Shown piece after piece: positions 1 to 64,000 of a stretch of 64,000 bases of DNA; the stretch's first letter is position 1, and each line of letters begins with the position of its first letter. This DNA comes from Styela clava (Eukaryota; Chordata; Ascidiacea; Stolidobranchia; Styelidae): the NCBI RefSeq assembly GCF_964204865.1, contig NC_135260.1, positions 8,618,001 through 8,682,000 of the forward strand, given 5' to 3'. The translations under genes and the position numbers were made by a program. Below the pieces are notes generated by a model. That model saw only the letters and a list, made by a program, of their open reading frames with translations, was not told the origin of the DNA and did no database searches.

Positions 1-514
1 GCTGATCGACGGTACGGTAAACCGTACTGTACTGCGAACAGACGTGTCCATATATTTGGGCGTAGCCCTCTTGTCTTCAATATTTTTGTACAAAGACACA
101 AATTACTGCTTCGTGACTGATTAATTGTATTATGAAAATACATCATAATTTGTTTATTTAGCCCCACTTGTGCTTCTGTTTTATATTGTACTGATTTTGT
201 GTATATTATAATAAAAATTTTCCCATCATTACATATTAAAAATGCATTATAAGTAGACAAATTTTTCAAATAATTGGTATCCTTGCTAACCCATTTTTAT
301 ATTGACACCGTCAAATATAAACTATAAAATGCGATTAATTTGCCATTATGTTGGTATTGTAATATTCAGTAATACCGTTTGTATAGTGTTTTTTATTTTA
401 TTTTTGAAAGATCAGTAGAAAAATTTACAGTTCCAGTGCACCGGGGGAATACCCCGGGTCGACAAGTCAGTGAAGATCCCTGTAGATCGCGTAATTCTGG
501 ACGTCGTTTGGTGA
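1..514. other. No gene seen; AT-rich flank
   Basis: This stretch holds no ORF with recognisable content. A short palindromic patch around 10-35 (acggtaaaccgt type) is the only structure. The last 100 bases lead into the left arm of the inverted 72-bp repeat array. Confidence 0.5.
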
Positions 515-1380
515 AGGAAGAAACGGATGAAGTGGCGGTAAAACGGAAGTTGAAGTGTTCCCAAAGGTGAAAAATTGAAAAACACTAAAAGGCTGAACAC
601 TAAAACGAAGAAGTGGAAGAAATTTCTTCCGAGGTGGCTGAAACCACTAAAAAGCTGAACAATAAAAGGAAGAAGTGGATGAAATTTCTTCCGACGAATA
701 ATGAGGTGGTTGAAGTCACTAATAAGCTGAACACTAAAAGAAAGAAGTGGATGAAATTTCTTCCGACGAATAATGAGGTGGTTGAAGCGGTTGAAGTCAC
801 TAAATAGATGAACACTAAAAGGAAGAAGTGGATGAAATTTTTCTACTACAGGTGGTGAGGTGGCTGAGGTCACTAAAAATGCTGAACACTAAAAGGAAGA
901 CGTGGATGAAATTTCTTCCGACGAATAATGAGATAGTTGAAGTCACTAAAAAGCTGAACACTGAAAGGAAGAAGTGGATGAAATTTCTTCCGACGGGTGA
1001 TGATGTGGTTGAAGTCACTAAAAAGCTGAACACCAAAAGGAAGAAGTGGATGAAATTTCACCCGACGGGTGTTGATGTGGTTGAAGTCACTAAAAAGCTG
1101 AACACTAAAAGGAAGAAGTGGATGAAATTTCTCCCGACGGGTGTTGATGTGGTTGAAGTCACTAAAAAGCTGAACAATAAAAGGAAGAAGTGGATGATAT
1201 TTCTTCCGACGGGTGGTGAGGTGGCCGAGGTCACTAAAAAGCTGAACACTAAAAGGAAGAAGTGGATGGAATTTCTTCCGACTGGTGTTGATCTGGTTGA
1301 AGTCACTAAAAAGCTGAAAACTAAAAAGACGAAGTGGATGAAATTTCTTCCGACGGATAGTGAAGAAAATTTAATATATT
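515..1380 (+). repeat. Left arm of inverted pair: tandem 72-bp repeat array
   Basis: About ten to eleven imperfect tandem units of 72 bp (24 codons) are seen. The unit reads ctgaacactaaaaggaagaa, then gtggatgaaatttcttccga, a variable 10-base patch, and ends gtcactaaaaag. The plus frame is open over 828-1382 and reads as a basic 24-residue repeat containing LNTKRKKWMKFLPT and VEVTKK. The outer edge (gaagaaacggatgaagtg, then a stretch ending gtgaaaaattgaaaaacact) recurs in inverse orientation at the outer edge of the 8300-9075 array, so the two arrays are arms of one inverted repeat. Single-base substitutions dominate over frame-changing indels. Whether the frame is translated is unknown: no start, splice or functional context supports a gene. 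Foldback-type transposon arms built of subrepeats are the closest known analogue. Confidence 0.85.
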
Positions 1381-2390
1381 AGTTTAATATTTATGAGACA
1401 ATGTCCTCGTGGATTCGTTTTATGTTAATTTTTATATGGTATTCTCAGTTCGAGCCTGGCGAATATTGAAGGCCATGACATTCTCGTTATATTGTTTTTA
1501 ATTTTGATGTAATGTGCAAGCAAATTGCTATATATATATACTCATTTCTAGCTGTTACTGCTGTATAATGGATTTGTTGCGCCACAATGGGTGGGTTACG
1601 GCGAGGCGTGTTTTGCAAATAGATATCTTGTTTTTCAAGACGCGTGAAGCTGATTTTGTTATCAAATCATTTTTTCCAATCAACAAACCTTGTAATTTAT
1701 AATATGTTTGTGGCCCACCTCAAAATGGCTCTGAGGCTTACCAGTGGGCCATGGCACATTGGTTAAGAACCAGTGGTCTAACAGGTCTTCAATTTGACTA
1801 ATACATCATTATTTCAAGTCTTCGTGCGTGAACTGCTTGCAAAATTTTAAAAACAGATATTAAGTTTAAGGAATGAAATACGGAATCAAAAATTAATTAT
1901 ATTCGGGCACAATACCACGGCAATCTATGCACATAGATGTGTGGTCAACTGCGCGATTGTTATTTATTTTTTTATTCCTATTTTCGTATATACAAAATAC
2001 AACGGCGATCCATGGACTTGAAAATGTGTGGTAAACTGCCCGATTATAATTAATTCTTGATTCATATTTTCGTATTTATAAAATAATAAAAGATATATAT
2101 GCGGACATTGAAGTGCACGAATATAATTAATTTTTCATTCGTGTTTACGTACTCACGAAAAAATTGTCGCAAATCAGAAATATAATTTATACTTCATCCC
2201 GCTTTTTGGCAAATAATTTGGATAATGGTTGGTATTCAAACTTTTTGGGATGGTTTTGTGTTGCGCAAAATGTTCAAATCCATGACCGATAGCACTATTT
2301 TGAATGCTTGCCGTATTAATTTAATTCTGATAACGTAACTCATGGTATATGAAAATATATAGCAGTAATCTGCAAACATGAAATGCATGG
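1381..2390. other. No gene seen; inner flank of the inverted-repeat region
   Basis: This is AT-rich sequence with no supportable coding region. Around 1700-1790 there is a fragment (gtggcccacc ... aagaaccagtggtc) that resembles the end of an hAT-type element, but no partner end was identified. Confidence 0.4.
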
Positions 2391-2394
2391 TAGA

Positions 2395-3465
2395 CAACAT
2401 GTTGTTGATGACAGCAATGACATTAAACAACATGATATTCAACTCTGACGTCACTCCATAAGACTACACGCGAAAGATTGTAGTTCATGATACGCTTCAA
2501 TGCACATAGTTATCGTCGCCTTTCGAGACCGTTTCCCGTTCGCTTTTGCTACTCGGCGCCTTCTTTACGTGTAGCATCTGCCTTTTTGCGCCTGTGACGA
2601 AAGAAAATATTCATTAAATCTAAGAAGTTTTGCTCACTTGGAAAGCTGGAATGGCAGACAAGCTAAGCAGAGTAATTCTGGACATCATAGACGTTTTTAT
2701 ATTATCAGAGAAGATTACAAACGAGATAGTGTAATGATTTGTGTGGAACATTTTGCAGATAATGACAAAATTCAAAGTTACTAGTTTTAATGTTTGTACT
2801 TAAACATTGAAGTTTTATTTAAAGATGGTTTCTTACAAAACAGCAAGACTGTTTATACTTCTCTTAACGGTGCTGTGATACAATTCCATAACACAAAGTT
2901 TGCACCCATCGAATTTGCTTTAGTAGGTGAGTTTATTAGACATATTGCATATTCATTTTATCGTAGTTAACATTGATGGTACATAATGCCTCGTAGATAT
3001 GTTTGTGTCTAAATTTAGGAATTTAGCTCATAGCCCACTAATTAATATTATCGTCTATGCAGGAGGTTGCAGGGCTAAATTCAACTTGCAGCCTTACCGA
3101 TCACCTGATGATGCTCATTTAGTTTGGCTCGAGCAAGTCTTCTTGAAAGACTTGTATGAATGGAAACAACCTATATCTTTTGCCTTCCTCCGATTTTAGA
3201 AGACAAATTTAATCTGAGGAATTTTGCATATAGTTCTCATTGATTGTTGGCTGTTTATATTTCCTATTAATTGTGAATTCTGATTATAACAAAAAGTTAA
3301 AAAAAATTTTACGTAATTTACTGGCACCTTTTTCTTGTCAATACTCCAAGCTGAGGTAATAAACAAGACAATACATTCATGTCACCTGGAAGCAAAATAT
3401 GCACACTAATTAAAAGTTTGACACATTGAGATAATACATCGCGACAGCAAATACAAGTCATACAA
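2395..3465. repeat. Dispersed 1-kb repeat, copy 1, with THAP-like remnant
   Basis: The segment is repeated in the same orientation at about 35600-36625 and shares most of its length, including the stretches cactccataagactaca, ctggcacctttttcttgtca and atgctcatttagtttggctc. Both copies contain a short open patch (here about 2670-2770) reading EDYKRDSVMICVEHFADNDK, which resembles the C-terminal half of a THAP zinc finger (C-x2-H followed by F). A possible C-x2-C lies upstream in another frame. The copies carry stops and frameshifts, so they are remnants. THAP domains occur in P-element-type transposases, which makes a decayed DNA transposon a reasonable inference. A related fragment lies inverted at 5690-5900. 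Confidence 0.6.
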
Positions 3466-4612
3466 TATGCCGCATCGCATTTTGGAAATTGTAAAAAGGG
3501 CCGCAAACAGTTTTTGATAATGTATACTTAAAAGATATTTTTAAGATAGTTTTAGTTTGTGACATATATTGTGATGCAATTAAACAGTTGGATTAAGTTC
3601 TATTATTTTCTCTAATTTCAAATGCAATTACATATTAATATTTGCATTCCACTATTATTGCAAGTTACTGTATTTATTACAAAAAAATCATAAAATTCTA
3701 TGAACAACCATCAAAATCATTTTTGAACAAGTTTTGGATAAGAAAAGAATGATACATACACTAAGAATGACTTAATCTAAATATATGGACCTAAAATTAA
3801 CAAAAATACTGTAGTATAAACTCAATGTTTACTCAATTACATTTGTCCTGACGTTTGACAACTTTTTTGTGTCACCAGCATACTAAGGCCAGGCTAAAAT
3901 GATTTTATAGTACCAACTCTTATAGTAACTAACGAGCTCACATGATCATGGGTTAATATGGATCTGCGAGAATGTTTAATTAATTCCAGTAATGCAAGAA
4001 AGCGTATAGATCAGTAAACAAACAAATGACAGATTTTTTTGACAAGAAATTTTGCGCCACATTGCGTGGCATTGAATTGCTTGAATTATTGGTGATATTG
4101 ATTTTTAGTAAACTAAGTCGTTGTATAATTATATTAATATACAAACACATGGAAATTTTCTGTTCGAAGTTGGTCTTTGAATTTGTCATATTGACTGCTA
4201 AGTTTATTGTGTTATTTCATTGTACTGATGGAAATATGACAAAACAAAAACAATGTGCTTCAGAATTTTGAAAAATGCAGAAATATTGTAACTCCCATTT
4301 TTCTTCGAAAATGCCACCTTCTTCATGTACTTTGCATTTAATTTATCCACTCAAATGTTTTATTCAAGTATTCTTTTGCTAGCTTGATGTGTATATTCTT
4401 AATTGGGTCAAAATGTGAACAAAAAAATAATAATTTTCCAAAACTACTTTCAGTAAATTTTTTTTTTGCGTGAATAATCAATTTCACTTCAAAAAATTGG
4501 AAAAATCTTTTACATTTGGATAAAAAAAACTTTTAAAAAACTATTACAATTATTGTTTAGCGTTCGAGGGCCGCATTGGAAGTTCTCTGGGGCCGCGATT
4601 TTGACATCCCTG
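3466..4612. mobile_element. hAT-like non-autonomous element, left end missing
   Basis: The segment matches about 46945-48095 along its length (for example ttgtgacatatattgtgatg and gcgttcgagggccgcattgg). Its right terminus ends in ttttgacatccctg, the inverse of the left terminus caggggtgtcaaac of the 46915 copy, which is the style of hAT ends. The left terminus is missing: the element starts abruptly at the junction with the 1-kb repeat. No transposase frame is present. Confidence 0.65.
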
Positions 4613-6485
4613 GTCTATATTGAAGTTGTCCAAAATATTGAATAGTATTTTATCATGAATCATGATTATACCCTTCCCTGAATTTCTTCTATAGTACTAC
4701 CAAAATTTTATGGAACCAATTCTAACATGGTGTAGTGAGTGACCCATAATCTACATTTCCAAAGCTGTTTTCAGTATGTCTGGCGTGTTTTGTGCCTTTT
4801 TACAAATAAGACCAATACACAACTCTACCGGAGGGTCAAATGTCTTTGCATGCCTCCATAGGTTGTTCTTCTATTGCAAACACTTATGGAGTACTCTAAT
4901 TGTATTTCTTGGAATCACACTGTCACTGATATTTCGCCAGACTTCTGATATCTCCCCGTCTGCTACAGTTGTCCTGTGAATGAATAATGGGAAATTGAGG
5001 TTAGACGAATAGTTGAAAGTTTTGCTCTATGTCGACTTAATTTCTTGATTGATATTCTCACTAGTTTTGCTATTGCCTCTTGTGCTACATGAATCTCACA
5101 ATGCTTGTACAGATTTGTCCACAACATTCACATCTGAAGAAAGAAAGGAGATTTATTAATTTTCGTCAAGAATATTTAAAGCAGTCTATATGATTTAAAA
5201 TGGAAAAGTTAATAAATCCAATATCTCATGTTAAATGTAAAAAATGTTTTACTTAATTTGGTATATAAACCAACTAATGAAGGGGTTTAGTCCGAAAATT
5301 ACAGGCATTCGTGGCTTCATATACTTGAGAGATCATACTATACAATATAGACCGGTATGGGTGAAATGTTAGGTGAACTTGTTAACCCTTTGAATCAATA
5401 CGCAAATAAAAGTGATTGAGCAATAGTATGTTACGCAATGCGTATATATCCCCATTAGTTAGAAAAATCTAAATGGAGGTACATGAACTATTTGAAACCA
5501 TAAGTGGTAAGTAAATATGCAATTTCGGCAAATGGGCAACTACGTACCGTACTGAATTAATAACTTTGTAGTATTTTTGAAAAAGCTGGCTTTCCCACAT
5601 GCACTTAATAGTGCGATGCCCGGGTGTGATATACAACAATAGTATTTATCTTACCTTTTTCCGATTTCTTTTTAACTCAACTTTCCAAAATATCATTAAA
5701 ATCGACAACAACTGTCAAAGCAGGCACGAACACCATTCGTGCTATGCCTTGAAAACAGCACACATCCGCTCGTTCTCGTCTCGTCAAGTATGTGCATTGG
5801 AGCGTGTTATCGAATACGATCTTCGGCCAAAAATGCCGGAGTTGCGCATCATGTTGTTTAATGTCATTGATGACAGTTATTCCATTGTTTATTGTATGCA
5901 AATTCCTTCATATAGGCTACTATAAATAAGCCTCAATTACTTTATTTTATTTTCGAATGTATTCGAAATAGTGAACTATTCGGTATTGACCAACCATCCC
6001 CTTAGGACTGAAGCAATTTGATGCAACTCAATTGTGAAAATAAGCGCAGGAAACAATTCTATTGTATCATCTTAAACAGTGCTGCAACAGTAACAGCATT
6101 GGTTCCCGCAGTCCCACCCCAGAATATGTGACTGTGGTATTTCACTTATTGTTATATGAAATTAAGGCTGGACTCATTACAGATTTTTTATCTCTAAAAT
6201 ATTAGTACAATAATTTGTGACTCTGGGTTATACATGAAGGAAAACTTTGTACACACAGACCTTTGTCATCTCTGTGATATATGGGCTCATTATTGCGATA
6301 GAGCTTGCTAAACAAGGAGATACCGAGCATATATTCAGGCTAGCAGCATAGTGTAATAAGACAAGGCATTTTAATTGCATCGGGATAACTATAAATAAGA
6401 AATGCTTTCAGGAATTGGCTCGAACACAAAAAAGTAATTAAACCATTTAAAATAAACCTCCAACCGAAAACGATTAGGAGAAAAT
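4613..6485. other. No gene seen; one inverted repeat fragment
   Basis: No coding region can be supported. Positions 5690-5900 read on the minus strand as a diverged piece of the 1-kb dispersed repeat (shared blocks: atgacattaaacaacatgat and ccaatgcacata). The remainder is AT-rich unique sequence. Confidence 0.45.
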
Positions 6486-7463
6486 AGGGGAAGGTGGGGT
6501 ACGTTGGGACATGGGGCACAGTGGAAAATCAGCTATCACACTGATACTATATCCGCGATCCTGTCCGCGGCTCGATGTTCCAATCCGCCCTTCGGTGAGT
6601 TACAACGTCCCCGCGAACGGACAACGGACGGGTAGAGCGGCGCAAGCTATGGGGTGAAATTGATTTTGGGAGGTTGAAAAAAAAATTTCACCGTTCCAGT
6701 TTTTTCTTTTTTTTAGTTTAGCCTTTCCAACGAGACAAACCATCGTCTGATATTCTTTAGCGTCAGTCCACTGTAAAATATTCCTAACGTTAGCGATTGG
6801 CTGTGCCTTCCGAATTTTGCCGTGGGATGGTCTGAAAGTATTTGTTTCCTATGGGGAACAATGGACCGGGGTTCAGTGGGACATGCTCTACAGGGCACAA
6901 TTCGACAGTGTTTGATACAATAAGTGCTTAGAGACTTAGAGATGCGTTATATTTTGTGTAATATAATGGTTTCTTTCGACCCATGGCCCAATATGGAATA
7001 TATTCGAGAATCAATAATGTTTCCAGATTTAGATTCGAGGAAGGAAATAATCAAATTTTTTTGCAAAATGTTTTGTCAAAATATCTGAACTATTTCAGTT
7101 GAACATTGATTTTAAAAATATTAAATCTTTAAATTCGAAGTCTCCCCGTACTTTAGACGATTATGCTGATTAATTGCTTATTTTTAAGGGCATACTTCGT
7201 TGAATTTTGACAGACTGACCCATTGTGCCCCAGGGTCTGTCCGATTGTGCCCCACAAGTGGGGTAGAGTGGGACACTTGACAGACGTTTTTCAAAGCATT
7301 TTGGTAGTAAGATGTGTGTCGCAAGGGAATTTCTTTGTTGCTGAATAAAAACTACATTTACCCCTCTATGCATTAGTCCCGCAAACTTAAGAGAATATGC
7401 AGAATTAACGGCTCAAAATATGCAAAAGAAAAAAAGTGTCCCAACCTTCCCCACTTTCCCCTA
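6486..7463. mobile_element. TIR element of about 980 bp, ends TAGGGGAARGTGGGG
   Basis: The left end taggggaaggtggggtacgt and the inverse of the right end (taggggaaagtggggaaggt) are near-identical and continue into gttgggac. Internal stretches repeat the same G-rich theme (gtgccccacaagtggggtag, cagtgggacatg). No ORF of transposase size is present, so it would be a non-autonomous copy. The superfamily is not assigned. Confidence 0.65.
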
Positions 7464-8299
7464 CTACATTTTATTTATGATTACTGCTGCAAGAAGTGTT
7501 CTACCACGTGTTCCCTCATTTCGTTTACCGCCACTCAAATGGAGGTACAACAAATGGGAATAAAATAGCATAAATATAAATGTCAGGATAAAAAAAACAT
7601 GATCGTCAATTAACATGCCCGGCGAATGAACTTGTTCAGTAATAGTTCTCTTCAAATATATACGCGAAATATCTCACTCTCAACGGAGTTTAAATTAAAT
7701 TTCAACCAAAATTAAATGTTTTCTAGAAGTCGATATCTGATCGTTTATCAATTCATGTCAAGGCGTACCATAACTTAGTCGCAGAGAAGGTGTGCTGTTG
7801 CAAATTATTAACAAAATTGCAACGAAATTTCGGGTATACGATCCATTTAAATTTGCGTGTGATAGAAACTTAGGTCATTCAGTGGAAAACTCAACTGACA
7901 GATTGAAGGAAATTAATTACCCACACAGCACGTCAGCATCTCGAGTGATGATCAGGGTGTGTTGCGCTGAACTTGAAAATGAACGAAGGCAGATCAATAG
8001 AAGTAAATAACGAAAAATTCATTTACATTCCCGTCTGGCAATTGGTGTTATTTGGAGTGTTTGTTCTTCTTCGCTAAACGGCTCTCTTTCTTTCGAATCG
8101 CGTAAATCGGATTCGAAATGAATTGCGATTTGAATCGATTCAATTCATAAATCTAAAAGTGGCATGCCTACTCATCAGTCCGCTTTCAGGGTCTTCATCC
8201 AATCTCACTTCCGTCGGGATATGTTTAGGCTATTTAACTCTCCTAATGTTCGGTATTTTAGTGACTTCAATCTCCTCAAAATCGATAGGACAAAATATC
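7464..8299. other. No gene seen
   Basis: Short ORFs here show no domain-like content and no convincing splice context. The stretch leads into the right inverted 72-bp array. Confidence 0.4.
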
Positions 8300-9075
8300 A
8301 TCTACCGTACTTCTTCCGTTTAGTGTTTGGCTTTTTAGTGACCTCAGCCACCTCACCATCTGTCGAAAAAAATTTCATCCACTTCTTCCTTTTAGTGTTC
8401 AGCTTTTTAGTGACTTCAACCACTTCATTATTCGTCGAAAGAAATTTCATCCACTTCTTCCTTTTAGTGTTCAGCTTTTTAGTGACTTCAACCACCTCAT
8501 TATTCGTCGAAAGAAATTTCATCCACTTTTTCCTTTTAGTGTTCATGTTTTTAGTGACTTCAACCATCTCATTATTCGTCGGAAAAAATTTCATCCACTT
8601 CTTCTTTTTAGTGTTCATCTTGTTAGTGACTTCAACCACCTCATTATTCGTCGGAAGAGTCGTTGGTCGGAAGAAATGTCATCCACTTCTTCCTTTTAGT
8701 GTTCAGCTTTTTCGTAACTTCAACCACCTCATTATTCGTCGGAAGAAATTTCAACCATTTCTTCTTTTAGTGTTCAGCTTTTTAGTAACTTCAACCACCT
8801 CATTATTCGTCGGAGGAAATTTCAACCACCTCTTCCTTTCAGTATTCATCTTTTTAGTGACTTCAACCGCCTCATTATCCGTCGGAAGAAATTTCATCCG
8901 CTTCTTCCTTTTAGTGTTCAGCTTTTTAGTGACTTCAGACACCTCACCACCCGTCGGAAGAAATTTCATCCACTTCCTTCTTTTAGTGTTCAGCCTTTTA
9001 GTGTTTTTCAATTTTTCACCTTTGGGAACATCTCAACTTCCGTTTTTCCTTCACCTCATCCGTTTCTTCTTTCAG
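8300..9075 (-). repeat. Right arm of inverted pair: tandem 72-bp repeat array
   Basis: About nine units of the same 72-bp repeat as 515-1380 lie here, reverse-complemented. On the minus strand the frames 8298-8639 and 8751-9011 are open and again give the NTKRKKWMKFLPT-type 24-residue repeat. The plus strand is also open over 8164-9099 because the unit lacks stops on both strands, so openness alone is not proof of coding. The outer edge (9000-9075) mirrors 515-600 of the left arm, including the gtgaaaaattgaaaaacact block. A third, degenerate piece lies just outside at 9201-9320 in the orientation of the left arm. Confidence 0.85.
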
Positions 9076-9200
9076 CCTTTTAGTGTTGTCCGTTTGTGAC
9101 TTCTCGCCTTACGCCTGTTTTGTGCTGTTGTAACATGTATGTGTGTACGGTATGTTTATTCGTCTCGTGTCAAAGACGCCATTAAATCAGGTAATGAGGT

Positions 9201-9320
9201 GTTCCCAAAAAGGAAAAATTGAAAAACACTTAGTCTAAATGCTGATGAAATTTGCTTTCGACAGATGGTGAGGTGATTGAAGTCATTAAAAACTGAAAAA
9301 GCTGATAATGATGAAATAAA
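9201..9320 (+). repeat. Degenerate fragment of the 72-bp repeat edge
   Basis: The blocks gaggtgttcccaaaaagg, aaaaattgaaaaacact and gatggtgaggtgattgaagt match the outer edge and unit of the left arm, with several changes. It lies about 125 bases outside the right arm in the opposite orientation to it. Confidence 0.6.
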
Positions 9321-9792
9321 AATTTAGGTGTTTCACTCCAGACTCACCTGCCTGTTGCTCACATACCGTACGTAGTCTATGTCTAAAGATGTTTTAGCAT
9401 CAGCTTACACCAGATAGAATGCTAATAATAATTACCGGTACCAGATACCGGTAATATTTCCAGATTGTGAATTGCCTTGAACTTGCAAAACCTTATTTCT
9501 GATTCGTTTTCTTCGCTATTGTGTAGCAGGTTAAGCTAAGTTTGTCAGTACAGAAGTACCGGTTTTTAATAATACTTTAATAGCAATAGCGGGCAGTACC
9601 GTAAGTTTCATATTTGGAAAGGTCCCCCAGAATAAATATAAGTACGGAGGTAAGTATGTACCGGTACCGGTGCATTGTGCATATACAGATATATGTTATC
9701 GAATATCTTACGTATGTCTTCTGCTTTTACATCAGTACAGCGGTATTATCAGCAATCCGGCTCAGGTTCTGGGGTTCCTTACAGTACATCCA

Positions 9793-10650
9793 GACATCTG
9801 GGTTGGCAACTTTTTGTCGCTCACAGGCCGAAATTAGGGGTTGCAAGTGTTGGCGGGCCGCACATATTTTTAGAGAGTTGAAAACTGAACAGATGGCCGA
9901 TGAATCACAATTTTATTACACATATCAGAGATTTAAATTTTGAGCAGCGTGGGAAGACTGCAGTGACTTGTGAACTCAACCAAGTCATCTTACTTGGGGA
10001 AAAAAATTACAAATGACATTTGATATGACATCTTATGTTGCATCATGCTTGATACATTTTCAACATCACTGAATAGGAAACATTTTCTAAATGGAACACT
10101 GGATGAAGCCAAGAGTAAAATATTCTATAAATGAACCACTAATCCGAGTTCTCAGCTTGTTCTCTGTAATGCTATTTTCGAAAATGATGGTTCGCATGCG
10201 TCAGTATTTTCATACATTGATGTGAATTTTTTCGCATGGTATGTCAAATTAAGATAGAGTTTTTCTCCAGGAATATATTTTTTATAAAAATAAAGCAATG
10301 ATACATCTCTTGAATTGATTATAGATTATTTCCGCCTTGCATTACATCTCAAAAAATTCCATTCGAATATTGAACCCTTTGCACTTAACATCATATTTTT
10401 CTGCGTTTGTTGCCATTTCTCTAACTATAATTAAATTATAGGCTCATTAACTGAGTAATTGCAGAATTGTGAATTATATACTTGTTGGGTTATAAAATAA
10501 TTTATTCTACACATGTCTCACAATAAATTCTGGTACGTAAAGAATATAACCGTTAAAACAGCCATTTTGTTACTATAATTCAGTGAAGCGTAGCGGGCCA
10601 GATTATTTCACTCAGCGGGCCAGAACTGGCCGAAAGACCCTTGCCAAATT
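9793..10650. mobile_element. Possible hAT-like non-autonomous element
   Basis: The left edge gggttggcaactttttgtcg with caggccg, and the inverse of the right edge (tttggcaagggtctttcggc, then cagttctggcccg), have the look of hAT ends with a GGCC-rich subterminal zone. Target duplications were not resolved and no transposase is seen. Confidence 0.4.
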
Positions 10651-10696
10651 CTAAAATGTCAATTTATTGAATGACATACTGGTATTTGAATCTTGA

Positions 10697-10866
10697 GTGT
10701 CGAGTGTCGCTGTCCCAGCTTTGGCAGGTCCTCCCCGACTTACGGTACCTTCCCCAGTAAATCTGTGTATTTACCATTTTCTCGTAATTTGTGTTTGATT
10801 GGTTATTTCCTTACTGGTTGGAAACAATAAAGTTTCCTCAAAAGTTACCCCTCAAAAACGAAAAAA
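10697..10866 (+). repeat. Retroposon 3'-tail family, copy 1
   Basis: The order of blocks gtgtcgctg, ccagctttgg, cttccccagtaaatct, ttactggttggaaa and caataaag is shared with 22738-22858 (+) and 45178-45315 (-). The conserved AATAAA-bearing end and the variable start suggest 3' ends of a LINE/SINE family. Confidence 0.55.
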
Positions 10867-11426
10867 ATAGCGATTCTCTAAAAAATTTACAAGAGTGCCT
10901 CAGTTTTTCCGAAGAAGTGCGCTGATAGTGAACACTGGTGGCATATTTATTACATTCCTTTGTGGTAAATATTCAAAAAAACTAAAAGTTGACTACATAT
11001 AGTACGATTAGTTGGGCTTGGCTAGAGGGTTGACTGTGGGTTCGTCGCTGTTTGCTGGCTTGTCGTTTGTCATTACTGTACAAGAGGTTATTGATAGCAT
11101 AAATTATTGTTTCTTCAGTTGACTTTTCTTTATCTTATGCCAAAGTAGTGTCACCAAAATCTGTTTTTTTCACTGTTTCAAGAATAGTTTCTTTTGTATA
11201 TATATATTTATACTCTACTAGCTAAGCGTTTCCCAACTGGGGAGGAGAGGAAATCTTCTCTTGAAGTAATTTTTTGGGGCGGAAAAAAAATAGAGAAATA
11301 TTACTTTGAACTGTGTGTAGTTTTACTAATATTATTTACTTATTTAGCATTAGGTGATACTTATTTACACATAGTATTTTCTATATAATCTATGCGACAA
11401 AATTACAGGGTACTGGTTGTTTAAAA

Positions 11427-11673
11427 CAGGATTTACCAAACTTTTTGGCCCCGGGCCCCTGTTTGTGAATCTTATTTTTCACATACCCGTATCCTATGCC
11501 GAATATTTGTGCCCAACCAACTAGGGAGGATAATGTTTCATTTATAACACAATACATTTAAAACTTTAATTGCCTTTTCTGACAGCAATAAATATTTTTC
11601 CGTAATGCTGAAACAAAGAGATGCTTTGATTGGAATCAGTCTTATCCGCAGTCCCCAGTTTGGGAAAACCCTG
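11427..11673. mobile_element. hAT MITE, 247 bp, perfect 8-bp target duplication
   Basis: The left end caggatttaccaaacttttt and the inverse of the right end (cagggttttcccaaactggg) are terminal inverted repeats. They are flanked on both sides by GTTTAAAA (11419-11426 and 11674-11681), the 8-bp duplication expected for hAT. Confidence 0.85.
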
Positions 11674-12805
11674 GTTTAAAACAATAGCCAAAGGTCACTG
11701 TATTAGATAGAAGTGGTTCTATGGCAATTCGGACCATTATAATGTACAGAGTGCTTTACCTAGTTTCTCATTTTAATTTATGGTAGCTTTTAAACTCAAA
11801 TAATCATTACTAATATTCTTCATAAATTCTTCTTTTATAATTTTTCATCATTATATAGAATAGTATTATATTTTATCAAGTTATGAGTTTTTCAGTCTTT
11901 GAAATGTTTGATAGCTTGAATTATTCCTGATCATTTTATAGTTGGCTGTGATAGTTGATTTACCTATATCCATGTTAGATGTAATATCTTGTATTCTTAT
12001 GTTCTTATCTGTCTATTTTCTAGTTTGATTTTCAACTTTTTGGATTTTTTATAATTGTTATTTTTTGTCAATCTTCTGAATTTAAAATTAATATCTTCAT
12101 CTTTTTGCCTGTGAATATTTTTTGATTTACGGTATTCAACAAAATCAGAATTGTTCTCCATTCTTTCAGAATGGAAGCCTCGACAGGGACTTCCAATTAT
12201 TAAATATTTGATTTGATTGCCATCCACAAAGATGCCTTCTATTGCAATAATCTTTTTGATTAGTTCAGAAATAAATTACAACAATTTACGGTAATTATGA
12301 AAGTGCAAGCATACTGAGAATGAGAATACAAGTGTACAGGCAGTACAGCTTTATTCGGAATCACGACAGGAAATATAATTCCCTGAGATCAGTACACTAA
12401 ATTTAATTTTAGTTTGGTTTTTGAGTTCTCATTACAATTAATTCATCTTTTCCATTTAAGACTTAATAATAATTGTGTATCTGTATGGTTTTAGATTTAT
12501 TTCTTAAGCACCCATTGAAATAGAGATGTGGTCGCCTGATCTCGCCCACACACAGTTTATTAATATTGACTTTGTAGTACCTGTATTTGTTCTCTTGCAT
12601 TTTACTTCATATATTTAATATTTCATGATGTTTTGAAAAAGAAATGATTAATAGTCCTAATGTTGTGACTTTTCTATTTTTTATTAATTACTGATTAATT
12701 ATTACTAATATAATCTCAACATGAAAATGAAATTCAGTCTGATGAATTGGCCAGCAAGAATCTCTTCTAGTCTTGTTGGAGATTGTTTTGAAAGACATAA
12801 AAGAA
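11674..12805. other. No gene seen; upstream region of the TNFR-like gene
   Basis: This AT-rich sequence precedes the proposed first coding exon at 12806. The promoter and any 5' untranslated exon must lie here or further upstream, but no specific element could be recognised. Confidence 0.4.
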
Positions 12806-15800
12806 ATGGGAGTGGTACGATACCGCCCTTTTCGGACAGAAGTTTCCATACTGTTGTGGATCATTGTAGTAAGTAATAAGTATTTATCATCATCTACAAT
12901 GATAGTAGATGGTCTTATTGGTAGTACGCTCTCCTGTTGGTCTAGCATTATTCTGTATAGTCATGCTTTACAGTATTCTGAATGATATCAAGTTTTCCTG
13001 ATGCTACAAAATTTTACAATAATCTATTTAAATGCTTTTTATTTTATCAATTTTCAGCAGAACTATTTTATTGTAAAATTATTGTTGCGAATTAAATATT
13101 TGTTACGTATGCATGTTATATTGCTTAACCACACACAGTGCAGCTGTTATAATATTTTGAGTGCGATTAAATTCTTGAATTTTGTCTTAATAAATTTTAA
13201 AAGTTTAGATCCAAGATATGTACTGATATGTAGTTCTTTGTTGCAGCTAATGTATATTTGCTTTCGGCAAGTTCGCCACAGTGAAACCAAACTAGCTTCC
13301 GTCACATTTTTTTGGAATATTTTTTTTGTTCTTCTCGCATTATAGACTTGCTTGGCATGTAATTCGTGGAAGATTGTTATGCTATCTGCTAATCGAGGCT
13401 GAAAATTTATGTATTAGGTCTCAATATCAGCATTACAACCTCTTAAACCAAAGTAGTCTACCGAATGTTCAAAATGGGGTTAAAAATATATATGCATATT
13501 CAACATGGTGATTTTCGACTGCTGGAAATTAGACTTTGGGTTTCACCATTTTAAGAGTTTAAAATTTCGATTCACTACTTCTGACTTTCGACTTCGGAGA
13601 GCTGATAGGATGAAATATGCCAATTTCTGACTCCATAGCTATTCTTATTCAATATATTCCTCTTCTTTTCGCCTACACTTGTCAATTGTCGACAGGGTGA
13701 TTGTCAAATTGATATTAGTTAAGTGATTCGAATATATATATATCGTAGAACCTTGAAGATTTGGTCTTTTTTTTTCTGTGTCCATTCCAAATTTGATGAT
13801 TAGGAAGCCTTGAGCAACTCACCTTAACAAAGCAAATATTGTTTCTTAGTTCACAAAATTGGTGGATGCCCCACCAGTTTGTATTGTGCAAAAAAGTGCA
13901 GAAGATAGTTGTGGCAATGATGGTGTTTTTGAAACGTCAAGTGATGATCTCCCTGATTGGTGTTGCCTCTGCCCAGCTGGATCTTATATGGTCAAAAAAT
14001 GCCCGTAAGTAGATATGTTATAATTTAATTTTAGTTTGTGATCTGTTTAATTTCATGTTTTCTAACTTTTGTGTCATAAGCCAAAATACGCAAATACGTT
14101 TAAAACAATAGATGCATTTAATGAAAAAGTTATCGGTCTACTATTTGGCATGGATGGCATAAAGGTTTGCTGGAATGCGGGCCTCAAATGTCAACGAAGA
14201 TCCTGGGCACCCACCAACTCATTTGTTTGTGAAACAACCATATTTCATGCTGTTTTTCAAAGGAAATTTAATTTTTGGTAGAAATAAACCTATTATCTTC
14301 TTAAGCTTTGGAATACCAACTGAAACAGAGTGCCTACCTTGTCCATTTGATGAGAATGATTCCAATAATCAAACGTACACTGAAGTAGAAAATAACAGAA
14401 CTGAATGCTCTAAATCTAACGATAAATCATTCTGTGACAAATTCATGAAAACTCATTACGTAGCTGCTTCTAGGACACAGGGAAGTCGGTAAGTAGTAGT
14501 TAAGTTTTTAAGTTTTAAATATTATTTAAAGAAGGTACATAATAATGTATATACTGCTTTTTCACTTTGACTTACCGGTAAGTATATCATGGTATGACTC
14601 TATGAGGAAACATTCATTAATAAAATTATGAGTTAAGTATTTCAAGCATTTTTAAAAGGAGTGAATACTGAAATTTTGAAAAGTCGTTAAGCTGGTTTCT
14701 AATCATGGTTTGAATCAAATTAAACCAAAGAGTTCATTTTCTTAAAACAGCTTTTTTCAGGGTTACCCATCTCAGGGTTAAAGTTCTCAAGATGACATTT
14801 TTAGAATTTTGTGTTTTCCAGTTGAAATTTCTCAAAGTAAGGTTATATATGCTTACGGTACATAAAAGTAAAGGTCACTCACCTATGAGTGTTATCAGTA
14901 ACTGTAAAAAATCAACCTATAAAATTGATAATCGACTATAATAATCTAAGATATTGTAAAATTCTAATACAATCTAATAGCATTTTCAACAAACCTAGTT
15001 TGTAAAAAACTTGTAAAATACTGTGTTTATATATGTGACAGTAACTATTGCCATATTTGATAAAAAAAATTTCTTTACAGATGTGAATGTAATGATGGAT
15101 TTCACAGGAGTAATAAAGATACTGATCATGCATGCTACGAACATAGTCCTTGTGTTCCTGGTGGGTTGCGAAATTTTTTACATTGCATATCACTGACTCT
15201 GAATTGGCAGTATCATTTTACTATGCATCATTCATGTTATACATTCTAATTTAAGATGCTGTTTTTGAAAAGAAATAAAATGGGAAAAATTATTAGAATA
15301 CTGCGGCAGTCAAAAAACATACAATGTTTTTGAATTAAAATATGCAATTAATTACAATTGTTGTCCCTATGTTGTCGCCTCAGCCAGGATGTGTTAAATT
15401 GGAAAGGCAATGCCAAATCCGAAAGGTTCCAATCCTTAAAAAATAGTAGCGTATTATATATCAGTAGCTGTTGTACACTGCCTTGATTGGAGTGAACGGT
15501 GTGAATAAGCATAGTATTTACCTCTATTTTTCAGCAAAATTCATTTATGACAAATTGTCCTTTTACATAAAATTTAACATTAAACTTGATTTTATTTAAA
15601 AAATGATTACCGAAAATAAAAAATTCTCATATTGACTAAGTTTCTATACAAAGTATTTTTGAAATAGATTTTATTTTGACATTTTTGACGAATCCTGTAA
15701 GGAATAATTACGTGCAATAGGATTTCTGGTCTCCTTCTCTGCCACAGGGTGGTTCACGTAACGGCTTCCTCCACTACCAAGTTCATGCATTTTGATACAA

Positions 15801-18800
15801 ATAACTGGTTAACTAATGGACTGGTTATTGAACAAGAGGCCGTGGTTCGCCATGGGATCAAGTCATTTTATCAGATTTCCTTTTTGTCAAGATAAATATG
15901 TAAGTCCTATCTTATGTAAAGTTCGAATTCATGTTTTAAATATTTTTACAGGTTTTCAACCACGTTTACTAGGCAATGCAACAATGGATACAGAATGTGA
16001 AAAATGTCCAAATGGAAAGTTCTCAAATGTATCATCTTCTATTCAGCTTTGTGTAAAATTTAAACGTAAGTTGATTGAATCTCTGCTCCAGGAGACTCTT
16101 ATTCTCGTTGTTCTATCTGTCTGTGTGAATTAAAATGATTATCATTTTTTCTTATGACAACTATCACTGTACTTGTTTTGTAAAAAATCGCAATACTATT
16201 TGGTTATTACGCCACTCTAATATTACACTCTAATTAAGCATAAATTAACCAGACGTTTACTCCCTCTACTACAGTAGTAGAAATATTTTCATAATCTTTT
16301 TTTGCTACAGTGCTATCTGATCCTTCTAGGACAACCTGATGTATTTTTATGCGATGCTCATTCTTATGTAAGCTTTGAACGAGGCACTTTCCAATCAGTC
16401 ACTGATATCCAACAATATGTATGGATCTACTTTAATTGGAAGCTTCAGAATCTTAACATTCGCCATTGTGTACCCAATTTATTACAAAATGGGTGAAGTT
16501 GTTGAGGGTGTATAATTTGAACTGAAGCGCTGTATAACATATAACATACGGTACCAACGTCATTACATCTGAAGTCACTTAGCCACTGCACTTACAAGTA
16601 GTACATATTTTTTTTTAATTTAAGTGTTATAAAAACTATATTTGCAATCTCTTTGTTTACGTTTTTATTAATATTATAAAAGCTATAATTAAACATTATT
16701 TCTCACATAATCAGGTGTTCAGAACTTGAAACGGCTGTAGGAGGAAGCAGTACCCATGATATTATTTGTACAATAAGATCGGATATTATTTTACACACCA
16801 CAACTGATGCTCCAGTAACAACAAGTTTTTCCAAACCTTCAGAGCAAGGTCAGTATTTTTAAAATATCAATTAGAAAAAAAAATTATAATTTTTATTTTG
16901 CGCCTTGAAATGGTATTAGATTTGGGAGTGAATAGCACATGACCTCGGTAAATAATATTGACAAAGCCAACTAAAGGACTGTATCTACCCTGTATCTTTA
17001 GGGGAAATACTCCTCTCTGAACACATGGCATGAACTATATATTGTATGCAGTGTTTTTACATGAGTCGGCAAGATGCAGGGGTCATACATCACTTTATCT
17101 TCTAGTAATCATATTATTTTTGAAGTACCCATATCCAGGCTTCGTCGCACAAGCCAGAGACATCACCTTATAATTGCCGCTAAGTTTTTAAAAGAAAAAT
17201 AACAGCTGGTAGTACAAAGTCAATTACGGTAGAAAACAAACAGTAGTCATGGTTGCTTAAAAACACGCTATCCCCAGGAAAATAAAAAAATATGAGCCTC
17301 CCCCCCCCCCCCCCCCCAAAAAAAAATCAGGCTACTAAAATGGTGTCCAGAAAATCGAATTAATTGCCACAAAATATGATACTCCTGATAATGGGTTAGC
17401 GGACAAGAACATTCATATTTTAAAAGTCTTATCATTCTATACAACAAATTTACAAGGCTGTGTAAAAGCAGTCACTGATATTTAAGGAGGTACTATATAA
17501 CAGAAGGAGTGGAATCTTTCCTTTCCCAGGATGACAGATCTTGAGCAATTCTGGGTGTTTTGCCAGCATAACAATTTTATCTGTGTATTAAATACCCTTT
17601 GCTAAACATTCATATCTAATTGCGCAACATTTTGCATCCTTAATAAAGAATTCATAATTATATTGTATTCTTTCAGGCTCATTTATTGGTGTTGGTTCCA
17701 TTGTTGTTATTGTTGTCGGCTGCTTGACCTTCATTGGCCTGTTATTTTATTGTATATGCAGAAGTGAGTATTGTAGTAACGATATTTAAATCATTTTGAC
17801 AAATAATATTAATCATGATTCCAATTTAGGATATATCTTTTCATATGTGCATTGGTTATGAAATCTTTTTCAAATTCAAATATTTTTTATAATTATTGGT
17901 AACTAAACTCTGATATTCTGTCTCTATTCTTGTTCACAGTATTAGACCTATTGTATTTATTACTTTAAGATGGTTATACACACATTCACGCACCTTTTGT
18001 TTAGTATTTACTTATCAGAATGAAACACCTGAAAACCCACAGGTTTTGAAACTTGGAAATGAATAAATACCAGCATTTGAGGGCACTTTGATATTTAGTT
18101 ACGAAGAATGTAAACTTGCCCAGTCCAGTACTTAGAAATAGAATTTATTCCATAAAAAGTTTCAGGGCCAGTGACTTGAAAAAAGTAGCTTTTGTCCCAA
18201 GAACAACAAATATTGGAATTGCTCTATAGATAGATCTTCCCCTACTAAATTTTAGGTCGTATGTATGAGAAAAATACACTAGTTATTTGATTGAAAATTC
18301 TCACTCTTACTCAACCATGTTTATTCTTTATCGTCTCCCGATCAATGGAAACTACTCAATCAATACCTTGCTAACTCATTTTTCAGCAATTAGGCTTTCG
18401 GTAAGTGATTCAGCATTTGGGTGAAGCCTTTTTGTTGCCCTTTGTGACTGCGTGATTCTTTTTCTCATTTTTATTTTACCAAATTTTACTTTATTTTTCA
18501 TTTCCATTGAAATTCATATGTTTCATTTCTTTGTGGAGCGATATCAAATGGGATGTGGTGCAACTGAGTCCTTATTTTTAAAGTCAGATATTAATAATAT
18601 GATGTCATAGAGAAAATTATGGAAAGTTGAATTATCATTTTACAAAAACTTTTAAGACATTCATTCTCTAAAATAGGGCGATATTTTAGGTTACTGTGGT
18701 TAAGAACTGTTTTAGTCAAAATTTTATATCTCATTTATGCGATAATTATTTCTGGATAGAGTAAATACTGATTGAATAATAGAAATGCAATTAAAATACT

Positions 18801-21800
18801 GTATATTTTCGGCTATGTTTTAGATTTTCTTCTGCAAAAAGTTCAGTTTTCATGAATCTGGGGTCTCGCCCTGTGATTCTGGAATATATCCGCTCTCATC
18901 TGATGTTACCACATTTGTGTGGGCATTACAAGAAAAACCTATCACCGATACCATAACATGTAATAAATTGTGAAAACAAGGCATCTTGACACATTGCGCA
19001 TGTACTGTAATGTAATAAACATGTCGAAAAGAGAGGGCACATTGGCGCATAACTGGAGAAAAATGAGTAAAATACAATTGATAAATATAGTGCATATCAG
19101 TGCTCAACTGACCAATGGAAAAAAAAAGTGACAGACATTCTGCCACGGCTCATTACGCAATAATATTAAGAAAAAAAAATTGTTCCGATTATTGGTTGAA
19201 AGATATGGTGTATTAGTAAAATTTTAGTTGAGGGAAAAGTTAAAATATTTTCACTTTTCAATATTTTTATCTTGTAATTTTTTAAGTAAAATGCTCCAAT
19301 TTTGCTGAATTACTGACACAATCAAATAAATGGGGGTTTATGTTATTTGGTGGCTTGTTATTTTTTCATTGTTTTGTATTGGCCTGGCAGTGCATGATTT
19401 TGTTCGTGAGCATGTGCGGTGCACTATCATCCTTTTTTTTTTATATGTGATATTTATGTGCCTTTTGTTCTGGATATGACTCTGCGAGAGCAGCTGCTGG
19501 CTAAGAAGCTGCGGACCCAGCATAACAATGTATCTTTTTAGAATCAGTATCTATGTGCTATTGCTTCATATATAGTAGGCAAAGTATTCTTCTCCTTATA
19601 TAAATTCAAAAACTTCTGAAATATTGAAAAATTTAAAAACAACTCTTAGGGGAACCCATGGTAAAATTTATTGCGCCACGCTTGTCAACCGTGCTCATCC
19701 TAAACAGTTAGAATCTTGTGGGTGTAGTGTAATTTTCGATCATGATTGATTATGTGTTCTTGTACATTGACTAGTAACGGGACGAAATACCATTGTTTGC
19801 GCTTTGAATGATCTGTCATATCAGCTTATCCATACAAATGATTTTGAAAATCATATCCTGTATTAGGATAGGATTTACGGTACATATTTATCCGAGGATA
19901 ATGGAAATTCGATAAGACGGCCTAATCCGATGGTGAACCACGGCTTTTCATCCGATTACCAGTCCATGTCTGGTATGGGATTAGTTAGTCAATTATTTGT
20001 TTCAGACACATGGACTTTGATGGTGGAGGAAGCAGTAACCGACCAGCGGTTATGTGAACCAGTTCTAGCTAAGCTGGAATCTTTGTTATAAATTTTCTTA
20101 TATATTTCCCATGCTAGAATATATTAATGATTTTTAACCTTTGCTTCTTCTTCTGCAGGAAAAGAAGAAAAGGAAAATTTGGTTATCCAAGCGGTAATGG
20201 AACTTCAAGAAAGGCCAGGTATAGTGAAATTATTCAATCATTTTTTTACGCTTGTCATATCTTTAACAAGTTTCACTCTCAATTAAGCTCTGTACAGACA
20301 CCAGGCAGCAACAATCCTGTAGAGAAGCTGTTAGGTTCAACCTCAGTACTGTTGAATGAATCGCTATATTATTGCTTGTAGACATGTAACATCGGTTATA
20401 TAAACAAATATGTTTCTAGATATTTATATTAATTTAAAACTATTTTTTCCTATTTTAGGTGAACAAAATCAGGGTAATAATCGTGGGGGTGAGTTCTAGT
20501 TCAATGGACATATTTATTTGTCATTTTTGAGTAGTCATAGGGAGATTTATGAAATTTATTGAAGCAATGGAAACATTTCTCTTGTTTGAAACACGATTGC
20601 AAATCAACTCACTAGAGATTGAGGGACAAGAGAACAAAAGTAATTTTTAAGTAAATTTTTTTTTGAGTGGTCGACAGTGGTTCCAAACTTCTCATCATTA
20701 TTAACCTGTTCGAAAAAAGTTGCAGTCTGATATGATATGTACACAAGTTGTCCCAACTAGAGATGTATCGGCAATATCGACCATTTTTTCGATATCGGTC
20801 ATATATCGGTATCGGCTAAAATAATACCGATATTTCCGATATATTTACTTTTTTAATATGATCCAGAATGTTTTAAAAGATAAGTTGAAATACTACTTTT
20901 TAATTTCTTTTTTGTCTGGAGAGATCCTGAACTATGGGCCATGCATGTCCCCACCCCCGCGCATAGTAACAATAATAGAATTCCCCTGTTTTTAAATATT
21001 TTCTAGCCAAACTAACTCAACTAATTTGACTATTTTCGCTGCCAAATTTTTATATTGATATTTCAATATTACATACTATACATAGTAATTATGAAGAAAT
21101 ATATCAACACAGCCCAGAAAAATGAGCAACTAGTCGCCCAGTTTCAAATCATACAGTGGAATCCGAGTTCTTTTTTACAGCACATGGACTTTTTGGCACT
21201 GCTATAAATTCTGACTATTTATCGTCAAGCGCGAGTGTCATTTAGTCCGTCGACTTCGTTAAACTAAATCCAACACAAGTATTATATATTGTGATTTCAG
21301 TAATTCTAATTTTGTAAACACAATTTCTTTATAAATTTATTGGCGTGGCCACCTAAACTGTCTCAAAATATAGGATAGTAATTGTGAAATATTATAAAAA
21401 ATAAAAATAAAAAACATTCTCGACGTAATATAGGTACCTCTAGTCGGCGCTGATTGATATCCTTTTATTTTGACTGTAATTTATTGCCGCGACGATTACG
21501 ATTAAACACAAAATAAAATATTTTAAAAATGCTTCAAATTAAAACGTAGGACGGCGGCGCTAGAATGCGTGGGCGATATTCGTTATTCTTTTAAACACGA
21601 AAAACGGTATTCGAAGGTCACTGAGATTACTAACATCGGTGCACAATGAATCTAAACCAAATAATGCATCTGGATACCAAACATCAATTTCATATTATGT
21701 GATATATCTCTTTTTCAATCTGAAATAATGTGTACTATGAATAATGCTCAAATACCATTGTTTTAACCCCTCTGCCCTACACAGCACACTTAATTAGGGT

Positions 21801-24800
21801 AATAATTACCAAATATCGGCATTTTTGTAATATCGGTGAATCGGTATCGGCATTTTTAGTTGGTATTGGATCGGTATTGGCGACAAAAGTGGTATCGGTA
21901 CATCTCTAGTCCCAATCCGAAATAATGCTCGTTTTCATTATCACTGCTCAGTGCACACGGAAATTGTCTCAAATTTTTGAGATGATGTAAGAAGAGACGT
22001 CAGTCGTCAATCAGTCAGATGTTTTGCGTAGATGAGATGCTCAATATTAAATATTATCATCAAACTTTTCCTAATAGCTAGTTGGAATATCATCTTTGTG
22101 CGTTCATATGAATGAGATTGTTAGTTACCTCATTGGCATCTTATGCCAACAAACTCCCCATAATCTCTGTCGACCGCTGGTTGGAAACCACTACCCCAGA
22201 CGCCCCAGAAAATATAGGGTGTAACATAAATTCTAAAATTGATATATTGAGAACTGACTCCATAAAAAAATTGAAATTGTAGAGGGACTTTATGGACACC
22301 CTTTATATACCCATATTAGGGAATTCTATTAATATAATGTCATAATCCAGGATGATTCTAAAGAATTGATTCTGGCACAGGAAGTTTAGAAAATTGCTAT
22401 TTATTTTTACAGATGCTGATAATTCAAATGGAGACATTGGTGGTAAGTTGCAAGTTGTGTCTAGAATTAGATTCTAGTACATTAATTCGACAATTTTATG
22501 AAATACCAACTAAAAGGCTTCAATCTTTTTAAGATGGTACACGAACTTAAATATTTTTAATATTGAACTTTGATGGCAAATACAGTGTATTTGGAAACTT
22601 ACGAATCACAACAAGAAAATCCTAAGACTATATACTTCAAATTTTATTATAAAGTTATATGTCGTCATTTTTTTTCTATTCATTTCTATTATTTTTCTAT
22701 TCATTCTAATTTTTTTTAATTACACATTTGAAACCTTAGATGTCGCAGCTCGATAACCAGCTTTGGTTCCCCTTGACTTTCCCATCCCCAGTAAATCTAA
22801 AATTTTTGTTCAATTGATTTTCTTTACTGGTCGGAAAAAAATAAACTTGACTTGATTTTAAATCATTTATAGTTTCAGATTCACAAAATCCGTTAGAGAC
22901 TCCAATTCGACAAGAAAATTCTGGTCACAAGTTTCTACATAAAATGACATGCGAATTATCCTTGCTACAACTACGATAATCGAAAAAACTGAATAATATA
23001 CTTTTATTTTTCTACAGTCATTGCACCTCCAGAGGACAGTGGTAATACCGGCAATCAGCCAGGAGACAGCCCGGACCATCCTCAGGAGGTGCAGTAATAT
23101 TTTGATCAAATAATAAATATGATCTGAACTAGATAGTACTTTTGTTTTCATTTTAGCTATTACACATTGTGTATATTTTCATTTGAAATCAATGCTAAAT
23201 AAAATAGAACATTGGTTTTTAATTTAATATGATTTTATTTCAGGAACATGTAGCACCAGTATCTCCACATATCGAAGGTAAAAAATTTAATGATTTGTGT
23301 TTTGCATTCGTTGTTACTTTTTTATGGGATGTTTTAGTGTAACTTAGGCTATATGCATGCAGAAACTATACTATATACTTTGAAGTTTTATAATAAATTT
23401 TCATTGATTTTTTCAATTTCTATTCTGAACAACAAAAAAGTAATACTGAATTAATATAAAATACTTTTAGTGCGATACATACTTTAAATTTTGATATAAA
23501 ATGTTATGTAATATTATGCTGACTTCTCAAATAGTTCTCAGTATCTTTTAAAAACACAACATTAATATTTTCTGAGGGTAAGTTCCTGTGTGAATTTTTA
23601 TGTGAAATTTTTGTGTTGCAAATCATTGATAAGATTATAACAGACTGTAATGTTCCTTCTCAGGTCCGAGTGTTTCTCTTCCTGAAGAAAATGGTGATAA
23701 CGCCAATCTACCCAGTGAAGGCCGAGAGAATCTTCAACAGGTATTTTATAATATTTCAGTAGGATGTATCATTGGAATTAGAATACACTTTTGTATCCTT
23801 TTTTACTTTATGTATATGGCATTTTACATTGGGTATATTTTTTCTCTAGTTGTTATATTTCATTCAATATCAGTAATAAATAAAACAATACAATAATTTT
23901 TCATGTTTTCATTTCAGCAACCTGATACAACTGTAGCCCAACCTACTCAAGGTATTGAGAATTTAATGATCACTTTCTGCCATTCGTTTCATTTTTATGA
24001 AATGTTTAACTAAAATCTAGGCATTGTACAAGCTCTAGTGACATTTATGGGCTTGGCCTTGCTACTTCGACTGGTTGATATAATATTGCTTTTACTAAAT
24101 AATTTGAAGTTTATCATAAAACCATTGTGGAATGTGTTATTATTTGAATTTCTAAAATTTAACTTTTGCACATAGTTATATATTTTTTAAATGACATTAA
24201 CATTTTAGGTGAAACAAATGTTCCAAAGCGGCCAACGCAACTTCAAAATCTTGGGGGTGAGTCTTGTTTAAATAATTTATGTCACGTTTTACAACCTTGG
24301 TTACCTGCATTTACATTGGCTAATTGGGAAGATGTCAGCAAGTCAATTAAGTAGAGTCACTGCTATTACTGTCACATAAAGCAAAAATTGTAAAACAAAA
24401 CCAAAGTGGATGGCTTGGCGGGTAAAGAGTTAGAATTAAGTTGGCAACACAGATTACACATATCAGGATCAAATCTGATTTCAGTAAGTGTAGTATATAG
24501 GACATGAAAAAAAAATTATGCAGATCCAATTTAAACACCTTTTTACAATCTAGAAATCTATAGACGTAATGAGGAATCTGACAATGCAAATGAATCAACA
24601 TTATTATTGCAACAAGAACAGGTAGGATCCCAACAGGTATTGTACTATTTATTGTTAAATTTTTTCAAAAAGATATCAAAGCGTAAATCATCACATTACA
24701 TACCTTGAAAATTAAATGCTGTGATTTAGTTCTGGCGCCTATACAAATTATATATGCCTACTCAGGTCTACTATTTGGTATTGATTACTATAGTTCAATT

Positions 24801-27800
24801 TCTGGATGTCAAACTGGTTTATAGATTTAAATACATATCTGAATAGATGTTTTTGTGAGGTGAGAATCATTTTGCCATATTTGATATATATCTGACCAAT
24901 ATCAAATCATATAATATTTTTCCTCTAGTCGTTTCTTTTTGAAGACTCTGCTCTGAATCAGTTAATCCCACAAGATGACTTTTGTTATGAATTCAGTTCT
25001 CATATATAATACCCAAATTTGTTGTTGTTTTTTAAACGGAAGAGAGATGAGAGCTTCAAAATTGGTCAGGGAATGATACTATTTATCCTACTCTGGTTGT
25101 GATTTAAGGTATCTTTTTTTTTTAGAAAGTTCCCTCTCCAATCTATGACACAGCAGAATTAGCGTTTGCAGATGGTTTGTTTTTTATCCTCACCTTATTA
25201 CATTTATGTTAATTATTTGATAAGAAGTAGACCTATAAATCGTTTTGTTATTATCTTGTTGTCATTCTTCTTCTTCTTGTTACTTATGAAAAATCGCATT
25301 TTTATCATTCACTACTGGACCAATTGCTTCGAAATTTTCAATGATTAAAGATTGTATTTCTCGCTGGAAGGCTTCCTTTTTTTTCCTTAAATTTTTTGTG
25401 AAATTCGATATTTTATCTAAAATATGCTGTATTATTTTTACTTATGGAACATATTTTTATGATATCATGATTCATGACGGCTGTTACTGGTAGTCTACTG
25501 CAACATTTTGCATACCAATACTACCGGTTTGAATTTCTGAGCATCGTTCTTTTGTTACACGAATGATCTTTGAGTATTTAGATTTTGATGTTTTTTTTCC
25601 AACATCTTTAAGTACTTTAAAACCTCTTTTATTACTATTTCCCCTGTATGTAACTGACTTGTTATGTTGTCTTGAAGTTGATGTATAAACTTCCAAAGCA
25701 AGATTTTTAACAAAAGCAATTATACCACATGACTAACTATCCGATATTGACACTTTATGCAGATAAATGTACCGTTAATTGTTTGTTTTCAAATCACCCT
25801 TGCTTGAACCAAATCAAAAAAGTAAGGAAATGCAATCATTCAGTAACAAGCCTAACTACAGAATATTCTACTTATCGTGGCTTGAGAATTTATAAATATT
25901 TTTGTAGGTGAATAATTTTGTGTTAGTGAGGGGCACGGCACAAATGTACATTTAGGACAAATTCAAAACGTTACCTCTTGTAAAAACAAATTCAATACCT
26001 CAAATCCCATGTTCAAACTTGCTATATATGTACTTAAATCGTTCGTTTTCATTGATCTTTGGCATAGCTTTGAGTTTTGTGCCTACTGCCTTATGGCAGC
26101 GGTTTCCGGCACACCTACACAACAAAAATTGCTGCCTTCAAATAAAACTCAATTTTATGATGTTAATGTGTATTTCATGCTTTTTAAAGTTTGTAGGCAC
26201 TTAGGTATGTGGTTGCTGCTCTGAACACAGCTTTCAAATATACAATCATATATTAGTTATGTTTTTAACACAATTCTGGTTCGAAAATTACCAGAATTGT
26301 GTTAAACATTCGCGCCACACTTATTAAATCAAGTGCACTATTGCTTCTTTTTTTTTGGGGGGGGGGGGGGGGGCGTAATCGCTGCCGTATGGTTTAAGAC
26401 CAAAGCATGTCATTAGTATTATATTGTGATTTAGTAGAACCCAATGGAACAGAAGATCTCCCCCCGCTAAAGAAAGGTGACATAGTTGATCTCCCCCCGC
26501 AAAAGAACAGTGACCATAAAGAAAAAGATAGATCAACTGTAAAAATACAAATAAACGAATCTCAAGATCAAGAAAACCTCAGAAAGGTACTTTTTATTAC
26601 CTATTGGCCCAGCTGAGTTTGGCAATACTTTACAAGCTATTGTTCTTATTAACTATTAACTATCAAAATTATTAGTCAAAAATTTTGTTCAATAATTTTT
26701 TGTTCGACAATTATGTTTAATGTACGTGATACCCAATTTTTTGGATTGTCAAATAACTAGTACTAGTACAGAGTGCTTCCTCGATTTCATTATTGGTTTC
26801 TATGAAGTATAAATTTGAAATAAATATCGTATACTCAAGTTTTTTTGCGAAATTTTAGTGGCATGAATTAATTTCTGGCCTCTAATTCCAATTTTCGTTT
26901 CCAGGCTGCGAGACCTAAAAGCATTGAAGGTTAGTTCAACCTAATATCAATACCGTGATTAAAGATTCTATGCCTTATTATTGATACATTGTATCTAGCA
27001 TTTGGAACAAGTTTCCCCCTTTGCTTGACTCTTATGATTGAATTCTACTAAATGGCTTCGTCATTGTAAGGTGGTTCAGTAACAGCATCACAATTTGTGA
27101 CACCATCACATTTCATAAATCTGAAACGATTATTTCTTTCTCGGTTTGGACATGATTATGCAATATTGTTGATATTTCTGAAAGACTAGCAGTAGAAGAA
27201 CTGACTATTAGCTAATTTAGGTATGGGTTATTTATCAGAGGGCGGTTCTCTCTTTTTTGACAAAAATACGCTGATTTGAAAATATTCAGCTGCTACCTAT
27301 GTTAAGTCACCATTGTACAGTAATATACCGGTAAATCATTCAGACCAGTGGTTCTCAAACTTTTTTGTACTGTCGCTCCTTACATAAATTTTTATGTTAT
27401 CATTTTCGTTAACCATATTTGACTATTCGAGAATGCCCCCCTGTCACCCATTTCGAAGCCACATATTTTATCTCTTTCGGCCCTGGGGGGCAATATTGCC
27501 CACTTTGAGAACGCCGATCTAGACAGAATAAACAATCTTTTGCATATCGTCAAACTATGGCCCAATTGATTGTGTTTTCACATTATTGCTGATATGAGGA
27601 AGATTTATTTTGCATTAATGATTCTCTGTCGAGCTGTTTTGGCTAGTTGTGTGACTATAATTAAACCAATATACTAACTTTATATCAGATCAAGGAACAT
27701 CTGACATATTTAAATCTGTAGTAGATATTTTGATAACAAAAGGTAGATTTAAAATCCAAGTTTTGACAATCGCCTTCTAAATTTTTTCGATTTGTCTTGT

Positions 27801-30800
27801 GAATTCAACTGCTCTGTATCAGGTGCTTCATCATCAATGGAAACCAAACAAACTGTTGGGACGGAATCTGTTGCGGGAGCAGTTGCTAATAAAGTAAGGA
27901 AGCTTTTTTTGTAACCTAAGATGTGGTCATCAATGCATCTTTAATATTCTCTCTTCCGAGTTTCAACAATACTTTCATACAACTTAATTTCAATATCTAT
28001 ATCCTTTATTCCTTTTTCACTTTACGCTGAATAAATTATCTTTTTTTTATGATCTATATTTTATTTCATCTTTTTTTCATTCAAAGATGCAAAAATATTT
28101 TTTTCATTTTTAAAGCGTAATGTTTAATCCTCATTTGTTTGTTTTCAATATAATCTGAAAATAATCCTTTTACATTTTTATAATTGTATTCAAAGTTAAG
28201 ATCTGAGATTAGGAAATTACATAATTTTTGTTAAGGCTATGAATGAAGGAAACCTTCGAAACTTATCTACGGAACTTCGTACATCTTATAGAGAACGCCA
28301 AGACTTTTTACCTGACGTGAGTATTCACTCCAACTACTAAACAATCTTCTACTAACATTGTTAACTGAAGCTATTTCTAGGTAGAAGACCACTTTTGCAG
28401 GGCAATAAATGATAAATTTTTTGCATCTTAGAACTTGAATGATCGCAGTTACACGACTGTAATTCGGATATCTTTGATGATTATTATATCTCTTATAGAG
28501 ATGGAGCTAACTCATGATATAAAATACACTTTTTCAAAATAGCAACTTTTTTTTCTAAATTTATTCAACTTTTTTCGTAAATCTATTCCTGATGAATTTA
28601 GGACGTGGCTTAATTATAGTTTAAACATCTTAAGTTTCTGGTTAAAAAGTCATCAGAATGCTTTTAGTAATATTAAAATGACTTTGTTTATGTCACCTGC
28701 TGGCAATATTTACATCTGAGTTATTTTACTGTGTTCAAATCTGTGATGCTTTCAAATCTATAGTTAGAATTTTAATTTATTTTAGTATAGTAAAATATAT
28801 TTACAGTGCTCTTCAATACGATATACCCAAGTGTATATTGTAAGTTGGGTATACAACTGATAAAGGGTATATGAAGGATGTACAGCCTAAGTCAGGGATT
28901 CTAAACGTTAATATAATAAACAACAATTCAAACGAGGCGCACATGAAATATAAAATGTCTTTAACGCTAAGAACAAACGTGAGCACATTGTTACATCATA
29001 AATTATATAGATAATGCGGTCATGTTGCCTGGGTTGGTGATTTTGGCTGCTATGCACTTGTTTGATTTACGTTTAACATTATTTCTGTTGATGCTAAGGC
29101 CCTCAGTCAAATTTATAACTTGCGGACACTAGCCTATTAGATTGCATGATGATATTGCAGTACAATATGTGCTTAAAATTTATTGTTTTTTGAGCCTTAA
29201 ATAACATTGGTATTTGTAAGGTATACAAAGTTCTTGAAAAATTGTAAAAGGTATACCCTGATAAAAAAAGGTTGAAAAACACTGTAATTATAGATCAGCA
29301 CTTTGTTTTTGTAGGTGGAAGTTTGTTGTGTTGAAAGTCATCTTCAAGATCACAAAGTTGGTGAGAAATGTTTCATATTTTTCGGATTATTATCCTAAGT
29401 GATTCAAGAGTCTTGCTGCACACTAACATAAATATATTTCTGTAATGTTTCGTCTGACCAAGGTCAGACTTCTTCAGACATACATAGTTCAACTATCACT
29501 TAGGATAGTTAGTTATCTTTACTCTTGCTACAGCACTCTTGCGTTATATGCATATGGATCCACTGGTACAAAAGCATAGAAGAAGGATAAGTTGTTAGTC
29601 TCGCAGAAACCAAATAATTAGCACATTTCAGATTTTTTTGCTCTTTGTGAAAGTGAAACCTGTTGAATTTTTATTTTTGTAAACTTTTAAGCACCAAACT
29701 CAGTGACTTTTGAAGAAATGTAAACAATAATGTAATAGCTTGTAAAGACATCCATCTACTGTGTACCAATCATCAAAAAATAATTTTCTTGAGTAAAGTT
29801 TCAATTCAACAACTTTTGACCAGTTCAAGTATATTAGTTTATTTCCAAACAAAATCCTTTTTTGACGATGTTAGTAGTTACTTCAGCAACAAAGTTAAAT
29901 TGAAATATTCACTCAATTTTGTGTAATGTATGTAAAAAAATTCATTTCATCCTTGTATTTGTACTATCTATACATTCATGGGTGCTCCCGTAGTATGTGA
30001 ACCAAGATCGCGGACACCGGAACGTAGTAAGTGTATTATGTTAGGGTTAGGCCATAATTTTATTCCAATTTTACTTATTTGAGTTCAATTACAAGTTCGG
30101 GGACTAGCCAATTGACTCTCGTAGTATCTGTACCTGAAATTGTTACCTAACCCTAACCTGGTACACATACTACGTTCTGATGTCCGCCATCTTGGTTCAT
30201 ATACTACGGGAGTACCCATTCTTGCGGTATCCAGGCCGGATAGCGACTGTCAAAACAGCGACGTAATCAAGTGAGCGACATTCCAAACAGCGACCGTCAT
30301 AATGGCCACCGCAATAAAACAGCGACTGTTATGATACAGACTTAACTCGTGTTCACTGGGTCGAATTTCCGGGTAGGTCGTTGCTCGTTGGAAGGCAACG
30401 CTTTGTCGTGTCACATTAATTTTAAGGTTGTTTGAAAAATTTGCCCCAATGGATTTCATAACTTCAAGAAAAGGAAGTGACATGATATGTCATGAAGGCT
30501 TTTTGTACAGGAATGCTTTTTGTACAGTTGTGTAGTCGCTCTATCGACAGTCGCTGTTTTAAATTAATCGCTGTCGTGTGGTCGCTCTATTGACAGTCGC
30601 TGTTCTGACAGTCGCTATTTGGAATCCTAGCCCATTCTTGCACATTCAATTTGAACAGGAAAGACGATGATAGAAGCACTAGAAGACAAAAGTGATAAAG
30701 ATCTTAAACCATTTGTCAGGCGTCTCCTCAAAAGAACGATAGCAGTAGAGGAAATTGCTACAAGTATGTGTTTCACTGTAATTTTTTTGGATACAGACTC

Positions 30801-31795
30801 AAATAGTTTCGTGAAAGTATGATGGTATTTTTTTTCTTCCTTAATGTTTTTGATCTCAATGTTGATAACAAAGTTGAGATAGAGAGTGAGAGAGAAATTT
30901 ATTGGGACTGTGGTACAATAAAATATATACAAAATATGCAAGTAAATTCGGTATAAACTGTGGGGAGCGACACAGTGAGTCCAGACTAGACTTGTGTCAG
31001 TTTTTTTGAGAGACATTAAATAAAATTTTGCATGAATAAAGCACAAAGCGGTGCGGTTCATTTGCATCAAACATAATGTCATAACATCAACTTCTTGATG
31101 TAATATCTGACCTCTGCGTCATCATTTAAATCAGGGCTACTCAACTGGTGGGCCGCGGTCCGAATTCGAGTATTTGGTTCGGAGGTCGGACCACACATAT
31201 TTCTTTATTTTGGATCATTATTCATTAGCCCCACTTTTGAAGTTTCATTTTATAAAATGATTTTTATAGTTTCGAATATATATGAAAAGTTTAACACCAT
31301 AATAAACAATCTAGATTAGATAATAATTATGAGTCGGTCGAGGAAGTGTGCGTTCAAGGATGCCGAAATATATTTTCTGGAAACACCGGACCCAAAAAAG
31401 TTTTGTATGCGGATCTTCAGTAAAAATAGTTGAGTAGCCCTGATTTAAAAAGCATATACTATAAAATTGGATGCTTCATTGGATCAGCCTATAAGGCAAA
31501 ATTCTGCTTTTATGCTACCATGTGAACTCATTTAAAAAATGAGAGCCAATGTTGGGGAGACTCCAGTCTGATCATGTCACACTCCTTGAATTTCATAAAT
31601 TGCTCTCATTCAGATCATCAAGGAGATAATAGAGAAATGAAACATCAATGGATTCAAGCAGTTATTACTCAGAAAGGGCGAAAGTTGACCCCGCAAGTTC
31701 TTTTTGATAACACTCCCACCCACTACCAATCTTTTAAAGATACTTTAGAAGATAAATTTTTTGAAAATCTGAAAAGATGTGATAATCATTCATGA
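12806..31795 (+). CDS. TNF-receptor/CD40-like receptor, 26 exons, 688 residues, very long cytoplasmic tail
   Basis: I assembled this gene by eye from AG/GT sites; all phases agree. Exons: 12806-12868, 13850-14004, 14306-14488, 15081-15160, 15952-16065, 16723-16848, 17677-17763, 20159-20218, 20459-20488, 22413-22442, 22879-22923, 23018-23088, 23244-23277, 23664-23740, 23918-23951, 24209-24256, 24554-24621, 25126-25174, 26438-26586, 26905-26929, 27689-27742, 27823-27893, 28236-28316, 29315-29360, 30659-30763, 31614-31795 (TGA). Residues 1-28 look like a signal peptide (RTEVSILLWIIVFTKLVDA). Residues 30-200 hold TNFR cysteine-rich domains: WCCLCPAGSYMVKKCP, TETECLPCPF, CECNDGF, CVPGFQPRL, DTECEKCPNGKFS. 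Four N-glycosylation sequons are visible (NQT, NRT, NAT, NVS). Residues 243-268 are a membrane helix (SIVVIVVGCLTFIGLLFYC). The tail of about 420 residues is polar and Pro/Gln/Asn-rich; its last 135 residues may be a helical module. Receptor for a TNF-type ligand is inferred from family. The first exon, exon 6 acceptor and exon 17 donor are the least certain choices. Confidence 0.82.
15729..15860 (+). repeat. tRNA-related SINE family fragment, copy 1
   Basis: It lies in intron 4 of the TNFR-like gene. Shared blocks with the copies at 19870-20055, 48180-48310 and 54690-55005 are gcttcctccactaccaagtt, gactggt and gaggccgtggttcgcc. The orientation is opposite to the copies at 19.9 kb and 54.7 kb. 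The tRNA-like head is missing here. Confidence 0.55.
17298..17327 (+). repeat. Homopolymer pair: long C run followed by A run
   Basis: About 19 C are followed directly by about 9 A, in intron 6 of the TNFR-like gene. The mirror-image pair (T run then G run) occurs at 26347-26374 in intron 18. Confidence 0.8.
19870..20055 (-). repeat. tRNA-related SINE family fragment, copy 2
   Basis: It lies in intron 7 of the TNFR-like gene. Blocks aagacggcctaatc, accagtcc, ggtatgggatta and ggaggaagcagtaaccgacc match 54700-54880 in the same orientation. The tRNA-like head present at 54.9-55.0 kb is absent. Confidence 0.6.
20758..21908. mobile_element. hAT element, non-autonomous, 1151 bp
   Basis: The ends tagagatgtatcgg and the inverse of ccgatac...catctcta are terminal inverted repeats of the well-known TAGAGATGTACCGAT type. 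Subterminal copies of atatcggtatcgg are frequent at both ends. The flanks GTCCCAAC (20750-20757) and GTCCCAAT (21909-21916) are an 8-bp target duplication with one change. No transposase frame is present. It sits in intron 9 of the TNFR-like gene. Confidence 0.85.
22214..22306. mobile_element. Small TA-flanked inverted-repeat element (MITE)
   Basis: The left end tatagggtgtaacataaa and the inverse of the right end (tataaagggtgtccataaag) are similar inverted ends about 93 bases apart, in intron 9 of the TNFR-like gene. This is typical of mariner-like MITEs; the assignment is tentative. Confidence 0.45.
22738..22858 (+). repeat. Retroposon 3'-tail family, copy 2
   Basis: It contains tgtcgcagctcgataacc, ccagctttgg, catccccagtaaatct, ttactggtcggaaa and aaataaacttgac in the same order as the copies at 10697 (+) and 45178 (-). 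It lies in intron 10 of the TNFR-like gene, just upstream of exon 11. Confidence 0.6.
26266..26304. repeat. Perfect 15-bp inverted repeat (hairpin) in intron 18
   Basis: taacacaattctggt is followed after nine bases by its exact reverse complement accagaattgtgtta. It lies 134 bases before exon 19 of the TNFR-like gene. No element boundaries were found around it, and a function is unknown. Confidence 0.75.
27346..27518. mobile_element. hAT MITE, about 173 bp
   Basis: The left end cagtggttctcaaacttttt and the inverse of the right end (atcggcgttctcaaagtg) are imperfect inverted repeats of the common CAGTGGTTCTCAAAC hAT type. The target duplication is only partly visible (cagac and agac). It lies in intron 20. 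Confidence 0.65.
29978..30219. mobile_element. Palindromic MITE, 242 bp, in intron 24
   Basis: The terminal inverted repeats are about 39 bases long (atgggtgctcccgtagtatg, then tgaaccaagatcgcggaca, and the inverse at the right end). The paralogous intron near 38360 lacks it, giving a natural empty site. The superfamily is not assigned. Confidence 0.8.
30226..30630. mobile_element. Second MITE nested at the edge of the first, TIRs with gcgactgtc motifs
   Basis: The ends share atagcgactgtcaaaacagc and its inverse. The matching flanks cccattcttgc (30215-30225 and 30631-30641) include the last bases of the preceding MITE, so this one inserted second, into its right end. The repeated motif cagtcgct recurs several times inside. 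It is also absent from the paralogous intron near 38360. Confidence 0.75.
31132..31442. mobile_element. hAT MITE, 311 bp, in intron 25
   Basis: The left end cagggctactcaactg and the inverse of the right end (cagggctactcaactatt) are near-perfect inverted repeats. The flanks ATTTAAAT and ATTTAAAA match at 7 of 8 bases, the duplication length of hAT. Confidence 0.85.
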
Positions 31796-34700
31796 GAATA
31801 TGGTAAGCAGCAGCCCACTTGTGTTTTTGTTTGTTTCTGATTTTTGAAGTGGCAACATTGAATATGATTTTATATTTCTTTTATATCTTTAGTTACATTG
31901 AGCCAATTTTCTTAAAAAAATATATTTCTATCATCAAACTCTGTTCTCTCAACTTGGATTTGCGACCAAATTGTTAATATATTCAAATTGAAGTGTTTTC
32001 TGAATACAACAGTAGCACACTTTTCACCAGATAGCTTTATGTATCGTGTGTTTTTGTATTAAATTAGCAACAATGATATTTTCTGGGCTTTCACGACATT
32101 GATGCCTTCCTATTTATAATCCTATATAAATTTGCATAGACTCTTTATTAAAATGAAAAAGATAAATATATATTCTACAAAGTTCAGGACAATATGACGC
32201 ATACTGTGTCCAGCTTTGTTGCTAGCCTTAAGGAATGAGTTCTCTTCATGATTCATAATGGTATACAAATGTTCCCTCAAAAATATTCTGGAATGTTAAG
32301 GAATATGATTGTTTGGAAAACATACCGTATATTGAAAAAATATGTTTGGGAACCCCAATACTCCTGTGATAACTTTCCGCTATACAATAAAAATTGAGTT
32401 CTCATTGGTTAGTTGACTACCAATGTTTTGACACCAACACGTTAATTGATATCTATTATTTCAGCATGTAATGCAAGCAACAAAAACAATGGAAAAAAGT
32501 GTCAAATGACATTACAGGAAATGATCGACAGATGAGCAAGCATGGGAGTTAAAAATCCAACTTGGAATCAATGAGTCATAATGTGCCAAAAAATTATAGA
32601 ACAAAGAATGAAACAGTTCATTATATTATCTAAAGAAAATAAATTATCAAAACTTTACTTTTTACGTTGCTTCTCTATTTTTTTATTCATTCTTGAAATT
32701 TATGCTGTATTAACAAATTTTCAATTCCTAGTAGTTCAGGAATTTGTTCAAATACTCTTTACTATAAGTAAGTTGTTTTCAATTTTACATTTCCAAGTGT
32801 ATGAACAAAATAACCAGTGGGATTTAATACCAATGAGTATGAGTATATTAATGCAAGCAGTATTTTAATGCAATATATGAGACTTTTTAACATTAGGTCT
32901 GCCTATAATATTAAACAAAACAATATTCTTTTTAACTCTTACTTCAAACATGTTTTGTGGTGAATTTCAGAAATCAGATAACAATATTATGATTATAATG
33001 CAAACAGTTTTGATTTTGTTTTGCATTGAGATATGTAGTGGTAAATAAAAATGATCATTATTTTACTATATTAGGGGTTATGAATTCACCTACGGAATGA
33101 TTTAGGGGTAAAGTTTGCAAGCAAAATACTCTCACTTTTAAAAAAATGACATCGTTTGCTGCTTTGACTTTGGTTATCAACTCATTGAAGTTGTTTTTGT
33201 TATCCATAGTAATATTCTTTCTCATAAAACCTTGATCCTTGGCGAACATAACTTTTTGTTGAAATGGTAATCAAAAAGATTTGGTGATTTAAATTTCAAT
33301 TCTGTCGAAATTTGTGACAGGTTCCCCCCAACAGGGCCTCAACCCTGTATATTAGTTTATGGAATGTCCTCGAAGGCTAAACTTATGTTGATCATCACCT
33401 GTATTGGTAAAGTAATTGTGATTGAATGATTTAATCATAGGTCAAACCACAACTTTTTTTTCACTTAGTAGTATGAGATACCTAAGTAGGAAATTTATTC
33501 TGATACATGCGCTCGGTTTATGGGAACTTAACCTTATAAAAAGTTATGCGAACCATCACAGGATTTGAATTTGCTTTCTCTAGTTGATTTGATCAACTAT
33601 GAATTGCACATTTTTACTATGCAGGGTGGACAAATTTAAAAATTACTGTGGAGCTTTAGCAAATACAGGTTATCGAATATAAAATGTTTGTACTGTTTTT
33701 CATTCTTTTATATTCTTATAGAATGCGAGCGACTGATTTTTATTTGTATGGACTTTATAATAAAGTATTTGTTTGGAAATGACTTATGTTGACCAGCATG
33801 TCCTAGTATTTTATCAACTGTGCAAAATAATTATTTGCTTATGTTGCAACGATAGAGTGCTGTGCTACAAGAGAAATAATTTGTGCACCACACAAGATGT
33901 ACCGATATCAATTATATGCGGACACTGGTCCTGTACCAACAGTACCGGATTTATCTAATGTGAGGCCCTGGGATAGCCATTCGTGAGTCACTTCAACAAT
34001 CAGAAAGTTTCAACATAGAAGTTTTTGAGTAATATAGAAATGACGGAAGTTGTGAAAGACGGATTGCTCTGTCATCGAGTATACAACACCTTTAAGACCA
34101 GCAAAGAAAAATAAAGTCACAGTAATAGGTCTTTTGCTCTGTGTGCAAAGTATTATGACGTCGTGAATAATTAATTTTGCGTGGAATTCGAAATTTTAGT
34201 TACAAGCAAAATACGTACGATTATCACTCGCGGCACTAGAAGAGTTTTCAATTTTAGTCAAAATTATTTATTCCACTGTACCGTGTTTAATACTTTATCT
34301 TCAAAACCGTAAATATTTAAGACAAGAAATGTTAACTCGATTGAAAATTGAACAAATATCGGTTTTATTCTGAAACAATCCTCTACAACATAAAAACGAC
34401 CTAATAAGGAATAATATTTGAAAACGAAATGAGAAATCGAAACATGTGTGTTGGATACATTTCTTTCCAGCAAAAGTAGTTGGACATGCAGTGTGAAGAT
34501 CATTTTGAAAAAATGATGTTGTGTGCGACAATCGCTTTTCTCCGTTACTAATGAGCCACTTCATTCCAAATTTTCAGTACACCTACTTGAGATGGTTCGA
34601 TCTGCTGGAAGGCTGTTGAAAATGTTACGGTCTTATTTCACACTTTTATATGACGTAAAGAAAATACCGATAAGCAGCAGAATGTAAATTTTCCAATTTC

Positions 34701-35599
34701 AGTAGAAGCGCCAATCTATATCACAAATGAAGAGAGCAGCGTTATCGTGAAACAAAACACATTCTTTCATTAAATCATGAGGATGTGCAGAGATAGCAAT
34801 TGTTCAATTAACTTGAGGCAAAACTGGTGCGACTTATCAAAAAATTTATTTTGAAAGTGCAGTATATATATTTATAGATTGGCTGTCGCTAGTGGTGTGG
34901 CCAACAAAAAGATACTCAAGGGACACGTTTCGCGCTTCATTACTTCTCGAAACCTTTGATATATATATATGTTATAAAAATCTTTTCATTCTTAGTACTT
35001 CATCACATCAGTAAAAAATGATGTTCTCGTCTTTGGTGCCCAATACATTCTGTAAGGCGATGATTAAATGCCCACCTTGATAATTGGGCCTACTACCAAA
35101 TATGGTTCCATTTCGCTGCTGTTTGTTTTGTAAACGGGAAGTCTAATTCTCAGTACATAATACAAATCGCTTGATTCTGCGATGAGCGAAGTGCTGTGTA
35201 AGTAGACTCTGAAACTTCATATGCGCATACCGCAAGCTATCTTTCACTTACTTGCGTTCATTACATCGACACGCTTTTAGCGACAGCAGCTGAAATAAAT
35301 ATTAGGAATAAAATGGGCAAAACCAGCAAAATTGGTCAATAGATGTGAAGAAAAAGTTTGCTCCATATTGGCAAAAAATATATTTTCTGCGTCATCACAC
35401 AAAAAGCTTTAAAATACTAAAACGGAGTTTTAGTGGTCAAATTTGCGTCAGGGAGAAATGTTAAAAACTGCTCTAATGTCAGGATGTTCTGTTAATAAAC
35501 AGAATGAATTTTTTTGGAAATTTTACCTGTAAATTCCTTGCTACAATTTTCCTCAGTGAATCGTCGCCAGTAATCTCATATATATTATCTTTCGAGTTT
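31796..35599. other. No gene seen; 3' flank of the TNFR-like gene and unique sequence
   Basis: An AATAAA at 32386-32391 and an ATTAAA at 32058-32063 are candidate polyadenylation signals for the upstream gene. The short ORFs in this interval have no recognisable content, and no repeat family from elsewhere in the window was matched. Confidence 0.4.
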
Positions 35600-36625
35600 G
35601 TCAGAGCAATGACATTAAACAACATGATAGGCAACTCTGACGTCACTCCATAAGACTACAGGCAAAACATTGTATTTCATGATACGCTCCAATGCACATA
35701 TTTCTCGTCGCCTTTCGAGTCCGTTTTCCGCTCGCTTTTGCTACTCGGCGTATTTTTTACGTGTAGTACCTGCCTTTTTGCGCCTGTAACGAAACAAAAT
35801 AATCTCTATATCTAAGAAGTTTTGCTTACTTGGAAAGCTGGAATAACAGGCAAGCTGTAAAGAGCAATTCTGGACATCATAGACGTTTTTTTTTTATCAG
35901 AGAAGATTACAAACGCGATAGCGGAAAGATTTGTGTGGAACATTTTGCAGATAATGACAAAGTTCAAAGTTAGTAATTTTAATGTTTGCGCTTAATCATT
36001 GAAATTTCATTTAAAGAGGGTGTCATACAAAACTGTGCTGCGATACAATTCCATAACACAAAGTTTGCACCTATCGAACTTGCTTTTGTAGGTGAATTTA
36101 TTAGACATATTACATATTCAGTTAATCGTAGGTAACATTGCTGGTACATAATGCATCGTAGATAGGTTTGTTTAAATTTAGGAATTTAGCTCATAGCCCA
36201 CTAATTAATATTATCTTCTATGCAGGAGGTTGCAGGGCTGAATTCAACTTGCAGCCTTACCGATCACCTGACGATGCTCATTTAGTTTGGCTCGAGCAAG
36301 TCTTCTTGAAATGCTTGTGTGGATGGAAACTACCTATATTTTTTGCCTTCCTCCGATTTTAGACAAATCTATTCTGAGGAATTTCGCATATAATTCTCAC
36401 TGATTGTTGGCTGTTTATAATTCCTATTGATTGTGAATTCTGATTATAACAATGAGTTGAAAATTTTTTTACCTAATTTACTGGCACCTTTTTCTTGTCA
36501 ATACTCCAAGCTGAGGTAATAAACATGACAATACATTTATGTCATCTGGAAGCAGAATATGCACACTAATTAATAGTTTGGCACATTGAGATAATACATC
36601 ATGACAGAAAATACAAGTTAAAGAT
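35600..36625. repeat. Dispersed 1-kb repeat, copy 2, with THAP-like remnant
   Basis: This is a direct-orientation copy of 2395-3465. The open patch at about 35890-35960 reads EDYKRDSGKICVEHFADNDK, and the frame 36168-36362 matches the one at 2999-3199 (LAHSPLINII ... RSPDDAHLVWLEQVFLK). Small indels separate the two copies and both contain stops. Confidence 0.65.
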
Positions 36626-37555
36626 ATGTATGACCATCACATGGTAATTAAAATTAAAAAAAATTAATAGGGGCTGTGGAGTATGGAAAGTTCAAGACAA
36701 AGAAAAGAACAAATGTTCATAGCTCATGAACTCTCAATTTTGCCTCCATTGCTTTGTGAAGGCCAATATATTTCGAGTGGCTGAATTGGTTTACCTTTAT
36801 GATAGCAACGATTTTGTATTTAATATAGCGAGACGTAATAACGTAATAACGTAAATCTGACTCAAATGGGATTACCGGAAAGAATTTGGACTTATTCATC
36901 GTAGTACCCCTACCTTGTTATAGATATTGTTGTTCATGCAGCCACTGCTATTGACCAATCGATTTGGAAATAAATAAAAGTCGCTTTCAGACAAATATTT
37001 TTATGTCTATCAAATTTCTTATGAAGCCTAGAAATTCACCCAGCGATTATTCCGCCTTCCGCTTTGAATAACATCCAATAAATACAGCCACTTTCACTCA
37101 ACAAAATGTAAAAATCCGATATTATTTGAAGGACAGAATTTTTCCGCCGGTTTCTATTTTTTTTAAAACGTGAGAAAACTATTTATGTTGAATAGGAGCG
37201 AATAATTTTACCTCTTGATTGAAAAAATGTTTTAAAATATCTATCCATACCCCCAAAAAATATTTTTGATCCTAAAGGCGAATTTTATTCAAATTTTGGG
37301 TCAATTTAACGATTTTTCAAATTTTTGTGAATTTACGTATCACACTATACTAAAAGTATTGTGTTAGAAAACCGACAAAGTTTTCTCTATTTTTTTCATT
37401 TTATTGGAAAAAAATTCTATCTATTAATCAATGTTCAAAATACTTTTGAGGGGCCCAAAAACGATCGTGTTTAAATTTTGTGTGTGAAAAATTCCACTTT
37501 TTTTAACTTTATTTGTTATTCACGTATGTTTTTCCGGAGGTAAAATAACAAAAAA
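36626..37555. other. No gene seen before the tail-module paralog
   Basis: This AT-rich stretch has no supportable coding region or matched repeat. Its last bases (ggaggtaaaataac, then the ATG at 37556) resemble 40620-40655, hinting at shared ancestry of the sequence upstream of the tail-module paralog and of duplication unit 1. Confidence 0.4.
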
Positions 37556-38659
37556 ATGACAGCATTTTGTGGCAGTAATAACCTTCGGGAATTGACTTTG
37601 AAACTTTATACGTCTTATAGACATCGCTCAGATAGTATAACCAACGTGAGTATTCATTTCAACTACTTAACTGCTGTACATTCTTCTACTAACATTGTTA
37701 ACTGTAGCTATTCCTAGAGATACAGCCACTTTGGCAGCGTAATAAATGATAAACATTTTACGCTTACGATGTCCAGCAACTGAGAACTGGAATGATCGCG
37801 GGTAAATAACTGTAATTTGGATATATTTGATAACTCATATATCTCTTACCGATATCTGGATATGGAGATGTTCTGTGAAATTTATAATCAATAAATTTAG
37901 TTATAATTGAAATTATCTTGAATTGAGTTTTTGATAAAAAGTTATCAGAATGCTTCTAGTGCTGTAGTGAAGTCAAACTGACTTTGTTTATATTACTTGA
38001 CAGCCTTATTTACATCTGAATTATTTTACTCTGATTAAATCTTTGATTATTTAACTCGCAGAATCTATAATGAGAATTTGTATTTAGTTTAGTACGTATT
38101 ATGTTGAGTATGGTAAAATGTATTCATAGATAGGACCTTTGTTTTTGTAGGTGGAAGTTTGCTGTGTGGAAGGTCTTCTAATTGATCCCAAAGTTGGTAA
38201 GAATAGGACTGTTAGATGTTATGACAAACAAAAAAAACTTTTTGTTAATTGCTTCGACAACAAATATATTGAATTATTCTTTCAATTATGTGTTATGTAT
38301 GTAAAAAGAATTTCATTTCATCCTTGTATTTATACTATCTATACATTCTCGCACATTCAATTTGAACAGGAAAGACAATGATAGAAGCACTACAAGACAA
38401 AAGTGCTCTAGATCTCAAACCATTTGTCCGGGCTTTGTTGGAAAGAAAGATAGTAGTTGAAGAAATTGCTACATGCATGTGTTTCACTATAATTTTTTGC
38501 GATGCAGGCTCAAATAGTTTCGGGAAAGTATGGTGGTATTTTTTTTCATTAATGCTTTTGATCTCAAAGTTGATAACAAATGCAACAGTACGATTTAACC
38601 GGAATACCGGTAGGTGCTCGCCACTAATACAGTCTAATAATACTGTAATAATTAGTTAA
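37556..38659 (+). pseudogene. Partial duplicate of the TNFR-like C-terminal tail module, broken last donor
   Basis: Three exons parallel exons 23-25 of the large receptor gene: 37556-37645 (opens with ATG; LRELTLKLYTSYRHRSDSIT), 38151-38196 (VEVCCVEGLLIDPKV) and 38370 onwards (TMIEALQDKSALDLKPFVRA). Lengths and phases of the first two match the parent. The donor after the third exon reads acatgcatgt where the parent has acaagtatgt, so splicing is lost or weak and the frame runs on to a stop at 38657-38659, crossing into a solo LTR. The equivalent of parent exon 26 is absent. It may be a dying copy or, since the frames are clean and an ATG is present, a small cytosolic protein that shares the receptor's tail module. 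No ectodomain exon was found upstream. Confidence 0.6.
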
Positions 38660-38998
38660 GAAGATCCAGTGTGCTGCAAAGACACACAAATAGGTTCGAA
38701 GTTCACGATGCAAACGAAGAGACTTTATTAAAATGGTGTAAAATCCACGCTCAAAGCAGATAAAATAAGAGCGACAAAACACGGTCCTTACCCAGCGCAG
38801 CAGAAGCAAGAAGAGGCTGACACTGCGAATCCGCAGCACATTTCACATATGCAGGGGTGGTTGGAGTCGAGAAACTGGGACCAACTGTCGGGCGAATTAG
38901 GCTCAGACTCCACACACCAATGCATATGCAATAACTAGACACAAAATATACATAAAATACAAAACAATAAAAAATAGTACAACTCCAGTCCCGCCACA
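38581..38998 (-). mobile_element. Solo LTR of an LTR retroelement, 418 bp
   Basis: On the minus strand it begins TGTGGCGGGACTGG and ends TGTTGCA, giving TG...CA termini, with an AATAAAGTCTC polyadenylation-type region inside. The flanks are CAAA on both sides (38577-38580 and 38999-39002). The paralogous sequence near 30867 (gttgataacaaagttgagat) is the uninterrupted empty site. No internal coding region is present, so it arose by LTR-LTR recombination. Confidence 0.8.
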
Positions 38999-40354
38999 CA
39001 AAGTTGAGATAGAGAGTGAGAGATAAATTTATTGTTTTGTCAACTAAAAACAAGCTACGGGACTACGGTACAATAAAATATATACAAAATATGCAAGTTA
39101 AATCGATATAAACTGGGGAGAGCTACACATTGAGTCCAGACTAGACTTGTGTATGTAAACATATGTGCCTACTGCAAAGTATCTTCGCAACGTTAGTTAC
39201 ATCGGCACGATTACAAGACTGAAAACGGTTCTCTTCGATATACCGGTAAGTATATTTACGCCAGTGACATTGCCTATTTGCTTTGGGTATTGGCGTGGAG
39301 TTGACTTGATGGCCAAGGTATAGATAGAGTGAGCAAACTTTGGGTGTTCTATTGCATGGTGTGATAAATTCTTCTGTTTCCTAAGCAGATCCTCCTAGAT
39401 CGTCTAACCATCACTATAGATTTTGTAGAATGACAATATATCCCAAAAGCATTTAAAAGATTACTTTGTCTAATCTAATTAATAGTTCAGCATGTTTCCC
39501 TTCATTCAATCATAAAACAACTACTTGCATATTTGTTTTTCGTTTTACTTCGCAATTATTGAATGGAGGAAAAAAATCAAACAAATACTCTGATAAAGAG
39601 ATCCTGTGAAATACCAATTTTATTCCTATATCCTCGTCTGAAGTCAATATCCAAGATTCCATTTTCCTGGTCTTTCTGTCGCCATTGTAATGAAAAAAAC
39701 TTTACTTACACCCTTTGTCACCAGTTTATTCCCGTACCCTATTAATTATAATAACTTATACTGTTACCGTACGGGTAGCTTTGAGAAGTTATTGCAATCT
39801 GGACTATAACTTGGCAATATTTGTGTTTAATTTAAGAAATGAAGTGGTCTAGCTAACCCACCTCTCCATGCACCCAATTCTGGCAACGTTGATTTGGGCA
39901 ATTTGGCATTTGACTCCAGCTATAATCAGATTGCCAATATGTTTTCAATAGAAGTTTTTTTACTGTTCACTCCCGATTAGAAAATCGACCAATTCGGCAT
40001 TGGCAACCATTATAAAATTATTGATATGGCGTGGCAAATAATTTTTTACTTTTTTATTGTTTTTGAATACTATGTGACTTGCGATAAGTTTATCGCATTT
40101 TTTTTACTTAATAATTGCTCCGTGGTTGTGCGTGTGTGAAATAATTCAATAATTTTAGGTGAGTGAACACGTACCAATTCTTCTTGGCAATACCTTCCAT
40201 TTTATATTTTGTACGTTTTAAACATTATCTGAGGTTTTGTTTGCTTCCCTGATTTCATAATCAGTTTTTATTTATCATTTTATTGCCAGTTATGCGGGTT
40301 ATGGAGTCGAAATAAATCTATTATTATCATTAAACTTCTTTTTTGTGTCGTCAG

Positions 40355-41400
40355 GCGAAACAACTCACGACCAAAATCCAAATTTGACAACTATAAAAGC
40401 TTACTTAATGTAAGTAAATGAATATTTCATTGAAGTTCGACAAAGGAATATTTTACATTCAATAGAGCATGTTATTGTAATCGTTCGGCGTGGCTTCCAA
40501 CTTCTTGGAGAAACAATTGTATTCATTACACACGATATGTTTTGTGAACGCCAGACAGGCTTATGTTATAGATTTGATGTTGTTCATTCAAGCCTGAAGG
40601 ACAGCAAGTAAGGTAACTAGAGGTAAAATAATAATTTGACAGCATTTCATGACAGTAAGAATTTAAACAGTGTACCTATCTGGAAAAGGGTACGTTGTTG
40701 GGATGCATGGTGATTTTCGTAACAGTATTCTCTATATAAAGCCTAATGAAGTTGATAAAAATATCAGGCTTCCAAATAATGGGCGATGCCAGGAGAAAGT
40801 TGCTATTCGTGTGGTTACGGTTAGTGGTTCTCAACGCGGTTGTTACAGCATGATCGAGTGCCTACAAAAAAAAGTTCATTTCGCAAAAGAGCGCTTTGTC
40901 TTTCAATAAATTGTATGACAAGTTTAACAACCACTGATCTAAATGTTTTGATGCCGGTTCGTGGGTTAATATTATTTAATGTTACCGGTCCTTCTCCACA
41001 CACAAAAAGATATTTCATACATTCGTCAGGTCTTGACATGAAATTGTCAATTTGATCATTTCTTACTGAACATAACCAGCAACCGAAAGTACGAGACCAA
41101 ATTCAATTTAATCGTAAGCTTTAGTTGGGCGTTAGTACTGAAATAATCCAAACAGTGAAAGAGAGTTCAATATATTCACTATGGTTTGTGGTGATTGTTC
41201 TATAAAATTGATGAATCACCTTCTAAAAGAATTTTTTGTTCATCGATTTCAAACTAAAGCCCGTCCGCAGCCCTCATATCGTGTGACTCTTACTACACGA
41301 CGTTTCTGTTTTACGCGAAACAAGCCATGCTAATGATACTTATCTTTCAGTGTATTTATCAAAAAGTACTTTTTTAGTATAGTATAGAGATTAAGACAAT
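40355..41400 (+). pseudogene. Decayed duplicated coding remnants upstream of receptor A, not identified
   Basis: Three exon-like patches with flanking AG/GT are seen: 40355-40409 (ETTHDQNPNLTTIKAYL), about 40443-40610 (HVIVIVRRGFQLLGETIVFI) and 40671-40910 (YLSGKGYVVGMHGDFRNSIL, with NGRCQEKVAIRVVTVSGSQR). The copy at 49250-50330 has frameshifts in the same places where this one is open, and this one has breaks where that copy is open (for example 50124-50324). Phases between the patches do not all agree. They look like relics of one gene that was already present before the duplication. I do not recognise the family. Confidence 0.4.
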
Positions 41401-41409
41401 TGAAAAACA

Positions 41410-44400
41410 ATGAAAGGGAAGGTTTACGTATTGATGATCTTGACGATGTTGGTATGTTTTTTATTTATTTAGTATTGTAGTTACTAGCATATTCGTAATT
41501 ACTGTATAATTTGGAAAAAACATTCGACAATACCACTAAAAGTTGCCATTACGATATACTTGATGTTTTAGACCAGTGCTTCCCAAACTTTTTCCTCCTT
41601 TTTCCTATGTTGAAACCCTTTATTCCTCCCTCCCCGTGCATAAAACTACTTTATTTGCTTAATCTTTAATGAATTTTTTACTAGTGTTATGCGCAACTAG
41701 CACTCCTGTTTTTGAAAAGTTTAAGTAGTTTATTATATGTTCATGAATAAGTATTATAGTAATAATAATAAAACTAGAGAACATTTGTCATACTAAATTG
41801 AAGCCCGCCTTATTTTCAATATTTACATTCCTTATTTCGGATATTTACGTTCCATCCACGTATTTGCAAAATGTTCTTTTAATAAAATACGCGTTCGCCT
41901 TCCTGTCTGTTATTTGTAGCTTATTGTTAGCCAGTTATTTTCTGGTGGGCGCGAAACTTGACAAATTCCAAAAAGGGGGCGCGGCTTAAAAGTGTTAGAC
42001 CACTGTTTTGGACATTCTATTTTACGATATTTTTGAAAAGCACGGCTTGATAAATACTTATCAAATACCAGTGTTCAACAATGACTCAACATAAAATTAA
42101 CAGGCAATCCAAGTTTTTATAACCTTAAAATGATTTTGGTGTGTTGATTTCGACTTGTTGTTTACTTTTTTATCATTCAGATTGGAAAATTGGGATTTTC
42201 TGATCGCGATATTGCATACGAAGCTCATTCCATAGAGATGTGTGGAATTAATCATGTCATCACTATAGAACGAAATGGCCACGTCATGTTTTGCTGTAAA
42301 TGTAGGGAACCTCTGATACAGGTTAAACTCTGCAGGTGGGTAAGATATCAATGTGAAATAACGAACAAATAATAGTTAGTCGATCGTGATCACTAATTGA
42401 CGGGCGAAATTATGAGAAAATGTAGGCCTATGCTGATGCAACAGTCATTTATAGTTCTGTTGACATTAGATAACTTTCGGGCGACAATTTTAATACTGAT
42501 AGTTATCAATGGAGTAGCGACCACAATGTGACGAATAAAAAAAGCATCTTGTACTTTTTAGTTCATTCAATGTTTATCCAAACATAATAAAATTAACAAA
42601 TCAGGGAAGATTTCTTCACCGTTAGAGTTGTATTCTTGGTAGATTGCAACAATGCCCGCAGACTATCAGTTTCTGGAATTTGAGGGAGTTTTTTTGTCGC
42701 TCCAACCATGGATAGATCTTGTCAAAGATCTGTAACGTTGCGTTACGGTGGGGAGAACTGTTTTTGTCTAAAATCATATTATTAGAAACGTACTTTTATA
42801 ACGGAAATATATCTGTACCTGCTTGAGATGAAAAATACACCTACTGTAGTACGTGAATCGCTAGAATTATTACAAGCCCCATTATCAATACATACGTCGG
42901 TTGCATATTTAACTATAAATATTTACATTTTGCAGCAACGGCTTGCCAGAGACGACCGAGTGTGTTTGCCCGAACACAGTACCATTCAACAAAACTTTCA
43001 CAGAGAATGAGGCGAGTGTAAAAATTTTATTATCTCCACTGTGCAATATATTTTGATACATTTTCCTCCTTAGCATTAGTGTTTTATGCAAGCTACAAAT
43101 CACGGATTGATAAATTTCTGATTTCTGATTCCCTGTCGAAATACAATTACCATAGAAAATAATTGTATATATTTTATATTCAGTGGCCTATTGATTCATT
43201 TGTAAATATATATATATTTCGTGTCCAATAATAAGTTTGTTTGTTTTGTCAACCGACATATTAAAACGTTACTTTCCAGTTTTACTTTTTAAGATTTCAG
43301 TCGAGAGTAAGTGAACTTTGAAATTCGTGAGATTTGAAACTGAATAGTTAGAATATCTTCATCAATGATTTGACTTTGTCGCCATAAGATCTCCATCTAT
43401 ACGCTGAAATAAACTCAAACAAATTTTGCAATAAATCTATTTAGATTTCCACAGAGGGTAAACAATTAAATACAAGTGTCAAACAAGACACTGATTGTCC
43501 AACTGACACAAGTATCAATGATGATGACGAAGTTGAAGTGAATATCTTCACCGAAATCATTGAAAACAAGGTAAGTTTTACCAACATTTATTACTCTAAT
43601 AAAAATCTCTCGTTTAATGTTTCATCATTTCTGTTTAATTTGAGGGATTCCGACATGATGTTCCAATTTCATTATCTTTTGTTCAACAACTTTTCATTTT
43701 TGATATTCATTTTATGCTAATTATCCAAATAAGCATTTTTTAACGGTATGGCATTACAAAAAAAACAGGCATTTGGTATTGTCCAGAAAATATTAAAAAG
43801 GATATATTTAAGTGTTCACATTACCACCTTACAGTTTAGCGAATTACAAAAAGAGTTACGAGATCTAAAAAAATCTCCTCCATACAACTGTGAATGCGTG
43901 TCAACTGTGGTAGCAATCATGATGATTTGTCTCATGTCATTTATTGGACCTTTTGTTGCCCTGATGTGTAAGTTACATACTACATATATTTATTATATTT
44001 AAACATAGCTTATTCTAACTGACCTGTCGGCAGATTTGAAAGTGACCTAACAAATGTATGAAGATAAATTAGATTATGGTATAATGAATATAATCCATTG
44101 TCCATTATATATGCTCTTGCCTGAATAACACTACTGTAACATGGACATTGCATTTCATTAGTAATCATAAAAAAGAATTTACATTTCTATAAGTCAGTAG
44201 TTTTATTTTGTAAAATTTCAAGTTTGTCATTGACTCCTTTCAGGTTATCATCATATTTTTCCGGGGACCATGCAAAAACTCTGTAAGCTTTCATCTAACA
44301 ACAAAATAGAATCATCTAATGATGAAAACTCCTCAGGCGGTAAATATGTTGTCATAGAAATCCACTTCAAAACAATTAGAAGAAGTTCAAAACATAATAT

Positions 44401-44461
44401 TTTTGTTTGTATATTTTCATTTCCAGTCTTTGATGTTCCTACTTTTAGATTATTACGGTAG
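41410..44461 (+). CDS. Short TNFR-like receptor A, one cysteine-rich domain, 220 residues
   Basis: Exons with agreeing phases: 41410-41451 (signal peptide MKGKVYVLMILTML), 42181-42335, 42936-43011, 43445-43570, 43835-43967, 44244-44339 and 44427-44461 (TAG). Exons 2-3 give a TNFR module, CCKCREPLIQVKLC joined to NGLPETTECVCPNT, with the same CCxC...C...TxCxxC spacing and the same exon junction as exons 2-3 of the large receptor. Exon 4 is an acidic stalk (DTSINDDDEVEVN). Exon 5 has a short amphipathic patch (FSELQKELRDLKK) and a membrane helix (VAIMMICLMSFIGPFVALM). The tail is about 45 residues and has no tail module. Intron 3 has a GC donor (GAG|gcgagt) where copy B has GT. The last intron has a weak donor (gtaaat); reading through it also ends at 44461. 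A ligand-binding receptor without a signalling tail is inferred. Confidence 0.75.
41574..42005. mobile_element. hAT-like element in intron 1 of receptor A
   Basis: The ends cagtgcttcccaaac and the inverse of ttagaccactg are diverged inverted repeats. The flanks ttttagac (41566-41573) and ttttggac (42006-42013) match at 7 of 8 bases. The orthologous element in receptor B intron 1 starts at 50513, so the insertion predates the segmental duplication. Confidence 0.7.
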
Positions 44462-44522
44462 GCGCCGGACGCTGGACGCCTAAATTATTATCATTGTAAC
44501 GCTTCTTCTTCCAAAGCTGATA

Positions 44523-44734
44523 CAGGGTGGCCCAAAAGAACGTATACAGTTATTTTATTTATTTTTTATTACTCTCCAAGCAGCTAGAAAACTAATGTAA
44601 AATTCACACTAGATTTATTATCTAAAAAATAAGCAATTTTTGTGGTACTTAACAAGTAACATAAAGTGAACTGCAAGTAGCTTCAAAGCATATAAAATAA
44701 GTTAATAACTGTATACCTACTTTTGGGCCACCCT
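44523..44734. mobile_element. Mariner-like MITE, 212 bp
   Basis: The left end cagggtggcccaaaagaacg followed by tatacagttatt is mirrored by the right end (inverse: agggtggcccaaaagtaggt then atacagttatt). It is flanked by TA on both sides. It lies just after the receptor A stop and is absent from the matching part of unit 2. Confidence 0.8.
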
Positions 44735-45177
44735 TATATATATATATGCTCATTATATCCACATGAACTAAACGATAAGGTAATTTAAATAATTTTTTTA
44801 AGTGTTAAATCCGAACACTACATTAAGTATAAATTATATTGACTAAACGAGTAACAACAAAATATTCGAAAACTATCGTTTCATTAACTTTGATTTTAAA
44901 AAATAGAAAATTTACTGGGAGTCACCTGCCAAAATGGTAAACATGCAGAGGCAGAGAGAAGACAAGATGAAGCAAGGAAACAAACCAAGCCGAAGCAGAA
45001 ATCAAATAGGAAAGACAGGAACTCACGCAGCTAATAAACTGCTGAGCTGAGATTCGGAAGGAGCACAGTTGACGACTGATACAACATGGCAATAAAGAGT
45101 CCAGCAATTCTATCGTATATAATGAGCAACTCCGGAAATATTCGAAATTGCATTTTAGTATAATTAACATAGTCATA

Positions 45178-45315
45178 TAGTCAAGTTTATTTTTTCCCAT
45201 TCAGTAAAAAATAACATATATACAAAATACAAAACTGAAAACACATTTTTACTGGGGAAGGGAAGTTGCGGGGAATCAGGAAGGGTTATCGAGCAGCGAC
45301 ACTCGAGGTTCAATA
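45178..45315 (-). repeat. Retroposon 3'-tail family, copy 3
   Basis: On the minus strand it reads gtgtcgctgctcgataaccc, ccgcaacttcccttccccag and ends aaataaacttgac, the same order as the copies at 10697 and 22738. It is private to duplication unit 1. Confidence 0.6.
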
Positions 45316-45900
45316 TCTAACTTTATTTTTTAAGGAAATTACGTGTTTAGAACACTTTTAATATGAATGAGCATGGCTTTGGCAGCTGAACCACTTAACA
45401 GTTATTATAAATATCTTTTTAAGTGCTATAATTTGCAATATCAAGCAACATAGTGTCAATTTGAATTGCGTTAATTCACTGCATATTTGAACTATGTAGC
45501 TTGTATCTCATAGCCACGAATGTTTCTAATGCAATGTGTAATTGTTATAAAATCACTCATTATTTACTCCATTCTCTGCGAAATCCGTTTCAATATTATG
45601 AACGTATGAAAAGGCTATTATTTAAACTTGACGTAAGTACGTAAACTCAATGCAAATGATTGTGAATAATTTTCTTGGGTACAATTTTTACTTCAACTTC
45701 GTATTGTGCCATAATCCTTGACTGTGCTTTTTAGAGTTTTAGATGACAGTTTGGCCTTTGCGGTGTTCGCGAATTCCGATTAATTATACAAATTTCCTCA
45801 TTTTCCATTATAATATTTAATTGTTTGCATATGCATATAATTGTCTCGGGGTATTATAAAATACATATCGACATGCTTAAGAACCTCAAGCCGACAGTAA

Positions 45901-46914
45901 CCGGGTAATATTTTTTTTATGATCCATGTGACAGTGGCGTAGCATCCACTCCCGCAACCCCCGCGGTCGCGGTCGCGCGAAATCAGAGGGAATCCAAAAC
46001 TTATGATCAAGTTAGATCGTGGGCCGTAGTGGAGTGGAATGATGCGCCACAGTGACCGTACATTTGAACCCATGTGTATATCCGCGGGTTCAATCCATAT
46101 GCGTGTGCTAAAACTCATGGGTTAGGGTTAGTATGGGTTCAAATATCCGTAAAACAAAAAAAATCCATAGACGCAATTGTCGTGGTTCAAATGTAATGGA
46201 ACCATGCGTCACACCATTGAGCATACACTGAACATTTTTGCAACTAGCTCAAAAGATATTTCAGAACGCGACATTAAATACAAAAGAAATTCGCTACTAG
46301 CGGTTTATGCAATACTTGAATAAATTGCATCGTAAATTTCATTTGTGCGTGTGCGAAGATGCTTCGAACTCAGGCCAATTATAGCAGACGATCCGTTGTG
46401 CACAGACGCTGGGAATCGCGAGACTCGATTAAAAAGCTCTATTAAGCGCAATGAAATATATACGAGTACAAATTTATTTCGACTCTATAATCAGCATAAC
46501 AGACAATAGAATAATTCATGGAAAAAAATAAACCTAAAAACTGATTATAGAACCGTAGTAGTATATATTTACGATAGCACCAGGAGTGCAAACAAAAATC
46601 CTAAGTAGCTTGAAAAACACAAAAAGATGGTTCATCCTATGTTTATTTCCATAAACTATTGTTCTACTTTACGTTTAAGTACCTACAATCTGGACTATAA
46701 TTTGGCCAATAATTGGCTTTAATTTGGGCAATGAAATGGCCCAGAGATTCTTAAAGTGGGCCAGATCCGGCCCGCGGAGTAAAATATTTCCACCCGCACT
46801 CATAGCGACAAAACGGTGATTTTGAGGATGAATTAATTTTATAATCTACGCTCGAGCAATAGATTATATTTTTTACGTAGCAGAATTTATCGTGAGACAA
46901 GTTATAATATAACC
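45901..46914. other. No gene seen between duplication units
   Basis: The sequence contains a GC-rich patch around 45950-45980 (cccgcggtcgcggtcgcg) and two inverted tacatttgaacc-type blocks at about 46060 and 46190 that may be the ends of a small MITE. No coding region can be supported. Confidence 0.35.
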
Positions 46915-48100
46915 CAGGGGTGTCAAACTCGTAGGTTTTCAAGGGCCGCATTGCATTTTGGGAATTGTGCGAAGGGCCGCAACAGTTTTTAATATATTTT
47001 GATAATGTATACTTAAAGCATATTTTTAGATATATATGTGTAGTTTGTGACATATATTGTGATGCAATTAAATAGCTGAATAAAATTTTGTTATTTTCTG
47101 AAATTTCAAATGACATTTACATATTAATTTTTTGGTATTTCGCTATTATTGCAATTTACTGTATTTATTACAAAAATCAAATATTTTTACAACTATCCAA
47201 AACATTTTAGAACAAAGATTTGATAAGGAAAGAATAATACGTAAACTAAAAATGACTTAATCTAAATATATACCCCTAAAATTTACAAAAATACTACAGA
47301 ATAAACTCAATGTTTTAATATAACATATGTCCTGAGGTTTCGCATATCTTTCGTGCCACCAGCTCACTTATATCAGGCTGAATTGATTTAACAGTACCAA
47401 CTCTAATTAACGAGGTCACATGATCATCGGTTATACTGGATCGTTGAGAATGTTTGAATAATTTCAGTAATGCAAGAATAATACATTCATCATTTTATGT
47501 ATAGATCAGTAAACAAAAGTAATGACTGACATTTCGGACCATACATTTCCCGCCACATTTCCTATCATTGGCACCACGTGGCATAAGACCGCTTTGGTTA
47601 TGATTTCTATATATTGATTAGTAACTATGTAGTTGTATATTTATAATGATATACAAACACATAAAAATATTCTATTCAAAGTTGATCTTTAAATTTGTCA
47701 TATTGACTGCTGAGCTTATTCTGATAATGTCTACTTACATTGTATTTTTTCATTGAGCTGATAGAAATTTTGGAATTTTGAGAAATACAGAAATATTGCA
47801 ACCCCCCTTTTCTTCAAGAATGCCACCTTCTTCGTGTTTGCATTTCATTCAATTCCTGCAGTGTTTTTTTCAATTACTTTTTGCTAGCTTGAAGTATATC
47901 CATAATTGGGTCAAATTGAATTCAAAAAAAAATTAATTTTCCAAAACTACTTTCTGTAAATGGTCCTTTTTTGTCTGAATAATCAATTTCATTTTAAAAG
48001 GTTTGAAAAATGTATCACATTTAGATGAAAAAAAAACTTACAAAATACTAAAATAATTGTTAAGCGTTCGAGGGCCGCATTGGAAGTTCTCTGGGGCCGC
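46915..48100. mobile_element. hAT-like non-autonomous element, right end truncated
   Basis: The left end caggggtgtcaaactcgtag followed by gttttcaagggccgc is a typical hAT end. The body matches 3466-4612. The match stops at about 48100, just after ctctggggccgc, where the sequence passes into a SINE-like block, so the right terminus is lost. Confidence 0.7.
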
Positions 48101-48179
48101 TGCGCGTGCTGTTCCGTTTTCAACTTTCAAAAAATATGTGCTGCCCGTCAAGACTTGCAACCCCAAATTTTGCCCCACG

Positions 48180-48310
48180 AGCGAAACAAGGTTGTCCCCT
48201 GGCGTAGCCGATCGTCAGTACGGCTTCCCCCGCTATCAAGTCCATGAATCTGAAACATACATGGCTGATTCATTCTATTGACTGGTAACCGGGCTGGAAG
48301 CCGTGGTAGC
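48180..48310 (+). repeat. tRNA-related SINE family fragment, copy 3
   Basis: Blocks acggcttcccccgctatcaa, gtccatgaatc, gactggtaaccgggctggaa and gccgtggtagccca correspond to the family copies at 15729 (+), 19870 (-) and 54690 (-). It abuts the truncated right side of the hAT-like element. Confidence 0.55.
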
Positions 48311-49249
48311 CCACATGATGAGGAATCGAAGATGAATTTTACCGAAAATGGTTATGATGTATTTTGGTACAGATCATCAGACAAGTACCCGGTGATTTTT
48401 GAGAAGGTATAACCCTGGATTCTCTCATTTCCGACCTCTTATAAGGTGGAAAGGGGTTTCCAGCCGTTATACTATTGCTATCAAAAGAACGAAACTGCCT
48501 TCCCATCAGTAAACGGGTTAAATTGATATTGTGCCTTACGAAAATGTCACCAAATATTAAAAATCTCACTGAAGACTACCAATCTCATTATAAAACACTA
48601 TAAACTATGATTTGTCTTCTTGTTTGGTGAAGTTGTATGAAATATTGTTGGGGGGCGATGGTACAAAAAGTTTGGGGACCACTGGTCTAGCCCACTTCTT
48701 CGTGCACCCAATTCTGGCAGCCTCGGTTAAGCAATTTGGCATTTGACTACGAATATAATAATCAGCTTGGCAATATGTTTTCAATAAAAGTTTTTCTTCA
48801 CTGTTCAATCCCGATTAGAAAATCGATCAATTTGGCAATGCCAACCGTTACAAAATTATTGATATGGTGTGGCAACTAATTTTTTACTTTTCGTTATTTT
48901 TGATTACTATGTAATTTACTATAAGTTTATCGCGTTTTTACTTAATAATGTCTCTGTGATTGTGCGTGTATATGTGTGTGGTGGTGAGTGGTGAGTATGT
49001 GAGTGTGAGCGCGTGTGAAATAATTTTAGATGAGTGAACACGTACCACTTCTTTTCGACAATACCTTCTATTTTATATTCTGTACGTTTTGAACCTTATC
49101 TAAGGTTTTGTTTGTTCCCCTGACTTCATAATCAGTTTTTATTCATTTGTTTTTATCAATCATTTTATTGCCCGTTATGCGGGTTATGGAGTCGAAATAA
49201 ACCTATTATTATTATTAAACATCTTTCTTGCGTCGTCAGGCGAAAAAAC

Positions 49250-50330
49250 TCACGATCAAAATCCAAATTCGACAACTATAAAAGCTTACTTAATGTAAGT
49301 AAATAATTCAATAAAATTCGACAAAGGAATATTTCACATACATTCAATAGAGCATGTTATTGTAATCGTTCGGCGTGGCTTCCAACTTCTTGGAGAAACA
49401 ATTGTATTTATTACACGCAATATGCTTTGTGAACGCCAGACAGACGTGTTTATTCAGATTTGAGGTTGTTCATTCAAGCCTGAAAGACAAGTAAGGTAAC
49501 TGGAGATGAAATGATAATTTAACAGCATTTTATGACAGTAAGAATTAAACAGTGTACCTATCTGGAAAAGGTTACGTTGTTAGGATACATGGTGATTTTC
49601 GTTAAGAGTCTTTTCTATATAAAGCTCACAATAAAGTTGACAATATTATCAGGTTTTCAAATATGGGCGATGCCAGGAGAAAGTTTCTATTCGTGTAGTT
49701 AGAGGTTCTGAACGCGGTTATTCCAACATGATCGACTGTCTACAGAAAAGTTATATTTCGCAACAGAGCGCTTTGTCTTTCGATAAATTGTATGACGAGT
49801 ATATATAAGTGATTCCCCGGTAGGGCTCGATCTCAAGCTGCGATTACGCTAGTTCTAAGTAAGCATTTTGTCTTCCATTCAGTTAAATGTTTTGATACCG
49901 GTTCGTGGGGAACATAATATTCAATGTTACCGATCCTTGTCCATACAGAGAAAGACATTTCATACATTCGTCAGGTCTTGACATAAAATTGTCAATTGGA
50001 TCATTTCTTACTGAACCTACCCAGCAACAAATTCAATCTTCATCGTAAGCTTTAGTTGAGTGTTAGTACTGGAATAATCCAGACAGTGAAAGAGATTATT
50101 TTATTGACTATGGTATGTGGTGATTGTTCTATAAAGTTGATGAATCACCTTCTAAACGAAGTTATCGTTCTAGATTTCCAACTAAAGCCCGTCCGCCCCC
50201 TCATGTCACGGGGCTCTTACGACAAGACGTTTCCGTTTTACGCGAAACAGGCCCTGCTTATGATACATTTCTTTCAGTCTACTTATCAAAAAGTGCTTCA
50301 TTTGAGTATAGTATAGATAGATGAAGACAA
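49250..50330 (+). pseudogene. Decayed duplicated coding remnants upstream of receptor B, not identified
   Basis: This is the partner of 40355-41400. The patch 50124-50324 stays open (SYRSRFPTKARPPPHVTGLL, RETGPAYDTFLSVYLSKSAS) where unit 1 is frameshifted, while the GKGYVV patch at 49555-49620 is stopped by a TAA. At least four indels separate the copies. Not recognised; treated as relics. Confidence 0.4.
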
Positions 50331-50340
50331 CTGAAAAACA

Positions 50341-53300
50341 ATGCAAAAGAAAATTTACGTATTGATGATCTTGATGTTGGTATGTAATTTATATATTTAG
50401 TGGCGCATTCATTAGCATATTTGTAATAAACTGTGTAATATAAAAATTCATTTGACAATACCACTATAAGTAGCCATTACGATGGGAACGACTGAAAAAC
50501 GTTGTTTTAGACCAGTGGTTTTCAAACGGCTGGGTACTTCCAACAAGGGAGGCGTAGACGATTTCGGGGGCCCGGAGCTAATAAAAAAATATTTGTTAGA
50601 TTTGATCTTTCCCGCCTTATTTTGGATATTCACGTTCCATCCACGTATTTGCAACGTTTTTTTTTAAATAAACACGTTTTCGCCTTCCTGTCTGTTATTT
50701 GTAGCTTATGGTTAGCCAGTTATTTTTAGGTGGGCGCGAAACTTGCCAAATTTCAAAAAGGGGTGGCGGCTTAAAAGAGTTTTAGACCAGGGCTTCCCAA
50801 ACTTTTGAGCTCGCGGCCCCTTTTAATATATTAAAATTTTCCGCGGCCCTTGTTCGCGCTAATAATGCTATACAGCTCGAAATATGCATTTTTGATGTTT
50901 TATTGACACAGCTAATTTTCAACTTTTAGTAGGCCTACTCAATTACAAAAACAAGCACATATTTATTCAGATTGACGTTACTCAATTATTCAGTGTAATT
51001 GTTGAGAATTATTTTTGCTGCATAGCAAGTCCAGCCTTGGCTCAATGTTTGTTTATGCAGGCCTAATGATGAATTACGATGTCTGGCCACCGACGGCATG
51101 GTCCTTTTCCGGAATTGTTCACTCTTATTGATCAAACTTAGCATAAGACAGCGGTTTGTGTGGCGCCAAATTATCATGGAAAAAACTCATGACGCACCTA
51201 CGCGAAAAATATGCTGCCTGATAATAAAACACAATTTGGTCAGCGTTAATATGTACTTATCATATCTCTGCCTGGTTTTTCTTCAAATTGCTGAAAAAAT
51301 CACTCATGTTTAGCTAATGAATAAACTGCAGCCTACGAAATTGCAGCATGTAGGATACCCGACGTAACAGAGCGTACACAAGCCGGCATTGTTATGCATA
51401 CACACTCAAATCGGTTCTTACGATCCGAATATGAATTGTTATGCAAGCGCGGTGATTCTACTGTGTTTCCCCGAAAATAAAACCAAGCCTGAATTTTAGA
51501 ATTTATTTTGATATAAGCGCTCCCCTTTAAAAAAGACTTAGTCGATAGCGCAATTTTTTTTTTGACCTAATCCCGTGGAAGTGCGTCGTTTCAATTTTGC
51601 TAGGACGTCGCAAAATTTCGTGATTCATGAACCTTTGAAACAACCCATATCTTCTACTTTTACAGAAAAAATGAAGATTATATCGATCTTACCTGTGATG
51701 GTGTTACAATAAAAAAGTTCAAGTCTGAAAATTCGGTTTTCTGTAGATAAAGATTATTTTTCTTGGTTCAAAAAGCGTTACGGACTCCTATCCCCTTTGC
51801 AATTTCGTTTTTATATAAAGCAGACTTTTCTACCAAGGCCCATTAAATATGATTTCACTGACTGTCGTTATGTTTTGTTTGTTCCTTTATAGAAAACGCA
51901 TTGCAAAAAAAGTCTTTTATTGGAAGGTATCAATACGTATTTTCACGGGTAGTCGTAACTTGAGCATATTTTTGGAGGGCGTCACAATACAATAAAGTTC
52001 GAGAACCACTGAGTCCTAGTCGATAGCAAGAAATATCTACTCAGGAATTTTACACTATACTTTTTAAATGGTTAATAATCTATATGTAGCAGTTATTTTA
52101 AATGAAGACGTGCTATTTATAAGTAATGGAAATCGTTATTCATATTTGGCATAATAAAAAAATCTCGTCATTCTCTACATTCCCCCAAAATAAGCCCTCG
52201 TGTTATTTTCGAAATAAAATTGAAGACACTGTCTTATTTACACAGTATGATGATGTGTTCATTAGGAATCAGGAAATTTTTTTTTCACAATATTTCCAAT
52301 AATTGTATTTCGAATCAAGAGGAAATCTGGAAAAGTACAATAGATATAGTACTTTGTGTAAAATTGGTGTTCTCTTTGCGGCCCCTAAAATTCGTTTCGC
52401 GGCCCCTACCAGGGCCGCGGCCCCTAGTTTGGGAAGCCCTGTTTTAGACTACTGTTTGGGAAATTCTATTTTACGATATATATATTTGGAAAGCATGGTG
52501 GAAAAAATACTTATCAAATCCTAGTGTTTAACAATAACCGGAACGCAAAAATGCGACAAAATGCACAGGCAGTCTAAGTTTTTATTCCCTTCAAATTATT
52601 TTGGTGTGATGATTTCAACTTGTGGTTCACTTTGTTGGCACTTATCCTATTCCTATTAAATAGCCGATGCGATACGGATCTGGTGAAAATGGCCATCATG
52701 TCCAATTTCACTAAACACATTTTGTCGTGGTTTTGGTATACGTGACAATAGCAGCTTGTATTTTTATCATTCAGATTGGAAAATTGGGATTTTCTGATCG
52801 CGTTAATACATACGAAGCTCATTCTATAGAAATGTGTGGAATTAATCATGTTATCACCATACAACGAGATGGCTACGTCATGTTTTGCTGTAAATGTAGG
52901 GAACCACTGATACAGGTTAAACTCTGCAGGTGGGTAAGATATCAATGTGAAATAACGTACAAATAATAGTTAAGTCGGTATGCTGATGCAACACAGTCAT
53001 TTATAGTTCTGTTGACATTGGATAATTTTCCCGCGAAAATTTTAAATTTGATAATTGTCAATAGAGTAGCTACCACAATGTGACGAATTAGAAGGCATTT
53101 TGTATTTTTTAGATTATTTAATGTTTTTCCAAACACAAAAAAGGAAGATTTCTTCACCTTTGGACTGGTCTTTAGACTGGTATATTCTTGGTAGATTGCA
53201 GCAATACCCACAGACTATTAGTTTCTGGAATTTGGAATTTTTTTGTCGCTTCAATCATGGATAGATCTTGTCAAAGATCTGTACCGTTGCGTTACGGCAT

Positions 53301-55142
53301 GGCGGACTGTTTTTGTCTAAAATCATATTATCAGAACGTACTTTTATAACGGAAATATATCTGTACCTGCTTGAGATGACACCTCCTGTAAAGATTATAG
53401 TACGTGAATCGCTAGAATTATTACAAGCTCCATTATCAATACATACGTCGGTTGCATATTTAACTATAAATATTTACATTTTGAAGGTACGGCTTGCCAG
53501 AGACGACCGAGTGTGTTTGCCCGAACACAGTACCATTCAACAAAACTTTCACAGAGAATGAGGTGATTGTAAAAAATTTAGTATCTCCACTGTGCAATAT
53601 ATTTTGATACATTTTCCTTCTTAGCATTAGTGTTTTATGCAAGCTACAAATCACGGATTGATAAATTTCTGATTCAATTACCATAGAAAATACTTGTACA
53701 TATTTTATATTCAGCGGCATATTGATGCATATGTAAATATATATTATCTCAATATTTCGTGTCTAATAATAAGTTTGTTTGTTTTTGTCAACCGACATAT
53801 TAAAACGTTACTTTCCAGTTTTACTTTTTTAAAATTTCAGTCGAGAATAAATGAACTTTGAAATTCGCGAGATTTGAACCTGAATAGTTGGAATATCTTT
53901 ATCAATGATTCGACTTTGTCGCCATAATATCTCCATCTATACGCTGAAAATAAACTCAAACAAATGTTACAATAAATCTATTTAGATTTCCACTGAGGGT
54001 GAACAATCAAATACAAGTGCCAAACAAGACACTGATTGTCCAACTGACACAAGTATCAATGATGATGATGAAGCTGAAGTGGATATCTTCACCGAAATCA
54101 TTGCAAACAAAGTAGGTTTTATCAAAAGTTATTACTTTAAAATTCGCTAGTTTGATGTTTTATCATTTTTTTTAAACTGACAAATTCCAACATGTTGATT
54201 TACTTGGCATGTTGTTCTAATTTCATTATCTTTTGGTATTACAGCATCTGTTCGACGAACTTTTGTTTTTGATATTCATTTCATGATAATTATCTAAAAA
54301 AGGAAAAGGTTTTGGCAGTAATTTTATTTGCATTTTGTTCGAATATATTTTACATATTTTACCGGTATGGCATTACAGACATTCGGTATTGCCCATCGAA
54401 TATAGAAACGAATATATTTAAGTGTTCACAATACCAACTTACAGTGTAGCGATTTACAAAAAGAGTTACGAGATCTGAAAGAATCTCCTCCAATTTACTT
54501 TGAATGTGTGTCTACTGCAGTAGCACTTGGGATGTCATTTATTGGATCTATTGCTGCGCTGTTATGTAAGTTATATTTTACGTAAGTTTATCATATTTTA
54601 ACATACACACCGTTTATTCTGACTGATCTGTCGTCTGTCGACATTAGAAACATATGCATACAATTAGATTTAAAGTGACCTAACTAATGTATGAAGGATA
54701 GGACAAGATTTACATATTTATCCTGGGAAGAGGAAAGTCCATAAGACGGCTTAATCATATAACGAAACACGGCCTCTCGTCCGGTTACCAGTCCGGGTAT
54801 GGGATTAGGGAGCCAGTTATTATTATTTTTTTTCGGAAGCATAGACTTAGTGATGGAGGAAGCCGTTACCGACCAGAGGGTAAGTAAAAGCGATTTTCTC
54901 GCACATAATGCTCTCGAACCTGCGAACCCAAGTATATATGATAATCAGAGATGCAGTGGCGAGCGTATTCCTAACGCTTAGCACGATGCGCTACACCTCC
55001 GAGCCAGATAAGGGTATAATGAATTTCTGAGTAGTTTTATTTTGTAACATTTCAAGTTTGACAACGACTTCTTTCAGGTTATCATTGTATTTTCCCTTGG
55101 ATTATAAAAAAGCTCTGTAATCTTTCATCTGACAACGAATAG
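50341..55142 (+). CDS. Short TNFR-like receptor B, one cysteine-rich domain, 193 residues
   Basis: Exons with agreeing phases: 50341-50379 (signal peptide MQKKIYVLMILML), 52775-52929, 53487-53562, 53986-54111, 54445-54565 and 55078-55142 (TAG). The cysteine-rich module (CGINHVITIQRDGYVMFCCK, CREPLIQVKLC, then GLPETTECVCPNT) matches receptor A; the stalk is acidic (INDDDEAEVD); the membrane helix is VALGMSFIGSIAALLCYHCI. Exon lengths 2, 3 and 4 are identical to A (155, 76, 126). The intron 2 acceptor is ttgaag, weaker than ttgcag in A. The tail ends early (KKLCNLSSDNE): one base is missing relative to A. Both copies keep every cysteine of the module, which argues for retained function at least until recently. 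Splice sites need transcript support. Confidence 0.75.
50513..50787. mobile_element. hAT-like element in intron 1 of receptor B, interrupted
   Basis: The left end cagtggttttcaaac is the counterpart of the element at 41574-42005. Its right terminal region is split by the younger hAT insertion at 50788-52441 and resumes at about 52450 (tactgtttggg). Confidence 0.6.
50788..52441. mobile_element. hAT element, non-autonomous, 1654 bp, perfect 8-bp duplication
   Basis: The ends cagggcttcccaaacttttg and the inverse (cagggcttcccaaactaggg) are terminal inverted repeats with GC-rich subterminal zones (cgcggcccc). TTTTAGAC flanks both sides (50780-50787 and 52442-52449). It interrupts an older hAT-like element inside receptor B intron 1 and is absent from unit 1. 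No transposase frame is present. Confidence 0.9.
54690..55005 (-). repeat. tRNA-derived SINE with recognisable head, copy 4
   Basis: On the minus strand the 5' end (ggctcggaggtgtagcgcat at 55005) and the stretch ggttcgagagc (about 54910-54920) resemble a tRNA 5' stem with A box and a B box. The body (aagccgttaccgaccag inverse, accagtccgggtatgg) matches the copies at 19870, 15729 and 48180. It lies in intron 5 of receptor B. Confidence 0.7.
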
Positions 55143-57358
55143 AATTATCTGATGCAGTAAACTCTTCCAACTGTAAATATATATGTCATATTTTCTGCAG
55201 ATAGAATCCGATTTTGTGAAACTTTCCCGTACAATTACGAACATAGTGCAATTGAATAATATACCTCATTTACGTAGTAGTAGGCTAATTAGGAAAATAT
55301 TTAGTAAGTAATTAAAATTTATGTGTTCTCATTTTATTCGTTTCCCAGCCATTTTTCATCAAATATGCATCCGAAACCACTTCGTAAATCTATAACATCG
55401 AAATTTGAGTATGGGTTTCAGCCATAGTCCAGTTCAAAAGAATTAAGAGATTTTAAATATATAACTTTGTTTGTATATTTTCATTCTCAGTTTTTTGTAC
55501 CTGTCTCTTGCGAACCTGCATTTTCCTCCGGGATTATCAACTAAGATTGCAAATACAAATTGTATCTTTTTACCTGCTATAGTTTGCAATACCAGGAGCA
55601 ACATGGTGTCAATTTGAATTTCGTCAATTTCCTACATATTTAAACTGTAGCTTTTATTTCATAGCCACAAATGTTTCAAAATGTTCTTGGTGTGTTATTG
55701 TTTGGTATAAAATCACTCATTATTTGCTCTGTTTTCTACGAATATTTTAATGTTATAAAAGTAAGAAATAGCTAATCTCGATGAAAAAGATTGTGAAACA
55801 TTTTCTTGGTTACAATTCTGACGTAACTTCTTATATTGCCATAAATCTTGGCTGTGCTTTTTAGACAAGATGGGCCTTTGCAGTGTTCGTGAATTCCGTC
55901 CGATAACTATACAAATTTCTATATTTTTCAATATATTGTTTAACTGTTTGCACATGCATATATATAATCTTCTCAGGGAACATAAAATATATATTGACAT
56001 GTTTTGAAACATTGTATAATATCACATAAAAGTCTTTGCACCACATAAATCATGAAACTAAATAATATGTGTAATATACGAAATTAGTGTGAATGCGAAA
56101 ACATATTAATTTCTGACCAGGGCCACGGGTGTGTTCCATAATTGCTTCATTCGATGGAAATTATAGGATTTGGATAAAATAGCTGATGGTAATCAAAAGC
56201 TGTCATCCACATTTCAAACAGAAGATCGTCTAAGTCTCACGATTCCAGTCAGGGTTTTTGCCAAGTCACACTCCACTCTGTGTGGTTTTTCTGCCTATTA
56301 TTTCTGTTTTATGTGATTTGCAGTTTTCTAAATAAAGTATTGTATCTATGATATTAGGTCCAACTGAATCGATCACCCCATTTCACACATTCAAAAACTT
56401 TAAAACTGTGATAATAAAAATTGATGCAAAATAGAATTTCTTAGTACATTTATTGCAGCAAGAGGAGCACGAGTAATACACATAATGACGAAGAAGAAAA
56501 TAAACTGAGTATTAGGCGATCAATGAATAAGTTTCAATGTTACAGATGATTATTAATGAGCATTATGTAGTAAAAGTTATGCCGGGTATTAAACAGTGAT
56601 CAGAAGTTTAGCTCAAATCGTGTAAGCAGGATTCTATCTATTCTGATCCAGAGGGCGCAATTCACAAAACAATACTACTCTGAGCATCCAAGTGCTAACT
56701 TAATCAAAACAAAATTATAATTTGCATATTAAGAGCCATAATGTAATATGAATAAGCATCCATGTGGCAATTGACACATACGAATCCGCAATAGAAAGTA
56801 AACATGGAGAGAGGACTTGTAGTTCAGTGCACAATACCCTAGTACACCCCATAATGTAATAATAGGATTTCATGAAAATTCGAAAACGGTCACTGAGATT
56901 TCGGTATCTTTTATCACAGACAACCAAATTTTTAACTATCCAGTCAATGAGACATGAAAGGAAGCATCAATAATGTCCCAAATTGACTCTTGTTTCAAAT
57001 CAAAGTAACATTGAGAGCCTCTACATGCCTGGATGCTCAAGAATGAATGTAGGCCTATATAAGAAAGCGATAGGATACACAGAATTTCATTTTAAGGCGA
57101 AAATGGAAGTTAACACTTTCCAGGCTTTGCTGCACTTATCCTTTATTTGGAATAGTCCAAATCATTCAGAATATGTGAAAGTAAGAAGTTTTGAATATGA
57201 TAAAATTTCAACATAAATTCTAATCATTGATAATAGAAACTCGGAGTTTTATTATTTAGCTCAGTACTGGATAATATAAGATTTGTAATATTAAATTTGA
57301 ACAATAGAATGATACAGTCTATATTATTTATACATGAGAACAAAAGAAAGAGATTCAT
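55143..57358. other. No gene seen; end of duplication unit 2 and 3' flank of EXOC5
   Basis: Up to about 56020 the sequence is the tail of duplication unit 2 (matching 45400-45900). Beyond this no repeat or coding region was supported. TTTATT at 57248-57253 is an AATAAA on the minus strand about 105 bases past the EXOC5 stop, a likely polyadenylation signal. Confidence 0.5.
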
Positions 57359-59494
57359 TTAGTTAGCAAAGAGCTTGTCTAGTTTTGCAGAGCGGTAATC
57401 TGAACGAAGCTGAATAAATGAATGTAAAACAGTGCGATCGAGATTTGACAATTGTTCACCAGTGCAAACTTGTCTTAAATTTTCTGGGGCAACTACTAAT
57501 AGATTACATAGGGAATGTAAACTTTCGAACAAATTCGTGACGAAGGGTACACAAAGCTTTTCTGCACATTTCCTGTATTCATTAATATCACAAATTGCCA
57601 TCATTCCCCCCATAAAACTGAATCTGAAAAGCTGGAAATGTTCAAAAAGTAGGCGATGAAATCTTTTTCCATATTCTGCAAGAACTGCTTCAACATTGTT
57701 TCCATCAAGAGATTTTCTGATATAATCCATGATTCTGTTGAAATACGCACATACTGTGTTACATGCCTGCGTACATTGACGCTCAGGTGGTTTATCAGTC
57801 GAATAATCATTCTTTTTCTGTTCAGTTTTAAATATGGTCTTCATCCATCCTATGGCAGCTTGAAGACAGCGATCAATACCAGAATCAAGTTTAACTTCCA
57901 TTTGCTCACGGATTTGTTTCTTTCTCTGAATGCATTCACCGTATCTTGAAGAAGAACTGATTAAAGGCAGAAGAGTGTCGCTGAACTGTTTTTCAAAAAG
58001 ATGAAAAATGATGTTTGTTTGTTGAGAGACATCAAAAAAATACAAATTAGGTTCAGCTTTGCATTCAGCTGTAGGTATGCCCTGTAAACACAATTCAATA
58101 GCATATCCGATGTGTTGATCACATAAATATTCTACCAATAGATTGAAGATCTGAACAGAATTATTGCTCAAAACAGATGAGCTTGACAAAACTCTGCATC
58201 TTGCAAAAGCCATTTTTGTTTCTTGAAGCAGATTGATGGCCAATTCCTGTGAAAGATAAGTTTCTCCACTGGTATTTTCAGGAACATTGCTACTCATTCC
58301 AAATGTAATATGTCCTCTGCTTTTGTCCGCAATGACGGCTTTTAATGAAGATACAGCCGCGACAGGTTTTTTTACATGATCTTTTGAATCATAGAAACGT
58401 TGGGATATCATCATTGCTTTATCCTTTAGGAATTTTATTTCAACATCGATGTAAGAGTCGAGATAACTTTTGAAAATGCCGTTCGTCAATTTTGTGATGA
58501 AATTAGAATCTGAACCCAATTTAAATTGAGAAAGCTTTTGAGATAATTCTACAGTTTTTGAATATAGTGTATAGAGATTTTGTAAATACTTTTCAGGGTC
58601 TGTGGTTCTACTTTCACTGAGCTTTTTTTCAACTTGATCCTTGAGTTTGCTTTGGTATATTTTTGACAACAGTTTGCCCATAACTTGTTCTGGTGATGAA
58701 AACACTTCAGCAATGATCTTGCTGACTTTTGTACACAAGTCTAATATTTCGTTAAATATGTCGTTTTTGTTGTAGAATGCATTCTTTATATTTTCATCTA
58801 TAAATGCATCAATACAGTGTTGATAACCTGTAAACAAAGAAAGCGTAGATGCAAGTTCTTGCATTTTTTTCACTTCTCCATTCCTGTGAGCTTCCTTGAA
58901 CTCATCAATTAATTCTTCTTCAATTTGATGGTACTTGGAAACAATTCTGCCTTTCACTTCAGAGAACCTATCGTATGGTAATTCTTGCGCAATAAGATGT
59001 AGCTTATGTACAATTTCAGCAGCCTCTCGCACTCTATACTGGTTTGTCAGGACTTCAGATGTGAGTTTCCCGGTCAAAAACTCGTCAAAATATTGCATGA
59101 GTTGGTGAGCTTCTGCAGCATGTGCTCTAGGTGTATTTACACCTTCTAACTGATCCCCGAGATGAACTACTTTGGTAGCAACGTAATTAATTCGATCATC
59201 CAATGCCTGGAACTGACCAAAAGCCTCTTGATTTTTCTTTTGCAACTCCATGAGTCTATCTTTATGTAAACGCGATTCTTTTTCAAGAGCAACGTCCAAC
59301 TTCTCAGCTTTTTGCTGAATTCTAGCATCAAGTATTTTCAGTTCATTAATGTGAGCCACGAATTCATCATACAAGAGTCGAGGGTTAAATCCTTGAGCTC
59401 CGCCTTTTGTACCCCCACCGGGTGTTCTCCATGCCAGTCTTTCAACATATTCAGTTGGGTCAAAAGGATCTTCAAACAGTTCAGCGGACGCCAT
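57359..59494 (-). CDS. EXOC5: Exocyst complex component 5 (Sec10)
   Basis: The protein is 711 residues, close to the usual 700-710 of animal Sec10. Recognisable conserved stretches run from the N terminus (AELFEDPFDPTEYVERLAWR, TPGGG) through a coiled-coil region (about residues 50-105), YVATKVVHLGDQLEGVNTPR, LHLIAQELPYDRFSEVKGRI, to the C terminus (RFHRLLFEHFQLFRFSFMGG, LCNLLVVAPENLRQVCTGEQ). Family knowledge: EXOC5 is a subunit of the eight-protein exocyst that tethers secretory vesicles to the plasma membrane. I chose the ATG at 59492-59494 because the seven upstream codons of the open frame begin with TTG and match nothing in the family. The whole gene is a single exon, which is unusual for a gene with many introns in vertebrates; a retrocopy or lineage-specific intron loss could explain it. 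No frameshift or stop interrupts it. Confidence 0.97.
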   Translation of the reverse strand: MASAELFEDPFDPTEYVERLAWRTPGGGTKGGAQGFNPRLLYDEFVAHINELKILDARIQQKAEKLDVALEKESRLHKDRLMELQKKNQEAFGQFQALDDRINYVATKVVHLGDQLEGVNTPRAHAAEAHQLMQYFDEFLTGKLTSEVLTNQYRVREAAEIVHKLHLIAQELPYDRFSEVKGRIVSKYHQIEEELIDEFKEAHRNGEVKKMQELASTLSLFTGYQHCIDAFIDENIKNAFYNKNDIFNEILDLCTKVSKIIAEVFSSPEQVMGKLLSKIYQSKLKDQVEKKLSESRTTDPEKYLQNLYTLYSKTVELSQKLSQFKLGSDSNFITKLTNGIFKSYLDSYIDVEIKFLKDKAMMISQRFYDSKDHVKKPVAAVSSLKAVIADKSRGHITFGMSSNVPENTSGETYLSQELAINLLQETKMAFARCRVLSSSSVLSNNSVQIFNLLVEYLCDQHIGYAIELCLQGIPTAECKAEPNLYFFDVSQQTNIIFHLFEKQFSDTLLPLISSSSRYGECIQRKKQIREQMEVKLDSGIDRCLQAAIGWMKTIFKTEQKKNDYSTDKPPERQCTQACNTVCAYFNRIMDYIRKSLDGNNVEAVLAEYGKRFHRLLFEHFQLFRFSFMGGMMAICDINEYRKCAEKLCVPFVTNLFESLHSLCNLLVVAPENLRQVCTGEQLSNLDRTVLHSFIQLRSDYRSAKLDKLFAN

Positions 59495-60076
59495 CCATGC
59501 ACAGTAAATATACAACTTGGTTTCTATCCTAATGAATATCTAGTTATATATCTAAACATAACACAAGATCCATTATGCAATAGAATATAAAAACACAAAA
59601 ATATGTGTCTTCAAAGCTTATTATACACCACTTTAATGAATTTATGCATGAAAATTGAATTACGAAGAAAATAGTATTTGAGAGAATATATAGAAATTAG
59701 CAGAGAATAAACCTTGCCCAAATGGGTCATGAAACAAAGAAAATCAAAACTAATTTCATAACCAGGAACTCATTTATTTATACACTTGCACCGAATTAAG
59801 TAATGCATTATAAAAATAACATAATTTCCGTCACATACAATATTATTATCAAAAACATGTGGAAACATCAGACTGTAAAAACAATGAAGTATCAAGTGTT
59901 ATTTCAGTCACTATTGAACTTTATTAGATGTGAAACTTTCACGATTTAAAATAATTTTTACATAATCACAGTAATTATAGTAAATATAAAATAATCTAAC
60001 TCGAAAAACATTATTGTCATACTACTGAAAAAAAAAAATTCGTGGCAATTACTATTCATGCATAATCATGTTCTAT
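59495..60076. promoter_or_regulatory. Intergenic gap between GOT1 and EXOC5 (both minus strand)
   Basis: At 582 bases it must hold the GOT1 3' end and the EXOC5 promoter unless the two are co-transcribed. TTTATT at 59930-59935 gives a minus-strand AATAAA about 142 bases past the GOT1 stop. No promoter motif was recognised. Confidence 0.4.
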
Positions 60077-61330
60077 TTACAGTTTATTTTCATTGATCTT
60101 TGTGACAGCTTCATGCAGGGACTGAGCGAAGTAGTCAATGTTACCTTCAGTCAGACCACACATGCTGATACGCCCAGATTTCATCAGATAGATGTGCTTC
60201 TGTTTTACCATGAATTCACATTGAGCTTGGTTGAGACCTGTATAGCTAAACATTCCAATTTGATTAACAATATGATCCCAATTTCCTGGAGTGCCAAGTA
60301 TTTTTAGCTTTTCATGCAGAGATTTCCTCATTTGCTTAATTCGAGCTGACATGGTGCGAATGTTATCATGCCATTCGCCCAATGAAGATGGATTACATAG
60401 TGCTGTTGCAACCACCCTTGCACCATGGTTTGGTGGGTTTGAATACATTCCTCTGATAATCAACTCCAATTGAGATCTGCTACGTGTCAGCGAATCTGGA
60501 TCCTTCATCACCATTGCGAGATTTCCGACTCTTTCATTGTAAAGACCAAAATTTTTCGAAAATGACTGACAAACAAAGAACTCGAATCCACATTTTTCAA
60601 AGTGACGAATACTCCATGCGTCAACATCTGGATCACCAGTGGCAAATCCTTGATAAGCAGAATCGAATACAGGAAAGTGATTTTTTTGTTTACAAACATC
60701 TGCTATCTCCTTCCATTGCTCTTGAGTAGGGTCTACACCAGTGGGATTGTGAGCACAGGCATGAAGGATGACGATAGAAACCTCGGGAAGCTGTAGCAAG
60801 TCCTCTTTCAAACCAGCTAAATCGAGGCACCTGTTCTTTGCATCCCAGTATCTGTATTTACGGCGATCCGTAAACCCAGCGTATCTAAAAATAGCATCAT
60901 GATTTGCCCATGTCGGGTCAGGATAACTTACAACGGTGCTTTCCACATGAGTATTGTAGAAACGTTTCAAAAACTCAGCAGCAAGTCGAAGTGCACCAGT
61001 GCCACTGAGAGCTTGCACGCCACCGGCTCTGTTCTCCGTTATCGCCTTGCTGTCTGAGCCAAGACAAAGCTTTGTTGCTGCTTGACAAAATGCTGGTAGG
61101 CCTGATATAGGCAAATACTCGTGGTTTAGAGCGGGGTCATTTATCATTTGTGCTTCTATAGACCTGACTACAGGAAGAACCCAAGGCTGACCATTTGCAT
61201 CTCTGTAAGCTCCTACTCCCAAATTGATTTTCTCTTCAGCGCTATCTGCAGTATAATCATCCTTTAGCTTGAAGACAGCAACAGGAGGAGCTTGTTCTAC
61301 TTGGTTAAAGGCTGATGGAACAGTCGTCAT
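60077..61330 (-). CDS. GOT1: Aspartate aminotransferase, cytosolic
   Basis: The protein is 417 residues (family about 412). It catalyses the PLP-dependent exchange between aspartate plus 2-oxoglutarate and oxaloacetate plus glutamate, and serves the malate-aspartate shuttle. The PLP lysine is K259 in QSFSKNFGLYNERVG. W141 (DPTWANH), N195 (HNPTGVD), D223 and Y226 (FDSAYQGF), R267 and the substrate-carboxylate arginine R387 (SGRISMCGL) are all at family positions, offset by one from the classic pig enzyme numbering. There is no mitochondrial presequence, which fits the cytosolic isozyme. The start ATG gives the usual N terminus. It is a single uninterrupted exon with no stop or frameshift, so it is probably functional; like its neighbour EXOC5 it lacks the introns normally seen in the family. 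Confidence 0.97.
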   Translation of the reverse strand: MTTVPSAFNQVEQAPPVAVFKLKDDYTADSAEEKINLGVGAYRDANGQPWVLPVVRSIEAQMINDPALNHEYLPISGLPAFCQAATKLCLGSDSKAITENRAGGVQALSGTGALRLAAEFLKRFYNTHVESTVVSYPDPTWANHDAIFRYAGFTDRRKYRYWDAKNRCLDLAGLKEDLLQLPEVSIVILHACAHNPTGVDPTQEQWKEIADVCKQKNHFPVFDSAYQGFATGDPDVDAWSIRHFEKCGFEFFVCQSFSKNFGLYNERVGNLAMVMKDPDSLTRSRSQLELIIRGMYSNPPNHGARVVATALCNPSSLGEWHDNIRTMSARIKQMRKSLHEKLKILGTPGNWDHIVNQIGMFSYTGLNQAQCEFMVKQKHIYLMKSGRISMCGLTEGNIDYFAQSLHEAVTKINENKL

Positions 61331-62068
61331 ATTCGCTAATTTAATATAACTCTATGATACAATTGAAGAATTCCTAAGAATGAATGAAAGTGTTAGCAAC
61401 TATACAGAAACAAATTTGAAAAAAATTGTGAAATCAGCATTGCTACATGAATGTAAATACCAAAAGTGTGTGTCTGCTTATCAATTTTATTGTATAATTT
61501 GTATTAATAAAAATAAAATGCAGTAGTGTAGTAATAGGGCTCGAAAATTCACAAAGTTTTACAACATTAGCTACCGCTATTGTTAGTTAGGGTACAAAAA
61601 TATAGGTAGAGGTTGAGTGAATAGGAATCATGATCTATAAAATTTTACTGAGCAAATATTCGCATACAAAACAAAGATTTGCAGCATGAAAGTAAGGTTG
61701 CAAAATTTGTCAAATTAAAATGAACTCAGCAGGTGAATTGGAGAATTATTATTTGATAAATATTGTTATTCATGATATCACATTTTAGATTCAATTACAT
61801 AATCTCTTTATTTAATTAAAGAATTTGCCATAATATATCACATTATAAATGTTTACACAGTGCAGAATGCAAAAAATCAAGCGGTAGAAAGTGTCACAAT
61901 TAAGGTTCTAAGTGATCAACTTATATATTTTGAAGTTTGAAAAACTTTCCAAGTTGCCAAACTCTCATTGTCTGGTATATGATTACAATGATCATCGTTG
62001 ATCCTCTTTTTATATTGTATTAGACAGTGCTGGGTATTATTCAGATACAGTGAACTAGCCTTTTCAAC
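61331..62068. other. Intergenic gap between integrase-derived gene and GOT1; no gene seen
   Basis: AT-rich sequence without coding content. It should contain the GOT1 promoter on the minus strand; no element was recognised. Confidence 0.4.
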
Positions 62069-63505
62069 TCATGTTGCATGATTTATTTCTAATATATTAT
62101 TGATAGAATTACTTGTGGTGTCATCAATTGACTTTGATTTACTGAATTCAGCAATGCTTTGTACTGATTTCTTTTGCTTTTTGATTGAATTTTTCAAGAC
62201 AGACTCTAAAAACATCCTCCTTTTTCTGGAGGTTTCACAGTGATTTTGCGAGTCATTGCCTGTATTTGTGCTACCACTGTTAATCACTTTCCCATCAAAG
62301 TCCGATACTTCTGATAACGACTCTCTCTCTTTTGAACTAGGATCTATTTGGGATTGGTTTGCACATTTAGACAGAATATTAATAATAGTTAGTATATCAT
62401 CTTCTGTTTCGAGAATGCTGGTGACTTTGTCAGGCAGTCCTGAAGATGAAATATCGAAGTATCTACAAGATGAGCCAAACATGGCAGTATATGGTGAACA
62501 GTCTATTTCCGGATTAAATACAGAGTTCATTTCACTTTGCACAAAGCGCAAACCTATAATCCAAACGTCAGATTTTCTATCACTCATCCACTTATCAAGT
62601 TTTTTCTTAATATCATGATTTAATGACTGCTTCAAATCAACAATGCTTTGATCCGGAGCAATTCCACGGACAAGTATGAGACCAGGCCATAAGATTTTAA
62701 GTTCATCAATCACTTCTACAAAAAACTTATCATTCAAATCACTATATAAAATTGTTGGTGTACCAAACAAATGAAATATATCAAACAGCTCAAAGGCAAC
62801 TTCTGAAACAAGCATACAAGAAATTGTTCTCAAGACACAAAACTTGGTTGATTTATCCCGATATACCAGTATCCATTTATAATTAGAATCCCCATATAAT
62901 TGTGCGTCAATAAGAAATAAATAGCCCCGACAGATATCCTTATCTTTAATTTTACATAAAACTTCAGCTGTTAAACAGGGCTTATTTTTACGTTTCCCTA
63001 TACAATATGATTGTATCAAATCATGTAGAGATGAAATTTCTGTTAGTTCGTTTGAACGTGCAATTGCACTCTCAATATATTTTTCAGCCTTGGTTTGGCA
63101 TGGTTCACAATTAGATTTAAATATTTCAAGAGCTTCTCTAGTTATATTTGCATATTTTCCACCCAAATGCAAATTCATTCTGCAACGACCACCATGGTTA
63201 GTAGCAAGATGTGCACGTTCAATGATTTCGTACATTTCCTCAATAGTGACATAATATACGGGATCATCCTCCTTTGATTTCCTTTTTTTTATCAATTTTT
63301 CTCCCGTTAATGTATCAATTATTTCAAATTTTCGTAGAATATAATATTCATGGGCAGATTTTGTACTTTTATTTTCCAACGATGCTTTGAGATCTTTAAC
63401 TATTTGTTGATATTCTTCTTCCGCAATGTAGTATTTACCACTAATCTTATATTTCTTCAAAATTTCGATTTTAAACATTTCCTTGCATGATACATTTTGT
63501 TCCAT
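62069..63505 (-). CDS. Integrase-derived protein (KRBA2/SCAND3/GIN1-like), third catalytic residue apparently lost
   Basis: The intact 478-residue single-exon frame carries an integrase zinc-binding H2C2 motif (HLATNHGG with H99 and H104; C133 and C136 in SNCEPC) and an rve-type integrase core. The first two acidic positions are visible: D200 (YLFLIDAQ) and D256 (ILYSDLNDK). The position that holds the catalytic glutamate in relatives (before ANCDIK-like sequence) is Q293 in LKQSLNHDIKKKLDKW when aligned without gaps. The C-terminal core motif CSPYTAMFG is kept. A lysine/arginine-rich, serine-rich C terminus follows (RKRRMF, KNSIKKQKK), possibly a nuclear localisation signal. There is no reverse transcriptase, protease or flanking repeat. 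Host-domesticated, catalytically inactive integrase is the favoured reading; a decaying Ginger-type DNA transposon or retroelement remnant is the alternative. The long open frame without stops argues for selection. Confidence 0.8.
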   Translation of the reverse strand: MEQNVSCKEMFKIEILKKYKISGKYYIAEEEYQQIVKDLKASLENKSTKSAHEYYILRKFEIIDTLTGEKLIKKRKSKEDDPVYYVTIEEMYEIIERAHLATNHGGRCRMNLHLGGKYANITREALEIFKSNCEPCQTKAEKYIESAIARSNELTEISSLHDLIQSYCIGKRKNKPCLTAEVLCKIKDKDICRGYLFLIDAQLYGDSNYKWILVYRDKSTKFCVLRTISCMLVSEVAFELFDIFHLFGTPTILYSDLNDKFFVEVIDELKILWPGLILVRGIAPDQSIVDLKQSLNHDIKKKLDKWMSDRKSDVWIIGLRFVQSEMNSVFNPEIDCSPYTAMFGSSCRYFDISSSGLPDKVTSILETEDDILTIINILSKCANQSQIDPSSKERESLSEVSDFDGKVINSGSTNTGNDSQNHCETSRKRRMFLESVLKNSIKKQKKSVQSIAEFSKSKSIDDTTSNSINNILEINHAT

Positions 63506-64000
63506 ATTTAATAAAGTTAAATATAGTGTCTGTGAGTAGTTATGGATGGAAGTAATAATTTAATTAAAGCCTACAGTAAGCTTATCTACTTTCAGACGAT
63601 ATGAGACTTTCAGACCAAGAGGTAACATAAGATGGTTCCAGTTTTTTTGCGCCTGAAGGAGTGAGATCAGAAGATGTCTCGGGTCTGGTGTAGTTTCTAA
63701 CCTTAGGTGTGTAGGTACTTCTAGTGGACCTAGCATACCGTACCGGGTAACAAAATGTCAATCCTAACCCCCACCTGACTGCACCATTCAAAAATTGGGT
63801 CTCATGTAGTTTTGGGGTCTGGTATAGTTTAGTACCACATGCACTTCTAGTTGGCCTGGCTCAACAATTTTTGCAATATGTCCATTCTAACCCCCACCTG
63901 ACTACGGTACGTCATCGAAAAATTACGTCTTTTCGACGTCACAGTGGCGAAGTGGACGTACGGAACTTGTGGGACGGTACCACCTACTAAACTATACTAG
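63506..64000. repeat. Imperfect dimer repeat with inverted end at window edge
   Basis: Two related units begin with gggtctggtgtagtttctaa (about 63676) and gggtctggtatagtttagta (about 63818) and share ctaacccccacctgact. The last bases of the window (ctactaaactatactag) are the inverse of the start of the second unit, so a TIR element probably continues to or ends at the window edge. No coding region is supported. Confidence 0.5.

Follow-up and report, generated by a model that had tools for sequence, protein, structure and literature searches.

A Probable CD40-Like TNF Receptor Gene of the Tunicate Styela clava, Annotated as Two Proteins, with a Frame Break at the Exon 5/6 Junction

Introduction

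Among chordates, the closest relatives of vertebrates are the tunicates. The tail of vertebrate CD40 is much shorter than the ~420 residues discussed below, and that of RANK is about as long. The literature on tunicate receptors, as far as the excerpts available go, deals mainly with three TNFRs in Ciona (PMC4979521, PMC10923776): these three, none with a death domain, are given in a 2016 survey (PMC4979521), whereas PMC10923776 cites work that detected FAS in Botryllus. Tunicate TNF ligands were recently reported to be many and to change rapidly, two Styela species having 10 and 13 genes (PMC12843592).

The present analysis concerns a stretch of 64,000 nucleotides of Styela clava, a tunicate (sea squirt), hereafter the window, from whose first letter all positions are counted. 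With a probability of roughly 0.58, it carries one gene coding for a CD40-like protein of the TNFR superfamily, whose product would be set by splicing between exons 5 and 6.

The Exon Chain and Its Deposited Counterparts

An open chain of 26 exons was rebuilt that starts with the ATG at 12806 and closes with a stop codon whose last base is 31795 (694 residues with exon 6 starting at 16723); its 25 introns are all GT-AG and consistent in phase. Since the exons were picked by eye, the phase agreement is partly built in; independent support is provided by two deposited Styela proteins, P0002 and P0001, which cover 23 of the 26 exons. P0002, a Styela clava "TNFRSF5-like" protein of 206 residues, matches five of the 26 (exons 1–5) at 100%, while P0001, isoform X2 of LOC120347193 with 396 residues, matches 18 (exon 8 from its Met, exons 9–20 and 22–26), with small shifts at exons 11, 12 and 19, exon 21 skipped, and 16 substitutions but no stop over 393 residues aligned with the window; given these differences, it may derive from another assembly.

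12806..12868 (+): exon 1, start codon and hydrophobic, signal-peptide-like N-terminus (hydropathy >1.5 in windows starting at residues 13–17); identical in P0002
13850..14004 (+): exon 2, cysteine-rich; identical in P0002, CD40 match from residue 58
14306..14488 (+): exon 3, cysteine-rich; identical in P0002, CD40 match
15081..15160 (+): exon 4, cysteine-rich; identical in P0002, CD40 match
15952..16065 (+): exon 5, cysteine-rich; identical in P0002, aligned with CD40 without gaps
16715..16848 (+): exon 6, candidate starts 16715 (that of P0002; frameshift and stop), 16723 and 16741 (both in frame)
17677..17763 (+): exon 7, transmembrane helix (hydropathy 2.84, acceptor 14.1, donor 8.2); absent from P0002 and P0001
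20159..20218 (+): exon 8, basic juxtamembrane start; P0001 begins at its Met
20459..20488 (+): exon 9, linker; in P0001
22413..22442 (+): exon 10, linker; in P0001
22879..22923 (+): exon 11, linker; in P0001, with two extra residues (VS) at the exon start
23018..23088 (+): exon 12, linker; in P0001
23244..23277 (+): exon 13, linker, tandem duplicate of exon 15; in P0001
23664..23740 (+): exon 14, linker; in P0001
23918..23951 (+): exon 15, linker, tandem duplicate of exon 13; in P0001
24209..24256 (+): exon 16, linker; in P0001
24554..24636 (+): exon 17, linker; in P0001, which has this longer end
25126..25174 (+): exon 18, linker; in P0001
26435..26586 (+): exon 19, linker; in P0001 without the first residue (acceptor 3 nt later)
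26905..26929 (+): exon 20, linker; in P0001
27689..27742 (+): exon 21, rebuilt chain only; skipped in P0001
27823..27893 (+): exon 22, linker; in P0001
28236..28316 (+): exon 23, C-terminal module; in P0001
29315..29360 (+): exon 24, C-terminal module; in P0001
30659..30763 (+): exon 25, C-terminal module; in P0001
31614..31795 (+): exon 26, C-terminal module and stop codon; in P0001, end identical
37580..39152 (+): partial, decayed copy of 28251-30997 (exons 23–25 with introns), in blocks 71–86% identical

The two proteins thus correspond to the two halves of the gene model, yet they are recorded separately and neither contains exon 7; like the membrane exon, exon 21 is missing from both, and a deposited protein joining ectodomain and tail was not found, the search returning one match per half. 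An earlier sequence-only reading of the window had proposed 26 exons encoding one 688-residue protein: the open, phased chain and most of its exons stand, the exon 5/6 junction and exons 7 and 21 being the parts left without such backing, and a length of 688 is reproduced when exon 6 starts at 16741, although other small splice shifts could equally give it.

The CD40-Like Ectodomain

In a phmmer search against PDB sequences, the best match of the ectodomain is CD40 (TNFRSF5; 53 bits, E 3e-13), and P0002 alone reaches E 9e-12; the alignment with CD40-type receptors extends over residues 58–215. By best hits only, CD40 is followed by OPG (TNFRSF11B), DcR3 (TNFRSF6B), TNFR2, RANK and DR6. The Pfam TNFR_c6 model, which the sequence-only reading had proposed as a check, did not confirm the domain: P0002 scores 8.1 bits, well short of the curated cutoff of 29.4, and the model is not listed for the full chain; because divergent members of the TNF receptor superfamily can miss this model, the low score is not taken to exclude a TNFR, and the assignment rests on the phmmer matches to solved structures. 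On these matches the ectodomain is classed as of TNFR type, with CD40 the closest by best hits, which bears out the cysteine-rich, TNFR/CD40-like ectodomain proposed earlier. For the signal peptide and single membrane helix of that proposal, hydropathy shows a candidate N-terminal stretch and one transmembrane stretch in the rebuilt chain, but no deposited protein found joins the two.

The Frame Break between Exons 5 and 6

P0002 splices from 16065 to 16715, whereupon it reads KFKRVQNLKRL and stops. With an acceptor matrix trained on the 24 other acceptors of the chain, 16715 is the best scoring of the three exon 6 starts (4.6, versus 3.0 and 3.4 for the in-frame 16723 and 16741), all three falling below those 24 acceptors (5.9–16.1). 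The full-length chain requires 16723, 16741 or the skipping of exon 6, three in-frame routes past the break that give 694, 688 and 652 residues, respectively. This break in the deposited annotation had escaped the sequence-only reading.

Homology favours yet another frame, one that exon 5 reaches through none of the three acceptors: all 22 shared TNFR matches improve in it, and therefore one base seems to have been lost or gained near the junction. This preference counts against a single intact gene and is as expected of an ancestral receptor gene now broken by a one-base change, which in this allele or species would leave only a secreted CD40-like ectodomain, membrane exon and tail being untranslated or decaying. 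The frameshift stop that terminates P0002 and the top score of 16715 point the same way; however, the tail stays open through 19 exons (8–26) and P0001 shows its 16 substitutions without a stop, so that a broken gene, though a serious alternative, is considered unlikely. A one-base assembly error masking an ordinary, intact full-length receptor would account in a single stroke for both the shifted frame and the division into two records, but it is very unlikely, the junction having no long homopolymer; P0001, possibly from another assembly, also begins past the break, an observation that is not diagnostic.

The Membrane Exon and the Case for One Gene

Between the halves lies exon 7, in phase, with strong splice sites and marked hydropathy; among 300 shuffles, a transmembrane exon of this kind never arose when the cut-offs were set to its own values, and arose once when they were loose. 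Its position is the reason why one gene is favoured as the better reading of the locus, probably with a membrane receptor as product. Two adjacent genes, one for a secreted CD40-like protein and one for a separate cytosolic tail protein, would explain why the records are separate and why none was found to join them; nevertheless the membrane exon between them, and the basic residues at the tail start, just past it, make this arrangement quite improbable. The start of P0001, at the first in-frame Met past the break, fits an open reading frame within a longer transcript, but it is uninformative on one gene versus two, because the same Met is also the first of exon 8.

The one-gene reading has its own difficulties in the unmatched exon 7, the halves left unjoined in the deposited proteins and the weakness of the in-frame acceptors. 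If it holds, a single transcript would encode a signal peptide, a cysteine-rich ectodomain presumably binding a TNF-type ligand, a single membrane helix and the ~420-residue tail, and the splice chosen at the exon 5/6 junction would determine the product: the upstream acceptor 16715 would shift the frame and yield only the ectodomain, 206 residues long and unanchored, presumably a secreted protein and a possible decoy, while the weaker in-frame options (16723, 16741 or exon 6 skipping) would yield the membrane receptor, its tail made of a disordered linker followed by an orphan helical module presumably recruiting adaptors. That one probable gene has two unrelated protein records would then be explained by the position of the frame break, just before the membrane segment.

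The Long Tail

The tail begins with basic residues directly past the membrane exon. The frame is uninterrupted from exon 6 to the stop, and the many-exon tail of ~420 residues noticed earlier is recovered at 426 residues in the rebuilt chain (~19 exons, 8–26), as a linker rich in Q, E, P and N with one duplicated exon, followed by a C-terminus that looks helical in a low-confidence model. Exons 13 and 15 arose by tandem duplication, on an alignment that covers these two exons and flanking intron (z 16.9, reached by 0 of 200 shuffles); the duplicated unit may have been an exon pair. Among non-overlapping pairs of ten blocks, no other exceeds z 3.5. The view that the tail has been elaborated thus gains some support, and its suggested role as a scaffold none, PxxP motifs being at chance, as are four TRAF-binding patterns (2, 0, 2 and 0 matches, reached by 1183, 2000, 287 and 2000 of 2000 shuffles).

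The motif KPFVRRL, which resembles KEFVRRL of TNFR1, gave rise to a first guess of a death domain, dropped as a claim after four approaches: Pfam finds none in the tail; pairwise scores lie near those of shuffles (204 and 84 of 2000 reach the real score); a typed profile gives 2.9 bits, reached by 77 of the 1860 shuffles scored out of 2000 (last 97 of the 137 C-terminal residues), versus 19.6–65.3 for left-out real domains; and hhalign gives a probability of 2.2%, versus 91.9–98.5% for four controls. DED and CARD were not detected either (typed profiles reached by 962 and 206 of 2000 shuffles; hhalign also nothing). Mitochondrial ribosomal protein S15 gave a weak match (E 0.045) that was attributed to chance, as were Pfam hits scoring far under their thresholds. 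The AlphaFold model of P0001, built on an alignment with four fragments from the window (mean pLDDT 35.3), and that of P0002 alone (37.6) are too poor to use; Foldseek with the former, itself poor, returned 25 matches at E values up to 10, none at or below 0.001. Substitutions between P0001 and the window are 3/137 in the C-terminus versus 13/256 in the linker, not a significant difference (p 0.19). By these searches, the tail is classed as an orphan without recognisable type.

Elsewhere in the window, the candidate second ectodomain at 52.7 kb is a repeat, present also at 42.1 kb. Taken as extra gene copies, the "lineage-expanded" receptor once proposed finds no match in the window beyond the partial, decayed copy of exons 23–25, and a further copy of exon 26 was not found there.

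Comparison with Known Systems

The locus indicates a concrete fault of annotation, one probable gene being entered as two unrelated proteins, and a CD40-like receptor with an orphan tail would be a candidate partner for the TNF ligands of Styela. The tail hints that TNFR signalling in tunicates may rely on components absent from domain libraries. A more far-reaching and doubtful picture is that of a tunicate CD40-like receptor in which recognisable TRAF and death-domain signalling has been replaced by a lineage-specific tail; the orphan helical module at its end might be a death fold too diverged to be detected, the default splice giving a soluble decoy and the weak alternative the membrane receptor. 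Were the module truly a death fold, the protein would count as a TNFR-family death receptor in a tunicate. Compared with CD40-type receptors, which the ectodomain resembles, the tail differs in its length, its number of exons and the lack of TRAF motifs above chance; compared with the death-domain receptors (TNFR1, DR3, Fas and others), it differs in that neither Pfam nor the typed profile nor hhalign detects a death domain, the likeness to them lying in the KPFVRRL motif and in the helical C-terminus of the low-confidence model.

Exon chain and deposited proteins

The receptor gene (ATG at 12806, stop codon ending at 31795, + strand) is modelled as 26 exons and 25 GT-AG introns of 80 to 2395 nt, with consistent phases and 694 encoded residues; since the exons of this chain, built by eye and checked by script, were selected to fit, phase agreement alone is little proof, and independent support comes from two deposited proteins, which are protein records rather than transcripts. 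P0001 (396 aa, "uncharacterized protein LOC120347193 isoform X2", Styela clava), the sole protein found among 5080 candidates, is 91% identical over 59% of the 694-residue query; it runs from exon 8 (from its Met) through exon 26, minus exon 21; relative to the model it has two extra residues at exon 11, differs by one residue at exon 12 and is one residue shorter at exon 19. P0002 ("TNFRSF5-like", 206 aa), the sole protein found among 315 candidates, is 99% identical over 65% of its query (the first 309 residues) and consists of exact exons 1-5 followed by seven exon-6 residues read in a different frame. The 26-exon, phase-consistent chain of the sequence-only reading, there given as 688 residues, is thereby matched at 23 of 26 exons; exon 6 is matched through another acceptor; exons 7 and 21 occur in neither protein. 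The two matches identify the window as DNA of Styela clava, a tunicate.

Ectodomain and the exon 5/6 junction

As had been proposed, the ectodomain is TNFR/CD40-like: against PDB sequences its best match is CD40 (53 bits, 3e-13, residues 58-215), followed by OPG, DcR3, TNFR2, RANK and DR6, and P0002 by itself retrieves CD40 at 9e-12. This family assignment is based on full-length comparison and not on Pfam, the suggested TNFR_c6 check giving 8.1 bits, below the cutoff of 29.4, with the family absent from the full-model scan listing.

Exon 5 (15952..16065) ends in phase 1, and the P0002 acceptor of exon 6 (16715..16848), at 16715, leads to KFKRVQNLKRL and a stop after residue 206; the frame is kept by acceptor 16723 (694 residues), by 16741 (688) or by skipping exon 6 (652). 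These acceptors score 4.6 (16715), 3.4 (16741) and 3.0 (16723), against 5.9-16.1 for the other 24 introns, whose scores are favoured by the matrix having been trained on them. Homology prefers yet another exon 6 frame, CSELETAVGG after KFKR, which none of the three acceptors reaches; it raises CD40 from 53.0 to 56.9 bits, OPG from 36.9 to 44.1, DcR3 from 35.6 to 43.9, HVEM from 21.6 to 27.5 and DR6 from 25.6 to 30.5, the score increasing for all 22 sequences common to both searches, while one unrelated weak match of the original-frame search dropped out. A gain, loss or other change of one base in or close to the junction would most simply account for the frame mismatch; it may be fixed, polymorphic or an error.

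Membrane exon: one gene or two

Exon 7 (17677..17763) encodes a 29-residue segment of hydropathy 2.84, with acceptor and donor scores of 14.1 and 8.2 from matrices whose training left out exons 6 and 7. No other candidate in 16849-20158 reaches the cut-offs of exon 7 itself; under loose cut-offs, set slightly below the weakest other exon, there are two candidates, both with its acceptor. Dinucleotide shuffles matched it in 0/300 cases at its own cut-offs, set after exon 7 had been seen, and in 1/300 at the loose ones. Exon 8 (20159..20218) follows in phase and continues RKEEK. Two separate genes, one for the ectodomain and one for the tail, would agree with the lack of any protein containing exon 7 or joining both halves among the search results (the searches were not exhaustive, because shared five-residue words and similar length were required); this alternative is less favoured, since the rarity of exon 7 in shuffles and its in-phase continuation favour the two halves belonging to one gene.

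Tail

The tail comprises residues 269-694 (426 residues), of which the first 290 are abundant in E, Q, P, N, S and D. Exons 13 and 15, together with adjoining intron sequence, are tandem copies of each other (score 70, against a mean of 22.9 and a maximum of 36 in shuffles; 0/200); order and phase suggest a duplicated exon pair, 12-13 and 14-15. The earlier suggestion of a scaffold finds no support, TRAF and PxxP motifs being no more frequent in the tail than by chance. Substitutions relative to P0001 number 3 in the last 137 residues and 13/256 in the linker, which is not significant (p 0.19); the last 137 residues are helical in an AlphaFold model of low confidence. No Pfam family exceeds its cutoff in the tail, and searches that place left-out real domains well clear of shuffles detect neither a death domain nor a DED or CARD; a search for relatives of the C-terminal part of P0001 returned only P0001 itself among 50 candidates.

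After exon 17, an in-frame possible alternative last exon lies at 24928-25009 (+), reading SFLFEDSALNQLIPQDDFCYEFSSHI and then a stop, its acceptor-like start being the sole evidence.

A partial copy of 28251-30997 occupies 37580-39152, in blocks 71-86% identical and with the exon 25 donor altered; it looks like a decayed fragment, and for exon 26 tblastn shows no additional copy within the window.

Other features of the window

Open frames in the window
42148-42369 and 52715-52963, +: two near-identical cysteine-containing open frames (IEMCGINHVIT...)
57359-59539, -: exocyst subunit Sec10, uninterrupted 726-residue frame (Pfam Sec10_HB, 5e-131)
60077-61351, -: cytosolic aspartate aminotransferase, uninterrupted intronless 424-residue frame (PDB match, 1.7e-165)
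62069-63559, -: 496-residue open frame without Pfam match at 0.01 or PDB match at 0.1

The first pair is probably a dispersed repeat, and the Sec10 frame is intronless in this intron-rich window. Another dispersed repeat occurs at 15758-15902 (intron 4) and 19881-20058 (intron 7), in opposite orientation, and at 54711-54888. Arrays of one 72-nt tandem repeat lie at 631-1356 and 8309-9003, about 7 kb apart and oppositely oriented, with arms of up to 350 nt that are 88% complementary.

Overall reading

Very probably, the window carries a single CD40-like receptor gene of a tunicate, whose many-exon tail is an orphan and whose exon 5/6 junction is either broken or switchable; its likely, though not proven, product is a full-length membrane receptor. 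Among open-licence literature mentioning Styela clava, genome and tumor necrosis factor receptor, no paper titled on this receptor was found, which does not imply absence from print. One source gives Ciona intestinalis three TNFRs, none with a death domain (PMC4979521), and another describes tunicate TNF ligand sets as large and dynamic (PMC12843592).
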